From Bacteroidales bacterium (GTDB lineage Bacteria > Bacteroidota > Bacteroidia > Bacteroidales > VadinHA17), in NCBI GenBank assembly GCA_029932855.1, contig JAOZPG010000001.1:1-64000 (forward strand): a stretch of 64,000 nucleotides of DNA. The letters run 5' to 3'. Shown here one piece after another: positions 1 to 64,000 of the stretch. Each line of letters opens with the position of its first letter. Position 1 is the stretch's first letter. The position numbers and the translations under genes were made by a program. Under the pieces are notes generated by a model. It did no database searches and was not told the DNA's origin. It saw nothing but the letters and a program-made list of their open reading frames with translations.

Positions 1-59
1 GTAAATGTAAATATTGGGTGAAAAAGGCTTGGATTTTAGCACAGTTCATTGTTACCTGC
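1..59 (-). repeat. Partial attC-like cassette end, cut by the window edge
   Basis: Bases 51-59 read GTTACCTGC, the exact reverse complement of GCAGGTAAC at 1251-1259 on the far side of the esterase gene. In integron cassettes the first bases of a cassette and the start of its own attC site are complementary in this way. Read on the minus strand, the esterase gene would be followed by a core site GGTAAC and the start of an attC. The rest of that site lies outside the window, so its fold cannot be judged. The assignment is inference from the matched ends. Confidence 0.4.
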
Positions 60-62
60 TGG

Positions 63-1208
63 CTATTCAATTTTTATTATTTTACCCATTCTTGATATTC
101 CATCCATTTTGATTTTCACAAAGTAAGTTCCAGTTGGCAGAGATTTAATGTCAAGTTCAGATTGGTTTTTCACTGTTAAAACTTTTTCTCCTAAAATTGT
201 AAATAATGAAATTTCTAAAATTTGATAATTTATTTCAGAATATATTCTTAATAAACCGTTTGTTGGATTTGGATATATGGTAACACTATTCTTTTCAGTA
301 ATTTTATTATTTATTGATGAAGAATTGCAGTTAAGTGAGTGTTGTTGAAAGAAAGACCACATTAAATCAGTCGCATTTATATAAGTAGAACCACCAACAC
401 CAGGCCAAGAATGTCCTCCGTCTTGTGTTATGTAATAATGAATTTCAGTTCCGCAATCACAATCTGTCCATTTTGTTAAAGTGTATTGAGTATTATTAAT
501 AATTGTATCATTCAAGATATTACAAGAATTATTAGTTGCCCATACATTCATGATTGAATCTAACGGGGGATTATAATGATTTGAAGGTCCACTTCCAACA
601 CCCCCATCATAAGGGATATTGGTATCAAGATATGAATGAAAATGAATTAACGGAACAGGACGATTAGGTGTGCAACTTGTCATAGTCATTGAACACTCAA
701 CAGGTGCAATAGCGGCAATTCTATCGGATAACTCACATGCCAACCTGTATGACATAAAGCCACCATTAGACATTCCTGTCGCATAAATACGATTAGTATC
801 TATTGCATAATGATTAATTAATGTATCAAGTAAAGCATCTATAAAACCGACATCATCAACATTTGAACTACTTGCAAAACCACAACACCAACCTGCATTC
901 CAAGAACTAATATTAAAATAACCACCCTTTATTCCTTCTGGATATACAACAATAAAATTTTCAGCATCAGCTTTTATGCTTAACTGCGAAATATTTTCCA
1001 TAGTGTAAGCATTTCCTGCTCCACCGTGCATAGCAATTATCAAAGGTAAATCCGTAGTTCCAGTATAACCTGTTGACAAATGAACAAGATATGTTCTTTC
1101 ATAGCCCCCAAAAGGAATACTATCGTATTGTGCATATGAACATATTGAAGAAATTAATATTATCATTAAGATTAGCCAGTTTTTAAATATTCTATTTTTT
1201 GTCTTCAT
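63..1208 (-). CDS. Secreted PHB-depolymerase/LpqC-type esterase with T9SS sorting domain
   Basis: This 381-residue secreted alpha/beta hydrolase resembles the polyhydroxybutyrate depolymerase/LpqC and feruloyl esterase family. Residues 1-26 form a signal peptide. The catalytic domain runs from about 33 to 295. It has an oxyanion-type HGG (61-63), the nucleophile elbow GMSNGG with Ser147, a probable Asp195 and a probable His266 in GGHSWPG. Several cysteines, including C108-C109, could form disulfides. From about residue 308 a type IX secretion C-terminal domain begins (YPNPTNG), so the protein is exported across the outer membrane and attached to the surface or released. The substrate cannot be read from sequence; esters of plant phenolics or polyesters are family possibilities. 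The gene lies between 9-bp complementary core sites and so appears to be one mobile cassette, in the usual orientation relative to an attC on its 3' side. Confidence 0.85.
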   Translation of the reverse strand: MKTKNRIFKNWLILMIILISSICSYAQYDSIPFGGYERTYLVHLSTGYTGTTDLPLIIAMHGGAGNAYTMENISQLSIKADAENFIVVYPEGIKGGYFNISSWNAGWCCGFASSSNVDDVGFIDALLDTLINHYAIDTNRIYATGMSNGGFMSYRLACELSDRIAAIAPVECSMTMTSCTPNRPVPLIHFHSYLDTNIPYDGGVGSGPSNHYNPPLDSIMNVWATNNSCNILNDTIINNTQYTLTKWTDCDCGTEIHYYITQDGGHSWPGVGGSTYINATDLMWSFFQQHSLNCNSSSINNKITEKNSVTIYPNPTNGLLRIYSEINYQILEISLFTILGEKVLTVKNQSELDIKSLPTGTYFVKIKMDGISRMGKIIKIE

Positions 1209-1250
1209 AAATTCTATATTTTACTTATTCGCATTCTGTTTTCTATGCTT

Positions 1251-1382
1251 GCAGGTAACGGTTTGGCTATGCGTAGTTTGGGATTTTGAAACGATTAACT
1301 TTCAATTTACCATTAATTTTATTTAATGCTAAAAACCTAAATATTAGCACATTACCCAAATTACGTATAGCCTTTGTTAGCG
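1251..1382 (-). repeat. attC-like recombination site (imperfect inverted repeat)
   Basis: The outer core bases are TAAC (1256-1259) and GTTA (1376-1379). Inside them, arms GGCTATGCGTAGTTTGGG (1265-1282) and CCCAAATTACGTATAGCC (1355-1372) pair at 16 of 18 positions; the two mismatches would be G-T wobbles. Spacers between core and arm are 5 and 3 bases, and the central loop is about 72 bases. This is the general layout of integron attC sites: R'' and L'' facing L' and R'. The right core GTTAGCG departs from the classical GTTRRRY consensus at its sixth base, so a canonical attC is not proven. Other repeat families could look similar. Confidence 0.55.
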
Positions 1383-1600
1383 TTTCGTGTTTTATTTCTG
1401 CCTCGTTCTCCGTGCATTGGCAAGGCAAGCTCTTTGACTGGTTTTGGTCGTGTGTCAGCTTGTGCGACCAGACAATGTGCTTGACGGTGCGTTTGCAGAA
1501 CACCCGCTGCTGCGATAGATGTTCCAATAGCCCAAAAAGTTTCGACCAACGAAGTCAGTCCAGTTCTCCAGATTATTTTTACATTTCTTTTATGTTCCAT
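1361..1600 (-). CDS. Small putative membrane protein, ending inside the attC-like site
   Basis: This 79-residue ORF is not recognised as a known family. Its ATG at 1600 is preceded by an AAAGGAG Shine-Dalgarno-like sequence about 7 bases upstream, unusual for this genome. The N-terminal half is basic and then hydrophobic (LVETFWAIGTSIAAAGVL, about residues 19-36), compatible with one membrane helix. The C-terminal half, from about residue 38, is polar and arises from the GC-rich structured segment and the attC-like arm, so it may be junk read-through rather than selected protein. The gene lies 136 bases downstream of the ImmA/IrrE gene on the same strand. It could be the last member of that cassette, or a remnant of a longer gene cut by cassette formation. 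Confidence 0.35.
   Translation of the reverse strand: MEHKRNVKIIWRTGLTSLVETFWAIGTSIAAAGVLQTHRQAHCLVAQADTRPKPVKELALPMHGERGRNKTRNANKGYT
1422..1481. repeat. Structured GC-rich segment, related to 4321-4387
   Basis: This segment is richer in G and C than its surroundings. It contains the words AAGGCAA (1422), AGCTCTTT (1428), GTGTGTCAG (1450) and AATGTGCT (1474). The same four words occur in the same order and strand at 4321, 4334, 4363 and 4380, with different spacing. TGGTCG (1446-1451) can pair with CGACCA (1465-1470), and a CAAGC/GCTTG pair encloses it. The two copies sit near the two ends of the 3-kb cassette-like unit. Function is unknown: structural DNA, a small RNA or a terminal module of the cassette are all possible. 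Confidence 0.45.
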
Positions 1601-1736
1601 ATTTGTCTCCTTTCTTTGTTTTAATTTTAGCAAACTTGTTAAAAATTTAATTCCAATTAATGTTAATACTAAAAGAGCTAAAGGAACATAACTACCGCAG
1701 CTTGAGATGCCTACCCCTAAGGATATCTTGAATTTC

Positions 1737-2540
1737 TTACTTTTCCCATATCACGCTTATTATCGTTTTATATTGTTTTGTTGGGATACAATATTCATAA
1801 AAATCAGAATCTTCATCATATTTACCTAACTCACACCATGTTGACTTGCTAATTTCTTGAGCTTTTTCTGTTCCAGTGTATATAAAATCGTAATCTGAAT
1901 TAATATATTCTAATGCAACAGAATCGCTTGGCGGTGGTATTTTTGTACATTCTTTAATTCGGTATCTCCAACTTGAAGATTTATCCCAATTCCTTACTAC
2001 ACCATTATGAATATACACAATCATAAGAGGATGAATATCTAAATTCACACACCGAATTAATGCCGATGAAATACTAGTTTTAAATCTTTTAGATAAATAC
2101 TTGACCAACTCTGGTGAAAAGGTATTCCCTTTTGTTTCTGCATAAAATAATTGTTCTGGCATTAATAATTCTGAAGCAAAATCATTAGCTTCCCATTCTT
2201 GCAATCCTTTCTTTAATTGGTTTTCAGTATTTTTAAACCAATTAAGAGTATTCGAATTTTCATTATGCACTTCCATTTTATCATGCATTAAAAAATGACC
2301 AACTTCATGTGCAATAGTGAAACGTTTTTTTGACTCATAAGGAATTTCTGAGTTTACTTTAATTAGAGTTTTAGATTTTCCACGTACTATTTTTCCATCT
2401 GAATTATCGAGCTTTTCTTCAACTAATATAGCTCCTAATCCTGAAACGAAAAATTTCATAGGTAAATCTGTTATTTCATCAAATCCTATTTCTTCTAATA
2501 ATTTTTTTGCCCTTAAACTGCCTTTACAATTCTTCATCAT
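1737..2540 (-). CDS. ImmA/IrrE-family metallo-endopeptidase (M78)
   Basis: This is a 267-residue zinc metallopeptidase of the ImmA/IrrE (DUF955) family. These intracellular proteases cleave a partner repressor or inhibitor in response to stress. HEVGH (residues 78-82) provides two zinc ligands and the catalytic glutamate. E117, in EWEANDFASELLMP, is the expected third ligand; this is the family's diagnostic ANxFAxxLLMP motif. The 80-residue C-terminal part is not recognised. The gene overlaps the upstream 136-residue ORF by 17 bases, so the two are translationally coupled, and together with the sigma-like gene they form a three-gene operon. The likely job is to remove a regulator encoded in the same operon. 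That role is inferred from neighbours, since no classical Xre-type repressor is present. Confidence 0.85.
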   Translation of the reverse strand: MMKNCKGSLRAKKLLEEIGFDEITDLPMKFFVSGLGAILVEEKLDNSDGKIVRGKSKTLIKVNSEIPYESKKRFTIAHEVGHFLMHDKMEVHNENSNTLNWFKNTENQLKKGLQEWEANDFASELLMPEQLFYAETKGNTFSPELVKYLSKRFKTSISSALIRCVNLDIHPLMIVYIHNGVVRNWDKSSSWRYRIKECTKIPPPSDSVALEYINSDYDFIYTGTEKAQEISKSTWCELGKYDEDSDFYEYCIPTKQYKTIISVIWEK

Positions 2541-2934
2541 TTTCTAAGTTTTCAAGAATTTCAAGAAGATTATGGTCTTTAATAATACTTTTAATTTCAT
2601 CATGAGATAATTTATCTAAATTACGATGCTGAAAAGCAAGTTGATTGGATGCAACAAGGTTACGTAAATAACTTATTGGCTTTTCAATATTTTTATCAAT
2701 TGCTTCTTGAAAATACTTTACTGCCTTTTCTAAAAGCATTTCATCTTTCTGTGAATTCATTTGTCCTTTGATTGAAAATGATATTTTCTTATAGCTTTTA
2801 TCTGCTATTCTTTTTATATCACTCAAATCATAACCACTCTCTTCTAAAAAAGAATCAATAGTAGAACTGTCGCTGTCTTTAATAGAAGATAGTATGAATT
2901 CGTCCATTTTATTTATTAATTCTTTTTTCATCAT
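2524..2934 (-). CDS. Small helical protein of unknown function, coupled to sigma-like and ImmA genes
   Basis: This 136-residue acidic, predicted all-helical protein has no signal peptide, no membrane segment and no recognisable helix-turn-helix. It starts at ATGATG, overlapping the stop of the sigma-like gene by 4 bases (ATGA), and it overlaps the ImmA/IrrE start by 17 bases. Stoichiometric co-translation is therefore expected. Its place between a sigma-like factor and a protease makes it a candidate inhibitor (anti-sigma-like) or adaptor that the protease could cut. This is inference from position only. I do not recognise the family. Confidence 0.7.
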   Translation of the reverse strand: MMKKELINKMDEFILSSIKDSDSSTIDSFLEESGYDLSDIKRIADKSYKKISFSIKGQMNSQKDEMLLEKAVKYFQEAIDKNIEKPISYLRNLVASNQLAFQHRNLDKLSHDEIKSIIKDHNLLEILENLENDEEL

Positions 2935-3527
2935 TTGATATTTTTAATCATTTCCTTTAATGCTGGTAATCTTCTTACTAATCTCTTTTTAATATTTGTC
3001 GCTTCCTGTTCAGTTATCCCATTTTCTTTTGCAATATCTGATCTTTTCATTCCGTGAACAATATATGGTTCAAATAAAAGTAGTTCTTCATCTGATGCTC
3101 CTAATTTCTCAAGAAATTTTAAAGACAATTCAAGTAATTCCTCATAATCTCCATTGTCCTTTGCAGATATTTTACAATCCTCAATATTTGTATTTGATTG
3201 TGCAGTTTTCTCTAATTCTTTCTTTATTGTGTTTGAAATATGACTATCTAGAGAACTAATAACTTGTTCTATAAAATCTGGAAACTCTAATTTATTCCAG
3301 TTTCTACCTCCGTCATTTTTCACAAAGGATAACATTAGTTCACTAATCATATCTTCAACCATAATCCCTCTGAATCCACGATTTAAATCGTATTTGATAT
3401 TAAACTTCGTATTTATTCTGATAATCGCATACTTAATTAATCGTTCATTAAACTCAGGAGTAAACACTTCTTGAACTGCCTTTTGCAATTCAATGTTTGT
3501 TGCTAATATTTTTTCTGTAACCTCCAT
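2931..3527 (-). CDS. Sigma-70-like (ECF-type) regulator
   Basis: This 198-residue protein has the layout of a divergent sigma-70 family factor. Residues about 25-105 resemble region 2, with a VEDMISELMLSFV stretch in place of the usual DLVQE-type helix. Residues about 148-190 resemble region 4, with a helix-turn-helix: GMKRSDIAKENGITEQEA then a basic helix KKRLVRRL. A variable linker joins them. It is the first gene of the operon with the 136-residue protein and the ImmA/IrrE protease. Its start faces an intergenic palindrome at 3559-3575 that could be its own control site. It may instead be a sigma-like DNA-binding protein without polymerase activity. Confidence 0.65.
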   Translation of the reverse strand: MEVTEKILATNIELQKAVQEVFTPEFNERLIKYAIIRINTKFNIKYDLNRGFRGIMVEDMISELMLSFVKNDGGRNWNKLEFPDFIEQVISSLDSHISNTIKKELEKTAQSNTNIEDCKISAKDNGDYEELLELSLKFLEKLGASDEELLLFEPYIVHGMKRSDIAKENGITEQEATNIKKRLVRRLPALKEMIKNIK

Positions 3528-3558
3528 CTATTTATTAATGCTATTTTTTTAAATTTTT

Positions 3559-3575
3559 TTTCCATGTCATGGAAA
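3559..3575. promoter_or_regulatory. Palindromic operator-like site between divergent genes
   Basis: TTTCCATG T CATGGAAA is a perfect 8-bp inverted repeat around one central base. It lies 32 bases upstream of the sigma-like gene and about 52 bases upstream of the HNH gene. Perfect symmetry in an otherwise AT-rich spacer fits binding by a dimeric regulator controlling one or both directions. The cognate protein is unknown. Confidence 0.5.
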
Positions 3576-3627
3576 TTTTCTGGTTTAATTCAGCATAACT
3601 TAATGTAAACATTTAAAACAATAATTT

Positions 3628-3876
3628 ATGTCGTATCAAGAAAAGAAAAAGGAGGTCTGGGATAAAGGCCAAAAGGTTCGAGGGAAAGACCCCGATTTAT
3701 ACCGTAAAGATAAGTTCGGTAATATAATGTATAAACCATCTTATGGCAAAAATTCCGAAATGGGTTGGGAAATTGACCATAGCAAACCTCAATCAAAAGG
3801 TGGAACTGACCACTTAAACAATTTGCAACCAATGAATACCCAAGCAAATCATCAGAAAAGTGATAAGATTTTATAG
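3628..3876 (+). CDS. Small HNH-motif protein
   Basis: This 82-residue protein is rich in lysine and carries an HNH nuclease signature. EIDHSKPQSKGG (residues 48-59) gives the DH metal/catalytic pair, followed by NNLQP (64-68) and NHQKSD (74-79). The compact size is typical of stand-alone HNH domains found in phage and mobile DNA. An N-terminal stretch rich in charged residues could contact nucleic acid. It heads a rightward group of three small genes, divergent from the sigma-like operon. The target is unknown; a nicking or homing role, or a non-catalytic DNA-binding role, are both possible. Confidence 0.8.
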   Translation: MSYQEKKKEVWDKGQKVRGKDPDLYRKDKFGNIMYKPSYGKNSEMGWEIDHSKPQSKGGTDHLNNLQPMNTQANHQKSDKIL

Positions 3877-3934
3877 GATAAGCTTTCAATCCTTTAAGTT
3901 GGGAGCATAATTTTAATTGATAAATACTTAGAAC

Positions 3935-4069
3935 ATGAGTAAAACGTCGACAAGAGTAAGAGATGCCCGAACTGGACAGTTTGTTCCATCTCGAGAAGCT
4001 ACAAGACGACCTGCTACTACTGTCACTGAGAAAGTGAAAGTCGGTCCTACTAAGAAACGTAGCAAGTAA
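3935..4069 (+). CDS. 44-residue basic protein of unknown function
   Basis: The short ORF encodes MSKTSTRVRDARTGQFVPSR followed by a basic, Thr/Lys-rich tail ending KKRSK. It has a high content of Arg and Lys and no hydrophobic core, so it is probably disordered or bound to nucleic acid. Proteins with a VRDA-TG-FV pattern of this length occur widely as hypothetical small proteins, which supports it as a real gene, but no function is known to me. It starts 58 bases after the HNH gene and 57 bases before the zinc-ribbon gene. All three are on the same strand ahead of one terminator, so they are probably co-transcribed. Confidence 0.55.
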   Translation: MSKTSTRVRDARTGQFVPSREATRRPATTVTEKVKVGPTKKRSK

Positions 4070-4126
4070 TGTTTTGATATCTAGATTAGATATTAAACGA
4101 GTTTTTAATTTTTTAAATTTTAATTT

Positions 4127-4267
4127 ATGTACACTACAGGTGAAAAACCCGGAAAAGGTCGCTACAAATGCGTAAAATGTGGAGAAGTAATCAGACTTGA
4201 TAATGATTCTGACACACTTCCTCCTTGTCCAAGATGTAACGGTACTAAATGGACTAAAGTTGGTTAA
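4127..4267 (+). CDS. 46-residue zinc-ribbon protein
   Basis: This 46-residue protein has two CxxC knuckles, C15-VK-C18 and C34-PR-C37, separated by 15 residues. This is the spacing of a rubredoxin-like zinc ribbon, with a GEKPGKG lead-in. It probably binds one zinc or iron ion and may contact RNA, DNA or another protein. A clear intrinsic terminator follows within 4 bases of the stop codon, supporting expression from this strand. The long stop-free minus-strand frame across the same region is a shadow. The role is unknown. Confidence 0.65.
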   Translation: MYTTGEKPGKGRYKCVKCGEVIRLDNDSDTLPPCPRCNGTKWTKVG

Positions 4268-4270
4268 CTG

Positions 4271-4309
4271 AAAGGGCTGTTTCATAATTGGGGCAGTCCT
4301 TTTGTTTTT
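4271..4309 (+). terminator. Intrinsic terminator of the HNH/small-protein group
   Basis: AAAGGGCTG (4271-4279) pairs with CAGTCCTTT (4294-4302) over nine positions with one G-U. The run TTTTGTTTTT follows. It lies directly after the zinc-ribbon stop codon. Confidence 0.8.
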
Positions 4310-4320
4310 CGCACCGCGCG

Positions 4321-4391
4321 AAGGCAAAGAAATAGCTCTTTTGCAAGCTGAAGCATCAGCATGTGTGTCAGGGCTTGCAAATGTGCTATTT
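4321..4391. repeat. Structured segment with long imperfect hairpin, related to 1422-1481
   Basis: AAATAGC-TCTT-TTGCAAGC (4330-4348) and GCTTGCAA-ATGT-GCTATTT (4373-4391) pair at 16 of 19 positions across a 24-base loop. The segment shares four ordered words with the one at 1422-1481. It lies about 50 bases from the cassette core site at 4444. Its function is unknown. Confidence 0.45.
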
Positions 4392-4443
4392 GTGCGTTGG
4401 GTTTTCATATCGTTTGTTTATGTTGTTTCGGTCTCATTGCATG

Positions 4444-4531
4444 AACGCTAACGAATGAGTATATGCAATTGCATTTATTTACAATATATATATATTAATT
4501 TCAAGTATAAAAAAACCTGCATAATGTTGGC
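4444..4531 (-). repeat. Possible second attC-like site at the chromosomal junction
   Basis: AACGCTAAC (4444-4452) is the exact complement of GTTAGCGTT at 1376-1384, marking the other end of the 3-kb unit. TATGCA (4462-4467) can pair with TGCATA (4518-4523), and TAAC faces GTTGG (4526-4530). The fold is much weaker than the site at 1251-1382, so this could be a degraded or divergent site. The matched core is the main evidence. Confidence 0.35.
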
Positions 4532-4811
4532 TTTTATACCAGCCTGATATATATGCATTTAAAATATCCAAATGATAATTTTTGCTAATATCAGAAATTA
4601 TTGTGAATCATTTTCTGGCAAATAAAAGGGCGCAACTTTTCAGAAGCCTCCTTTTCACAAATCAAAACCATCTCAAAAAACAAAGCCTGAAAAATGCAGC
4701 ATCACTTCCACAATTACCAATACAATAGCAATCCTAACTAATCTTTAAGCAAAAAGTGGTCTCGATTTATACTCCTTAATCAGAAGTATTTAGGAATATA
4801 TTGAGGAGGTT
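4532..4811. other. AT-rich intergenic stretch, nothing recognised
   Basis: No coding frame with plausible composition, no RNA gene and no clear repeat is seen here. It separates the cassette-like region from the tRNA-Gln terminator. Confidence 0.5.
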
Positions 4812-4852
4812 CAAAAAAGAAAAACCGCCTAAAACCTTGATTTTAAGCGGTT
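4812..4852 (-). terminator. Intrinsic terminator of tRNA-Gln
   Basis: On the minus strand, AACCGC-TTAAAA pairs with TTTTA-GGCGGTT (outer arms at 4847-4852 and 4823-4828). The T-rich run TTTTTCTTTTTT follows. It lies about 26 bases beyond the 3' end of the tRNA. Confidence 0.75.
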
Positions 4853-4877
4853 ATAAAAATTATGAGATTGCTCTCTG

Positions 4878-4950
4878 TTGTCCGACCAGGGCTCGAACCT
4901 GGACTCTTCTGAACCAAAATCAGATGTGTTGCCAATTACACCATCGGACA
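4878..4950 (-). tRNA. tRNA-Gln (anticodon TTG)
   Basis: The minus strand folds into a 73-nucleotide cloverleaf. A 7-bp acceptor stem TGTCCGA/TCGGACA (4944-4950 with 4879-4885) carries discriminator A at 4878. The anticodon stem TCTGA/TCAGA encloses the loop TTTTGGT, giving anticodon TTG for CAA codons. The T arm is CCAGG-TTCGAGC-CCTGG. CCA is not encoded, since the next bases read CAG on the minus strand. It is a single-gene transcript with its own promoter and terminator. Confidence 0.95.
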
Positions 4951-4963
4951 AAAAATGCTCTAT

Positions 4964-4996
4964 CAATTTTATATTTAATCAATAAAGCGGTGCAAA
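4964..4996 (-). promoter_or_regulatory. Bacteroidota-type promoter of tRNA-Gln
   Basis: On the minus strand TTTG (4993-4996) is followed after 21 bases by TAAAATTG (4964-4971), one mismatch from TAnnTTTG. The tRNA begins about 14 bases further on. Confidence 0.5.
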
Positions 4997-5182
4997 TTTA
5001 CATAAAAAACATATTATATACAATTCCCGTCTATAAAATGAAATTCATAATTGCCTTTTATCTTAAACTATAGCCGGTCTGTAAAAAATTAAAGTAAAAA
5101 CATATAAAATATTTTTTCTGTCTTAAATAAATCCTTAATTTCACATTTAAGGTATAATAATAATTTAAATAAGCTTAACGCG

Positions 5183-5611
5183 TTGACAGACAGTGTCGTA
5201 CATCATGATTGGCGGGATAAGACAATCCTTATTGTTGAGGATGACGACTCAAACTACCTTTATTTCAAATCTCTTCTGAAACAAACAAATGCCTGTTTAG
5301 TACGAAAAACCAATGGAAATGAAGCACTTGACTTTATCAAAAATAAAAACAATAAGATAGACCTTATTATTATGGATATCCTTATTCCATTCATTAATGG
5401 AATTGATGTTACACGAGAATCGAAAAAGATAAGAAAAGAAACCCCTGTAATTATTGTCACTGCCTACACTTCCAAAGAAGTAAAACAAAAAAGCTACCTG
5501 TCGGGTTGTGATGAGTATGTTATAAAACCTGTTTTACCGGCTCAATTGCTTGAACTGCTCTCGGAATATTTTCATGAAAGAAAAGATATCCATTCTTATC
5601 AATTATCATAA
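5183..5611 (+). CDS. Single-domain response regulator (CheY-like receiver)
   Basis: This 142-residue protein consists of a receiver domain only. VEDDD (residues 18-22) gives the acidic pocket. D65 in IIMDILIPF is the phospho-acceptor, T93 in VTAY is the switch residue and K115 in IKPV completes the active site. No DNA-binding or enzymatic output domain follows, so it acts by protein contact or in a phosphorelay. The start is TTG; no ATG or GTG exists upstream in frame. No kinase is adjacent; two histidine kinases lie far away at 51-57 kb. The partner is unknown. Confidence 0.85.
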   Translation: MTDSVVHHDWRDKTILIVEDDDSNYLYFKSLLKQTNACLVRKTNGNEALDFIKNKNNKIDLIIMDILIPFINGIDVTRESKKIRKETPVIIVTAYTSKEVKQKSYLSGCDEYVIKPVLPAQLLELLSEYFHERKDIHSYQLS

Positions 5612-5675
5612 TTGAAATTCCATTAAGCTCAGCCGAATTAATTTATTCTTTTTCTCCGATTTTTTTAAATAAGAC

Positions 5676-5706
5676 TTTGCTATTTAAAAACTAATTTATA
5701 TTTTTG
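5676..5706 (+). promoter_or_regulatory. Bacteroidota-type promoter of the trp leader
   Basis: TTTG (5676-5679), 19 bases, then TATTTTTG (5699-5706) match the TTTG-N19-TAnnTTTG consensus at every defined base. Transcription would start near 5710, just before the leader peptide. Confidence 0.7.
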
Positions 5707-5721
5707 ACCCCGATGAAAGCA

Positions 5722-5760
5722 ATGAATCTAAATAATTGGTGGTGGTGCAGTATTAACTGA
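5722..5760 (+). CDS. Tryptophan leader peptide (12 residues, three Trp in a row)
   Basis: The ORF ATG...TGA encodes MNLNNWWWCSIN, with three consecutive TGG codons at 5737-5745. A second in-frame ATG at 5713 would give 15 residues, but it lies at the expected transcription start, so 5722 is preferred. The Trp codons sit immediately before the segments that form alternative hairpins ahead of the TrpB2 gene. This is the arrangement of a ribosome-mediated attenuator: low charged tRNA-Trp stalls translation here. Confidence 0.85.
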   Translation: MNLNNWWWCSIN

Positions 5761-5840
5761 TGCTGTAAACCACGTTGCTATATAGATTCAAAAAAAATAT
5801 TTTAAATCACAAAAGCCCGCTGTTTACAGCGGGCTTTTTT
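5723..5840 (+). promoter_or_regulatory. Tryptophan attenuator: leader stem, antiterminator and terminator
   Basis: Three mutually exclusive pairings are visible. TGAATCTA (5723-5730) pairs perfectly with TAGATTCA (5783-5790), closing the leader domain. GCTGTAAAC (5762-5770) pairs perfectly with GTTTACAGC (5822-5830) as antiterminator. AAAAGCCCGCTG (5811-5822) pairs with CAGCGGGCTTTT (5827-5838) and is followed by a T run as terminator. Antiterminator and terminator share 5822-5830, so only one can form. A ribosome stalled on the Trp codons would melt the leader stem and free 5762-5770, allowing read-through into TrpB2. Confidence 0.85.
5811..5840 (+). terminator. Attenuator terminator hairpin ahead of TrpB2
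   Basis: A 12-bp perfect stem, AAAAGCCCGCTG with CAGCGGGCTTTT, encloses a TTTA loop and is followed by TTTTTT. It lies 35 bases before the TrpB2 start codon, where an ordinary end-of-gene terminator would block that gene, consistent with conditional termination. Confidence 0.9.
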
Positions 5841-5874
5841 ATTGAATTTTATTAAACCGTTAAATACCTGAATC

Positions 5875-7227
5875 ATGGAAAAAACAACAAAGATCTTATT
5901 AAGCGAAAAAGAAATGCCAACCAAATGGTATAATATAATGGCAGACATGCCAAATAAGCCCATGCCTCCTTTAAACCCTAAAACCAGGAAGCCTATCACT
6001 CCTGAAGACCTGGCACCCATATTTCCTATGGAACTGATTAAGCAGGAGGCTTCTACTGAAAGGTATATAGATATCCCCGAAGAAGTGCTTGACCTTTATA
6101 AAACCTACAGGCCTTCTCCAATTATCAGGGCCTATGAACTTGAAAAAAGCCTGGGTACAAAATCAAAGATCTATTATAAGCATGAAGGTCTTAGCTATGC
6201 CGGTTCTCATAAAGCAAATACCGCCATTCCGCAGGCTTATTACAATAAAATGGAAGGGGTAAAGAAAATAACTACCGAAACCGGGGCCGGACAATGGGGA
6301 TCTGCCCTGAGCTATGCATGCCAGCATTTCGGTATTGACCTGGAAGTATATATGGTAAGAATCAGCTATGATCAAAAACCATTTCGGAAAATGATGATGA
6401 ATATCTATAATGCAAATGTATATCCATCGCCCAGCAACAGGACTGAAGCAGGCCGTAAAATACTTGAACAACATCCCGACTCTCCCGGAAGCCTGGGAAT
6501 TGCAATTTCGGAAGCAATGGAAATAGCAGCCAAAAATCCGGATACTAAATATTCTCTTGGCAGTGTATTAAACCATGTATTGCTTCATCAGACAATAATC
6601 GGAGAGGAAGCAATACTGCAAATGGAAAAAGCAGGGGAATTGCCCGACGTCGTTATAGGCTGCTTCGGTGGAGGATCTAATTTTTCAGGTATAGCCTTTC
6701 CGTTCCTGAGGCTAAACCTTAAGGAGGGAAAAAACATTCGCTTAAAAACCATAGAACCGGCATCCTGTCCTAAGCTTACCAGGGGTAAATTTATGTATGA
6801 TTTCGGTGATACTGCCGGTATGACTCCTCTTTTGCCTATGTACACACTTGGTCATAATTTTATCCCGGCAGAAATACATGCAGGAGGACTGAGGTATCAT
6901 GGGGCCGGGGTACTGGCAAGTCAGCTTCTAAAAGACGGACTGATAGAAGCAACTGCTAAATATCAAACGGAATGTTTTGAGGCAGGCATACAATTTGCCC
7001 GTACTGAAGGTGTTATACCGGCTCCCGAGTCAACTTATGCAATTGCAGGAGCCATAGATGAAGCAAGGCAGGCAGATAAGGAAGGGGTATCAAAAACAAT
7101 TTTGTTCAATCTTAGTGGTCATGGTCATCTTGATCTTGCATCATATGAAAAATATCTCAGTGGCAAACTGCAGGATCATGAATTAACGAATGCAGAAATA
7201 GAAACAAGTCTGGCCGAAATATCATAG
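5875..7227 (+). CDS. trpB: Tryptophan synthase beta chain, TrpB2 type (PLP enzyme)
   Basis: This 450-residue PLP enzyme of the TrpB2/TrpB-related class makes L-tryptophan from indole and serine. Against TrpB1 it has the longer N-terminal segment typical of TrpB2. SHKANTA holds the PLP lysine K113. TETGAGQWG (134-142) holds the catalytic E135. GGGSN (265-269) binds the PLP phosphate. SGHGHLD near the C-terminus is also conserved. No trpA or other trp gene is nearby, so it is a stand-alone gene, as is common for TrpB2. The Trp attenuator upstream shows that its expression answers to tryptophan supply, which supports a biosynthetic or indole-salvage role. A bidirectional terminator follows the gene. 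Confidence 0.92.
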   Translation: MEKTTKILLSEKEMPTKWYNIMADMPNKPMPPLNPKTRKPITPEDLAPIFPMELIKQEASTERYIDIPEEVLDLYKTYRPSPIIRAYELEKSLGTKSKIYYKHEGLSYAGSHKANTAIPQAYYNKMEGVKKITTETGAGQWGSALSYACQHFGIDLEVYMVRISYDQKPFRKMMMNIYNANVYPSPSNRTEAGRKILEQHPDSPGSLGIAISEAMEIAAKNPDTKYSLGSVLNHVLLHQTIIGEEAILQMEKAGELPDVVIGCFGGGSNFSGIAFPFLRLNLKEGKNIRLKTIEPASCPKLTRGKFMYDFGDTAGMTPLLPMYTLGHNFIPAEIHAGGLRYHGAGVLASQLLKDGLIEATAKYQTECFEAGIQFARTEGVIPAPESTYAIAGAIDEARQADKEGVSKTILFNLSGHGHLDLASYEKYLSGKLQDHELTNAEIETSLAEIS

Positions 7228-7252
7228 ATAGAGGTTTAGTATGTATGAGAGC

Positions 7253-7290
7253 AAAAGGGTGTTTGTAAAATATACAAACACCCTTTTTTT
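7253..7290. terminator. Bidirectional terminator between TrpB2 and DUF2723 genes
   Basis: AAAAGGGTGTTTGTA (7253-7267) pairs perfectly with TACAAACACCCTTTT (7273-7287), with T runs in both directions. It sits between two convergent genes and can serve both. Confidence 0.92.
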
Positions 7291-7297
7291 GTCCTTA

Positions 7298-10200
7298 TCA
7301 GGGCTTCAAAACACTGCTGCTTATAAACAACTGGTAATATTTATCCAGGGCCTTTTGTATCTTAATATTCAATTCCGTCTGCCCATATGTCCTGGTTGAA
7401 ATATTCAGGTCCTGTAATGCCTGAAGATCCATCCTTCTTTCCATATCCGTACCGGCACCCAGCTCAGGCCTCAGGGAGAAATAATAACTCAGCTGTTTTT
7501 CCAGCTGGGCATAGAAACTTTCTACTTTTTCATTTGCTTTTTCAAAATCCCCTGCCATATAATAAGCTTCTATCAGCCTTGTAGTATATAAATCAAAGCG
7601 CATATTACGCTGTGGGAGTAATTCAAAGCAACGATCAACAACTGCTATAGCCGAGTCTTTCCTGCCCTCTTCAGCCAGGGCTACTGCCAGCCGGGCAAAA
7701 TTACTTCTCATTCTTATAACAGATATGGTACGACGCGTATAATAATCAAGATAAACATCATCCTCATTCATTCTTCCCCACCTGAATTTATTCATGTAAT
7801 TATCATACATCGCATCAATATTTATCCTGCCATACTCAAAAGGCCGTTCATTCTCGTTTTTCACAGGTATTAACCTGTTTGCAAATCCTTCCTGCTGAAA
7901 ATAATGTTCCATCCCCAGGGCATCTTCATGTCCCCCGGCAACGAAATATACCGGTCTTTCCCACTTATTATTAGCCAGCAGGTCGAGTATCATCATCTGG
8001 CTTTTCAATAAATAGTTTCCTTTAAGATTTATTTCAATTTCTGAAAGAGGCTTATCGTCAACTTCCAGTAAATAAGAAGAATTATCATTGAACCTGGCAC
8101 TATCGAAAGGAAGCCTGAGCGTTTTTGCAGGGAAATAATCTATCATATCCCCGTTTTGTATCCTTAGTTGTGTAGCCGGATTATCATCTGCCACAAAATC
8201 CATTACCATCTTCAGGTCCTGGGGCCCTTTAACCCTGTCAAGCACATAAATCTGGTTATTCGTACCGTCGAGATATTTTTCTCGAGGCATTGTAAGAGGC
8301 AAAGGATCAGAATCATATGCCCTCTTTTTCATCTGGTCGATATACCAGTCCGTATTGAAAAGCATTGTATTGACAACTCTCATATCAGTACGTATCCCTT
8401 CAACTTCCTGGGCATACCACAGTGGAAATGTGTCATTATCTCCATTGGTAATTATTATTGAGTTAGGATCACATGAGTTCAGATAGTTGTAAGCAATATC
8501 GCGGGCAGTATAACGTCCTGAGCGATCATGATCATCCCAGTTTTCCATACCCATTATTCCGGGAACAAAAATGAGCAATAATATTCCTGTCATTGGAGCC
8601 CCAATCTTTTCCGGAATAAATTTCTTCAGTCCCTCAACTATTGTTACCACTCCCAGTCCTACCCATATGGCAAATGCATAAAAAGAACCCACATAGGCAT
8701 AATCCCTTTCCCTGGGCTGGTTTGGATACTGGTTGAGGTAAACAACTATTGCAAGCCCTGTTAATATGAACAGAAGGAAAACAACCCAGAAGTCTTTCGG
8801 CGTTTTCTGTACATGAAACAGAAGTCCTAACAACCCGAGAATAAAGGGAAGGAGGTAATATTTATTCCGCCCCTTATTGTTTGCCAAATAATCGGGAAGG
8901 TCTTTCTGGGGGCCAAGCCGCTTTTGATCAAGGAAATTTATGCCACTTATCCAGTTCCCTTTAAGGGGACCACCGTCTCCCTGTATATCATTTTGCCGAC
9001 CTGCAAAATTCCACATAAAATACCTGCCATACATAAAACCCACCTGGTAAGAAAAGAAAAACTTAATATTTTCACCAAAAGTCGGGATTTTCTCTTTTCT
9101 CGCATTTTCACCCGATCCAACAGTTACCTGGCGACCGGAATTTCCTGCCCAGCGTTTATATACATTAACATGTCCGGGCTGGTTGCTGTACATGCGGGGG
9201 AATATGGTTGTAAACCTTGAATCATACTTAACTTTCTGTTTCCTTGTAGAAACAACATATTTACCGTCTTTTGGAATATATGTCGGCTTGCCTTCTACCA
9301 GGCTTTCAGCCGGAGCATTATAATACTGACCTTTTAGCAATGGCCTGTCACCATATTGCTCCCTGTTAATATATGAAAGCAGGGCAAAAACATTTGAAGG
9401 ATCGTTTTCATTTATCGGAGGATCGGCATGAGACCTGATAACTATTAATGAAAAAGAAGAGTATCCTATCAATATCATTGTAACAGCCAGGAAAATAGTG
9501 TTAAGCATTACCCTGTTCCTGAGGGCAAGGTAATATACCAGCCATACTAACCCTCCCGCAATAATCAGTCCCAAAAAAACTGATGAAGCCATAAATGGTA
9601 TTCCGGCCAATATCAGGGCCAGGCTGCCTACTATGGTGGTTATTACCGGATCATCCTTCCAGTGTGTAAGATAAATCCCTCCGATAAGAAGGCCTATGAG
9701 CAACAGTAGATGGAGCAGAAAACCAAAATTATATGGCATCCCCAGGACATTCACAAAAAACAGTTCTGCCTGTGCAGATACCTGAAATACTCCCAGTATT
9801 ATACCATACATCACTATGGCCAGTATAACAAAAGAAATTACAGAAGTTATTATAATCCCTTTAATATCAACAGTATCATATTTCTTAAAGTAATAGACAA
9901 AAATTATTGCAGGAATAGCCAGGAGGTTAAGAAGATGAATGCCGATTGAAAGGCCCATAAGATAGGCAATAAGAATAATCCATTTATCAGCTCCTTCTTC
10001 ATTTGCTACATTCTCCCATTTTAGTATAGCCCAAAAAACCAAAGCTGTAAAAAGCGAAGATGTTGCATAAACTTCCCCCTCGACTGCAGAGAACCAGAAT
10101 GTATCTGAAAACATATAAGCAAAGGCCCCTACCAATCCCGCAAATACCACGCTAAGAGCCTGACCAAGACTTATGTTTTTACTTGCACCTACCAGTTTCC

Positions 10201-10507
10201 TTGCCAAATGAACAATGGTCCAGTACAAAAACATTATTGTAAGAGCACTGGCAAGAGCTGAAAAAGCATTTATCATCTTAGCAGCATTGCTCACATCGCT
10301 GCCGGCAAAAAGTGTAGCTACTCTTCCTAATAATAAGAATAAAGGAGCTCCGGGAGGATGTCCAACTTCAAGTTTAAAGGCAGTTGCTATATATTCTCCG
10401 CAATCCCATAAACTGGCAGTAGGTTCAATTGTTAATAAAAACACTATGGCAGCTACTAAGAAGCTAAACCAACCCATAAATAGATTCAAAGACCTGAAAT
10501 GTTTCAC
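7298..10507 (-). CDS. DUF2723 membrane glycosyltransferase-like protein (GT117/TMEM260 relative)
   Basis: This 1069-residue protein has an N-terminal membrane domain of many helices (about residues 10-370 and 540-670) and a long soluble C-terminal part. It matches DUF2723, a Bacteroidota-rich family related to the GT-C-fold O-mannosyltransferase TMEM260 (CAZy GT117). EPTASLWDCGEY (28-39) lies in the first extracytoplasmic loop, where GT-C enzymes carry their catalytic acidic residues; D35 or E38 are candidates. VGHPPGAP (48-55) is a family motif. The C-terminal segment (about 950-1050) looks TPR-like. A role in transferring sugar from a lipid carrier to exported proteins is a family inference. 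It is a single-gene unit on its strand. Confidence 0.8.
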   Translation of the reverse strand: MKHFRSLNLFMGWFSFLVAAIVFLLTIEPTASLWDCGEYIATAFKLEVGHPPGAPLFLLLGRVATLFAGSDVSNAAKMINAFSALASALTIMFLYWTIVHLARKLVGASKNISLGQALSVVFAGLVGAFAYMFSDTFWFSAVEGEVYATSSLFTALVFWAILKWENVANEEGADKWIILIAYLMGLSIGIHLLNLLAIPAIIFVYYFKKYDTVDIKGIIITSVISFVILAIVMYGIILGVFQVSAQAELFFVNVLGMPYNFGFLLHLLLLIGLLIGGIYLTHWKDDPVITTIVGSLALILAGIPFMASSVFLGLIIAGGLVWLVYYLALRNRVMLNTIFLAVTMILIGYSSFSLIVIRSHADPPINENDPSNVFALLSYINREQYGDRPLLKGQYYNAPAESLVEGKPTYIPKDGKYVVSTRKQKVKYDSRFTTIFPRMYSNQPGHVNVYKRWAGNSGRQVTVGSGENARKEKIPTFGENIKFFFSYQVGFMYGRYFMWNFAGRQNDIQGDGGPLKGNWISGINFLDQKRLGPQKDLPDYLANNKGRNKYYLLPFILGLLGLLFHVQKTPKDFWVVFLLFILTGLAIVVYLNQYPNQPRERDYAYVGSFYAFAIWVGLGVVTIVEGLKKFIPEKIGAPMTGILLLIFVPGIMGMENWDDHDRSGRYTARDIAYNYLNSCDPNSIIITNGDNDTFPLWYAQEVEGIRTDMRVVNTMLFNTDWYIDQMKKRAYDSDPLPLTMPREKYLDGTNNQIYVLDRVKGPQDLKMVMDFVADDNPATQLRIQNGDMIDYFPAKTLRLPFDSARFNDNSSYLLEVDDKPLSEIEINLKGNYLLKSQMMILDLLANNKWERPVYFVAGGHEDALGMEHYFQQEGFANRLIPVKNENERPFEYGRINIDAMYDNYMNKFRWGRMNEDDVYLDYYTRRTISVIRMRSNFARLAVALAEEGRKDSAIAVVDRCFELLPQRNMRFDLYTTRLIEAYYMAGDFEKANEKVESFYAQLEKQLSYYFSLRPELGAGTDMERRMDLQALQDLNISTRTYGQTELNIKIQKALDKYYQLFISSSVLKP

Positions 10508-10637
10508 GCTATATATTTTTGATAAAATACTGAAGTATATTTATAAATTCTTTTTTCATAATCACGACGCGAATTTACTATTTTTCCGCGCGTAAAAAGA
10601 CTATTTTTGATAAAAGAGAACGTATACAGAACTGAAG

Positions 10638-10982
10638 ATGGCAAAAAAGAAAAGAGACAGGATTAATGTGGTTTACTCAACAGATCCTGATTACCTATAC
10701 GAACATGAAGAAAACATTGAGGCAATAAGTCTTTCGCCTTCAGAACAATTGTTGTATATATCTCTCGATCGTAAAGGGAGAAAAGGGAAAGTGATAACAC
10801 TGATAAATGGCTTCCGGGGTACACAAAATGATTTAAAAAAGCTTGAAAAGAAGCTAAAATCTTTGTGCGGAACGGGAGGAACATCAAAAAATGGTGACAT
10901 ACTCATACAAGGAGACTTCAGGGACAGGATAATAGAAGTACTGAAAAATGAAGGTTTTAAAGTAAAAAGAAAAGGCGGATAA
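10638..10982 (+). CDS. SUI1/YciH family translation factor
   Basis: This 114-residue protein is a bacterial eIF1/SUI1 homologue. The basic RKGRKGKVITLI stretch (residues 45-56) and the LCGTGGTSKNGDILIQGD block (75-92) are the SUI1 signature, which in eukaryotes contacts the ribosomal P site. Bacterial YciH is thought to influence start-codon fidelity or translation under stress. The first 40 residues are charged and variable. It stands alone, divergent from the DUF2723 gene, with a TATTTTTG -7 element at 10602-10609 but a weak -33 element. Confidence 0.88.
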   Translation: MAKKKRDRINVVYSTDPDYLYEHEENIEAISLSPSEQLLYISLDRKGRKGKVITLINGFRGTQNDLKKLEKKLKSLCGTGGTSKNGDILIQGDFRDRIIEVLKNEGFKVKRKGG

Positions 10983-11016
10983 AAAGCAAATGCCCAAAGA
11001 GACATAATTAGAATTA

Positions 11017-13893
11017 ATGTTAATCCATAAAAGATATACCAGCATTTTATTAATACTGTGGTTCACAACATCAGCTTTTTCACAGTATTATGAAAGCGGA
11101 CAGGATCCTGCTTTCCTTAAATGGAAACAGATACATACTGAACATTTTCGGCTTATCTTCCCTGAAAGCTTTATACAAGAAGGATTAAGACTGGCAAATA
11201 TGCTTGAATATGCATATACCCTTGTTCCTAATACCCTGAATCACTCACCTCGAAAAATCCCGGTTATTGTTCATAATTACTCAGCCCGCAGTAATGGCTT
11301 TGTTGCCTGGGCACCAAAAAGAATGGAATTATACCCTATACCTGCAGCAGATTCCTGGCCACAGGATGAACTGGAACAGCTTGTGCTTCATGAACTAAGG
11401 CATGTTGTACAACTCGACAAACTAAATAATGGCTTTAGCAAAGGGCTTTCAATAGTATTCGGGGAACAATTGGTTGGTGCCCTGTCGGCAATGCTTCCCA
11501 TGTGGTTTCTTGAAGGAGATGCTGTGCTATCCGAAACCACCTTGTCAAAAAGCGGCCGCGGCAGGCTTCCCTCATTTGAGATGGAATTAAGAGCTCTTTC
11601 TGTTGAACAGGATTCCGTATATAAATACGATAAAACAGTTTTTGGATCGTATAAAGATAATATTCCAAGCTATTATAACTCAGGCTACCAGGTAGTTAGC
11701 TTTACACAAGCTAAATACGGTACGAAATTGTGGCAGGATGCACTGAATAAAACCGGCAGGCAGCCATATACGCTGAATCCTGTAAGCCTGAGCCTAAAAA
11801 GAAATACCGGTTTTACTAAAAAGAAGCTCTTTGAGACCAGCCTTAAGGAACTTCATGATCTCTGGACAATACAGGATAATAAAATAAGTACTACAGCTTT
11901 TTCAACAATTACCTATAAACCCCATAAAAATTATACCAGTTACCGTTTCCCCCAATATATAAGCGACAGCACTCTTATAGCTGAAAAATCAGGCATAGAT
12001 CAGCTTCACAGGATTGTTATAGTCAATAAGAATGGCCATGAGGAAGCAATACATACACCGGGTTTCTATTCCCCTGTAAGATTTTCATATTCAAGTAATT
12101 CTCTGGTATGGGCCGAAAATTATTCAGATCCCAGGTGGGAAAATCGCAGTTACTCAATAATAAAAAAGCTTGATCTCTTAAATGGTAAAGAAAGCACACT
12201 TGGCAAAAAAACCCGCTATTTTTCACCTGTATTATCCGGTGATGGTTTAAAAACAGCATGCATAGAAGCCGGCCTTGCCAATAAGATGTCGCTTGTTATC
12301 CTCGACACAGAAAAAGGGGGAAAACTCGATACTTATTCAATTCCCGGGAATAATTCCCTGCATATGCCCGAATGGACAGATGATGGAAAGCTTATTGTTT
12401 TGCTTGTTAATGAAAAAGGGAAAAGCATCATGGAGCTTAACCCTGAATCGGGAAAATGGACTGAATTATTAGCTCCTTCATTTTACGACATTCAAAAAAT
12501 CATAGCCTGGAAAGAATATATTATTTATCACTCTACTTACTCCGGAATTGACAATATTTATGCATTAAACAGGCTCACAGGAGAAAAATTTCAGGTAACA
12601 TCTTCCCGCTTTGGGGCACGTTATCCATGCCTGTCGCCTGCAAAAACCAAGCTTGCCTACTCAGATTATTCATCTTCGGGATTCAACCTTGTTGAAATAG
12701 AGCTTGATCCAGGAAGCTGGAAACCACTTGACAGGGTTGAAGATCAATCATTGAAAACTTATAAAACTCTCCAGGAACAACAAACAGGAAGCTTTGATAT
12801 TACCGAAACACCTGACAGTGCTTATATTATCAGGCCATATCGTAAAGCCGGAAATCTTTTTAGCTTTCACAGCTGGATGCCTTTTTACTTCGATTATGAT
12901 AATTTCTCACTTGAGGAAGTTTCTGTTACAGCCGGTGCAACAATATTATCGCAAAACAGGCTAAGCACAGCAGTAAGTTCACTGGCTTATTCATATAAAG
13001 ACGGTGAACACTTTTTTATTAGCCGCTTTACTTATAAAGGATGGTACCCCGTTATAGATATTGACTATAAATACGGGGGTAAGCCTATAATAAGAAAGCC
13101 TTCCCCTGTAAGTGAACCCATGGAATACTCTTTTCAATCGGTTTTTAATACAAATATTTATATTCCTCTTCATCTTACCCGTAATAAATTCATACGTGGA
13201 CTATATCCCTCAATAAATATTCAATACAATAACTCATACATCTATAATGAGGCTGAAGAATATTACGAGATCGGCGAATTATTAACAGGAGCACGCCTGT
13301 ATTTCTATAACTACCAGAAATTATCATTAAGAGATATTAAGCCCCGCCTGGGAATTGTTTCCGATCTGTACTTCAGGACTGCACCTTTTAATAAAGAAAC
13401 TTTTGGAAATTCGGGTTCAGCCCTTCTTGGAGTTTATCTGCCTGGTATTGCCAGGCATCACAGTATTTACTTACAGGCAGGAACAGAAAAACAAAAAACA
13501 TCCAAATATTTGTATTATAACAGGCTCAGTTTTCCACGCGGATATCAAAGCAGGGTATCGGAAAAGCTTAAAGTATTGAAACTGGATTATTATTTCCCAT
13601 TATTTTATCCTGAAATAAATATTGCATCCATTATTTATATACCACGATTTTATGCAAATGCTTTTTATGATCGTGCCCTGGGGGAAGGAAATTATAACCT
13701 TAACGGGGGTTATGTTGAAGAAGAACAGCTTTTTTCAAGTCTTGGGACAAAGATCTTTATGGATTTTTTCTTCCTGCGCATTCCTTTTCCATTTAATATA
13801 GGGCTACGCTATTCTTATATGCCCGAACTTCAGGAACAAGCTTTTAAAATTTCTTTTGGAGTTGATTTTAACGGCTTCCAGATAAATCGTTAA
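11017..13893 (+). CDS. Secreted gluzincin-like protein with beta-propeller and C-terminal barrel
   Basis: This 958-residue exported protein has a signal peptide (residues 1-22, cut near AFSQ). An N-terminal peptidase-like domain carries HELRH (125-129) and WFLEGD (163-168, E166), the zinc ligands of a gluzincin (peptidase MA-like) fold. The middle (about 310-560) has PD40/TolB-like propeller blades. The last about 330 residues are rich in alternating aromatic and polar strands and end in a short strand, as in outer-membrane beta barrels. A surface or outer-membrane protease or pseudo-protease is inferred; the substrate is unknown. It overlaps the convergent ccsBA gene by 26 bases at the stop codons. 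Confidence 0.7.
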   Translation: MLIHKRYTSILLILWFTTSAFSQYYESGQDPAFLKWKQIHTEHFRLIFPESFIQEGLRLANMLEYAYTLVPNTLNHSPRKIPVIVHNYSARSNGFVAWAPKRMELYPIPAADSWPQDELEQLVLHELRHVVQLDKLNNGFSKGLSIVFGEQLVGALSAMLPMWFLEGDAVLSETTLSKSGRGRLPSFEMELRALSVEQDSVYKYDKTVFGSYKDNIPSYYNSGYQVVSFTQAKYGTKLWQDALNKTGRQPYTLNPVSLSLKRNTGFTKKKLFETSLKELHDLWTIQDNKISTTAFSTITYKPHKNYTSYRFPQYISDSTLIAEKSGIDQLHRIVIVNKNGHEEAIHTPGFYSPVRFSYSSNSLVWAENYSDPRWENRSYSIIKKLDLLNGKESTLGKKTRYFSPVLSGDGLKTACIEAGLANKMSLVILDTEKGGKLDTYSIPGNNSLHMPEWTDDGKLIVLLVNEKGKSIMELNPESGKWTELLAPSFYDIQKIIAWKEYIIYHSTYSGIDNIYALNRLTGEKFQVTSSRFGARYPCLSPAKTKLAYSDYSSSGFNLVEIELDPGSWKPLDRVEDQSLKTYKTLQEQQTGSFDITETPDSAYIIRPYRKAGNLFSFHSWMPFYFDYDNFSLEEVSVTAGATILSQNRLSTAVSSLAYSYKDGEHFFISRFTYKGWYPVIDIDYKYGGKPIIRKPSPVSEPMEYSFQSVFNTNIYIPLHLTRNKFIRGLYPSINIQYNNSYIYNEAEEYYEIGELLTGARLYFYNYQKLSLRDIKPRLGIVSDLYFRTAPFNKETFGNSGSALLGVYLPGIARHHSIYLQAGTEKQKTSKYLYYNRLSFPRGYQSRVSEKLKVLKLDYYFPLFYPEINIASIIYIPRFYANAFYDRALGEGNYNLNGGYVEEEQLFSSLGTKIFMDFFFLRIPFPFNIGLRYSYMPELQEQAFKISFGVDFNGFQINR

Positions 13894-16800
13894 AGCCTGA
13901 ATACTTTCTTTCTTTATACCAGGCTAAAAATATTATTAAAGCAAGTGCTGCCAGACTGTAATAAACAAATGCCGGTACAGGCACAGCATCTCCCTGTGCA
14001 TAAGAATGAAGTCCTGCCAGGTAATAATTAACCCCAAAATATGTCATTAGTACCGAAAAGAAACCAATAACAGAAGCCAGGTTTAGCGCAAAATGTCCTC
14101 TCAGGCCAGGAATATACCTCATATGACTAATGAATATATATACCAGAGCTGTTATCATGGCCCATGTCTCCTTGGGATCCCAGCCCCAGTAACGTCCCCA
14201 CGATTCATTGGCCCATACAGCACCAAGAAAGGTTCCTATTGAAATAAAATACACCCCAAGTATCAGTGCCATCTCATTAATATCACTCAGAACAACGATC
14301 TGACTTTGCAGTTTCTTATGGTTATCAGCTGTCTTTCCTGCATAAAGGATAAGACTAAATAAGCCCAGCACCATGGCTGTGCCCAGGAAACCATAGCTGG
14401 CAGTAATAACAGAAACATGAATCGTTAACCAGTAAGATTTCAAAACAGGTACCAGGTTGGTGATTTCCGGGTTCATCCAGCTCATATGGGCTATCAACAG
14501 GGTTAAGGCTGCAAGAAGTGATGCCGCTACCAGTGCAAATGTTGATTTCCTGACAAATATAAGCCCCGACAACATAGCTGCCCATGCAATATAGATCATA
14601 GATTCATAACCGTTACTCCATGGCGCATGACCCGATATGTACCAACGAAGGCCAAGCCCGAAAGTATGCAAAAGAAAACCCAACAATAAAAATAAACTCC
14701 CTGCTTTAATCAGCCTGTCAGCAAAGCTCTTATCACCTAGTATGGAAACCAGCATTAATATTAATAAAACAAACCCCACAGCACCATAAAAGATTGAAAG
14801 CTTCTTAAAGATATTGGCCTTGTTATAAAAAATCTCAAGTGATATTTTAGCCTCGGCAGGATACAACTCTCCGGCCATGACCTGTTGAAATGTAATTATC
14901 TCTTCAATAATTTCATCAGATTTATTTTTTTCTCCCCCGCTTAATAATGAATTCCTGTACAGATTAAATACTTCACTTACAAAAACCGAATCTTCAAAAG
15001 CAGTCATTGCGGAAACATTTCCCGGCTGATACCATTTGTTATCAGCATCCTCCTTTGCCGGAAACACCTTAAGAAGGCTCCCTGAGAAAACCATATAACA
15101 AACATTAAAACGCTCATCAACCTTCATTATTTCCTGATCGAACTTCGTTCTTGATCCGGGCTTTTTCTTATAAGCCTGCTGGACCGGACCGGCAAGTTTA
15201 TAGCCCCTTCTTGAGTTCATATCAATAAAATCAATATAGGAGGCATAACTGTCACTTATCCCAAGAAGCTTCCTGATATCCCCGTTTGACACCTTTATCA
15301 TATCTGTTCTCTGCCAATACTCAGGAAAGAGATACATTCCCATTACCACCTGCACAGGATTCAGTCCCGACAATGATTCTTTCTTACTGACCTTTCTCAA
15401 TACATCGGAAGCCATAGACTGCAAAGGCTTGATCCTTCCTCCCTGGTCCTGAACCAGTATATGTGAAAGCATTTCTGCCTGCTCTGTGTTTATCAGCTCT
15501 GTCATTTTATCATCAACATCCCGGGCATTTAGTGAAGATGAAAAAGACCCGAATACAATGATCAATAAAATCATTGACACAGATCCCTTTCCTCCCTGTT
15601 TACTGCCGGATCTTGCCAGCTGCATAAAACGACTGTTCTTATTAAAGATGGAAAGCAACATTCCCATGGTCATCAGGAAATAACCGAAATAAGTAATTGC
15701 CGTACCTGCTGCATCATGGTTAACAGATAATATTGTTCCTTTCTCATCGGTATCATATGAAGACTGGAAAAAGCGGAAACCCTTATAATTAAGGATGTTG
15801 TTCATAAAAATATTATATGACTGTTTTATCCCGTTTTCATCATCTATAAGCATTACCTCACTTGCATATGAAGCAGGACTGTTTGAGCCCGGATATCTTT
15901 CCAGCTTAAAGTCTTTCAGGTACAGGGAAAAAGGCAGCTGTATCCACCTGGACCCATAGCTTAAGGAAATCTTTACTCCCTCCATTTCATATTCATATAT
16001 ATTTCCTTTCCGTCCTTTGCTTCCAAAACATGTAAGGGTTTGTGATTGCGATTTATATTTTGCTTTAAGTATTATAGCATCCGGCCTTAACTTACCGTCA
16101 TCAGGCATTGTAAACCAGTCTTCCCTGCCCTTGTTCAGGTAGGCCGTAAGTACCAGTTGTAACTTGTCAATTGTATAAAGCCTTCTTTTCAGGAAGGGGT
16201 GAAGCTCCCCGGCCGCTAAAGTACTTTGTTCATTTGAAGTCATATCCATTAGCAAGACTTCACTTTCTGATATAAAAAACAATCCTTCTTCCTTGTTTAT
16301 AATATTAAAGGCTGCCTCTTTATTGTTGAAGCCGACCAGCAGGCCTGAGATCCGCTCAGACTGCTTTGTTTTAAGGCTATGTGACTGCCTCCCGTTTATA
16401 CCCAGCGAGACCAATGAAATATAAGCTTCCCCCGAGGGGTCAGCCATAACAGATCTTTCGGCATTTGGAACATATTTTAACAACTTTAGCTTCAGCTTTT
16501 CATCCCCTGACTTTAGCCTGAGTGATAATTTGTTCTTTTTACCGGGAATAAAATTTGTTCCCCTGAATAGCTCAGTTCGTTCAGAGCCATTATCCACAGA
16601 AACATATAAAAATGAGCCTGAAGAAATTATCTGCCCGGAAGAACTTCCTTCACGAATATGCATCGTCCCCTCATAACTCACATAACGAGTAACAGCAGCA
16701 CCAATAAACATGAAAAGAAATGCAAAATGAAAAAGGAAAATACTGAGTTTTTTCTTCCTGTACAGCTTCCCCTTTATCATATTTCCTGCCAGATTAATAA

Positions 16801-16972
16801 TAATAAATGCCAGCAAAATTTCAAACCACCTTGTATTATATACTGCTGCCCTGGCAGCGGCAGGGCCAAAGTCATTTTCAATAAATGTTGCCACTGCCGT
16901 AGAGAAAATCATTGTGAGAATTAAAAATGCCATCCAGGGCATAGAAAACAGAAAAGCGAATATTTTCTTCAT
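13868..16972 (-). CDS. ccsA: Fused cytochrome c synthetase ResB-CcsA (CcsBA)
   Basis: This 1034-residue fusion of system II cytochrome c maturation proteins exports heme and attaches it to CxxCH apocytochromes. The N-terminal ResB half has about four membrane helices around a large periplasmic domain. The C-terminal CcsA half (about 720-1030) carries the heme-handling WWD-like block near residue 929 (WGRYWGWDPKETWA) and conserved histidines in HAPWSNGYE, HMSWMNPE, HVSVITASYG and SHMRY. Fused forms of this length are common in Bacteroidota. No cytochrome or nitrite reductase gene is adjacent. A TTTG-N17-TATTTTTG promoter lies just upstream. Confidence 0.92.
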   Translation of the reverse strand: MKKIFAFLFSMPWMAFLILTMIFSTAVATFIENDFGPAAARAAVYNTRWFEILLAFIIINLAGNMIKGKLYRKKKLSIFLFHFAFLFMFIGAAVTRYVSYEGTMHIREGSSSGQIISSGSFLYVSVDNGSERTELFRGTNFIPGKKNKLSLRLKSGDEKLKLKLLKYVPNAERSVMADPSGEAYISLVSLGINGRQSHSLKTKQSERISGLLVGFNNKEAAFNIINKEEGLFFISESEVLLMDMTSNEQSTLAAGELHPFLKRRLYTIDKLQLVLTAYLNKGREDWFTMPDDGKLRPDAIILKAKYKSQSQTLTCFGSKGRKGNIYEYEMEGVKISLSYGSRWIQLPFSLYLKDFKLERYPGSNSPASYASEVMLIDDENGIKQSYNIFMNNILNYKGFRFFQSSYDTDEKGTILSVNHDAAGTAITYFGYFLMTMGMLLSIFNKNSRFMQLARSGSKQGGKGSVSMILLIIVFGSFSSSLNARDVDDKMTELINTEQAEMLSHILVQDQGGRIKPLQSMASDVLRKVSKKESLSGLNPVQVVMGMYLFPEYWQRTDMIKVSNGDIRKLLGISDSYASYIDFIDMNSRRGYKLAGPVQQAYKKKPGSRTKFDQEIMKVDERFNVCYMVFSGSLLKVFPAKEDADNKWYQPGNVSAMTAFEDSVFVSEVFNLYRNSLLSGGEKNKSDEIIEEIITFQQVMAGELYPAEAKISLEIFYNKANIFKKLSIFYGAVGFVLLILMLVSILGDKSFADRLIKAGSLFLLLGFLLHTFGLGLRWYISGHAPWSNGYESMIYIAWAAMLSGLIFVRKSTFALVAASLLAALTLLIAHMSWMNPEITNLVPVLKSYWLTIHVSVITASYGFLGTAMVLGLFSLILYAGKTADNHKKLQSQIVVLSDINEMALILGVYFISIGTFLGAVWANESWGRYWGWDPKETWAMITALVYIFISHMRYIPGLRGHFALNLASVIGFFSVLMTYFGVNYYLAGLHSYAQGDAVPVPAFVYYSLAALALIIFLAWYKERKYSGFNDLSGSR

Positions 16973-16994
16973 GTTTAATATCTGGTTAAGCCTG

Positions 16995-17023
16995 CAAAAA
17001 TAAACATATTAGGAATTACCAAA
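16995..17023 (-). promoter_or_regulatory. Bacteroidota-type promoter of ccsBA
   Basis: On the minus strand TTTG (17020-17023) is followed after 17 bases by TATTTTTG (16995-17002). The ccsBA start codon is 22 bases downstream. The spacer is 2 bases shorter than the commonest value. Confidence 0.45.
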
Positions 17024-17098
17024 GTACTAAACGTATTTTATCGGAGATTATTTATTATTTGGCAATAATATATTCGTATCCCGGAATTGATCTGGCTA

Positions 17099-18517
17099 TT
17101 AATTAAATCGTTTAATAGTTCCCTGTATAAGATTCCATGCATTTATAACATGTTTCTCACTTACATTGGTCTGTCCTATTACAAACCTGATCACAAAACT
17201 TCCATTTAAGCGGGTATGAGTAAAATAAGCCTTTCCCGAATCATTAATATCCTGTAGAAGTTTTTCATTCAAGCTATCGAGCAATTCGGGATTATCTTCT
17301 CCGGCAGGATGATACCTAAAACAAATTGTGTTTAGCGGAACCGGGGCCATGATTTCAAAATCCCCTGATTCATTTATCATTTTTTGAAGTTTAGCTGTAA
17401 GCCGGAGATGAGAACGCAATTTCTCCTGCAGGCCTGAAACGCCAAAATTGCGGATCACAAACCATAGCTTAAGAGCTCTGAACCTCCTGCCCAAAGGTAT
17501 CCCCCAGTCGCGGTAATCATTAACTTTTCCCCTGCTTTTTGTTTTCAGATACTCAGGTAATATCTCAAGACTCTTTATTAGTAAGCCGGGGTCTTTTACA
17601 AAATAAGCAGAACAATCAAAATTTGTAAACAACCATTTATGCGGATTAAATACGAAACTGTCAACCCCTTCAATTCCTTTTATCATCCAGCGAAATTCTG
17701 GAAGTAAAAGTGCCGAACCTGCCAGGGCAGCATCAACATGCAGCCATAACTTATATCGTGAACTTATGTCTGCAATCTTCTCAAGTGGGTCTATTGCAGT
17801 AGTCCCGGTAGTTCCTAATGTAGCAATTACAGATAATGGATTATAGCCATTATCTATATCTTCAATAATTGCTTTCTCCAATAATCCGGGATTCATTCTA
17901 AAATCCTTGTCAACAGCTATCTTAACCAGGCTGTTACTTCCAAGACCTGCAATTTTTACGGCTTTTTCTATTGACGAATGAGTTTCCATGGAGCAATATA
18001 TCCTGTACTTTTCATTAGCAGAAAAACCCCTTTTATTTATTTGCATGCCTGAAGCTCTTTCTCTAGCAGTAATCAAAGCGGTGAGGCTTGCTGTTGAAGC
18101 CGTATCCTGTATTACCCCTTCAAAACTACCAGGTAGTCCCAGCATTTGCTTAAGCCAGTTCATAACTCTCTCTTCAAGCTCGGCAGCCGCAGGAGATGTT
18201 TCCCATATCATGCACTGTGCCCCCAGTGTAGCAGTAAGCATCTCAGCAAGAACTGAAGGATAACTATTATTTGCAGGGAAGTATGCAAAAAAATTAGGGC
18301 TTTGCCAGTGGGTCATCCCAGGCAGGATATACTGCTTAAAATCATCAAATATTTGCTCCATTGATTCGGGTTCGCCAGGAGCTTCAGCCTGTAATTTTCT
18401 ATAAATCTCCCCGGGCTTCACCTGTGCTTTAACCGGGTATTCTTCAACAGACTCAAAATATTCTGCCATCCAGTCCACAAATTCATGGGCATGCTTTTTA
18501 AATTCTTCTGTAGTCAT
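17099..18517 (-). CDS. Aromatic L-amino acid decarboxylase (group II PLP)
   Basis: This 472-residue PLP decarboxylase is close in layout to DOPA/tryptophan/tyrosine decarboxylases. WQSPNFFAYFPANNSYPS (71-88) is the family N-terminal signature. H180 in ETHSS stacks on PLP. D262 in HVDAA binds the ring nitrogen. K294 in NPHKW forms the Schiff base. Length and motif spacing match the eukaryotic AADC enzymes. The product would be an aromatic amine such as tryptamine, tyramine or phenethylamine; the substrate cannot be fixed from sequence. It stands alone, upstream of ccsBA on the same strand, with a 126-base gap. The 238-base upstream spacer holds no clear promoter match. Confidence 0.9.
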   Translation of the reverse strand: MTTEEFKKHAHEFVDWMAEYFESVEEYPVKAQVKPGEIYRKLQAEAPGEPESMEQIFDDFKQYILPGMTHWQSPNFFAYFPANNSYPSVLAEMLTATLGAQCMIWETSPAAAELEERVMNWLKQMLGLPGSFEGVIQDTASTASLTALITARERASGMQINKRGFSANEKYRIYCSMETHSSIEKAVKIAGLGSNSLVKIAVDKDFRMNPGLLEKAIIEDIDNGYNPLSVIATLGTTGTTAIDPLEKIADISSRYKLWLHVDAALAGSALLLPEFRWMIKGIEGVDSFVFNPHKWLFTNFDCSAYFVKDPGLLIKSLEILPEYLKTKSRGKVNDYRDWGIPLGRRFRALKLWFVIRNFGVSGLQEKLRSHLRLTAKLQKMINESGDFEIMAPVPLNTICFRYHPAGEDNPELLDSLNEKLLQDINDSGKAYFTHTRLNGSFVIRFVIGQTNVSEKHVINAWNLIQGTIKRFN

Positions 18518-18755
18518 ATTTAATTTTTTAATCCAATATATATTCTGCTTTTCTAATAAAAAGAATAAGCCATCTCTAATCCAAAAACAAATAATAATGT
18601 ATGCGAATAAGCAAAAAAATACTATCTATCAATAGCCTTCGCAGATTTCCGGGAGGAATAAACCGCCTTTAATATATAGCAAATCTACCTGGCAACAAAC
18701 CAATTAAGTTACTAAAACTCCATTGGTAAGAATCGAATAAATAATATGGTTTACT

Positions 18756-19487
18756 TTATTTATTATTCAGCGACTTAACAAACATAACAAGAGCCAGCCA
18801 GTATTCAGATGAGTTTTTATTTGTTCTCCAAAGAGCGCTTGCTCCATGTTTCCCTGATCCGTCTTCAGGAATAAAGATGGTTCCCCTGGGAGAATCGGTT
18901 AGAGATAAAAGTTCGGTAATATAGGTTTTCTCCCGCTGGCTTCCTGCAACAAAATAAGGAATACTCAGGCCCTCTATGGAATCCTTTACCGAATGCCCCC
19001 GAAAATACTCTCCGGGACTAAAAGCAATAACTGCTGAAATAAGACTATCATTACTGGCTTCCTCCAGTACAAGAGATGCTGAATATGAGCTACCGAAAAT
19101 TACTAGCGGTTTATTATTGCTTATCTCCAATGCATAATTAACAGCTGCTCTGATATCCTGTTGTGCATCAAGCATTTCTCTGACTTTATATTCTTCAATT
19201 GCCCTCGCTGCCGTCTGGTTTTGAATATAATTACTCTCTTTCCCTGCCCTGAGATCGACCGACAAGGCATTATAACCCATCTTTAGAAACCTGGGAGCAA
19301 TGTGCTTGTATTCTCCCCTGGAAGACCCCGCCTGATGAAAAAATACTATATAAGGCAAATCCTTTCCTGCTATATACTGGTCAGCCGTAATCAGTAAACT
19401 ATCTGCCGACAGGAATGTTACTTGTTTTTGACCCATTGTTAACAGGGGCAATATAAATAAGCTGAATACAATTGTTATTTTTTTCAT
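18756..19487 (-). CDS. Exported alpha/beta hydrolase (dienelactone hydrolase-like)
   Basis: This 243-residue alpha/beta hydrolase has a signal peptide (MKK, hydrophobic core to LLTMGQ, cut near residue 20). The nucleophile elbow GSSYS holds Ser134. The probable catalytic His214 lies in GKHGAS. HQAGSSRGEY (51-60) supplies the oxyanion region. The substrate is unknown; the fold is shared by esterases, peptidases and dienelactone hydrolases. The ATG at 19487 is chosen over an in-frame GTG at 19502 because it begins the signal peptide and falls 2 bases after the atpC stop. That tight spacing suggests co-transcription with atpDC, though no functional link is apparent. Confidence 0.78.
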   Translation of the reverse strand: MKKITIVFSLFILPLLTMGQKQVTFLSADSLLITADQYIAGKDLPYIVFFHQAGSSRGEYKHIAPRFLKMGYNALSVDLRAGKESNYIQNQTAARAIEEYKVREMLDAQQDIRAAVNYALEISNNKPLVIFGSSYSASLVLEEASNDSLISAVIAFSPGEYFRGHSVKDSIEGLSIPYFVAGSQREKTYITELLSLTDSPRGTIFIPEDGSGKHGASALWRTNKNSSEYWLALVMFVKSLNNK

Positions 19488-19488
19488 A

Positions 19489-19731
19489 TTATGAAAATTC
19501 ACCTAGTACGATTATCTTATTCTCTTTAACCTCAATAAGTCCTCCGTCTATTTCAAAATGACTTTCCTCATTATCTTTGTTTACAACCTTAATATCTCCT
19601 TTTATAAGTGTGGAAACTATTGGTGCATGATTAGAAAGAACTTCGAAAGATCCTTTTGTACCAGGAACCCTGATCAATTTAATATCACCGCTAAAAACGG
19701 TTTTTTCCGGAGTTATTATTTCAAGAAACAT
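19489..19731 (-). CDS. atpC: F1 ATP synthase epsilon subunit, short form
   Basis: This 80-residue epsilon subunit contains only the N-terminal beta-sandwich. FLEIITPEKTVFSGDIKLIR begins the chain and the PGTKGSFEVLSNHAP block is typical. The C-terminal helical hairpin that inhibits ATP hydrolysis in other bacteria is absent. Short AtpC proteins are normal for Bacteroidota. It sits 15 bases downstream of atpD in a two-gene atpDC unit, separate from the other atp genes. Confidence 0.93.
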   Translation of the reverse strand: MFLEIITPEKTVFSGDIKLIRVPGTKGSFEVLSNHAPIVSTLIKGDIKVVNKDNEESHFEIDGGLIEVKENKIIVLGEFS

Positions 19732-19746
19732 TATAATTGTGCTCTG

Positions 19747-21934
<2,188 letters not shown>

Positions 21935-22152
21935 TTTATTCCTGTTTCTTAAGATTCTATATTAAACTGTTGCCTTTCTGCTTAATTAGCTAAATATAAT
22001 AAACTTTTCTTTCTCTATTACGTAATCAAATCTGCAAGGACATTTTGAAAGCCTTGAAGAATAATTTATCTTGTAAGGTTATTGATAAGTAAATTTATAA
22101 AATTTAAACGGCTGCATTACTTTATTTCAAATAATAATAAAACTTATAGTAA

Positions 22153-23499
22153 ATGAAATACAGCATTAAATATTATATCCTCTTCTGCTTTCTCCTGATG
22201 ATCACGGGTTTCCTTCAGGCTCAAACAACAGATGCTTCCGGTGAAAGAAGGATAGCCCTGGTAATAGGTAACAGCGACTATCTCCATGGCCCCCTTACTA
22301 ACCCGGTCAATGATGCCAGATCAATGGCAAGAGTCTTGCGTAATGCCGGTTTTGAGGTAATCCTTGGTGAAAACCTTTCCAATAAAACCGAAATGAAAAG
22401 GCTTATCAGGGATTTTGGTTTTAAGCTGGCAAAAGGTGGGGTTGGATTATTTTATTATGCCGGACACGGCCTGCAGGTTGAAGGATTTAATTTCCTTGTT
22501 CCTGTAAATGCAGTTATCAATAACGAAGCAGAAGTGGAATACGAAGCTGTTGATGCCGGTTTTGTTATTGCCCAGATGGAGGCTGCACAAAATCGTTTAA
22601 ATATAGTTATCCTGGATGCCTGCCGTAATAATCCTTATGCAAGAAGTTTCAGGTCATCAAAACAGGGACTTTCAGGAATGAATGCCCCAACCGGGACCCT
22701 TATTGCATACGCCACTGCCCCCGGCTCCGTTGCTATAGATGGTAGTGGTGTGAATGGCCTGTATACACAGGAATTACTAGCTCAAATAAATAAACCTGAC
22801 CTGCAGATAGAAGATGTATTTAAAAATGTCAGGGCACAGGTGGTTGCTAAAAGCAATGGTTTACAAACTCCCTGGGAGTCTTCTTCACTTATAGGTGATT
22901 TTTATTTCTATCCCGAAAACGTTGCTATAGCTTCAAGCCCGACACCGGCCGTTGTACCGGCTGCAATACCGGCCGTCACTGAAAAGAATGAATTTGTTGC
23001 TGAATGGAAAGCGAAAGACAATGTGTTCTGGCTTTACATTAACGGGATCGACATAAGCAGTGAAACTTCATCCCGTACACGTGGGAAAAACCTGCTGGTA
23101 ACACATTCAAAAACAAACTCAAAATTCCTTCTTGAAAACTTCTGGAACCTAAGAGACGGACAGTTAAGATCTGCTAAAATACTCGAAAGGCCTGTCTATT
23201 CAATACAAACTAAAGCTTCAGGAAGTAATGTCCAGGGGAATCCCCTTGACAGAATAAGTGCCCTGAACAGGCCATCTCCCTATACTCCCAATACCAGGAT
23301 AAAGGTTTTCTGGAGGGCAACAAGTGATTCAAAATATTTTCTTCTGGTGAATGGTATTGATATAAGCAAGGACACCAGGCACAAACTGGTAGGTGATGAC
23401 CTTTATGTTTACCACCCTCAATCGGGAAGATTATTCTTTTTAAAAGGTTTTACATACCGCAGGGATAACCGCAACCGAAAAGCAATTATCGTAAAATAA
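22153..23499 (+). CDS. Exported caspase-family (C14) protease with duplicated C-terminal module
   Basis: This 448-residue protein has a signal peptide (1-24) and a caspase p20-like domain (about 31-255). The His-Cys dyad is intact: H105 in YYAGHG and C157 in ILDACRNNP. ALVIGNSDY and DARSMARVL are family motifs. After a short Pro/Ala-rich linker (about 258-276) come two related modules (about 280-345 and 375-447), each containing NGIDIS followed by a strand-rich stretch ending in a basic segment. The tail is not a known domain and may bind a ligand or wall. It acts outside the cytoplasm. It is a single gene with no defence neighbours, so metacaspase-type housekeeping or signalling is as likely as immunity. 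Confidence 0.85.
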   Translation: MKYSIKYYILFCFLLMITGFLQAQTTDASGERRIALVIGNSDYLHGPLTNPVNDARSMARVLRNAGFEVILGENLSNKTEMKRLIRDFGFKLAKGGVGLFYYAGHGLQVEGFNFLVPVNAVINNEAEVEYEAVDAGFVIAQMEAAQNRLNIVILDACRNNPYARSFRSSKQGLSGMNAPTGTLIAYATAPGSVAIDGSGVNGLYTQELLAQINKPDLQIEDVFKNVRAQVVAKSNGLQTPWESSSLIGDFYFYPENVAIASSPTPAVVPAAIPAVTEKNEFVAEWKAKDNVFWLYINGIDISSETSSRTRGKNLLVTHSKTNSKFLLENFWNLRDGQLRSAKILERPVYSIQTKASGSNVQGNPLDRISALNRPSPYTPNTRIKVFWRATSDSKYFLLVNGIDISKDTRHKLVGDDLYVYHPQSGRLFFLKGFTYRRDNRNRKAIIVK

Positions 23500-23543
23500 T
23501 TCTGTCTCTCATACAGCAGCGGGTACAAGGGAAAATGATAATA

Positions 23544-26048
23544 CTACCGGGTTTTCAGCACTTTATGTAAACGATAAAAATTACCCGACTGAATTTTCAG
23601 AAGATAGATACCATCCGGAAGGTGTTTTATATTTATCGCCTGCATTACTGTACTCCCACTGCCGGCATTAATACTTAATCTTTCCCTGCCGAGCATATCA
23701 TAAACAGATATACTGAGGTCTTTTACTGAACCGGGGATATTGCTCAGTTCTATTTGCAAGTCAGCCTTTGTTGGATTGGGATAAACGCTTAGAGATACCC
23801 GGGATAAAGGATTGTCCGTATTGCCCGGCACATCTCCTTGTATCTCAAGATTATCAATTGCCCAGCCCCATCCATTAACCAGGGCATCCGAAAATAACCT
23901 GAATCTTATAAGTACAGTGTCTCCAGCTGAAAAAACTCCTGCGTGCAGGTTAATTATTCTTGATAAATAATTACCTGGTGAAGGTACCGATAATGAATTA
24001 CCATCCGCATCTGTCTTTTTGTAAAACAGGGTGTTCCATGAAGATTCAGTCCCTGAGTCATAGCCATCTTCAAATTTATGCCAGCTCTTCCCTTTATTAT
24101 TTGAACCTTCAACTATAACATAATCCCAGAAATCATCATCTCCATAATGGCTTCCTGCTGTCGCGGGCTCAACAAGAACTATTTCATCAAAGCTCATATA
24201 AGAATCCGATTGTTTCAATATAATTGGTATTCTTAATAGTGCATAATATTCTATCGTTTTTTCATTTTCACCTGTATATTCATAGGGATGTATTGTATGT
24301 AATGCATCATCTTCAAAGCCTTCAGGACTAGTCTGCGAAAACCCATACATCAGGAAATCTCCTCCCGGCTGGTTAAAATCATTCTCATACTCCGTTTGTG
24401 CTTCTTCCAGTCCCAGTATTAGTATCTTATGTGATCCGGTGTCCGGGGAAGCACTGATATTATTATTGCTTGAACTGTCAACGGCAATTATATTATAATA
24501 TATCGTATCATTATTTGTAATTATTCCCTGGTCGAGAAGCATATAAGCATAATACTCATCAGCAGAATCAATATCCATCATTAATGGTTCTTGTTCTGTA
24601 TTGTTTATTCTGTAAACTATATATACAGAATCAAGCCCAATATTATCTGTAACCTTTGCCCTTAATTCTATTGTATCTGTATTTTCTATAAATACAGATG
24701 TAACTGCTTTATGGTCAATAACAGGCTTAATTGTATCGGCACCCATATAAAACCGGTAATAAAACTCCGGCACCCCGGAAGGAGCAGTATATATCCTGCC
24801 AAAATAATCCTTTGTTGTTATATAATAACTTATTGCTCTGTCTGTTCTGTCAACCGGGATATCAGCTTCATATATATTTCCCTCTCCCGAAGGAAGCATC
24901 TTAATACTATCGGCAGTAAGAAGTGAATCGTAAGAATAAACCAGATATATGGAGTCAGGATAAAATATGGTATCACTTGAAATGTCAGCAAGCACAGTTA
25001 CAGATGAACTGAATTCTTCCCTGTCCTTAAGCGGCTCATGATCAATATATGTATGTATCCAGCCCCAGTCTGCCATCATACTTAATGTTATTGGTCCCGG
25101 ATTATGTATAACCTCCTCATAACCAATCTGAAATGTCATAAGTGCATTTTCAGTACCATTATATGTATTTTCATCCAGGTGATATACGCTTGATCCCGGG
25201 TTATATACGGATGGAGCATAAAGTTTGACCCTCGACCCTCCGGTTTCATGTAATACAACAGGTCCTGAAAAGTATAACTTATTCCCCGTTATTGCATTTT
25301 TCAGCTCTCCCGAAGGATTCCCGTATACAAGAGTATCTATCAGACTGTTTCCTGTTTTATCTTCAATATAATGATCAAAGACTTCCGTCAGGCCCAGACC
25401 ATTACCAAACACATCATAATATCCATTATCACCACTAACTCCCAGGCTGCCAATAAAACCAAGTCCATGTGCAATTTCGTGCAATACCACAGATACCATA
25501 TCGTATTTATTATCAGGGGTATTCCCGTCTGTTCCATAGTACCAGCTTTTTTGAGCACTATTGAAACTGGCAAAAATATCAGGCTGTGTTTCGCCTGTAA
25601 TCTCTTTTCTGATCATTTTTTCTGCCAGGGCAACAGGATAAAATGCATATGGCTTCAGGCCGCCAATACCAATACCCAGGTTACCATACATATAATAAGT
25701 TGCTCCAAGTACACCCGAACCCAGATTCTCCCATTTTGCCTGCATATAAATAGGTACTTCACTTACAATCAAAGATTCCCATATCTGAACCGCAAACTCG
25801 AATGCAGTTTTGGCTTCGGGAGTAAAACCCTGGTAATCAACTATGATATCTGCTGTTTTTTCGCTCCCTTTGGTAGCATTAAACACGAATCCCTTTGGCG
25901 GAGGCACATAAGCCTTTTCATTCCTGCCACTGCCATATAATATTACGGGGTCTGATTTTTTCATAACTGTCCCCGGCCTGGTCTGAGAATTTGCACTTGT
26001 AAATAATAAAACAGAGAGCAGTAATATAAGTGTATATGAATTTTTCAT
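23544..26048 (-). CDS. Secreted metalloprotease with T9SS C-terminal domain
   Basis: This protein of about 834 residues has a signal peptide and an N-terminal metalloprotease domain carrying HEIAHGLGF (190-198 from the chosen start). The HExxHxxGxxH metzincin pattern is incomplete, as no His follows at the third position, so the third zinc ligand must lie elsewhere. Middle regions (about 340-540) look like beta-sandwich repeats. A jelly-roll-like segment precedes the type IX sorting domain, which starts at VYPNPTK, about 80 residues from the end. ATG at 26048 is preferred to an in-frame GTG 6 bases upstream. Extracellular proteolysis is likely. The stop lies 44 bases from the convergent caspase-like gene. 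Confidence 0.82.
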   Translation of the reverse strand: MKNSYTLILLLSVLLFTSANSQTRPGTVMKKSDPVILYGSGRNEKAYVPPPKGFVFNATKGSEKTADIIVDYQGFTPEAKTAFEFAVQIWESLIVSEVPIYMQAKWENLGSGVLGATYYMYGNLGIGIGGLKPYAFYPVALAEKMIRKEITGETQPDIFASFNSAQKSWYYGTDGNTPDNKYDMVSVVLHEIAHGLGFIGSLGVSGDNGYYDVFGNGLGLTEVFDHYIEDKTGNSLIDTLVYGNPSGELKNAITGNKLYFSGPVVLHETGGSRVKLYAPSVYNPGSSVYHLDENTYNGTENALMTFQIGYEEVIHNPGPITLSMMADWGWIHTYIDHEPLKDREEFSSSVTVLADISSDTIFYPDSIYLVYSYDSLLTADSIKMLPSGEGNIYEADIPVDRTDRAISYYITTKDYFGRIYTAPSGVPEFYYRFYMGADTIKPVIDHKAVTSVFIENTDTIELRAKVTDNIGLDSVYIVYRINNTEQEPLMMDIDSADEYYAYMLLDQGIITNNDTIYYNIIAVDSSSNNNISASPDTGSHKILILGLEEAQTEYENDFNQPGGDFLMYGFSQTSPEGFEDDALHTIHPYEYTGENEKTIEYYALLRIPIILKQSDSYMSFDEIVLVEPATAGSHYGDDDFWDYVIVEGSNNKGKSWHKFEDGYDSGTESSWNTLFYKKTDADGNSLSVPSPGNYLSRIINLHAGVFSAGDTVLIRFRLFSDALVNGWGWAIDNLEIQGDVPGNTDNPLSRVSLSVYPNPTKADLQIELSNIPGSVKDLSISVYDMLGRERLSINAGSGSTVMQAINIKHLPDGIYLLKIQSGNFYRLHKVLKTR

Positions 26049-26160
26049 CAGCACGGTTATTATAACTAATTATTATTAATAAGCACAAAATTATAAAACT
26101 TTGACCTTGCACATCATTCAGGCTTATATTATTCATTAATTTTGAGGAAATCAATAATTT

Positions 26161-26631
26161 ATGAGATTAAGCATTCTTTTTCTCTTACTTACAACAATGT
26201 CATGCACAGGCCCGCACAGGCTGAATGAGGCAAGTCCGGTTATTTCTATGGAAAAACTGCAATGTATGGGCAACTGCCCGGTTTATAAGATAGATATTTA
26301 TGAAAATGGTACTGTTCTTTTCCACGGGAAAAAACATATTAGTCCTCAGGGAAAATATTACAGCCATTTAAGCCAAAAAAAGCTTGATGAGACCATTAAT
26401 AAATTCCTTGAAAACGAGTTTTTCAGTTTTGATAATTCTTACAGGTCAAAATATATAGACCTGCAAGGCACTTATATATACTTTTCTTATATGGGACGTG
26501 AGAAAAAGATAATGGATTATAGTGCTCCTCCAGATAATTTAAAAGAACTTGAAGATATCATCAGCAAGCTGGCAGAAAGCCTTAAATGGAAAAAAATGAA
26601 AGACCAGGTAAAAGTATCTTTTATTAATTGA
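26161..26631 (+). CDS. DUF6438 lipoprotein
   Basis: This 156-residue lipoprotein has a lipobox LLTTMSC with C15 as the acylated residue. The domain signature is ISMEKLQCMGNCPVYKIDIY, with a conserved Cys pair C35 and C39, as in DUF6438 proteins common in Bacteroidota. The function of the family is unknown to me. The gene's last 8 bases overlap the convergent polyprenyl synthase gene. Confidence 0.75.
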   Translation: MRLSILFLLLTTMSCTGPHRLNEASPVISMEKLQCMGNCPVYKIDIYENGTVLFHGKKHISPQGKYYSHLSQKKLDETINKFLENEFFSFDNSYRSKYIDLQGTYIYFSYMGREKKIMDYSAPPDNLKELEDIISKLAESLKWKKMKDQVKVSFIN

Positions 26632-27598
26632 TCCTGTCTTTCAGGACATCTGCAAATTCTTTAAGATTACTTTTCCTTTCAGATGCAATATCTACCATAT
26701 CAAGCTTATCTAATGCACTGCTGAGGTATTCATTTGCTTTTCTTGTAGCATGATGTCTAATACCAAGACTTTCATAAATAGCCAATACTTTTTGTATTTT
26801 TTCTTTCTCAGTGTTAAATTCTCCCGCAATTATCCTGTTCAGGGAATCTTTTTGTTTAGCATTGGCAAGTTCATATGCTTTAATAAGGAGGTAGGTCTTT
26901 TTATTAGACTTTATATCTCCTCCTGTTTCCTTCCCAAAAATATCAGGATCACCAAAGCTGTCAAGCAGATCATCCTGTATCTGGAAAGCCATTCCCAGTT
27001 TGGTACCAAAATCATATAAAAGACCTGAATCCCTTTCAGGGGCCCTGGCTATTATTGCCCCCAGCTGAAGACTGGCTCCCAACAATACCGAGGTTTTATT
27101 TTCTATCATAAACAGGTATTCCTCCTCACTCACTTTATCCCTGCTTTCATAGTTCATATCATACTGTTGCCCTTCACAAACCTGCCTTGCCGTATTATTA
27201 AAAAGCTTCAATATTTGAGTAAGTACTCCGGCAGGAGATGTGGCAATATATTCATAGGCTTGTATCAGCATAACATCTCCCGAAAGAATAGCCCTGTTAT
27301 CATCCCATTTCTTGTGAACAGTTTCCTTGTTCCTTCTTATATCAGCCTTATCCATTATATCATCATGCACAAGGGTAAAATTATGAAAAACCTCCAGGCC
27401 CAGTGCCGGTAACACTGCATCTTTAATGTTGTCAGTAAACAGGTTGCAGGCCATCAAAGCCAACACGGGCCTTAACCTCTTGCCTCCTGTCTGCATCATA
27501 TAACTAATTGGCTGGTATAATTCAGCAGGCTTTTTGTGTAAGGCCTGCCCTGCATATGATTTTTCAATAAGATCTCTGAGCTCTTCCCTTGAGTACAT
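26624..27598 (-). CDS. Polyprenyl diphosphate synthase (trans-prenyltransferase)
   Basis: This 324-residue E-type isoprenyl diphosphate synthase condenses isopentenyl diphosphate onto an allylic primer. The first aspartate-rich motif is DDIMD (79-83) and the second is DDLLD (209-213). GGKRLRP (38-44) binds diphosphate. Product length (geranylgeranyl, or longer for menaquinone) cannot be fixed from sequence. It follows atpG by 13 bases on the same strand, so it is probably the last gene of the atp transcript. That links quinone or carotenoid precursor supply to energy metabolism only by position. Confidence 0.9.
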   Translation of the reverse strand: MYSREELRDLIEKSYAGQALHKKPAELYQPISYMMQTGGKRLRPVLALMACNLFTDNIKDAVLPALGLEVFHNFTLVHDDIMDKADIRRNKETVHKKWDDNRAILSGDVMLIQAYEYIATSPAGVLTQILKLFNNTARQVCEGQQYDMNYESRDKVSEEEYLFMIENKTSVLLGASLQLGAIIARAPERDSGLLYDFGTKLGMAFQIQDDLLDSFGDPDIFGKETGGDIKSNKKTYLLIKAYELANAKQKDSLNRIIAGEFNTEKEKIQKVLAIYESLGIRHHATRKANEYLSSALDKLDMVDIASERKSNLKEFADVLKDRIN

Positions 27599-27611
27599 AT
27601 TGTTAAGTATA

Positions 27612-28484
27612 TTATTTCAGGGCTTCAGCCCCACCAACAATATCCAGTATTTCTTTGGTAATGGCTGCCTGGCGGGCCTTATTATATTGCAGGCTAAGAT
27701 CCTGTATGAGCTCATTTGCATTATCAGTTGCCTGGTGCATAGCTGTCATCCTTGCACCATGTTCTGAAGCAATAGATTCAAGTATTACTTTAAATATTTT
27801 TATTTTCAGGGCTTTGGGAACCAGGTTGAGTATAAGGGATTGTGCATCAGGCTCAAAAATATAATCAACAAATTTTTTCTCTTCCTGCTCCTCCATTTTT
27901 AAAGGAAGAAAATTCTCATCTATCAATTCCTGAACAGCTGCATTTTTAAATTTATTATATACAAGCTCTATCCTGTCGAACTTTTTTTCTGTATAATAAT
28001 TCATTATTTCTCCGGCGAAGGAGGATATCTCACTGAAACTTTTTCCGTCAACAAGATCGTTGCTTTCACCCTCCAGCTGATACCCTTTCCCTTTAAGCAG
28101 ATCTGCTCCTTTTTTCCCAACAGCATAAAAATACAACTGACCCTTATTCATTTGCTCAGAATATTTTGAATGAGCAAGATTTATAGCATTTTTAACCGAA
28201 TTACTGTTAAAAGCGCCGCATAATCCCCTGTTAGAACTAATTACAATTATCAGCACTTTAGCGGGTTCCCTGCTTTGAATAAGAGGATGCTCAATTTCTC
28301 CTTCCATACTTTGTTGCAGGCTTAAAAGAATATTATCAATATTTCCGGCATAAGGCCTTAATTGTAAGATCCTGTCCTGCGATTTTCTGAGTTTTGCAGC
28401 AGACACCATTTTCATGGCCGAAGTAATCTTGCGAGTAGACTTTACCGAGGCAATTCTAATTCTTATTTCTTTTAAGTTTGCCAT
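27612..28484 (-). CDS. atpG: F1 ATP synthase gamma subunit
   Basis: This is the 290-residue central rotor stalk. The N-terminal MANLKEIRIRIASVKSTRKI and the C-terminal helix with DLSLQYNKARQAAITKEI are the conserved coiled-coil ends that turn inside the alpha3beta3 ring. SSNRGLCGAFN (88-98) is the family motif. The gene lies 9 bases after atpA. Confidence 0.96.
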   Translation of the reverse strand: MANLKEIRIRIASVKSTRKITSAMKMVSAAKLRKSQDRILQLRPYAGNIDNILLSLQQSMEGEIEHPLIQSREPAKVLIIVISSNRGLCGAFNSNSVKNAINLAHSKYSEQMNKGQLYFYAVGKKGADLLKGKGYQLEGESNDLVDGKSFSEISSFAGEIMNYYTEKKFDRIELVYNKFKNAAVQELIDENFLPLKMEEQEEKKFVDYIFEPDAQSLILNLVPKALKIKIFKVILESIASEHGARMTAMHQATDNANELIQDLSLQYNKARQAAITKEILDIVGGAEALK

Positions 28485-28493
28485 TATATCTAT

Positions 28494-30077
28494 TTAGTCT
28501 TCTTTAAACCTGGATCCTATTTCAAGTGCCACTTCCTTAAGGATCTTTTCTGTTTCCTCCGTAAGATTTCCTTCTTTAAGACTCTTAAGCGTTTTTTTAT
28601 GCTTTACTTCCATGAACTCAAGAAATTCTTCTTCAAATTCCAGTACTCTGCTTACGGGTACATCTTTAAGTAATCCCCTGGTACCTGCATAGATAATTGC
28701 TATCTGTTTTTCTACAGCAACAGGTTTATACTGATTCTGTTTAAGTATTTCCACATTTTTCGATCCTTTATTAAGAATTGCCATTGTTGAGGCATCAAGA
28801 TCAGAGCCAAATTTTGTAAATGCTTCCAGTTCACGGTATTGGGCCTGATCGAGCTTAAGCGTACCTGCCACCTTTTTCATTGATTTTATCTGTGCATTTC
28901 CACCAACCCTCGATACAGAAATACCAACATTTACTGCCGGTTTAATTCCTGAATTGAAAAGATCTGTTTCAAGAAATATCTGTCCGTCAGTTATAGAAAT
29001 AACATTGGTAGGTATATAAGCCGAAACATCGGCCGCCTGGGTTTCAATGATCGGAAGAGCTGTTAATGATCCTCCTCCTTTAATCATTCCTTTAATTGAA
29101 GAAGGAATATCATTCATCTTTTTTGCCACCTCATCAGACTTAATTATCCTTGCAGCTCTTTCCAGCAAGCGTGAGTGCAGATAAAAAACATCTCCCGGGT
29201 AAGCTTCCCTTCCCGGGGGCCTGCGTAATAATAATGACACCTCCCTGTAAGAAACTGCCTGCTTGGAAAGATCATCATAAATAATCAGGGCATCCCTGCC
29301 TGTATCCCTGAAAAATTCTCCTATGGCACAACCGCTAAAAGGAGCATAAAACTGCAGTGCGGCCGGTTCAGCGGCAGTAGCAGAAACTATTACCGTATAT
29401 GGCATAGCCCCGTAATCTTCAAGAATCTTGGCAATATTGGCCACTGTAGATCCTTTTTGTCCTATGGCTACATATATGCAATACAGGGGTTTCCCATTTT
29501 CATAGTTTTCTTTCTGGTTAATTATTGCATCAATGGCTATAGCCGTTTTTCCTGTTTGCCTGTCACCAATAATAAGTTCCCTCTGTCCCCGGCCAATGGG
29601 TATCATGGCATCAATTGCTTTGATACCTGTTTGTACCGGTTCATCCACAGGCTGCCTGAAAATAACTCCCGGTGCTTTTCGTTCAAAAGGCATTTCATAT
29701 TTCTTGCCTCCAATTTCACCTTTTCCATCAATAGGATGTCCGAGAGGATTAATAACCCTGCCCAAAAGCCCCTCTCCTACAAGAATTGAGGATATCCTTT
29801 TAGTACGTTTTACCGTATCTCCTTCCTTTATACCTTCTGATGATCCCAGCAAAACGATCCCAACATTATCTTCTTCAAGGTTCTGAACAAGCCCTTCAAC
29901 ACCAGTTGAGAACTCAACAAGCTCATTAGCTCTTACATTATTCAGTCCATAAACCCTGGCTATCCCGTCTCCAACCTGCAAGACAGTGCCAACTTCTTCC
30001 ATTTCCAGGTCAATACTCAGACCCTCTAACTGCTTCCTAAGAATTTTAGAAACTTCTGATGGTTTTATAGTCGCCAT
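28494..30077 (-). CDS. atpA: F1 ATP synthase alpha subunit
   Basis: This is the 527-residue non-catalytic nucleotide-binding subunit. Walker A is GDRQTGKT (171-178). The arginine-finger region is VSVSRVGG-like ([11 protein letters not shown]). A short insertion, [14 protein letters not shown], around 123-136 is typical of Bacteroidota. It lies between atpH (7-base gap) and atpG (9-base gap). Confidence 0.97.
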
Positions 30078-30084
30078 ATTATAT

Positions 30085-30621
30085 TCAATTTGTTAATTCT
30101 TTCCGTATTTTATTAAGCTGTGTTTTAACACTTGCATCTATCTGTCTGTTCTCAACGCTAAGAATAAAACCCCCAAGGATCTCATTATCATGTTTACTTT
30201 CCATCTGTATTTTAGTTTTCATCTTATCCTGTAATAATTCCCTGATCTTTGTTCTAACTGTCTCTTCAGGTTCTTTAGCAGTTATAAGAATAGCTGAGGT
30301 AATTCCTTTATTCTTCCTGAACTGCTCCCCAAACTGACGGGATATTCCTTCCATAGAAGACAATCGGTTATTATTAATTATCAGATCAAGAAACTCAATT
30401 GTCAGTGAAGAAAAGTCTTTTTTAAACAATTCATGAATAACTTTTTTCTTTCCTGAAAGCGATAATACAGGGTTCTCAAGGAAATCACGAAATTCAGGAA
30501 GCTTCCGGGCAGTTTTACCCAAAAAGTTCATATCTGCATACACTTCATCCAATAGTTTCCTCTCAGTTGCTACCATAAATAATGCCTTAGCATAACGTAC
30601 AGATATTTTACTTAAATCCAT
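30085..30621 (-). CDS. atpH: ATP synthase delta subunit (OSCP)
   Basis: This 178-residue peripheral-stalk cap protein has the N-terminal helical bundle beginning SVRYAKALF and the C-terminal segment ending near [15 protein letters not shown], as in AtpH/OSCP. It connects the b subunits to the top of F1. It is coupled in the operon between atpF and atpA, with gaps of 9 and 7 bases. Confidence 0.93.
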
Positions 30622-30630
30622 AAATCACAA

Positions 30631-31125
30631 TTAATTTATTGATGTTTCTTTCAGGTATTTATCAATAAGCTCTTTCTGTTTATCTTTTTCCTCAAGTTTC
30701 TGTTTAAGTATCTTTTCAGCTATTTCAACCGATAAGAGTGCCACTTGTTTCTTAATATCTGTAATAGCCGCTTCTTTTTCATTCTGAATATTGATCCTGG
30801 CAATCTCAATTATCTTTTTAGCTTCTTCCCCGGCCTGAACCTTGGCTTCCCCTATCATCTTATCTTTAACTTCCCTGGCTTCAGTTATAAGCTTGTTCCT
30901 TTCAGCTTTTGCTTCCCCGATGATAACTTCATTGTCAGCTTTTAATTTTTCCATTTCAAGCTTAACTTCTTCAGCTGATTCAAGTGCCCCTTTTATTCTT
31001 TCCTCCCTAGCTTTTACAGCATTAATTACAGGCTTCCAGGCATATTTTTTCAATATTACAAGCAGGAGACTAAATATTATGGTAGACCAAACAATCAATC
31101 CAAGTCCTGGTGTTACTAGTTCCAT
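30631..31125 (-). CDS. atpF: F0 ATP synthase b subunit
   Basis: This 164-residue protein has one N-terminal membrane helix (about 5-25, PGLGLIVWSTIIFSLLLVIL). A long charged helix follows, with heptad-like Lys/Glu/Ala content, forming the peripheral stalk. Its start is separated from atpE by 69 bases that hold a terminator-like hairpin. Confidence 0.94.
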   Translation of the reverse strand: MELVTPGLGLIVWSTIIFSLLLVILKKYAWKPVINAVKAREERIKGALESAEEVKLEMEKLKADNEVIIGEAKAERNKLITEAREVKDKMIGEAKVQAGEEAKKIIEIARINIQNEKEAAITDIKKQVALLSVEIAEKILKQKLEEKDKQKELIDKYLKETSIN

Positions 31126-31151
31126 TGTTTCGTGTTTTTCAGTTATGAATT

Positions 31152-31188
31152 AAAAAAACCGGCCGTAACCAACCGTTACGGCCATTGG
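31152..31188 (-). terminator. Hairpin with T run between atpE and atpF (partial terminator)
   Basis: On the minus strand GGCCGTAAC (31175-31183) pairs perfectly with GTTACGGCC (31161-31169). An outer AACC/GGTT pair and the run TTTTTTT at 31152-31158 follow. It sits inside the atp operon, where full termination would stop atpFHAG. Partial termination or 3'-end protection of atpBE mRNA would raise c-subunit output relative to downstream genes. Confidence 0.75.
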
Positions 31189-31194
31189 TTTTTA

Positions 31195-32500
<1,306 letters not shown>

Positions 32501-32511
32501 AATTGTCCTTT

Positions 32512-32907
32512 TTATTCCTGCTTCTTTTTAAACTCTTTAATAAAAGCTAATAGCAAATATAAGGTGAATGTTAAATATAGGGCAAAAAAACTTATTAAAA
32601 ATTGTATCGTCAGATTTTTTGTTATCAGGTAAAACACAATTATAAAAAGAATATTAGCCAGCAATTTCAGGCTGACAGCCGCATAAGTATATATAATCCC
32701 TTTTCGTGGTTCTTTTGATAAACCCTTATAAAACAAAACAAACAAAAGGCCTGTGATAAAAAAGAAATATAGAACTGTTACAAGTAAACTGATATATGTT
32801 AATCCGGGGGAAATATATGGAATAAGGAAATAAGCTGTTATTAAAAAAATAGCCGTTATTAACAAAAGAAGCTTAAAATGATGAAGCAGGACAGGACTGA
32901 ATTTCAC
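32512..32907 (-). CDS. Small four-helix membrane protein in atp operon (AtpI-like position)
   Basis: This 131-residue protein has four predicted membrane helices (about 10-30, 35-60, 73-93, 99-121), a basic loop SKEPRKG and a charged tail KEFKKKQE. It lies between atpZ and atpB with gaps of 11 bases each, the place often taken by AtpI, the c-ring assembly factor. Sequence identity to AtpI is not evident to me, so the assignment rests on position and topology. Confidence 0.7.
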   Translation of the reverse strand: MKFSPVLLHHFKLLLLITAIFLITAYFLIPYISPGLTYISLLVTVLYFFFITGLLFVLFYKGLSKEPRKGIIYTYAAVSLKLLANILFIIVFYLITKNLTIQFLISFFALYLTFTLYLLLAFIKEFKKKQE

Positions 32908-32918
32908 GTGTAATAATA

Positions 32919-33182
32919 TTACTTTTTGATAAAATCTTTAAGTGCAATATAAAGTGACAAGATTACCCCAAGAAGGGAAAAGATAATTACAAACAGATTG
33001 TCTTCTCTTTCAAACTTTGCATCCAGCCTTAAACCGGCAAACGCCCCGGCAAAAATTATCAGTCCCATCTGAATTGCCAACCCCGAGTATTTTGCGTAAT
33101 CATTCAGCTGCTTTTGATTCAGCGACAAGCTCTTCTTTCTGTTTGTGTTCTTTTTTAATTTCTTTTTGGATAGGGTCATCAC
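32919..33182 (-). CDS. AtpZ/AtpI-like F0F1 ATPase accessory protein
   Basis: This is a protein of up to 87 residues with two membrane helices (about 33-53 and 62-82) and the family's YAKYSGLAIQMG entry into helix 1. The intervening LDAKF block resembles the GxxLD region of AtpZ. The best ATG (33182) makes it overlap the bactofilin gene by 83 bases in another frame; a TTG at 33128 would give 69 residues and still overlap. The basic N-terminus (KKKLKKNTNRKK) therefore coincides with the bactofilin tail codons. It begins the atp operon. Confidence 0.75.
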   Translation of the reverse strand: MMTLSKKKLKKNTNRKKSLSLNQKQLNDYAKYSGLAIQMGLIIFAGAFAGLRLDAKFEREDNLFVIIFSLLGVILSLYIALKDFIKK

Positions 33183-33516
33183 TCATATTGCAATTACCTG
33201 TGAATTTCGATCCGGGCTCTATAGCCAGCCTGTTTGTATTTATGTCTCCGTTAACCTGTGCAGATGATTTCAGTGAAAGCAATTCGGAAACATTGATTTT
33301 TCCTTCAATCAAGCCTTCAACATCTGAATTCTTACAATTTACTTCCCCTTTTACTCTTCCCGATTCACCAATAACAACCTTCCCTTTAGTATAAAGATTA
33401 CCCGTAAGAACTCCATCTATACGTATATCACCATTAGAATTTACATCCCCGGTTATTTCTGTGCCAGTCCCTATAAGGTTTATGACATTATTCTCTGTCT
33501 CATTATTCTTGGCCAT
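33100..33516 (-). CDS. Bactofilin (polymer-forming cytoskeletal protein)
   Basis: This 138-residue bactofilin has a beta-helix core (about 20-110) made of short repeats such as GDVNSNGDIRIDGVLTGNL and KGKVVIGESGRVKGEV, with glycine turns. The charged tail (KKEHKQKEE) is unstructured. Bactofilins polymerise without nucleotide at the membrane and influence cell shape. The start MAKNNETEN at 33516 is preferred to a longer frame that would overlap fabH by 23 bases. Bactofilin next to atpZ is a recurrent order in Bacteroidota, though the reason is unknown. Confidence 0.88.
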   Translation of the reverse strand: MAKNNETENNVINLIGTGTEITGDVNSNGDIRIDGVLTGNLYTKGKVVIGESGRVKGEVNCKNSDVEGLIEGKINVSELLSLKSSAQVNGDINTNRLAIEPGSKFTGNCNMSDDPIQKEIKKEHKQKEELVAESKAAE

Positions 33517-33571
33517 AGTATTGAAATTAGTATGTTTTTCGAAATTAGTATCTGTAAAGATAATTGTTTTT

Positions 33572-34579
33572 TTATTTACGACCGGCCCCATCATAGGCCC
33601 ATTTCAGGTACATTGAGCCCCATGTAAAACCACCACCAAATGCTGCAAGTATTAATTTATCTCCCTTTTTAAGTTGATCTTCCCATTCCCAAAGGCAAAG
33701 AGGTATGGTTGCTGTAGTTGTATTGCCATATTTTTCAATATTTATCATCACCTTTTCTCTTTGAAGTCCCATACGCCTGGCTGTTGCTTCAATTATCCTC
33801 ATATTGGCCTGGTGTGGCACAAGCCAGTCAAGCTCATCAGATGTAAGATTATGTTTTTTCATCATCTCTACTGAAACATCGGCCATTTTGGTAACTGCAA
33901 ATTTAAATACTGCTTGTCCTTCCTGATAAATAAAATGCTCACGGGCATCAATTGTTTTATGTGAAGCAGGCTTTGCTGAGCCACCTGCTTTTTGATGCAG
34001 GTAGTGTCTGCCGGAACCGTCAACACCAAATATATGATCAATTATTCCAACATCTTCGCTTGTGGGTTCAAGTAAGACTGCAGCAGCACCATCTCCAAAC
34101 AGGGGGCATGTAGTTCTGTCGGTATAATCAGTTATTGAAGACATCTTATCCATTCCTACAACAATCACTTTCTTATATTTTCCCGACTCAACATACTGTA
34201 CAGCAGTCTGCAGGGTAAATATAAATCCGGAGCATGCAGCATTAATATCATAACCCCAGGCATTCTTTATACCAACAAGGTCGGCAATGATATTTGCATT
34301 GGCAGGGAATAACATATCAGGAGTAACTCCTGTTGCAATTATCAGATCAACTTCTTCCGGAGAAGTCCCGGTTTTTTTAAGCAGACCTTCAACTGCCTTT
34401 GCTCCCATATATGAGGAACCTCTTTCCTTGCCTTTCAGAATACGCCTTTCCTTAATTCCTATCCTCTGCATTATCCATTCATCAGAGGTATCAACCATGG
34501 TGGCTAACTCATCATTCGTCAGTTTGTATTCAGGAACCCAACCATTAACCCCGGTTATAGCAGCATTGATTTTATCCAT
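33572..34579 (-). CDS. fabH: 3-oxoacyl-ACP synthase III
   Basis: This 335-residue KAS III starts fatty acid synthesis by condensing acetyl-CoA with malonyl-ACP. The Cys-His-Asn triad is intact: C116 in NAACSGF, H256 in VPHQAN and N286 in YGNTTTAT. The C-terminal GGGFTWGS is the family glycine loop. Its ATG overlaps the plsX stop by one base, so translation is coupled. It belongs to the widespread yceD-rpmF-plsX-fabH cluster. Confidence 0.95.
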
Positions 34580-35520
34580 TAGCTTAATGCATTTTTTATT
34601 TTATCACTCAGGCCCACACTTGCCATTTCATGTGTCTGTAAAATCATATTTTTTATTGCTTTTGCATTTGATATACCATGTCCTATCACTACTGTTGATG
34701 AAGCACCAAGAATAGGACTGCCTCCATAGTTCTCAAAATTGAATTTCTCAAAAAACTCATCTTCCACTTTTCTTTTGCGTATCAACCGATAAAAAGCTTC
34801 AGCCTCTTTAAGAACTATGTTTCCAACAAATCCATCACAAACAACAACATTTACATCTTTATTTACAAAGAAATCATTAGCTTCTATGTTTCCAATGAAA
34901 TTATAATCCTTTGTCCCATTCATCATATCAAATGCAGCACGACTTGCCATATTACCTTTGGATTCTTCAGATCCAATATTCAGAAGAGCCACCCGCGGAT
35001 CCTTAACCCCAAGTACTTTTTCGGCATATTCAGATCCCATAATCCCATATTGATAAAGTACATCAGGTTTACTGTCCGGATTTAATCCAACGTCAAGGAT
35101 AATGCAGGGAATCTCAGAAAAAGAAGGTAATAAACTGGCTATTGCAGGTCTTATGATGCCAGGTATGGTTCCTATTGAATAATGAATGCCAACCAACATT
35201 GCACCAGTGTTGCCGGCACTTGTAAAGCCGCCCAGTTCCTTGTTTTTCAACATTCTAAATCCCACTGCAATACTCGAATCTTTCTTCTTCGAAAAAGTTT
35301 TTGCAGGGTGATCTCCCATCTCCAATACTTCAGAGGCATGTACAATATTGTATGCCGCAGCATCTTCCTTTTCCCTTTCCAGGGTTTTAGCAATAATATC
35401 CTTGTTCCCTATCAGTACAAGCTCAGTCTCCGGGGGAAGCTCCTTATGAGCCAAAATAGCTCCCAGAATAGTAGATTCGGGGGCATAATCGCCACCCATA
35501 ACATCCAGTCCTATTCTCAT
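34579..35520 (-). CDS. plsX: Phosphate acyltransferase PlsX
   Basis: This 313-residue enzyme makes acyl-phosphate from acyl-ACP, the first step of phospholipid synthesis through Pls[10 protein letters not shown] (5-13) is the N-terminal signature, and SAGNTGAML (about 101-109) and [11 protein letters not shown] are also characteristic. It is a peripheral membrane protein, located between rpmF and fabH with coupled translation into fabH. Confidence 0.95.
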
Positions 35521-35549
35521 AGTATTACAGGATTATAAACAGAGAAGTG

Positions 35550-35735
35550 CTAAGAAGCAATTTCTTTCTCAACTGCAAGTTTGCCCCTGTAGTAACCACA
35601 TTCAGGACAAACTCTGTGGTATTGTACACTGGCTCCGCAATTTGAGCAAACAGCTACAGTAGGTACAGATGCTTTATAATGTGTTCTTCTTTTATCCCTT
35701 CTTTGCTTAGATATTTTTCTTTTCGGATGTGCCAT
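35550..35735 (-). CDS. rpmF: 50S ribosomal protein L32
   Basis: This is the 61-residue L32. [17 protein letters not shown] is the basic rRNA-binding start. C30-SN-C33 and C46-PE-C49 form an intact zinc ribbon, so this is the zinc-binding form. It lies 11 bases after yceD and 29 bases before plsX, the usual bacterial order. Confidence 0.97.
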
Positions 35736-35746
35736 ATCGAAAAAAT

Positions 35747-36274
35747 TTAATTTTTAGTCTCGTTATTCAATTCATTAAGTCCCTTCCAGCGGGGATCTAT
35801 ACTTTCTGTTGATTCCTCATTAAAAGAATGCTCCCCCAGGCGCTTCAGCATTTCTTTATTACAATCTTTCGCATCCCTATGCACTCTTTTGTAAGGGAGG
35901 CTAAGGTGAATATATTCATATAAAAACTGCGCCAGGTTTAAACTATGAGTATTCTCTTTTAATACAATAACATTTTCATCCAGATCCTCTTTCTCTTCAC
36001 CAAATTTAACATATAGTTTCCCGTCATAGTTAAGAGGCATATTGAAATAATCCAGGCACCTGTCACATTGAAGCTTTACGGTACCACGAATAATAATTCC
36101 CAGTTCAAGAAGTCCCGGCTGTTTATACAGTTCAACATTAACTGTCAGCTCGCCGGTTTCAATCTCCGGGTTGTTATAGTATTCAAAGAACTCTCTTTCT
36201 ATCTCAAAATCAAATACATGTTTTCCTTCTTTCAGTCCGAAAAAAGGAATATTATATTTAGCTGTTACATTCAC
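35747..36274 (-). CDS. DUF177/YceD family protein
   Basis: This protein of about 175 residues belongs to the YceD family, a partner of L32/23S rRNA processing in other bacteria. [10 protein letters not shown] carries the CxxC typical of the family. [15 protein letters not shown] and [10 protein letters not shown] near the end match the C-terminal motifs. The GTG at 36274 ([17 protein letters not shown]) is preferred; the longer frame to 36364 adds a hydrophobic stretch not expected in this cytosolic family. It is first of the yceD-rpmF-plsX-fabH cluster. Confidence 0.88.
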
Positions 36275-36399
36275 AATATTCCCTTCGAAAAATGCCGTGC
36301 AAAAGTAGAAATTTATATTTGAATAAAAAAAGAAAAATGTAATAATAGCCTGTAAGACATACATATGGTAATATGCACTACCGAGAGCTTCCGGCTATA

Positions 36400-39300
36400 T
36401 TAACATACCCATAATAAGGCTTCCTTTGTAAATTTATATTTAATATCTTCAAGCAAAAGGGGAGCATTATCGACTTTATTATTCACCGTATTCGTAGCTT
36501 CCCCAGATATAAGTACCCTGATCTTATCTTTATAAACAGTCATTTTAACATCTTCAGCCGGAACAAGATTGCCTTTGTTAACAAGCTTTTTTAGCTGTTC
36601 ATATTTCCATTGACTATAAGGACTGGTTTCTCTCAGAAGGTTTTCGCTAATTCTTACTCCAATAAGATTCCACATTTGCCTTTTTATCTCCGGATAATCC
36701 TCAATAATCTTTTTCATATGGACACTTGAAATAAAGAGGCTTGTAACAGGAGATTCCACAACAACCTCTGCCGAACGGCTAAGACCGGTCATATCAGCTA
36801 TCTCACCTATAAACTGGCCCCTGTTTAGTATATCAACAACCTTATTCTTAATAGAAATTCTTACACTTCCCCTTGCTAAAAAATACAGACCATCACTACT
36901 TGAGCTTTCCCTGATAATTTTCTCGCCGGGACTAAAGACCCTGGTTTGCAGAAGTGGAATGATCTTCTCAAAAGCAGAAGCATCAAGCTCCCTGAAAAGT
37001 TTCGATTCTTTAAGAAGGTTAACCGTATCAGGAAGATTAACTATAGGGGGAGAGTCCAATAATTTTTTCATCTTCTTCTCAATATCCAAAATCATTTTCT
37101 GGGACTCACCTTTTTCCAGTCTTCCGTTTTTATACAAACGCTCTATAGTATAGCGTTCATAATTCAACAATATCCTTATAGCCTGTCTTGTGGCAATTGC
37201 AGAATAAATCTCAGGATAATTTTTCCTAAGGTTCCTTAAAAATGTTTGCCCGTGGATCTTGTTTTCTGTTATCTCTTCTTCTATCTTATTAAGAAGCCTG
37301 TATCCTTCCTTATTACTCTTATCACTCTCAGCCTCAAGGCCTCTAAACATGCTTTCAACAAGTTTTAAAGCATCATCCTGGGCTTCAACAAAAGCCCTTG
37401 CACTGTCATAGCTGACCGATAATTTTTCAAAAAAGAACCTCCTTGAAAGTTTAGAAAGAAAAGACATTTTTTGTAAAATCTCCAGGAACCTGCCTGCCTT
37501 CCAGGAATCTTCAAGATCTTTTCGTTCAGAAAGAGAGATGCTTCCTCCCTTGTCAATTATTCCCTCCATTCCCGAGGAAAGACTCATAACCGACTGGGCA
37601 CCTAATAAGCCATCCTTGAACTGATGCCAGTAGCTGCTCTTTTCCTTTTCAAGAACACGGCGCCGGAATTCAGCCATTTTATCCTCCTCAATGGCAGTAT
37701 AAGCTTCTTCTTCTACGGGATCGGGAAGATATTCTTTAACTACTTCCCAGTTTGCCCTGCTCAGGTACCTGTCTCTTCTTGCTTTTTCAAGAGCATTAAG
37801 CATGCTGCTGTAAACATATTTCTGAACATTCATCTGAACCTGCGCTTTAGCAGGTGATATCTTTGTAAGTCCAAGTGCATTAACAAGGTATTTTATGCTT
37901 GTGGCATTTATTAGTAATGTTAAAATTACCAGTCCTGCAGTAAAGAAAAGAAACTGCCCTCTTACGTCTGGCGCTATAGCCATTTCTGCTGTTACAATAA
38001 GTGCCAGTGCCAGTCCTACAGCCCCCCTTAAAGCACCATACCATAAAACCGTAGCATTTTTCAGGTCCATACCATATCCCGATTTTCTCATAATCGGGTA
38101 AAAAATTGCAATAACAATAGCCCTTATTATGTGTACGCCTATGTAAAGGATTATCAATATGAGAATATTCTTTCCTGTGATGTTAGCCTGCTCTGCAATT
38201 ACAACACCAACAATAATAAAGATCAGGGTATTTGCAATAAAGGCAAATAGTTCCCAGAATTCATGAAGGAAATGTTCCACTTCCGGACTTATGCGGGTTT
38301 TTCCCACACTGGCCATAGCCAGTCCCAGTGTCACCAGTCCCAAAACACCTGAAACATGAAGAAAATGTTCGGCAATATAAAATGTAATATAAGCTGCAGC
38401 AATAATTACACTTATTTCAACAAGGGCATCATTAAAGACTCTTCGTACCCATGATATAGCCAGACTGCCAATAATCAATCCTACAGCAATACCCCCTACA
38501 GCAACCCTGATAAATTCAATTACCGGTGAACTATCTGCTGCCTGTCCTGTTATTCCTGTAAAAAAGACCATGAACAATACAATGGCCGTACCGTCATTAA
38601 GCATTGATTCTCCTTCAATAAGTGTCCCCAGTTTTTTGCTTGCACCCAGCTCTTTAAGTAAAGCCACAACTGCTACAGGGTCTGTAGCACTTGCCACTGC
38701 ACCAAACATTAATGCTACTGGCCATCCCCAGCTTTCAAGTCCCAGGCCCATTTGCTTTACGGCTATCATTAATGCAGCTGTTAATATCATGGCAATAATG
38801 ATCCCGGGTATTGCCAGTATTGAAGCATTGGTAACAGTTTTCTTAAATGTGTGAAAATCCATTGCAAAAGCAGCTTCAAAGATCAGTGTTGGAAGAAAAA
38901 TATAAAGTATTAAGTGAGGGTCAATATGTCCGGCCCAGCTTACAGCATCATTTAGAAAGCCAAGACTGATATTAAGACTTCCTATCTCAAATTCTCCAAA
39001 CCATCCCAGCCTGACAAACACACCCATTAGCAAACCAAAGATCAGGAGGGTAACAGTAAAAGGAAGCGGACTTTTCCTGAGGAAATGACGTGTTGCAGCC
39101 CCAATGATCAATGCAATAATTATGAAAAACAAGGGAGACATATCTGCTCCGTGTGATGCAGAATGCTCTGTATTATGCTTACCGGCAACAGTTTCGGAAT
39201 GTTCTGTTTTATGCTCACCGCTTGATGATGATTCCTGATGTACTGCTTTATGTTCCGTAAACTCATTCCGACTGTCAGCAACTTTATCCTGAACAAGAGT

Positions 39301-39411
39301 ATCTGCAACAACTTGTGCCTGTAATTTCTCCTCATGATTTTGTCCTGAAGCGCTTCCCCGGCCAACAATCATTATTATAGTAATAAATAGGAATACTATT
39401 GCTTTTTTCAT
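36400..39411 (-). CDS. CPA1-family Na+/H+ antiporter with C-terminal cyclic-nucleotide-binding domain
   Basis: This large antiporter of 1003 residues has a signal-like N-terminal helix and a His/Glu-rich periplasmic stretch (about 50-95, with HKTEH and HNTEH repeats). About 12 membrane helices follow (about 95-510). ATDPVAVVALLKELGA and GESMLNDGTAIV are the CPA1 ion-site motifs. The cytosolic tail of about 480 residues is helical and then carries a cyclic-nucleotide-binding-like domain (about 830-945; GEKIIRESSSSDGLYFLARG, IGEIADMTG). This architecture recalls SOS1/NHX-type exchangers. Ion choice is not certain. It is immediately upstream of the yceD-fabH-atp run. Confidence 0.88.
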   Translation of the reverse strand: MKKAIVFLFITIIMIVGRGSASGQNHEEKLQAQVVADTLVQDKVADSRNEFTEHKAVHQESSSSGEHKTEHSETVAGKHNTEHSASHGADMSPLFFIIIALIIGAATRHFLRKSPLPFTVTLLIFGLLMGVFVRLGWFGEFEIGSLNISLGFLNDAVSWAGHIDPHLILYIFLPTLIFEAAFAMDFHTFKKTVTNASILAIPGIIIAMILTAALMIAVKQMGLGLESWGWPVALMFGAVASATDPVAVVALLKELGASKKLGTLIEGESMLNDGTAIVLFMVFFTGITGQAADSSPVIEFIRVAVGGIAVGLIIGSLAISWVRRVFNDALVEISVIIAAAYITFYIAEHFLHVSGVLGLVTLGLAMASVGKTRISPEVEHFLHEFWELFAFIANTLIFIIVGVVIAEQANITGKNILILIILYIGVHIIRAIVIAIFYPIMRKSGYGMDLKNATVLWYGALRGAVGLALALIVTAEMAIAPDVRGQFLFFTAGLVILTLLINATSIKYLVNALGLTKISPAKAQVQMNVQKYVYSSMLNALEKARRDRYLSRANWEVVKEYLPDPVEEEAYTAIEEDKMAEFRRRVLEKEKSSYWHQFKDGLLGAQSVMSLSSGMEGIIDKGGSISLSERKDLEDSWKAGRFLEILQKMSFLSKLSRRFFFEKLSVSYDSARAFVEAQDDALKLVESMFRGLEAESDKSNKEGYRLLNKIEEEITENKIHGQTFLRNLRKNYPEIYSAIATRQAIRILLNYERYTIERLYKNGRLEKGESQKMILDIEKKMKKLLDSPPIVNLPDTVNLLKESKLFRELDASAFEKIIPLLQTRVFSPGEKIIRESSSSDGLYFLARGSVRISIKNKVVDILNRGQFIGEIADMTGLSRSAEVVVESPVTSLFISSVHMKKIIEDYPEIKRQMWNLIGVRISENLLRETSPYSQWKYEQLKKLVNKGNLVPAEDVKMTVYKDKIRVLISGEATNTVNNKVDNAPLLLEDIKYKFTKEALLWVC

Positions 39412-39592
39412 TATTCCTGATCTTAATTTCAAATTGAAGCACAATATACAAAACCAACATGAACTTTTTTTATCAAAACCCTACAAAAGAGTTTCTTTGA
39501 AATCATTCCATTAATTGCATTAAATCCTGATATTTTTCATCTAATACTGCAATTATTATTTTTTAACTTTATGACTTAATAAATTATTGTAA

Positions 39593-41182
39593 ATGGACCT
39601 GCTTACAAATAGTTATTTTGCTCTGTTTCTGATAATTACACTGGGCTTTCTCCTGGGAAAGATTAAGATAAAAGGTGTTTCCCTGGACGTATCGGCAGTT
39701 ATATTCGTTGCCCTACTGTTTGGTCATTATGGCATACTTATACCTATAGATTTTCAGTATATAGGATTACTGCTGTTTATCTTTACGATAGCCATACAGG
39801 CAGGACCCGGCTTTGTGCAGTCATTCAGAAAACAAGGCGGACCCCTGTTTCTTCTCTCAGGATTTTTAATACTTACTGCAATTATTGTTTCTTTCAGCCT
39901 GTCAAAACTTTTCAAGATTGACCTGCTTATGGGCCTGGGCCTTTTTACCGGTGCTTTAACCTCCACTCCCGGACTGGCCGTATTGATAGATACTACTTCC
40001 TCCCCGATTGCATCTATAGCATACGGGATAGCTTATCCTTTCGGTGTACTGGGAGTTATCCTGTTTGTAAGGGTATTCCCTTATATTTTCCACATTGATA
40101 TGCAAAAAGAAGAACAGGAAGTTAAAATGGAATCCCTGGCAGATAACCCCGATATATTTCATAAACATTTTATAGTGGAAAATTCCGGCATAAGCGGTAA
40201 AAGCATGAAGGAATTACAGCTAAGAAGCATGACCGGTGCCAATATTTCAAGAGTATTGCATGAAAAAATGGCTATAACACCTTCTGCCAGCACAATATTA
40301 TACAAAGGAGACCTGATAAGAGCCGTGGGAACTGAGGAGTCCTTAAAAAAAGTACATCTGCTGATAGGCAGCGAGACTAAAAAAGAAATCCCCCTTGGCA
40401 AAGATTTTATTGTACAGTCTGTGCTTGTAAGCAATAAGAAGATAGTTAACAAAACTATAGAGCAGCTTAACCTGTTAAACACTTATGGTGCAACTATTAC
40501 CCGTATTCGCCGAAGCGGTATCAATATTGTGGGTAAAGCAGATACACAAATAAGGTTTGGGGATAAACTGCTTATTGCCTGCGACAGGGACCATATGACC
40601 AATGTGGTAAAATTTCTGGGGAACGAAGACAAGCGACTGTCCGATACCGACTTTTTGCCTATTGCTGCAGGAATAGTAATTGGCATACTTGCCGGAAAGC
40701 TGAAAATTGTTTTTTCCGATCAGTTCGTATTTAGTCCCGGTCTTACGGGAGGAGTATTGATTATTGGTATTATTTTAAGTAACCTGGGTAAGACCGGCCC
40801 TATAATATGGACCATGTCGGGTGCTGCCAACCAGTTATTGAGGCAATTGGGACTGCTGTTTTTCCTGTCTGCGGTAGGCACACATGCCGGAGCTCATCTG
40901 GTGGAAACATATTCACAATATGGAATAAAACTATTCCTGGTGGGTGGACTTATCACCCTTATACCCATGTTCCTTACAGGAATGCTTGCTGTTTTTGTGC
41001 TTAAAATAAACATTTATACATTTCTTGGCGGACTAACAGGGGGGATGACAAGTACACCGGGACTTGCTGCCATAGACTCCATGTGTAGTAATAACAAGGC
41101 CCACCTGGCATATGCAACAGTTTATCCTATTGCACTTGTACTTATCATTATACTTATACAGATCGGTTCATATTTTATTTGA
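39593..41182 (+). CDS. AAE-family transporter (AspT/YidE-like) with two TrkA-C domains
   Basis: This 529-residue membrane protein is built as two homologous halves around a soluble centre. The repeat motif is GALTSTPGLA (120-129) in the first half and GGMTSTPGLA (483-492) in the second. The centre (about 185-345) carries two TrkA-C/RCK-C-type domains (KSMKELQLRS and KTIEQLNLLN). This is the plan of the aspartate:alanine exchanger family. The substrate is unknown, since AspT, YidE and YbjL relatives differ. It is a single gene. Confidence 0.85.
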   Translation: MDLLTNSYFALFLIITLGFLLGKIKIKGVSLDVSAVIFVALLFGHYGILIPIDFQYIGLLLFIFTIAIQAGPGFVQSFRKQGGPLFLLSGFLILTAIIVSFSLSKLFKIDLLMGLGLFTGALTSTPGLAVLIDTTSSPIASIAYGIAYPFGVLGVILFVRVFPYIFHIDMQKEEQEVKMESLADNPDIFHKHFIVENSGISGKSMKELQLRSMTGANISRVLHEKMAITPSASTILYKGDLIRAVGTEESLKKVHLLIGSETKKEIPLGKDFIVQSVLVSNKKIVNKTIEQLNLLNTYGATITRIRRSGINIVGKADTQIRFGDKLLIACDRDHMTNVVKFLGNEDKRLSDTDFLPIAAGIVIGILAGKLKIVFSDQFVFSPGLTGGVLIIGIILSNLGKTGPIIWTMSGAANQLLRQLGLLFFLSAVGTHAGAHLVETYSQYGIKLFLVGGLITLIPMFLTGMLAVFVLKINIYTFLGGLTGGMTSTPGLAAIDSMCSNNKAHLAYATVYPIALVLIIILIQIGSYFI

Positions 41183-41280
41183 CCCTTTCTGTATCAATCA
41201 ATATTTTTTCAAAGTCGTTTATTTATTAAATGATGTGTAACTATATGTTCTGTTAAACGTCTTAAAACAGGACCAAAGGA

Positions 41281-41766
41281 ATGACAGTAAAAGAGTATAA
41301 TAAAAGTGTTGACCTGTATTCCGATAATATCTTTCGTTTCCTGCTGAAAAGCATGAATGATAATGATGAGGCTAAAGATATTGTTCAGGATTGCTATGAA
41401 AAATTGTGGCTGAAAATTGATTCTGTACCCTTTTCTAAAGTAAAATCATACCTGTTCTCTTCGGCTTATCATACTATGATAGACCTTTTAAGAAAAAGAA
41501 AGAATCATGATAAATATATCGAATTCCGGCAGGATGATATTTTCTCTTATGAAAGCTACAGTGATTTAAACGAAATACTGCATGAACTCTTGCTGCAGCT
41601 ACCTGATACCCAGCGTTCACTGATATTGATGAGAGACTATGAAGCCTATAGCTATAAGGAGATTGCAGAAATGACAGGGCTATCGGTATCACAGGTAAAA
41701 ATAAATATTTTCAGGGGCAGGACATTCCTGAAAGAAAAAATTGGTAAGGTTGAAAACCTTGTATAA
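41281..41766 (+). CDS. ECF-type RNA polymerase sigma factor
   Basis: This 161-residue sigma factor has region 2 (about 10-75, with DNDEAKDIVQDCYEKLW and SYLFSSAYHTMIDLLRK) and region 4 (about 105-155, with LPDTQRSLILMRDYEAYSYKEIA then GLSVSQVKINIFRGR). No signal-sensing extension is present. The gene is followed after 4 bases by its probable anti-sigma factor and then a barrel protein, a standard Bacteroidota cell-envelope set. Confidence 0.9.
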   Translation: MTVKEYNKSVDLYSDNIFRFLLKSMNDNDEAKDIVQDCYEKLWLKIDSVPFSKVKSYLFSSAYHTMIDLLRKRKNHDKYIEFRQDDIFSYESYSDLNEILHELLLQLPDTQRSLILMRDYEAYSYKEIAEMTGLSVSQVKINIFRGRTFLKEKIGKVENLV

Positions 41767-41770
41767 AACA

Positions 41771-42760
41771 ATGGAAATTACACGAAATAATTATGAGCTC
41801 TATGCTATCGATTTTCTTGAGGGAAATCTCAAACCCTCAATGAAAGAAGCATTTCGTGTCTTCCTTATAAAGAACCCTGAGATTGAAGAAAGGATATTCG
41901 AAGCATATGATATGGTATTGAGTCCTCCTGATATTGAATATGCTTCAGCAGAGTCGTTAAAAAAGACCGCCGAGGACCTGACTACAGAAATACACGAACA
42001 AAGCCTTTCTGAGCCTGAGCTTTTAAAATTCATCCTGAAACCGGGAAATGAAAAATATCCCGATAAGAAGAAACTTAAAAAACCACTGCCAATAATAATT
42101 CAATTATCAGGTTTAAGATCTGCAGCTGCTATATTCTTATTGCTTATCCTGGTCAAATCTCTGTTTAATAATTATCCCCAGGATGATCTGGTAACAACCA
42201 ATATCATAACAGTGGATAAAAAGCCGTTTGTAGCAAAAGATGAAAAAGCAGGCCTAATTATAGAATCAAATACGAAAGAGAATGAAGCGGGACATATTAT
42301 TAAGCCGGTCCGGGAAAATACTCTAAAATATAAAAATCCTTCCGGGGATATAATAACTGTCAGAGACTCAGGGCTAAAATCTCATGATACCGGCAAACAA
42401 GAAAAAACATATAAACTAATCGCTCCCATGGGCTTCAATATGGATATCAAAATTCCCTCTACAAACAAACTGGATCCTCCGATAATATATATCCCACGAA
42501 TATTAAGCCAGCAAGACCTGCTGGCCTTTGAGGCTTATACAATTGAAGATTTCAGGCCTAAGCTTATTGACCCTTACCCTCCTGCTTATAACAAGGGAGA
42601 GAAAATAGCTACTGCTATCGAAACAATTCTGGAGCTTACAAGCAGCCTTACTGGCGGTAATCTGGATATAAAAAGATCCTATAATGAATCCGGAAAGCTT
42701 GCAAGTTTAAATCTCAGTTCCGAAAATATCAGTTTTATCAGAAACAAATCCGGAAATTAA
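41771..42760 (+). CDS. Membrane-anchored anti-sigma-like protein
   Basis: This 329-residue protein has a cytosolic N-terminal helical domain (about 1-105; NNYELYAIDFLEGNL, typical of Bacteroidota anti-sigma proteins), one membrane helix (about 110-130) and a periplasmic tail of about 200 residues rich in Lys/Pro. ATG at 41771 is chosen over a frame that starts inside the sigma gene. The N-terminal domain probably holds the ECF factor encoded just upstream. The signal is unknown. Confidence 0.72.
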   Translation: MEITRNNYELYAIDFLEGNLKPSMKEAFRVFLIKNPEIEERIFEAYDMVLSPPDIEYASAESLKKTAEDLTTEIHEQSLSEPELLKFILKPGNEKYPDKKKLKKPLPIIIQLSGLRSAAAIFLLLILVKSLFNNYPQDDLVTTNIITVDKKPFVAKDEKAGLIIESNTKENEAGHIIKPVRENTLKYKNPSGDIITVRDSGLKSHDTGKQEKTYKLIAPMGFNMDIKIPSTNKLDPPIIYIPRILSQQDLLAFEAYTIEDFRPKLIDPYPPAYNKGEKIATAIETILELTSSLTGGNLDIKRSYNESGKLASLNLSSENISFIRNKSGN

Positions 42761-42828
42761 CTTAATGTAACTTTCTTATGAGCTGCACGTCTTTAAGAGT
42801 GAAATGAAACCAATATTATAAAATCCTT

Positions 42829-43830
42829 ATGAAAAATACCGCTATATTAAAAACAGCTATATTATTAATAACTATTGTAATTTTTAGCAGTCCTGTTTTT
42901 AGTTTCTCCCAGGATACTGTTAAGATAAATATGCCGGACAGTACGATAAGCAGGCAAGAAACTGCCAGCAAGCCGGAAAATAAAAAAGTGCCTGACTCAA
43001 ATAAGCTTATACAGGTAAAAGATGGCTATGATGGTACCGATGTTGTAGTTGGACGATATGGTAATATTATTGTCAGTGACAAATATGATACCCTGAAAAT
43101 AAAAATCGGTTCTAAAGGAGTGAGGATCACCGAGACATACGATGGGACCAATGTTGAAATAATTGATCCTGCAGACTTTGAGGAAGAATTCAATGTTAGC
43201 TGTAAGAGGCATTTCAAGGGACACTGGGCAGGATTTGAAATTGGAATGAATAATTATGTGAACCCCGGATTTTATCTGCCAGACGATTATATGTCGCTAA
43301 ATACAGGCAAATCATGGAATGTTAATATAAACTTTATCCAATACAGCCTGAATATTGCCAATAATTCATTCGGACTTGTTACTGGACTGGGCTTTCAAAT
43401 GAATGATTATAAGTTTAACGGAAATAACAGTATTGAAAAAGATCCCGCAGGAGACATTATTGAATTGCCAAGGACTGAAAATCTTAAAATGTCGAAACTG
43501 CATGCTGATTATTTAAGCCTGCCCCTTATACTTGAAATTCATCCCTCATCAGGAAGGATTGGGCGAAAATTTTATTTCGGGGCGGGAATAATTGGTACAA
43601 TGAAGATCCGGTCTTATACCAAGCTGAAATATTATGTTGACGGAGAAAAAAACAAGGAAAAAACAAATAACGACTATAATATTTCCCCCCTGCAATATGC
43701 AGTGACATTCCGGGCCGGCTACAGGGCATTAAAGGTGTTTGCAAACTATAACCTGCAAGCCTTGTTTCAGGCTAATCATAGTCCTGAACTTTATCCCTTT
43801 TCAATTGGGCTGGTACTCTTATCATTTTAA
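42829..43830 (+). CDS. Outer membrane beta-barrel protein of the ECF cluster
   Basis: This 333-residue exported protein has a signal peptide (1-27) and a Ser/Lys-rich linker. A short domain with the repeated phrase DGYDGTDVVVGRYG and ETYDGTNVEI (about 65-105) comes next. From about 135 a beta-barrel of the PorT-like class runs to the final strand IGLVLLSF. It is 68 bases after the anti-sigma gene. It may be a target or sensor of the ECF system. The exact function is unknown. Confidence 0.7.
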   Translation: MKNTAILKTAILLITIVIFSSPVFSFSQDTVKINMPDSTISRQETASKPENKKVPDSNKLIQVKDGYDGTDVVVGRYGNIIVSDKYDTLKIKIGSKGVRITETYDGTNVEIIDPADFEEEFNVSCKRHFKGHWAGFEIGMNNYVNPGFYLPDDYMSLNTGKSWNVNINFIQYSLNIANNSFGLVTGLGFQMNDYKFNGNNSIEKDPAGDIIELPRTENLKMSKLHADYLSLPLILEIHPSSGRIGRKFYFGAGIIGTMKIRSYTKLKYYVDGEKNKEKTNNDYNISPLQYAVTFRAGYRALKVFANYNLQALFQANHSPELYPFSIGLVLLSF

Positions 43831-43857
43831 GCTGCAAGCATTTTTCTCTAAGATATT

Positions 43858-43895
43858 AGCTTACAGGGTCTCATTGTTCCTGTAAGCTTTTATTT
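43858..43895 (+). terminator. Intrinsic terminator after the ECF/barrel group
   Basis: AGCTTACAGG (43858-43867) pairs perfectly with CCTGTAAGCT (43879-43888), followed by TTTATTT. It lies 28 bases beyond the barrel stop codon. Confidence 0.82.
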
Positions 43896-44022
43896 AGCCC
43901 TTACCGGGCCCGGAATTTTAAAATTTTCTTCTTATGGCACACATTTTGAAGATTTTCACATATATACAAAACTTTTGTATTTATGTTTCGTAAATATAAA
44001 CATAACAAAAACCCAATATGTC

Positions 44023-45090
44023 ATGAAAACAAACAGGTTTTTAATTATTCTGCTGCTTATAAGCAGTATCCTTACAAGTTCATGTAGTAAAAAGAAAGGG
44101 GATATTGTTCCCGATGATATGGACATTGACCTTTCCGATGCAATAAGTGTTCCTGACCTCGAGAAAAAGGCATTTATCCCTGGCGACTCAATTATAAGCG
44201 GAAGAGATCTTTACCAGAGATTAAGAACCCTGATATATGTTGGAGACCAGGCAGGTACTCTTCTAAATAATTATCTTTCAGAGCTAAACCAATATGAAAT
44301 TTCAGGACCAAAAATATTTACTTACTTCGGCGACCAGGATGGTAAAATAAAGTCGGTTATCGTTGATGAGCAAGTAAGCTATAATAACCAGTTATGGGAC
44401 TACTCCCTTACAGTTACCGATGCGGGTAATCCTGCAATGAGAATATACTGGAATGTAAATCCTCGTGAAGCAATAGCAATATTCAGTCCCCAGGGGATGA
44501 ATTCAAATACTGTCTTTATGAAAAACGCTATTGTATATATAGAATATTCAGAATCTGCTTCTCTCTTTGACAAGACTATGCTAATAACGATAAGCAATAT
44601 GGATGTTAGTTCACCAGGGAATATGAGCAAGTTGAAAATGTTTATCGGACTCAAAGATGGTGTAGCTCATATTTATGGAAATACAATCCATCCTGAAGAC
44701 TACCTGATTAATGAAAGCTTAACAATAAGCAGGTCCTGGGCTTTTAAGGCAAAGAATGATTTAATAAGGGATATCGCTGTAGCAAAATGCGCCCTGCCAC
44801 CGTCAGCAACGACAGCAGACGGTATGTTAAACTTATGGGATGATTATTCCATGGATAAAATACTGGAACAGGAGATCAAGACTGTTTATCCCGGTATTCC
44901 CCAGCAGGATCTTGTCAATTATATAAACTCTGCCAAAGGTAGGGCTTACTTCATTGGATCCCAGGGTTTTATATCAAATGATACGGATGTACCGGAAAAC
45001 GATGGATTTACTCCGGCCTTTATAGACCTTTCAGGAATAGCAGAACCATGGGTTCCAAAAGAGGTATTTGAAATGACAGTGTCATTTTAA
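44023..45090 (+). CDS. Lipoprotein of unknown function
   Basis: This 355-residue lipoprotein has a lipobox with C21 in LTSSC. It is mostly polar and shows no recognised motif. The chain contains QGMNSNTVFMKNAIVYIEY-type strands and a conserved-looking end, GIAEPWVPKEVFEMTVSF. It follows the terminator of the ECF group, so it is probably a separate transcript. ATG at 44023 begins a proper signal peptide; the longer frame from 43975 does not. I do not recognise the family. Confidence 0.65.
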   Translation: MKTNRFLIILLLISSILTSSCSKKKGDIVPDDMDIDLSDAISVPDLEKKAFIPGDSIISGRDLYQRLRTLIYVGDQAGTLLNNYLSELNQYEISGPKIFTYFGDQDGKIKSVIVDEQVSYNNQLWDYSLTVTDAGNPAMRIYWNVNPREAIAIFSPQGMNSNTVFMKNAIVYIEYSESASLFDKTMLITISNMDVSSPGNMSKLKMFIGLKDGVAHIYGNTIHPEDYLINESLTISRSWAFKAKNDLIRDIAVAKCALPPSATTADGMLNLWDDYSMDKILEQEIKTVYPGIPQQDLVNYINSAKGRAYFIGSQGFISNDTDVPENDGFTPAFIDLSGIAEPWVPKEVFEMTVSF

Positions 45091-45102
45091 AAGTATAATA
45101 GC

Positions 45103-45139
45103 AAAAAAACCGGTTGATAGTTTATCAGCCGGTTTTTTG
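45103..45139. terminator. Bidirectional intrinsic terminator
   Basis: AAAACCGGTTGATA (45106-45119) pairs with TATCAGCCGGTTTT (45123-45136) with one G-U, flanked by A and T runs. It follows the lipoprotein gene. Confidence 0.85.
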
Positions 45140-45207
45140 TTTATCCTCCTGTTATTTTCGTATTCCTTTTATATCTTTAACTTGTTGGCCGGTAAATACA
45201 TTACAGA

Positions 45208-47538
45208 ATGCTATATCGAAGAAATTTAGTATTATACATACTTATCTTAAGTATATCTTCCCTTCCCCTGTTAGGACAAAACCGGGCCGACAGCCTGTTA
45301 AACCTTCTGCTGGAAGCAGAAAAAACTGAAAAAATTGAGATACTTCACAAGCTCAGTAACTATTACATAAGTTCAGACGGTACAAAAGCCCTTAAATATA
45401 CGAATGAAGCAATAAGACTTTCTGAAGAACTAAATAAACCTGCCGAAAAAGCCACTGCATTGAAAAATACGGGCAATGCATATTTTTACCTGGGCAGGTA
45501 CCGGCTGGCAGAAGAATCATACCTGGCTGCAATAAGTATATATGAACATTTGGGTAATCTTGATGGTGCTGCCAAGATTTATAATAATTTGGGCGTAATA
45601 AACAGCAGGCTTGGAAATTACGATAAGTCTCTTGAATACTACCAGCGATCATTAAACATCAAGGAGGAACTGAATGATAAAAAAGGAATAGCCGCAACTG
45701 CAAATAATATTGGTGAAATATATAAGTTTAAGGGTGACTATCAGAATGCACTCCTCAACTATCAGAAGTCATATAAGCTTAAAAATGAGCTGAATGACAG
45801 GCAGGGAATGGCCAGCAGCCTTAATAACCTGGGAGAGATCTATTCATTATGGGGAGATTATGAAAAAGCTATAGATTATTATCTTAAGGCCAATAGTTTA
45901 TGGTCTGAACAGGAAAACCTGCATTTGATTTCCGTTTCTTATCATAATATTGGAGATCTCTATTACAAGCTTAATAATCAAAAGCTGGCACAAAAAAATT
46001 ATTTGAAAGCCCTGGAGACCCAGACCAGGCTTAAAGACAGGAACGGGATGATACATTCACTTAAAAACCTGGGGGATCTTTACCTGAAATCGGGCAATTA
46101 CGATAAGGCTGAACAATGCTTTATAAAGGCAATAACATATGCCCGGGAACTGGAGGATAAGACAGCCATTGCTTCTATTCTTAATTATTTTGGCAAATTA
46201 CATATAGAGCAGGAAGATTATAATGTTGCAATAAAATATTTTAATCAATCACTGGCAATAAATGAAGAACTGGGAAGTCAGTACGGTATTGCTGTAAGTA
46301 ATAATTTACTGGGCAATGTTTATAAAGAATTGGGAAAGTATAAATTGGCCCTGAGGCATTATCATGCAAGTCTTGATATTGCAAATTCCATTAATAACCT
46401 AAACCTGATAAAAGATAATTATGGGGGTATTGCACTTACTTACCAGGCGGCTGAGAATTACAGGGACGCATTTAATAATTATATGCTCTTTCAGGAGATT
46501 AAAGATTCACTTCTTACAGAACAGAAATTTAAACAGATATCAGAACTTGAAACCAAATACCAGGCTGAACAAAAGGAAAAAGAGATTAAACTGAAGGATA
46601 TTGAGCTGGAAAAAAAGGAAACGGAGATACAACAAAGAAAATTTCAGCGAAATGCCCTTCTCCTGGGTATTCTCCTTATTTTCATGCTTGCCCTGGCTAT
46701 ATACAGGAGCTACCGGGAAAAACAAAAAGCAAATATTATCTTAAGCAGACAAAAAGCTGAAATAGAAGAAAAAAACAAGGAAATCACCTCCAGTATACGT
46801 TATGCCAAGAATATTCAAAATGCATTATTACCTCATCCTGATTTTGTCAAAGAACTGTTTCCTGACTCATTTATCTTTTATCGCCCCAAAGATATTGTAA
46901 GTGGTGACTTTTACTGGTTTGCAGAAAGTGAAAATTATAATTATGTGGCAGCAGTTGATGCAACCGGCCATGGGGTTCCCGGTGCTTTCATATCTCTTCT
47001 CGGCTTTAATCTGTTAAATACTATTATTAAAGAAAACCCGGATATTGGTGCGGCAGAATTTTTGAATAAGTTAAATATTGGCTTCAGCAAAAGGATGTAT
47101 AAGAGCTATGAAAAGGAAGCACTTCAAGACAGTATGGACCTGGCATTATGCAGAATAGAAAAATCGGGAAAGCAACTTGAATATGCAGGAGCTTATAACC
47201 CGGTATGGATAGCCAGGAAGGGGGAAATGATAATTCATAAAGCAGATAAGCTGTCTATAGGTTCATCAATAGAGTATCCTGACAGGCAATATACTTCCCA
47301 TAGTATTTCCCTTAACAAAGGAGATATGATATATCTGTTTTCAGATGGTTATGCCGATCAGTTTGGTGGTCCGAGATCTAAAAAGTTCATGTATAAAAAA
47401 CTCAAAGAACTGTTACTCGAAAATTGTTTGAAAAAACCCTCCAGGCAGAAAGAGATACTTAATGAAAATTTAATTAACTGGAAAAAAGATCTTGAACAGA
47501 TAGATGATATATTAATAATTGGAATACGAATTAAATAA
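45208..47538 (+). CDS. TPR-repeat SpoIIE-type (PP2C) phosphatase
   Basis: This 776-residue signalling protein has a signal peptide (1-23) and about ten TPR units (about 60-440; repeats like NNLGVINSRLGNYDKSLEYY). A coiled coil (about 445-485), one membrane helix (about 488-506) and a second coiled coil follow. The SpoIIE/PP2C serine phosphatase domain (about 540-775) is cytosolic. Metal-binding acidic residues are visible in DIVSGDFYWF, VDATGHGVPGAF, LFSDGYADQFGG and QIDDILIIG. The TPR part faces the periplasm, so binding there may control phosphatase action on a cytosolic anti-sigma antagonist. No partner is encoded nearby. Confidence 0.88.
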   Translation: MLYRRNLVLYILILSISSLPLLGQNRADSLLNLLLEAEKTEKIEILHKLSNYYISSDGTKALKYTNEAIRLSEELNKPAEKATALKNTGNAYFYLGRYRLAEESYLAAISIYEHLGNLDGAAKIYNNLGVINSRLGNYDKSLEYYQRSLNIKEELNDKKGIAATANNIGEIYKFKGDYQNALLNYQKSYKLKNELNDRQGMASSLNNLGEIYSLWGDYEKAIDYYLKANSLWSEQENLHLISVSYHNIGDLYYKLNNQKLAQKNYLKALETQTRLKDRNGMIHSLKNLGDLYLKSGNYDKAEQCFIKAITYARELEDKTAIASILNYFGKLHIEQEDYNVAIKYFNQSLAINEELGSQYGIAVSNNLLGNVYKELGKYKLALRHYHASLDIANSINNLNLIKDNYGGIALTYQAAENYRDAFNNYMLFQEIKDSLLTEQKFKQISELETKYQAEQKEKEIKLKDIELEKKETEIQQRKFQRNALLLGILLIFMLALAIYRSYREKQKANIILSRQKAEIEEKNKEITSSIRYAKNIQNALLPHPDFVKELFPDSFIFYRPKDIVSGDFYWFAESENYNYVAAVDATGHGVPGAFISLLGFNLLNTIIKENPDIGAAEFLNKLNIGFSKRMYKSYEKEALQDSMDLALCRIEKSGKQLEYAGAYNPVWIARKGEMIIHKADKLSIGSSIEYPDRQYTSHSISLNKGDMIYLFSDGYADQFGGPRSKKFMYKKLKELLLENCLKKPSRQKEILNENLINWKKDLEQIDDILIIGIRIK

Positions 47539-47555
47539 AACTAAATATTTTGTAT

Positions 47556-48263
47556 ATGAGGCTATTACTAATAAGCAATTCAACAAATGCAGGTGAAGAA
47601 TATTTATATCATCCCAAAGAAAATATAAAAGAATTCCTGGGCAGGAAAGCAATAAGCTGCCTGTTTATTCCTTATGCCGCAGTTACTTTTTCATTTGATG
47701 ATTATGAAAAAAAAGTAAAAGACAGGTTCCGCGAACTGGGACATGATATTAAATCCATACACAAATATGATGACCCGGTTTCTGCCATTCTTAATGCTGA
47801 AGCAATTGTTGTTGGGGGAGGAAATACCTGGCAGCTAACCAGGATGATGCAGGAACAAAAACTAATGGAAGCTGTAAGGGAAAAACTCCTGCAAGGAGTT
47901 CCGTATATTGGCTGGAGTGCCGGATCTAATATTGCATGTCCTACAATTAAAACAACAAACGACATGCCTGTTACTCAGCCCCCCGATTTCACAGCTCTTA
48001 ACATATTACCCTTCCAGATAAACCCTCATTACCTGGATGCCGGTCCTGATGGCCATGCAGGAGAAACACGGGAAATGAGAATAGAAGAATTTCTTGAACT
48101 TAACCCCGGTATTTTTGTTGTTGGCCTGAGAGAAGGAACCATGTTAAAGTTTGATGACGGGCAACTCCGGCTTATTGGTCCCAGGCCTGCCAGGATATTT
48201 AAAAAAGGTCAAACAGCCATAGAAGTTGCACCGGGAGAGGATATGAGCTTTCTTCTGGCTTAA
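47556..48263 (+). CDS. pepE: Peptidase E (alpha-aspartyl dipeptidase, S51)
   Basis: This 235-residue cytosolic dipeptidase is specific for Asp-Xaa peptides. The nucleophile S121 lies in GWSAGSN. D136 (TTNDMPV) and H158 (NPHYLDA) complete the site, matching the E. coli spacing of 120/135/157. VGGGNTWQL (86-94) is the family turn. ATG at 47556 is preferred to a TTG two codons upstream. It follows the SpoIIE protein by 17 bases and may be co-transcribed with it. Confidence 0.92.
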   Translation: MRLLLISNSTNAGEEYLYHPKENIKEFLGRKAISCLFIPYAAVTFSFDDYEKKVKDRFRELGHDIKSIHKYDDPVSAILNAEAIVVGGGNTWQLTRMMQEQKLMEAVREKLLQGVPYIGWSAGSNIACPTIKTTNDMPVTQPPDFTALNILPFQINPHYLDAGPDGHAGETREMRIEEFLELNPGIFVVGLREGTMLKFDDGQLRLIGPRPARIFKKGQTAIEVAPGEDMSFLLA

Positions 48264-48318
48264 ACCTCATGAATCCTAAATAGCATGTATTCACAAACCC
48301 CTGTCATATATTACTGCC

Positions 48319-50940
48319 ATGATCAGGTTTATTAAGAAACTAATCATTATCATAATTGCAACTATTATTCTGGTAACGGTAAGTGCATTGATATACCTGG
48401 AATATAATAAAGATTCAATTAGCTCAAAGATTATAGAAAAAATTAATGAGCAGCTTGCAGCCAGGGTGGAAGTAGAAAAGATAGATCTTACCCTGCTTCA
48501 TCATTTTCCCCAATTTACTGCAAATCTTAAAAATGTTATAATATTTGATCCTCCTTCTTTTTCTGCCGGAGAAAAATCATTTGAGGGTGGTGACACCTTG
48601 CTTTGTGTTGAAATGCTACATCTTGATTTTGACATCTCAGGCCTGCTAAATAAAAATATTATATTAAGCAGGCTGGTTTGTAAAAAAGGAAGAGTATATA
48701 TTAAAATAAGTAAAAGGCAAACCAACTACAGGATATTTAAGGAGGAAGAAATTGCTGAAACTGAAAAAGCTCTTCATCTCGACTTAAAGAATTTTGAATT
48801 CCATGATATCCGACTTTATTATTATAATGTCCCGTCCGGATTTATGATAAAGACCAATACCCGAAAAACAAAACTCTCTAAGAAAAGATCTGTTTTTGAA
48901 CTTAATTCAGAATTTTATATCGACCAGCTCTGGTCTAAGAACAAGTTATTGACCAAAAAGCAAATGGTAAAAGCAAAAGTTCCTTTTAGTATTGAAGAAG
49001 ATGTTTATAAAATATCCCGGGCCAGGGTAGAATTTGCTGACCTGGATATGCGGCTGACAGGTGAATTATCAAAACATAAGGCAGGAAACATTAATCTAAA
49101 TATTAATGCTGTTAACAAAAGCGATAATGCTTTCATAAAATTTGCCGGCAAAGAATTTGAAAATAATTTTAAACTCTCAATTGCACCAAGCGGACTAAAA
49201 CTTGAAGCAAATATTAAAGGGAAAATAGCTCAGGAAAAACCTTTACAAATAAGCCTTAATTATAAACTGGAAGAAGGAAAGCTATTACTGAAAAACAAAG
49301 ATGTCTTATTTGAGGACCTGTCTCTTTCCGGAAATTATAACAATGGAAAGCTTGAAAGTAACATCCCCTCAAGCTTTACAGTCAATGATTATAGCTTTAC
49401 TTTTAAAAAAAATACCATTAATGGTAATTTTTACCTGAGAAATCTGAGAAATCCTCATTTTGAGGGGAGCCTGGCAGGCGATCTTGATCTCTATGAAGTA
49501 CAAAAGATGTTACCTTCCCGGGAAGACTATTCCATCAATGGACTAGCACATGTTAATATAAGTCTGTCCGGGAAATTAGATAAGCTAAAAAATATACAAC
49601 TAAATAATATTGAGGATTTTAAACCGGAAGGACATATAGAACTCCTGGGTATCAATGCAGTATCCGGGGACAATCATTTTACTTACAATGACCTGAAAGG
49701 CAGCATTATGCTGGGTAAGCATTTCTGGATGGACAATATAAATGGAAATGTGAACGGGAGCCAATTTATATTATCGGGTGAGGTGAGGAATGTTTTTTCT
49801 CATTTTGCATATAAGGAACAAAATATCGTTCTGAAAGGGAATCTTCACAGTCCCAATCTAAAACTAGATCAATTATTATCTGAAAATAGTCAGGCCGATA
49901 CAACATTAATTAAAAGAAAGAAGATACTATTTCCAAAACATTTGATTGCAAAAATTGAATTCAGTTCCGATAATATCTCTCTTGGAAAATTCGATGCAAA
50001 AAATATGAAAGGAACCCTGATCTATGAACCGGGTAAACTCTATCTGAACTCCCTTTTCCTGGAAACAATGGATGGCGCGGCTGAGGGAAACAGTCAGATA
50101 TTTGATAATGGAAACAAGTCCCTGCTTATCCAAACCCAGACAAAGCTAAAGGATATAAATATTAAAAAACTATTCTATTCAATGAATAATTTCAGTCAGG
50201 ATTTTATCACGGAAGAAAACCTCAATGGTGATATTTCGGGTGATTTCAGTTTTTATTCACTATGGTCGGATGAACTAAAAATTAATAAGGAAAGCATTGT
50301 TACTGAAGGCGAATTCAACATAAAAAACGGGGAATTGAATCATTTTGCTCCCATACAAAGCCTGTCGAAATTCATTGCTGTGGAAGAACTTGAAAATATT
50401 AAATTCTCAGAACTTTCAAACACCATTTATATTATAAATGAGAAAATAATTATTCCCAAAATGAATATTTATTCATCTGCTTTCAATATTACAGCAGCCG
50501 GGACACATTATTTTAATAATAACTTTAATTACAAACTCAAAGTATTATTAGTTGAAATACTGGCTGCCAAAGCCAGGAGAAACAAAAAAGAAAATAGTAC
50601 ATTCGGTATAATTGAGGATGACGGCCTTGGTAAAACTTCTTTGTATCTCAATGTGGAGGGAACCGGGGATGGTATTGAAATAAGTTATGACAGAAAAGAA
50701 ATGATGAATACTGTAAAACAAAAAATTCAAAAGGAAAAGGAAAATCTTAGGTCAATATTCAATGAAAAATCCGGATCCTCAGACAAAACCCAGCCGGATT
50801 CATCTGAAGAAAAGAAAGAAAAACATTTTCGCCTTGAATGGGAAGAGGAAGACAGCCCGGATAGCACAAAGACCGGTTCAAAAAAATTGAATTTATCCTG
50901 GGAAGAAGAAACGGATACTACCGGTATAAAGAATGATTAA
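48319..50940 (+). CDS. AsmA-like protein
   Basis: This 873-residue envelope protein has an N-terminal membrane helix (about 7-27). AsmA-type features follow (QLAARVEVEKIDLTLLHHFP and repeated beta-rich segments), compatible with the bridge-like lipid-transfer superfamily that contains AsmA/TamB. The last 70 residues are acidic and hold two similar units, FRLEWEEEDSPDSTKTG and LNLSWEEETDTTG. The protein probably spans the periplasm from an inner-membrane anchor; cargo is unknown. The next gene, a histidine kinase, begins 40 bases later. Confidence 0.78.
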   Translation: MIRFIKKLIIIIIATIILVTVSALIYLEYNKDSISSKIIEKINEQLAARVEVEKIDLTLLHHFPQFTANLKNVIIFDPPSFSAGEKSFEGGDTLLCVEMLHLDFDISGLLNKNIILSRLVCKKGRVYIKISKRQTNYRIFKEEEIAETEKALHLDLKNFEFHDIRLYYYNVPSGFMIKTNTRKTKLSKKRSVFELNSEFYIDQLWSKNKLLTKKQMVKAKVPFSIEEDVYKISRARVEFADLDMRLTGELSKHKAGNINLNINAVNKSDNAFIKFAGKEFENNFKLSIAPSGLKLEANIKGKIAQEKPLQISLNYKLEEGKLLLKNKDVLFEDLSLSGNYNNGKLESNIPSSFTVNDYSFTFKKNTINGNFYLRNLRNPHFEGSLAGDLDLYEVQKMLPSREDYSINGLAHVNISLSGKLDKLKNIQLNNIEDFKPEGHIELLGINAVSGDNHFTYNDLKGSIMLGKHFWMDNINGNVNGSQFILSGEVRNVFSHFAYKEQNIVLKGNLHSPNLKLDQLLSENSQADTTLIKRKKILFPKHLIAKIEFSSDNISLGKFDAKNMKGTLIYEPGKLYLNSLFLETMDGAAEGNSQIFDNGNKSLLIQTQTKLKDINIKKLFYSMNNFSQDFITEENLNGDISGDFSFYSLWSDELKINKESIVTEGEFNIKNGELNHFAPIQSLSKFIAVEELENIKFSELSNTIYIINEKIIIPKMNIYSSAFNITAAGTHYFNNNFNYKLKVLLVEILAAKARRNKKENSTFGIIEDDGLGKTSLYLNVEGTGDGIEISYDRKEMMNTVKQKIQKEKENLRSIFNEKSGSSDKTQPDSSEEKKEKHFRLEWEEEDSPDSTKTGSKKLNLSWEEETDTTGIKND

Positions 50941-50980
50941 AGTATTAATATTGTAATATTATCCATTCAATCAGCATATT

Positions 50981-52135
50981 TTGATAGCATATAAAGAAAA
51001 AGCATTTTTAAAAATCCTACTATTAATAATTGCCATTCTTATAGGAATAGGTTCATTATTATATACAAACAGGCTGGCCGGTCAACTTAAGCTGGAAGAG
51101 AAAAAGAAAGTGGAATTATGGGCTGCAGCTATGCAACAATTAATCAACTCGGAAAACCCCGGCGAAAATATATCATTCCTGTTCAGGGTAATTGAGGGTA
51201 ATACTACTGTACCGCTTATTCTTGTTAATGAAGAAGGAGATACTATCTCAACAAGGAATTTAAATTACAGGAAGCTTGAAAACAGGAAATATCTTGAAAA
51301 GCAACTGGAACAAATGAAGGCTGAACATGAACCTATAGAGATAGTTATCTCCGAGGAAAGTATTCATTATATGTATTATAAGGATTCTGTATTGCTTACA
51401 AAACTCCGGTACTTCCCATATGTGCAACTGGGAGTTATTATACTTTTTGTATTTGTATCATACCTGGCTTTCAGCAACTCAAGAAAATATGAACAAAACC
51501 AGGTCTGGGTCGGTCTTACTAAAGAAACAGCACACCAACTGGGGACCCCGGCTTCTTCCCTTAATGGATGGATAGATGTTCTGAAATTGAAAAAAACAGA
51601 TGAGAAAATAATCCATGAACTTGAAAAAGATGTTAAAAGGATTGAAAAAATAACGGAAAGATTTTCAAGAATTGGATCCAGAACCAGGCTGGAAAAACAA
51701 AATATTGTTCCTGTATTGTTTAATACTGTAACCTATTTTAAAACAAGGCTTTCCAGCCAGTTGAAAATAATGCTTAATATTTCTGAAGAAGATGAGATCA
51801 TTCTGCCTGTAAATGAGGCCCTGTTTGAATGGGTGCTCGAAAATCTTATTAAAAATGCAGCAGATTCAACGAAAGGACACGGCCTCATAAAAATAGAATT
51901 ATCTGTTCTGGAAAAAATTGTAAATATTGATATTATCGACTCGGGCAAAGGGATCCCAAAATCAAAGTTCAAAACAATATTTAAGCCCGGTTTCACCACT
52001 AAAGAAAGAGGGTGGGGACTTGGATTGTCCCTTTCAAGGAGAATAATCGAAGACTACCATAAAGGCAAAATCTTTGTTGAACGATCAGATCTCAACCAGG
52101 GAAGTTGTATTAGGATTGTGTTGAAAAGATCCTGA
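50981..52135 (+). CDS. Sensor histidine kinase
   Basis: This 384-residue kinase has two membrane helices (about 9-28 and 146-165) flanking a periplasmic sensor of about 115 residues. The phospho-acceptor is H185 in TAHQLGTPASSL, a variant H box with GTP in place of RTP. The ATPase domain has NLIKNAADST (N box), DSGKGIPKSKF and GWGLGLSLSRRII (G boxes). The start is TTG; no ATG lies close by. No response regulator is adjacent, so it is an orphan in this window. Confidence 0.9.
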   Translation: MIAYKEKAFLKILLLIIAILIGIGSLLYTNRLAGQLKLEEKKKVELWAAAMQQLINSENPGENISFLFRVIEGNTTVPLILVNEEGDTISTRNLNYRKLENRKYLEKQLEQMKAEHEPIEIVISEESIHYMYYKDSVLLTKLRYFPYVQLGVIILFVFVSYLAFSNSRKYEQNQVWVGLTKETAHQLGTPASSLNGWIDVLKLKKTDEKIIHELEKDVKRIEKITERFSRIGSRTRLEKQNIVPVLFNTVTYFKTRLSSQLKIMLNISEEDEIILPVNEALFEWVLENLIKNAADSTKGHGLIKIELSVLEKIVNIDIIDSGKGIPKSKFKTIFKPGFTTKERGWGLGLSLSRRIIEDYHKGKIFVERSDLNQGSCIRIVLKRS

Positions 52136-52211
52136 TAATAAAAGCCTCCCTGTCTTTTCTTTTTGGATTACCAGCTGTTTACACTAATTTTGTGGACTTT
52201 TACTTTTTGGC

Positions 52212-53471
52212 ATGATACAACGAAAAGATATAGAGATAATGGCTCCTGCAGGATCATTTGAGTCTTTGCAGGCAGCAATAAATGCGGGAGCTGACTCGGT
52301 TTATTTTGGGATACAACACCTGAATATGCGTGCAACATCCTCTAGCAATTTCAGCCAGGATGACCTGCTTGAAATAGTTGATATATGTAAAAAAAATAAG
52401 GTAAGATCATATCTTACCCTGAATACTATCCTTTATGATCATGATCTGCCTATGATGCGCAAGATCATCAGCCTGGCAAAATTATCGGGAATAAGTGCAA
52501 TAATAGTATCTGACCAGGCAGCAATTCTGGAAGCATATAATGCAGGACTTGAAATTCATATATCCACCCAGCTAAATGTTTCAAACACAGCAAGCCTGAA
52601 GTTCTATGCACAATGGGCCGATGTGATAGTTCTTGCCCGGGAACTTAATCTCAGCCAGGTGAAGAAAATCCACGAAAATATTGTAAAAGAAAATATCACC
52701 GGACCATCAGGAAAAATTATCAGGCTGGAAATGTTTGCCCATGGAGCTCTTTGTATGGCAATATCCGGGAAATGCTATATGAGCCTGCATGAGAATAATG
52801 CTTCGGCCAACCGGGGAGCCTGTCAGCAAACATGCAGGAAACCATATATCGTTACCGAAAAGGAAACTGGTTACGAATTGGAAATAGACAATGAATATAT
52901 AATGTCTCCGAAAGACCTGATGACCATTCATTTCTTAAACAAGATAATCAATTCGGGGGTTAGGGTGCTTAAGATAGAAGGCAGAGCCAGACCGCCGGAA
53001 TATGTTCATACCGTTACTAGCTGTTATGATGAAGCAGCCAGATCGCTTGAAAATAATAGTTATGGAGAAGAAAAGATCAGAGACTGGAAACTAAGATTAG
53101 CAAAGGTTTTTAACAGGGGATTCTGGGATGGTTATTATCTTGGCAGAAAGCTTGGAGAATGGAGCCACCGCTATGGTTCACAGGCAACAAAAAGAAAGAT
53201 ATACCTTGGTAAGGGAAATAATTATTTCAGCAAGATCGGGGTTGCAGAATTCATTATAGAAACCGGTAAGCTGGAAACGGGAGATGAGATACTGATCATT
53301 GGCCCTACAACAGGGATCATACAAACAAAGGTGCGAGAAATAAGGCTTGATAATAAACAGGTTAAAAGCGCAAGAAAAGGTGATCGCTGTTCGGTCCCTG
53401 TTGAAAAACAGGTACGACGTTCCGACAAACTCTATAAGATAGTTGATGCTGAAGAAGTGGAACTTCAGTAA
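52212..53471 (+). CDS. Peptidase U32 family protein (TrhP/YegQ-like)
   Basis: This 419-residue U32 protein begins IMAPAGSFESLQAAINAGAD. C181, C188, C204 and C208 (GALCMAISGKCYMS...GACQQTC) form the cysteine set thought to hold an iron-sulfur cluster. The C-terminal beta domain (about 330-410) is also typical. In E. coli the related TrhP hydroxylates uridine 34 of tRNA and RlhA acts on 23S rRNA, so an RNA hydroxylation role is more likely than proteolysis. The relation to TrhP is by overall resemblance only. Confidence 0.85.
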   Translation: MIQRKDIEIMAPAGSFESLQAAINAGADSVYFGIQHLNMRATSSSNFSQDDLLEIVDICKKNKVRSYLTLNTILYDHDLPMMRKIISLAKLSGISAIIVSDQAAILEAYNAGLEIHISTQLNVSNTASLKFYAQWADVIVLARELNLSQVKKIHENIVKENITGPSGKIIRLEMFAHGALCMAISGKCYMSLHENNASANRGACQQTCRKPYIVTEKETGYELEIDNEYIMSPKDLMTIHFLNKIINSGVRVLKIEGRARPPEYVHTVTSCYDEAARSLENNSYGEEKIRDWKLRLAKVFNRGFWDGYYLGRKLGEWSHRYGSQATKRKIYLGKGNNYFSKIGVAEFIIETGKLETGDEILIIGPTTGIIQTKVREIRLDNKQVKSARKGDRCSVPVEKQVRRSDKLYKIVDAEEVELQ

Positions 53472-53598
53472 TATTCTTACATACTTAACTTGCTTATTCC
53501 GCCGGGCTGGTATGCCCTGATGTTTCTTAAGAAGCTCAAACCGGGATTTTTCTTAATATGCTTATTCTTAATACAATAGGGGGAATTAATGCCAGATA

Positions 53599-54642
53599 CT
53601 ATGCGTTTTTTAGTATCTCATTATAAAACATCATCAATGATCCGGCATCTTCCTTCATTCTGCTATTATCTATCTGAAATGGATACACACTCTTTCTGTC
53701 CCTCCTGGAAAGACCCTTCAGATAAGCCTTGTCATAATACAGCAGTACCAGTTCAATAGCTTTTTCAAATTCTTTATCATCTATTGCTTTAAGGCATGTT
53801 TTAGTATTCTGTCCACCAAGTCGCTTCTCTATTCTTTTAATTGAAGCTTTTAAATGATCCGGATCAAGACCTGCATATTCAATGGCCAGGCGCTTAACCC
53901 TCTGTGTACTATCCATTTGTACCTCAATAACTTTACTGCTGCGCATATTGAAATATATATCATCAGGGATATTAACCCTTCCTATTGCCTTGCTTTCATC
54001 TTCAAGCCATATTTCCCTGGATATATCCATTTTTATAAACTCCTCGTAAAGCAAATTTTCAAAATGCTCTGTATCCGGCTGATCTCCCTTCTCTATTCCC
54101 CCAAATGCCGATCCTTTATGGTTTGCTATTGCTTCAAGATCTATTGTCTGGGCTCCCAATTCAGATAGATGTGAAAGAAGTTCGGTTTTCCCGCTTCCTG
54201 TCATTCCGCCAAGAATAATAAATTTCCATGCCCGGGCAAAAGCTTTATGTATAAACCTTCTGTATGTCCTGTAGCCTCCTTCTATAATCATACATTCTAT
54301 TCCAAGCCTGCTGAATAACCAGGCCATAGATTCGCTTCTCATTCCTCCTCTCCAGCAATGCACAATGAGTTTATTTTCTGTTGCAAGTTCCTTTGCCTGA
54401 CCGGCTTTCTGTGCCTGTTTTGGTCCAATAATCTCCAATCCCCGGAGTATGGCTTCAGTCTGCCCCTTATTTTTATAAAGTATGCCTATCTCGGCCCTCT
54501 CATCATTATTAAATAAGGGAATATTTATAGCTCCGGGTATGTGTCCTTTTTGATATTCGGCAGGAGACCTTACATCTATCAGAGGCATCTCTTTTCCTGA
54601 TCCAAAATAATCCTCAATAGATATTTTATTCATTAAGTCCAT
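53599..54642 (-). CDS. mnmH: tRNA 2-selenouridine/geranyl-2-thiouridine synthase MnmH
   Basis: This 347-residue enzyme has an N-terminal rhodanese domain with C96 in HCWRGGMRS and a C-terminal P-loop domain with GGMTGSGKT (145-153). DVRSPAEYQKGHIPGAIN is the rhodanese start. It replaces sulfur by selenium at the wobble uridine of Lys, Glu and Gln tRNAs, using selenophosphate through a geranylated intermediate. ATG at 54642 (or 54633) is preferred to TTG at 54648. It lies next to another possible tRNA wobble-base enzyme (U32), convergent. No selD is visible here. Confidence 0.92.
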   Translation of the reverse strand: MDLMNKISIEDYFGSGKEMPLIDVRSPAEYQKGHIPGAINIPLFNNDERAEIGILYKNKGQTEAILRGLEIIGPKQAQKAGQAKELATENKLIVHCWRGGMRSESMAWLFSRLGIECMIIEGGYRTYRRFIHKAFARAWKFIILGGMTGSGKTELLSHLSELGAQTIDLEAIANHKGSAFGGIEKGDQPDTEHFENLLYEEFIKMDISREIWLEDESKAIGRVNIPDDIYFNMRSSKVIEVQMDSTQRVKRLAIEYAGLDPDHLKASIKRIEKRLGGQNTKTCLKAIDDKEFEKAIELVLLYYDKAYLKGLSRRDRKSVYPFQIDNSRMKEDAGSLMMFYNEILKNA

Positions 54643-54657
54643 TAACAAAGCTCAGAT

Positions 54658-57501
54658 TTATTCTCCTTCGGCCTGCTCAGAGAACCATCGTAATAAAACC
54701 CTTTTTATTTCTTCTATCCTTACAGGCTTGGGAATAAAATCATTCATTCCTTCCTCTTTAGCTCTGTCCCTGGCTTCATTTCCGATATCAGCAGTAATTG
54801 CTACAATAGGAAAATCCTTCCCCTTATCTCTCATAAGACCTGTAGCTTCCCAACCATCCATTTCGGGCATCATAATGTCCATAAAAACAATGTCATAGTC
54901 TTTTTTTTCTGTCATTTCCACTGCTATCTTCCCATTTTCGGCAATATCAATTTCATAACCCAGATTTTTGAAAAAAGTTTTATTCACTTTCTGGTTAATA
55001 AGATTATCTTCCGCAACAAGTATTTCAATATCCTTACGCAAGCGGGTAAGTTGTTCTGTGTTTTTCGTGGTCATCTTAATATTAGGGAAATTCTCCTGGA
55101 AAATATTGAAGAACTCCGAGCCATTACAAGGCTCTATTAAATAATAATCAATCCCCAGTTTACGACTTCTTACATAATTACCCTTCTTGTCATTCGAGCT
55201 GGCCATAATGATCAGGTACTTATCTACCAGGCCTCTTTCATTCAAAGCTTCAGCCAGTTTAAATGCATCAAAACTGACTGAATCCCTGAGAATAAGTATA
55301 TGATATCTTTCTTTTCCCGATTCAAGATTAGACTCAATCAGATTGATGGTTTTTTCCTGGTAGAAATTCAAACGGGCAGAAAGTCCGAAATTCTTTAACA
55401 TCTCCATTATCTTCTGCCCATAATTATCATTGTCTTTGATGACAAGGACATTTATATGTGAATAACTGGTGATTTTATCAACAGATATCTCTTTTTTGCG
55501 CCTTTCGTCTGCAAATAGTTCAATGTTGTAAATAAACCTTGTGCCCGGACAGGAAGGATCCTCAGATAGTCCTGAGGGACTTTCAACCCTGATTTCTCCC
55601 CTAAGCAATTCTACCATCTGCTTTGAAAGAGTAGTACCCAGTCCTGAACCTTCAAATTTCCTTGCAGCCGTTCCGTTAAGCTGATTAAAAGAACTGAAAA
55701 TCGAATCAATATCCTCTTTCTGAATACCTATACCTGTATCCTCAACAACAAATTGAAGTCTAAGCTTACCGGAAATATTTTCCAGTTGTTCTATCCTTAA
55801 ATTAATCAATCCCCTCTCCGTAAACTTAATCGCATTATCACCAAGGTGGTTGATGATCTGCCTGATTTTAAACGGATCCCCTATTATGTTATCAGGAATA
55901 TTATCATCAATCCTGAGATTTATTGTCAGGTTTTTCTCCTGGGCCCTGGGAGTTAACAGCTTAACGGCATGGTCCATCTCCTCCCTCAGTTTAAATGGTA
56001 TCTCATCTATGATCATCTTACCTGCCTCTATCTTGGAATAAGTAAGAATATCGTCAACTATAGAAAGAAGTAATTCTGCAGATTTTTTTATACTCAGTAC
56101 AAAATCCTTTTGTTTTACCTTAAGATTGCCCAGATCAAGGCTTTCTGTAAGTCCGATTATACCATTTAAAGGAGTTCGTATTTCATGACTCATATTTGCC
56201 AGAAAATCTGATTTAGTCTTAACAGCAATAGCTTTTTGTTTCCTGGCTTTTTCAAAAACAGTTACATCGCCTATAACATCGAGAGTAAATTTTTCTTTCC
56301 CCTTCATCATTACCAACTCGTTTATCAACAACCAGTATTCTTCGTTTTTCTTCTTATACAATATAACCTCATCAAGGTTCTGGCTCTTAATATTTCTGCC
56401 ATTTTTCTTTTTAAAAGAATCTACATACCGGTCTCCGAGCTTCTTGCCTTCAACAATATCATATACACCTTCAAATAATGTCCTGGCTTTATTATTTACC
56501 AGCTTAACTATTTTTTCTTCATCATACATAATAATGCCCATCGGAATATTATTTATTAGTTTTAAATAATTTTCCTCTGCAGATCTCACAATTTTCAATT
56601 GCCTGTTATTCTCCCTGAGATGAAAATAATAGAATAGTATTATTAAGAGTATCAATAGGGTAGAAATAAATGCAATAGCTATTGAATTGGATATTATTGA
56701 TCTTAATAAAAGATCTGATTGCATTGAAAAGACAATTCCAAAATCATGTCGCAAAAAACGGATAGAATAAAAAGCCGATATGATATCTTTTTCTTCGCCA
56801 TTCAATATAAGTCTGTGCTGAATAGCATCCGCCATTTCTTCTGCCACTTCATTTGCTATATCCATCACTGCCGGCACAATGAACTCTTCCAGGTCTTCAT
56901 AATTATTATATAATATGTTCCCCTCAGTGTCAATTAACCATTGCCACTGTATTCCTTCCATATGTGACTTGTTAAAAACTGAACTTATAGCACCTAAATA
57001 ATCAAGCGTAACAACCAGATTGCCTTCTATCTGGTTGTCCCTGAATACCGGCAGATAAAATAAATATTCCCCGTTTTGAAGATTTATTTTGTCTATATGC
57101 GATATCTCTTTTTGTTTATGGGCGACATAGCTATCAGAAATATATTTGTTTTTGCGGTCACGAAATAAATTATAAACATTATTGTTCCTGTCGAAATAAA
57201 CAATATTTGAAACCAGGTTTTCATACTTTGAATAAAATATCTCAAGCTTTGTAATAATGGTTCTCTGAGCAGCAGGATCAGAGAAAAAATCAATAAAGTT
57301 CTCAGAAAAAATTATATAATTCAGGTCGCTTTCAAAAAGATAACCCATCCTTTCAATTTCTGATGAGCTAACCTGGGTTTGTTTTAAAAGAATATTTTTC
57401 TGCAGGCTAAGTTGCTTATTATAAATAGCCAGATAGTAATATATATTTGCCAGCAGCAGCAATACAATTAATACAGGTATGATTATATATATCTTCTTCA
57501 T
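54658..57501 (-). CDS. Hybrid sensor histidine kinase with two receiver-type domains
   Basis: This 947-residue protein has membrane helices at about 6-26 and 270-292 around a periplasmic Cache-like sensor. A PAS domain (about 305-420) follows, then a dimerisation/phospho-acceptor domain with H439 in MSHEIRTPLNG, an ATPase domain (GDNAIKF, VEDTGIGI, GSGLGTTLSKQ), a degenerate receiver (about 705-825) without a clear phospho-Asp motif, and a complete receiver (about 830-940) with D875 in FMDIMMPEMDG. Signal and output are unknown. It may feed a phosphorelay, as no output domain is present. Its stop is about 10 bases upstream of the mnmH start region on the same strand. Confidence 0.92.
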   Translation of the reverse strand: MKKIYIIIPVLIVLLLLANIYYYLAIYNKQLSLQKNILLKQTQVSSSEIERMGYLFESDLNYIIFSENFIDFFSDPAAQRTIITKLEIFYSKYENLVSNIVYFDRNNNVYNLFRDRKNKYISDSYVAHKQKEISHIDKINLQNGEYLFYLPVFRDNQIEGNLVVTLDYLGAISSVFNKSHMEGIQWQWLIDTEGNILYNNYEDLEEFIVPAVMDIANEVAEEMADAIQHRLILNGEEKDIISAFYSIRFLRHDFGIVFSMQSDLLLRSIISNSIAIAFISTLLILLIILFYYFHLRENNRQLKIVRSAEENYLKLINNIPMGIIMYDEEKIVKLVNNKARTLFEGVYDIVEGKKLGDRYVDSFKKKNGRNIKSQNLDEVILYKKKNEEYWLLINELVMMKGKEKFTLDVIGDVTVFEKARKQKAIAVKTKSDFLANMSHEIRTPLNGIIGLTESLDLGNLKVKQKDFVLSIKKSAELLLSIVDDILTYSKIEAGKMIIDEIPFKLREEMDHAVKLLTPRAQEKNLTINLRIDDNIPDNIIGDPFKIRQIINHLGDNAIKFTERGLINLRIEQLENISGKLRLQFVVEDTGIGIQKEDIDSIFSSFNQLNGTAARKFEGSGLGTTLSKQMVELLRGEIRVESPSGLSEDPSCPGTRFIYNIELFADERRKKEISVDKITSYSHINVLVIKDNDNYGQKIMEMLKNFGLSARLNFYQEKTINLIESNLESGKERYHILILRDSVSFDAFKLAEALNERGLVDKYLIIMASSNDKKGNYVRSRKLGIDYYLIEPCNGSEFFNIFQENFPNIKMTTKNTEQLTRLRKDIEILVAEDNLINQKVNKTFFKNLGYEIDIAENGKIAVEMTEKKDYDIVFMDIMMPEMDGWEATGLMRDKGKDFPIVAITADIGNEARDRAKEEGMNDFIPKPVRIEEIKRVLLRWFSEQAEGE

Positions 57502-57593
57502 TCTGTCCTGCTTTTCATCTATTCAAGCTCACCGGCACCTGCCGGTCTTGTTTATAAATATTAAAGTAAACAATAAATAGTAAAAAACCCGTT

Positions 57594-58550
57594 CTATTTC
57601 CTGTACTTATTTTCTTCATCATGAAAAAGGTTTACATAATTAATATACCTGAAATAGCTTATTTCTCCGGCTTTCACTGCTTCTATCACCCTGCAACCCG
57701 GTTCATCAATGTGTTTACAATTATAGAATCTACAGTTTTTTGACATTTTAAATATCTCGGGGAAAAAATGATATAATTCTTCTTTCTCAAAGAAAACCAG
57801 CCCAAAGCCTTTAATGCCGGGAGTGTCTATTATTCTTTCACCAGATTTTAATTCATACATTTGGGTAAAGCTTGTTGTATGTTTACCTGCCTGGTGAAAC
57901 CTGGATATTTCAGAAGTGCTTAAATTAAGTGAAGGATCAAGTTTATTGATAAGTGTGGTTTTTCCAACACCTGAATTACCGGATATAAGGCTCACTTTCC
58001 CCTTTAAAAATTCTTTTACCTGGTCAAGACCAATCCCTTCCTTTGCCGATATTGAAATGCATTTATAACCAATCTTTTCATAAACCGAAATAAGTTCATT
58101 CATTTCCTTAAGGAGGACGGAATCATAAGAATCCAACTTATTAAATATCAATATTGCCGGGATACTGTAAGCTTCTGCAGATACAAGAAACCTGTCAATA
58201 AATTCTGTATAGGTTTTCGGAGCTTTAAGGCTTAACAACAGTATTGCCTGATCGATATTTGCTGCAATAACCTGAGATTGTTTAGATAGCTTTGAGGCTT
58301 TTCTTACAATATGGTTTTCCCTTTCGTAAATCTTGATTATAAGCGGGGTTTCATTTTTGTCTGCACGAATTTTAACCTTGTCGCCAACAGCAACAGGATT
58401 TGTACTTCTTACTACCTGCTTCCTGAATTTCCCCTTTATCTTACAATCAACTGTTTTGCCTTCATCTGTTAATACCGAGAACCAGCTTCCCGTTGACTTT
58501 ACAACAAGACCCTCAGAAACAAATGAATCATTTTCAGGCTTATTGCCCAT
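57594..58550 (-). CDS. rsgA: Ribosome small subunit-dependent GTPase RsgA
   Basis: This 318-residue circularly permuted GTPase matures the 30S subunit. The order is an OB fold (about 12-75), G4 NKLD (137-140), G1 GNSGVGKT (191-198) and G3 DTPG (242-245). The zinc domain has C273, C278, H280 and C286. The permuted order is diagnostic of RsgA. It is divergent from the exonuclease gene. Confidence 0.95.
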   Translation of the reverse strand: MGNKPENDSFVSEGLVVKSTGSWFSVLTDEGKTVDCKIKGKFRKQVVRSTNPVAVGDKVKIRADKNETPLIIKIYERENHIVRKASKLSKQSQVIAANIDQAILLLSLKAPKTYTEFIDRFLVSAEAYSIPAILIFNKLDSYDSVLLKEMNELISVYEKIGYKCISISAKEGIGLDQVKEFLKGKVSLISGNSGVGKTTLINKLDPSLNLSTSEISRFHQAGKHTTSFTQMYELKSGERIIDTPGIKGFGLVFFEKEELYHFFPEIFKMSKNCRFYNCKHIDEPGCRVIEAVKAGEISYFRYINYVNLFHDEENKYRK

Positions 58551-58645
58551 ATATATACTATTTTCCAGTCAGCAAAATTAAAGAAATTCTTCCGATAAAT
58601 AGAATTGCATATATTTATGACCTTTAAAGAAAAAAGAAAAGCTAA

Positions 58646-59413
58646 ATGAAAAAGATATATTCATATAACGTAAACGGAATAAGAGCTGCATTAAATAAAG
58701 CTTTTACTGACTGGTTGATAAAAGAAAAGCCTGATATTGTATGTATCCAGGAAACCAAAGCCAGTGAAGATCAGGTTGAAACAACAGTTTTTAGCAAACT
58801 AGGATATTATCATTACTGGGTATCAGCTCAAAAAAAGGGATATAGCGGAGTTCTTATTCTTAGTAAAACCGAACCAGATAATGTTGTCAGGGGAATGGGA
58901 ATGGATAAATATGATACCGAAGGCAGGGTAATAAGAGTTGATTATGGGAACCTCAGTCTTATCAATGTTTATGTCCCTTCGGGCACTATGGGCGGGATAC
59001 GACAAGATTTTAAAATGGAATTCCTTGAAGATTTTCTTGCGTTTATAAATGATCTGAAAAAAGAAAGGCCAAAACTGGTAATTACCGGGGATTTTAATAT
59101 CTGTCATAAACCTATTGACATTAACCATCCTGAAAGGCATAAAAAATCATCAGGCTTCCTGCCAGAGGAAAGGAAGTGGATGGACAGATGGGAAAAAAGT
59201 GGATTTATTGACAGCTTCAGGAAATTTAACCAGGAAGCTGAACAATACACATGGTGGAGTTACCGTGCCAACTCAAGAGCAAAAAACCTAGGCTGGAGAA
59301 TTGATTATTTTTGGCTTAGTACTTCTCTCCACGATAATTTATTATCAGCATCTATACTTCCCGGGGCATATCATTCTGATCACTGTCCCATAAAGATAGA
59401 GCTCGATCTTTGA
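58646..59413 (+). CDS. xth: Exodeoxyribonuclease III / AP endonuclease
   Basis: This 255-residue protein belongs to the ExoIII/ExoA family. [12 protein letters not shown] is the N-terminal motif. E36 in CIQETKAS binds the metal. VTGD-type ITGDFNICH and the terminal SDHCPI carry the catalytic Asp and His. It repairs abasic sites by base-excision repair. It is a single gene; a weak hairpin GATCC/GGATC at 59454-59470 followed by TTTTTT may end it. Confidence 0.94.
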
Positions 59414-59488
59414 AAAAGTTTAGCTATTACCTGTTTTTACATTTACAAAGCATGATCCTCACGATGGATCAAATGTTTTTTATAACTG

Positions 59489-60157
59489 CTAATTGAATGA
59501 CTGTGCAAAGCTGTAGGGATCACGGAAATAGCCGTCGGCACCAATTTTTTCACTAAAGGATTTGGATACTGCTGCTCCTCCCACAAATATTTTTGTACTG
59601 CTATTATTTTCTCTCAGCTTTGTAATTACCTCCTCCATATTTAACATTGTTGTGGTAAGCAATGCACTTATTCCAATAATTGCTTCCTTATGTTCATTCA
59701 CAGATTTTACAAATTTATCACCACCCACATCTGTGCCAAGATCTATTACACTCCACCCGTCGCCTTCCATAATCATCTTCACCAGGTTTTTACCTATATC
59801 ATGCAGATCACCTTTTACTGTTCCAATTATCAGGGTTCCTTTTGATGGCATTTCTCCTCCATCGAAAAATGGCTTAAGATGATCCATTGCAGCATTCATT
59901 GCTTTTGCCGAGATTAACATGTTTGGTATAAAGGCCTCACCCCTGGCAAATTTTTCACCTATCCGGGACATACCGGGCATTAAACCGTCATTAAGTATTA
60001 TTTGTGGATCTATACCTCTTTCCAGGGCTTGTTGCGTAATCTCTGAAGCACCGTCCATATCTTTCATTTCCGGTGGATAAGGAGTAACTTTATTTATCTT
60101 GCCCACTTCAACAAGCATAGATAATCTTTCTAATAATTCACTCATTTCTAATTCCAA
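59489..60157 (-). CDS. Corrinoid (B12-binding) methyltransferase protein
   Basis: This 222-residue corrinoid carrier is of the MtaC/MttC type. A helical cap domain (about 1-95) precedes the Rossmann B12-binding domain, with the signature GDLHDIG (116-122). H119 is the lower cobalt ligand. The GG-containing strand VGGAAVS follows later. It shuttles a methyl group between a substrate methyltransferase and an acceptor. It starts 2 bases after the stop of the URO-D-like methyltransferase, so the two form an operon. No MtaB/MttB-type substrate enzyme or reductive activator is in the window. Confidence 0.88.
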   Translation of the reverse strand: MELEMSELLERLSMLVEVGKINKVTPYPPEMKDMDGASEITQQALERGIDPQIILNDGLMPGMSRIGEKFARGEAFIPNMLISAKAMNAAMDHLKPFFDGGEMPSKGTLIIGTVKGDLHDIGKNLVKMIMEGDGWSVIDLGTDVGGDKFVKSVNEHKEAIIGISALLTTTMLNMEEVITKLRENNSSTKIFVGGAAVSKSFSEKIGADGYFRDPYSFAQSFN

Positions 60158-60159
60158 TT

Positions 60160-61212
60160 TTAAATATTCTTTACTGCAGATATCATTGCAAAATAATTTT
60201 CATCGGGTATATAATCAGGAATACTGTTTCCCGAACCCAAAAGATACCCTCCTCTGGATAATTGTTTTCTAAGCATTGCCAGCGATCTCCTTTGAATATC
60301 TTTCACGGGCATCCGGGCCAGGAAATCCATATCTATTCCGCCAATAATTGCTATACGTTTCCCCCACAGATCATAGGCCTCCTCAACCGGTATTATCAGG
60401 TCTTCAAACGAATGTTTGCCATCATATTTCATATCAACAATTACATCCTTCATTACATCTTTAACCTGACCACATGAATGAAGAATGGCTGGTTTACCAG
60501 CCCTGTGAATTACTTCTACAATTTTCTTATGCCATGGAAAGACCCAGCGCCTTAACATTTCCGGTGGGAACATAGTCTGATTCTTAAATCCCCAGTCATC
60601 ATTGACAATACATGCTCCAACTGTATCTATTGAGGCTACAATTTCATAAAATTTCAATAATCTTTCGCCTACAAAATTAAAAATATTTGTCGTAAGAGTT
60701 TCATCAAGCATGTACATAAGACTAATATTCTCGAAACCTGCAAGGTCAATTACATTTTCCAGTAAGCCTCCGTTACCACTTGCAATAAGCTTCATACCAT
60801 CGGGAAGCAGTTTCCCCAGGTCATTATAAAGTTCATAATCTCCCGCCCGGGCATCAGGCCAGGGATATTTCTCAAAGCTTTCCCAATCTGTTATCATGCT
60901 TCCTGCATTAAGCGACCTGCTCTCTTTTTCAGCCATATTTCCTTTTGGAAAATCAAGGGTATTTGTTCTCCATGCAGAAATTGTTGTATAATCATAGCCT
61001 GCATTTGTAAAGGCTTTAATAAGCCTCCTGAACGGAGCCAGCCTTGAGGATTTGTTTTCGTTTTTTTCTCCTGATAGTTTTCCCAGAATACGATCATTCA
61101 TAGCAAATTCAAACAAGGTGGGCCTGTGTGGTATATCTCGACGTAATACCCTTAAAAACTGTTCAAAATCCGGTTCAAAATTTTTATCTCTCTGGTAATA
61201 TACCTTACTCAT
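60160..61212 (-). CDS. Uroporphyrinogen decarboxylase-family methyltransferase
   Basis: This 350-residue URO-D-fold protein is related to the MtaA/CmuA methyltransferases rather than HemE. HSCG (ILHSCGQVKDV, about 245-255) provides the His/Cys zinc ligands used by corrinoid methyltransferases. Pairing with the corrinoid protein 2 bases downstream supports methyl transfer. Which methylated substrate is used (for example methoxy-aromatics or methylamines) is unknown. Upstream is a divergent AraC regulator, and between them lies a -7 element with TTGCA repeats in the activator position. Confidence 0.82.
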   Translation of the reverse strand: MSKVYYQRDKNFEPDFEQFLRVLRRDIPHRPTLFEFAMNDRILGKLSGEKNENKSSRLAPFRRLIKAFTNAGYDYTTISAWRTNTLDFPKGNMAEKESRSLNAGSMITDWESFEKYPWPDARAGDYELYNDLGKLLPDGMKLIASGNGGLLENVIDLAGFENISLMYMLDETLTTNIFNFVGERLLKFYEIVASIDTVGACIVNDDWGFKNQTMFPPEMLRRWVFPWHKKIVEVIHRAGKPAILHSCGQVKDVMKDVIVDMKYDGKHSFEDLIIPVEEAYDLWGKRIAIIGGIDMDFLARMPVKDIQRRSLAMLRKQLSRGGYLLGSGNSIPDYIPDENYFAMISAVKNI

Positions 61213-61234
61213 ATAACTGTTATTTATCCATTTA

Positions 61235-61242
61235 CAAATATA
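61235..61242 (-). promoter_or_regulatory. -7 element of the methyltransferase operon, without a -33 box
   Basis: On the minus strand TATATTTG matches TAnnTTTG exactly, about 23 bases before the URO-D start codon. No TTTG is found at the right distance upstream. That region is instead occupied by TTGCA repeats, which fits a promoter that needs an activator. Confidence 0.5.
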
Positions 61243-61264
61243 TCTGCTTCCTGTCGATATTATA

Positions 61265-61300
61265 TTGCAATTATTTGCAGATTATTATACTATTCTTGCA
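61265..61300. promoter_or_regulatory. Helically phased TTGCA repeats (AraC operator candidate)
   Basis: TTGCA occurs at 61265, 61275 and 61296, at distances of 10 and 21 bases, that is, one and two helical turns. The first and third are part of TTGCAATT. They lie between the divergent AraC regulator and the methyltransferase operon, just upstream of the latter's -7 element. AraC-family proteins bind such direct repeats through two helix-turn-helix units. Confidence 0.55.
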
Positions 61301-61330
61301 ATTCACACCTATTTATCATATTTTAATAAA

Positions 61331-62185
61331 ATGAAAGCAAAAAAGGAAAAGATTATTTACCCTGTTCAAAGTTCTTTCAAAATATTGAAATATAAAGTTC
61401 CCTATTTTGATATGCCCTTTCATTACCATCCTGAATATGAACTGGTATATATTAACAAGGGTTCAGGATTAAGATACATAGGGAATTCCATTCATAAATT
61501 CAGGGATGGTGATATGGTTCTTATTGGTCCCGGGCTTGCACATGTATGGGTTAACCCGAAAGAATATCAAAAAGATAAAACTCAATTGAGCACAGAAGCA
61601 ATTGTTCTCCAGTTTTCTATTGACCTATTAAGTTCAATGATAGATACTCCTGAATTTACTCATATTAAAGATCTTTTATCAAGGTCACAAAGAGGTATTA
61701 AAATAAACAGCAAAACGAAAAAGAAGGTATACGAAATTCTTCAAGGCTCCATTAATAGTAAAGGTATTACCAAATTCATTAAACTGTTGAATATACTTGA
61801 TATATTATCACAAGATAAAAACACTGAATTGCTTAACCCGGCCAGTAATACCGAACAACTCTATAGTAAAGACACCCGCATAAATGCAGTTTATCAGCTG
61901 GTAATGTCATTTTACAACAGGAAGATAGGTGTAAAGGAAGCCGCTGAAATTGCAAATATGGAACAATCAGCTTTCTGCAGGTTCTTCAAGGATAATACCA
62001 ACAAAAGTTTCACGAATTTCCTGAATGAAACAAGGATCAACAGGGCATGCAGCCTTTTACTTGAAAAGAAACTGTCAATAAGCCAGGTTGCCTGGGAAAC
62101 CGGCTTTAACAATACTGCAAATTTTTACAGACAGTTTAACAAACACACCGGGAAAACACCCGCAAAATTTAGAAATAATAATTAA
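61331..62185 (+). CDS. AraC-family transcriptional regulator
   Basis: This 284-residue regulator has an N-terminal cupin sensor (about 20-105; PFHYHPEYELVYINKG and FRDGDMVLIGPGLAHVW) and a C-terminal double helix-turn-helix (about 180-282; GVKEAAEIANMEQSAFCRFF and SISQVAWETGFNNTANFYR). ATG at 61331 is chosen; the longer frame from 61265 would run through the operator repeats. It is divergent from the corrinoid methyltransferase operon, which it probably activates on binding a small inducer. Confidence 0.9.
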   Translation: MKAKKEKIIYPVQSSFKILKYKVPYFDMPFHYHPEYELVYINKGSGLRYIGNSIHKFRDGDMVLIGPGLAHVWVNPKEYQKDKTQLSTEAIVLQFSIDLLSSMIDTPEFTHIKDLLSRSQRGIKINSKTKKKVYEILQGSINSKGITKFIKLLNILDILSQDKNTELLNPASNTEQLYSKDTRINAVYQLVMSFYNRKIGVKEAAEIANMEQSAFCRFFKDNTNKSFTNFLNETRINRACSLLLEKKLSISQVAWETGFNNTANFYRQFNKHTGKTPAKFRNNN

Positions 62186-62229
62186 ATAATACACCATTAA
62201 TCCTGATAGGCAAAGGAATAATTAACTTG

Positions 62230-63729
62230 TTAAAAAAACTTGTTTTTTACTCCAAAATTTCTCATGATAATATAGAATAGGGCAAACTGAATAGCAAAAC
62301 CTGCAAGAATGATGTAAGGTGTTTGATATACCGCTGCAAGATAAAAAGAAATAGCTGCTGCCAATCCCGTTACCCCGGCATAAGCCATTTGTGTAATAAC
62401 ATGTTTAATGTGTACGCTGTCAGCACCCATTGAAGCTAATACGGTTGTATCCGAAATAGGAGAAGTATGATCTCCGAACAAACCCCCACTTAAAACAGCT
62501 GCAATACTAATATATAACGAGGCCTCCAATTCCAGTGCTACGGGAATGGCAATAGCCATAAGTATGGCAAAAGTTCCATAAGAGGATCCTGTTGACAATG
62601 AGATAAATGCCCCTGATAAAAATACAAGGACAGGAAAAAATTCGGGAGAGACTATTCCATTTAACTGATTTGCAATAAACTCCGCGGTTTGCAACCTTAC
62701 ACAGATATCAGACAGTGACCATGCAAACATTAGTATGATCATTATAAAAACCATTTTTTCAATCCCCTTAACAAATAACTTAAGTGATTTTTGTAATGAA
62801 AAATGAGAAATATAACGCAACAATAATGCTAGAGTAATTGCCGAGCTAACATAAGCTATAATAAGTGTTGATCGAATATGAACCCCCGACAGTCCTGATG
62901 ATCTTACAAAATGAAATATAAGAAGTGCTGCTATTATAGAAAATAAAACAAGAAGTGGAAGTATCAATACCCATAGTGATCCATCTTTATCACCGGCATC
63001 TATGCTGTGTTGGTATTCAATTGTGCTGATTTTCTTTTCCTCATTTTCATAAGATATTTGTGCTTTTGCCATAGGACCAAAATCTCTTCTCATCAATGCT
63101 ATCATTGGAACTGAAAAGAGTGCAAGAATTGCATAATACTGGTACGGGAGTACATTTATCAATACAGAAAATGACTCTTCAGCACCGGGTCCCGAATATG
63201 ATTGTTCTATTAAACTCATAATATATGCTCCCCAGCCTATGAATGGTATAAGAATACAAATAGGTGAAGAGGTAGTATCCAGAATAAATGCCAGTTTTTC
63301 CTTACAGATCTTAAGCTCCTTGTATAGCGGTTGAAATAGCGGACCTAATATCAGACTATTCCCTGAATCTGTAAAGAAAATACCAAGGCCTCCAAGCCAG
63401 GTTGCAACCTGTGCCTGTAAGGGAGTAGAAATATAGCGTGTAATTTTTCTGGCAAAGACTTTTGCTCCCCCTGATGCTTCAAGCAAATGTACAAATCCGC
63501 CAATAGCTGCAAGTGTAAGAATAACCTGGGTATTTGATGGCTCAGAAAGCTTAACAAAGATCTCATTCTCAACCAGGTCAAGCAAAGCCTCAAGTGGATT
63601 ATATGATTTTAAGATCAGGGCCCCGCTAAAAGTACCTATCGCCAGGGAAACAATTATATTCCTGCTGAGAACTGCCAGTATAATGGTCAGTACCGGTGGT
63701 AATATGGATAACAATCCAAAATCATTCAT
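62230..63729 (-). CDS. NhaC-family Na+/H+ antiporter
   Basis: This 499-residue protein has about 12 membrane helices and belongs to the NhaC/NhaC-like ion:proton antiporter family. FTDSGNSLILGP and GGLFGDHTSPISDTTVLAS are characteristic polar motifs within helices, and TTSSPICILIPFIGWGAY is the symmetric counterpart. NhaC-type proteins exchange Na+ for H+, and some relatives carry malate/lactate or amino acids. It is convergent with the AraC gene. A metabolic link with the methyltransferase set is only positional. Confidence 0.88.
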   Translation of the reverse strand: MNDFGLLSILPPVLTIILAVLSRNIIVSLAIGTFSGALILKSYNPLEALLDLVENEIFVKLSEPSNTQVILTLAAIGGFVHLLEASGGAKVFARKITRYISTPLQAQVATWLGGLGIFFTDSGNSLILGPLFQPLYKELKICKEKLAFILDTTSSPICILIPFIGWGAYIMSLIEQSYSGPGAEESFSVLINVLPYQYYAILALFSVPMIALMRRDFGPMAKAQISYENEEKKISTIEYQHSIDAGDKDGSLWVLILPLLVLFSIIAALLIFHFVRSSGLSGVHIRSTLIIAYVSSAITLALLLRYISHFSLQKSLKLFVKGIEKMVFIMIILMFAWSLSDICVRLQTAEFIANQLNGIVSPEFFPVLVFLSGAFISLSTGSSYGTFAILMAIAIPVALELEASLYISIAAVLSGGLFGDHTSPISDTTVLASMGADSVHIKHVITQMAYAGVTGLAAAISFYLAAVYQTPYIILAGFAIQFALFYIIMRNFGVKNKFF

Positions 63730-63818
63730 AATCTATATGTAATTAGCCTGGCTGAGCTCATCGTTATTTATTCCCCTGGTCGTTCATGAGCTCGTAGCTT
63801 TGCTTATTCGATTCTCCT

Positions 63819-64000
63819 TTATCTTTCCTGAGATAAATTATCTATCAAAATATAATGTTCTTTAGCTCTTAGTAAGGCAGAATCTGCCTCCTCAATTCTC
63901 CCCAGCTTCCTTAATACCTCGCTTCGTTTAAGGTGGGCTTCCCCTGCTATCCATGAATCGGGAAATGATCTTAGGCTTCTTATTAAAAGCTGCTCGGCTA
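63819..64000 (-). CDS. Partial C-terminus of a TPR-containing protein
   Basis: The reading frame is open to the window edge and ends at TAA (63819-63821). The visible 60 residues include EAHLKRSEVLRKLGRIEEAD and SALLRAKEHYILI, which have the length and small/large residue pattern of TPR helices. The N-terminal part lies beyond the window, so the protein's identity is unknown. It is on the same strand as the NhaC gene, 89 bases upstream. Confidence 0.6.
   Translation of the reverse strand, partial: AEQLLIRSLRSFPDSWIAGEAHLKRSEVLRKLGRIEEADSALLRAKEHYILIDNLSQER

Follow-up and report, generated by a model that had tools for sequence, protein, structure and literature searches.

The left end of the window analysed here (the first 64 kb of contig C33 of a genome, G000, with 2.6 Mb in 44 contigs) raises the question whether two adjacent gene units with complementary ends are gene cassettes of an integron, as the original prediction proposed, and which enzyme could move them. 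The four 9-bp words on which that proposal was based are indeed present: GTTACCTGC (51-59) and GCAGGTAAC (1251-1259) enclose an esterase unit, while GTTAGCGTT (1376-1384) and AACGCTAAC (4444-4452) enclose a unit of 3 kb. Taken alone, they are weak evidence and stay within chance, since 9-bp inverted pairs are common in AT-rich DNA: positions 1-4500 hold 99 exact inverted pairs of 9 bp separated by 1 kb or more vs. a mean of 67 in mononucleotide shuffles, and four pairs starting with GTT vs. about one. The words gain meaning from a covarying palindrome that lies between them (1254-1381). The objection anticipated at the outset, i.e. random words without unit boundaries, is justified for the words by themselves, which nevertheless bound a real structure. 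As read by eye, the ends of the 3-kb unit pair beyond nine bases (GTTAGCGTT-TCGTG / CATG-AACGCTAAC); its right edge at 4452 abuts an attI-like site and not a second palindrome. Window position 1 is also the first base of the contig, so that the array is truncated there, and with it the far site of the esterase unit (Table 1).

Table 1. Features predicted at the left end of the window
Feature	Position	Strand	Basis
Cut-off right end of a candidate cassette recombination site	1-59	+	sequence; model match very weak
Left boundary of the esterase unit, GTTACCTGC	51-59	+	sequence
Esterase unit, second from the attI-like site, with self-complementary ends	51-1259	-	words; G038 match
T9SS-secreted PHB-depolymerase-like esterase, CDS	63-1208	-	protein family searches
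attC-like site	1251-1384	+	covariance model, covariation, fold
Parts of the attC-like site	AAC 1257-1259; inner arms 1265-1282 and 1355-1372; GTT 1376-1378
First unit after the attI-like site, 3077 bp, ends GTTAGCGTT / AACGCTAAC	1376-4452	-
CapP-like ImmA/IrrE metallopeptidase (Peptidase_M78)	1737-2540	-	Pfam E 1.9e-15; PADLOC capP E 2.4e-57
CapH-like protein, weak	2524-2934	-	PADLOC capH E 5e-5
Sigma-70-like regulator	2931-3527	-	NCBIfam TIGR02937 E 2.3e-8, below its cut-off
HNH endonuclease, divergent from the CapP/CapH-like operon	3628-3876	+	Pfam HNH E 2.4e-5
Small ORF, 44 aa	3935-4069	+
Zinc-ribbon protein, 46 aa	4127-4267	+	Pfam DUF1451 E 4.2e-9
attI-like site, homologous to the C40 attI; no adjoining recombinase gene	4453-4512	-	alignment score
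tRNA-Gln(TTG), first chromosomal gene past the array	4877-4950	-	ARAGORN

A covariance search of the region, proposed as a check, recovered an attC-like site: a palindrome of about 125 bp with an 18-bp covarying stem. With a model built here from 15 sequences, one of them the window copy itself, it scores 139 bits (E 1.6e-30) on the plus strand as opposed to 30 bits on the minus strand. The plus strand is the one modelled as folded and corresponds to the bottom strand of the cassettes. The 15 aligned copies are built alike: AAC is followed by a short spacer and the first arm of 18 bp; a conserved interior (about 70 nt) separates this from the second arm, after which come TTT and GTT. Compensatory two-sided changes affect 11 of the 24 pairs. 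All 15 rows retain two G.T pairs, whose conservation is strand-specific according to both covariation and model scores; the loop differs in length between copies, and unpaired spacers adjoin the AAC and the GTT. In folding stability the modelled strand exceeds its complement only slightly (27/39 cases). When compared with the R-box consensus RYYYAAC / GTTRRRY, position 4 is A or G in 87/92 cases and positions 5 and 6 are often pyrimidines, the GTT being invariant by selection. As in attC, the imperfect palindrome is completed by the first bases of the cassette itself. Rfam contains no family for this element. In the same genome, sequence 1240-1400 of the window has copies on contigs C14 (92%) and C2 (77%); related palindromes were retrieved by blastn from 15 of 118 genomes, and matches to the covariance model were found in 202 of 393 relatives and in 107 of 238 genomes across the phylum.

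In other genomes the palindromes often stand in head-to-tail arrays, where each stretch between one site and the next opens with GTT-N6 and closes with N6-AAC, the two N6 being complementary. All six variable bases are complementary in 34 of 55 adjacent pairs vs. 0.9% of 2970 mismatched pairs, which bears out the circular-form logic that had been read from the unit ends in the window. The pairing of unit ends extends to about 13 bp and includes a G.T pair and a constant bulge or mismatch; hence the whole folded site would have two arms with unpaired spacers between them, as attC has, the likeness being to its architecture of R box, L box and spacer. ORFs of such units run opposite to the modelled strand, i.e. 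in cassette orientation, in 60 of 62 cases, in line with the prediction that the esterase and the ImmA operon point toward their attC. A scan of 80 recombinase loci placed all palindrome matches but two on the predicted strand. Units with perfect ends range from about 0.5 (0.54) to 12.7 kb, so that a multi-gene cassette of 3 kb, originally considered unusually large, is ordinary in this system. Cargo in the sampled cassettes includes McrBC, a type IIG restriction-methylation protein, a helicase-HNH protein, PII proteins and cyclic-nucleotide-binding regulators. The 12.7-kb unit (L088, G085:C5, 4514-17184) has ends complementary at 9/9 positions and carries metal-efflux genes (P-type ATPase, CusB/HlyD-like), which share one orientation except for one small ORF. 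The last unit of another cassette array contains a 540-aa gene (L085, G306:C178, 3443-5065, minus strand).

The comparison with related strains that had been suggested revealed variable presence at this locus. In G002, from the same genus, other genes occupy the position of the array beside tRNA-Gln. In G038, which belongs to another genus, a sequence on contig C309 matches 778-1259 at 86% and stops exactly at the predicted boundary 1259, beyond which unrelated DNA stands in place of the attC. One esterase cassette is thus found in two contexts with the junction at GTT. Distant blastn searches of plasmids retrieved no relative of window 1-4700.

As to the enzyme, a tyrosine recombinase of about 385 aa adjoins the array starts in other genomes, and the genome under study has its own copy on contig C40, where the gene is succeeded in turn by an attI-like site, a cassette of the thioredoxin family whose ends are complementary, and one short site. 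The recombinase gene is located on the coding strand of the cassettes, directly upstream of the attI-like site where the first cassette begins. Between its stop codon and the first cassette lies a site ending in GTT, often TATAAACNAGTT; in cultured strains the two ends of this first cassette are complementary and a palindrome follows its end. An attI beside the recombinase gene, with the first cassette starting there, is a feature of integrons, and it was found in C40, in relatives and in cultured strains. The order of recombinase, attI and cassettes recurs in all these (the cultured strains include Winogradskyella ursingii, Algoriphagus ornithinivorans and Zunongwangia mangrovi), as well as in a closed chromosome, in plasmids, and in the gut defence arrays known as rAID, a described recombinase-associated array (PMC12247911). 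On the closed chromosome (G702), a recombinase with 63.5% identity to that of C40 is accompanied by its attI and by about 11 cassettes in succession. The platform also has a mobile version: on the Chryseobacterium sp. SNU WT5 plasmid (L316), an array (10140-18960) is situated downstream of a recombinase that NCBI annotates as 'site-specific tyrosine recombinase/integron integrase'. Contig ends lie within 600 bp of the recombinase on its downstream side in 13 of 30 cases, as compared with 2 of 30 on its upstream side. This would agree with variable cassettes at attI, though repeats alone could break assemblies as well.

All catalytic residues of the recombinase are conserved. The nearest NCBIfam model is XerA, while TIGR02249 (IntI) matches in two pieces with about 200 bits, below its cut-off of 265, and the IntI-specific insert is absent. 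In the tree, the array recombinase falls outside the IntI clade (support of the latter, 100). Its AlphaFold model (pLDDT 82.6, pTM 0.51) is closest to XerA, then to IntI. The C40 gene itself contains about 100 N's in its N-terminal part (G000 C40:2862-2961, L108), flanked on both sides by the same short sequence; the gap is probably a scaffolding error. Among relatives, recombinase and palindrome co-occur (OR 3.5, p 9e-9, Fisher test ignoring kinship, which overstates independence because the genomes are related), and the association loses significance within the own family (p 0.09). Co-occurrence is imperfect: in 96 genomes the palindrome is present but no recombinase match is strong, and 46 show the opposite. 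This may be due to the draft state of genomes and to other attC subtypes.

Taken together, these observations make it very probable that the window units are mobile gene cassettes of an integron-like Bacteroidota platform served by a non-IntI recombinase, their recombination being inferred. Of the original term 'integron gene cassettes', the cassette part holds, whereas 'integron' fails on one defining point: the own genome has no integrase over the IntI cut-off, and the recombinase beside such arrays lies outside the IntI clade and lacks the insert. In the mechanism we propose, the recombinase would bind the folded single-stranded bottom strand of attC, and attI as ordinary double-stranded DNA; exchange would take place at GTT, and circular cassettes could in this way be inserted beside attI, as in integrons but without IntI.

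One competing reading is that of a classical integron or CALIN, whose cassettes are moved by a true IntI encoded elsewhere, the XerA-like recombinase being incidental. The GTT core, hairpin sites and head-to-tail cassettes are as in integrons, and true IntI genes above the cut-off do exist in 5 of 393 genomes of the order. Against this, the search for an IntI-type tyrosine integrase, advised together with the original prediction, gave no protein over the TIGR02249 cut-off in the own genome; no palindrome was found near the five IntI genes, and across the phylum it is a non-IntI recombinase that stands directly at the attI-like site, with contigs ending just downstream. On the absence of IntI from the own genome, its rarity in the order and the lack of palindromes near it, we rejected IntI as the driver; this reading is largely refuted and in our opinion very unlikely. 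We consider hardly credible that the palindromes are non-autonomous mobile repeats of the MITE or REP kind, which came to lie between genes by chance. Such elements would also be multi-copy and palindromic with a conserved interior, and many copies do lie near contig ends; yet repeats of this kind explain neither why the ends of the intervening DNA are complementary to each other and differ from those of their neighbours, nor the one-way orientation of the genes, nor the attI and the recombinase at the array start.

Another alternative concerns the window only and is compatible with the cassette platform: the system may be real elsewhere, the window array being a degenerate remnant or an ectopic insertion that has lost recombination. 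We give this somewhat less than an even chance. Neither a recombinase nor a remnant of one was found in window 1-6000, the site adjoins tRNA-Gln, and the esterase cassette of G038 has no recombinase nearby either. On the other hand, the window attC is intact and has the top score of the whole search (this copy also seeded the model), the own genome possesses a recombinase with its own attI on C40, and the attI-like sequence of the window is conserved: the DNA to the right of 4452 aligns to the C40 attI with a score of 71 vs. a maximum of 49 among 2000 random stretches of the window. The window cassettes were probably placed in trans by the C40 recombinase or left behind after the loss of a local recombinase gene.

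The 3-kb cassette, with its CapP-like, weakly CapH-like and sigma-like proteins and its divergent HNH endonuclease, may plausibly be a regulated defence module, judging from these family matches. A second repeat family, on the same strand, lies a short way inside each end of this cassette (about 1385-1500 and 4310-4440), with shared words such as AAGGCAA, GTGTGTCAG, AATGTGCT and GTGCGTT and a hairpin at 4330-4391; 4323-4440 is matched at 80-87% in six other genomes and 1378-1484 in one. Outside the array, two tryptophan leader families match positions 5693-5842, upstream of a trpB-like gene (5875-7227), with scores below their thresholds (RF00513, 35 bits at a cut-off of 41; RF01692, 30 bits at a cut-off of 49), and a trp attenuator preceding this tryptophan synthase beta-like gene is probable.

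Integrons are thought to be nearly absent from Bacteroidota, IntegronFinder 2 having reported a single complete integron in Bacteroidetes proper (PMC9024848). We think it likely that the platform described here is a second, independent integron class across the phylum, with a XerA-derived recombinase, its own attI and structured attC, which captures cassettes of 0.5-12.7 kb, including whole multi-gene defence and metal-resistance modules, and of which the gut rAID is a specialised offshoot. If so, almost half of the sampled phylum genomes carry cassette sites of a parallel system invisible to IntI-based searches; the spread of defence and metal-resistance modules as cassettes would be explained, rAID arrays would receive a mechanism, and a second natural case of recombination of folded single-stranded DNA would be at hand for comparison with IntI. 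The system can be tested directly in cultured strains, such as W. ursingii and A. ornithinivorans. The literature searched on integrons, CALIN, integron-like tyrosine recombinases and rAID (the last as described in PMC12247911) gave no account of an integron-like system in Bacteroidota that combines this recombinase with such attI and attC sites.

In comparison with known systems, the platform shares with integrons the circular-form logic of the cassette ends, hairpin attC with a spacer by the GTT, attI by the recombinase gene and co-oriented cassettes. It differs in that the recombinase is outside the IntI clade and without the IntI insert, that its gene is on the cassette strand upstream of attI, that cassettes reach 12.7 kb, and that the pairing arm is about 13 bp, whereas in integrons the pairing arm of attC is 7 bp. 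With the chromosome dimer recombinases XerA, XerC and XerD it has the catalytic fold in common, the closest solved structures being archaeal XerA (5hxy, 4a8e) and then IntI (2a3v); unlike them, the array recombinase has an extra N-terminal domain of about 100 aa. The own XerC and XerD are encoded by separate genes, and XerC/D-type sequences form a separate, fully supported clade.

Another close relation is to rAID, in the description of which integrons and attC are not mentioned (PMC12247911). In the tree, the clade containing the C40 recombinase includes the rAID recombinases from Bacteroides and Parabacteroides plasmids as nested members, so by this nesting a recombinase of rAID type stands upstream of the arrays studied here. 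In both systems the array lies downstream of the recombinase, its units are co-oriented, and motifs recur in the intergenic regions (for rAID, according to PMC12247911). The units of these gut plasmid arrays, which hold immunity genes, also read as self-complementary at their ends, as seen by eye in a B. ovatus plasmid. While the immunity genes of rAID are short orphans and its sites are short, with a core of TTA type, the window and most of the sampled cassettes carry general cargo (restriction systems, metal efflux, esterase, CapP/CapH-like proteins), and their sites are mostly longer, with a GTT core. The gut rAID appears to be one branch of the integron-like system.
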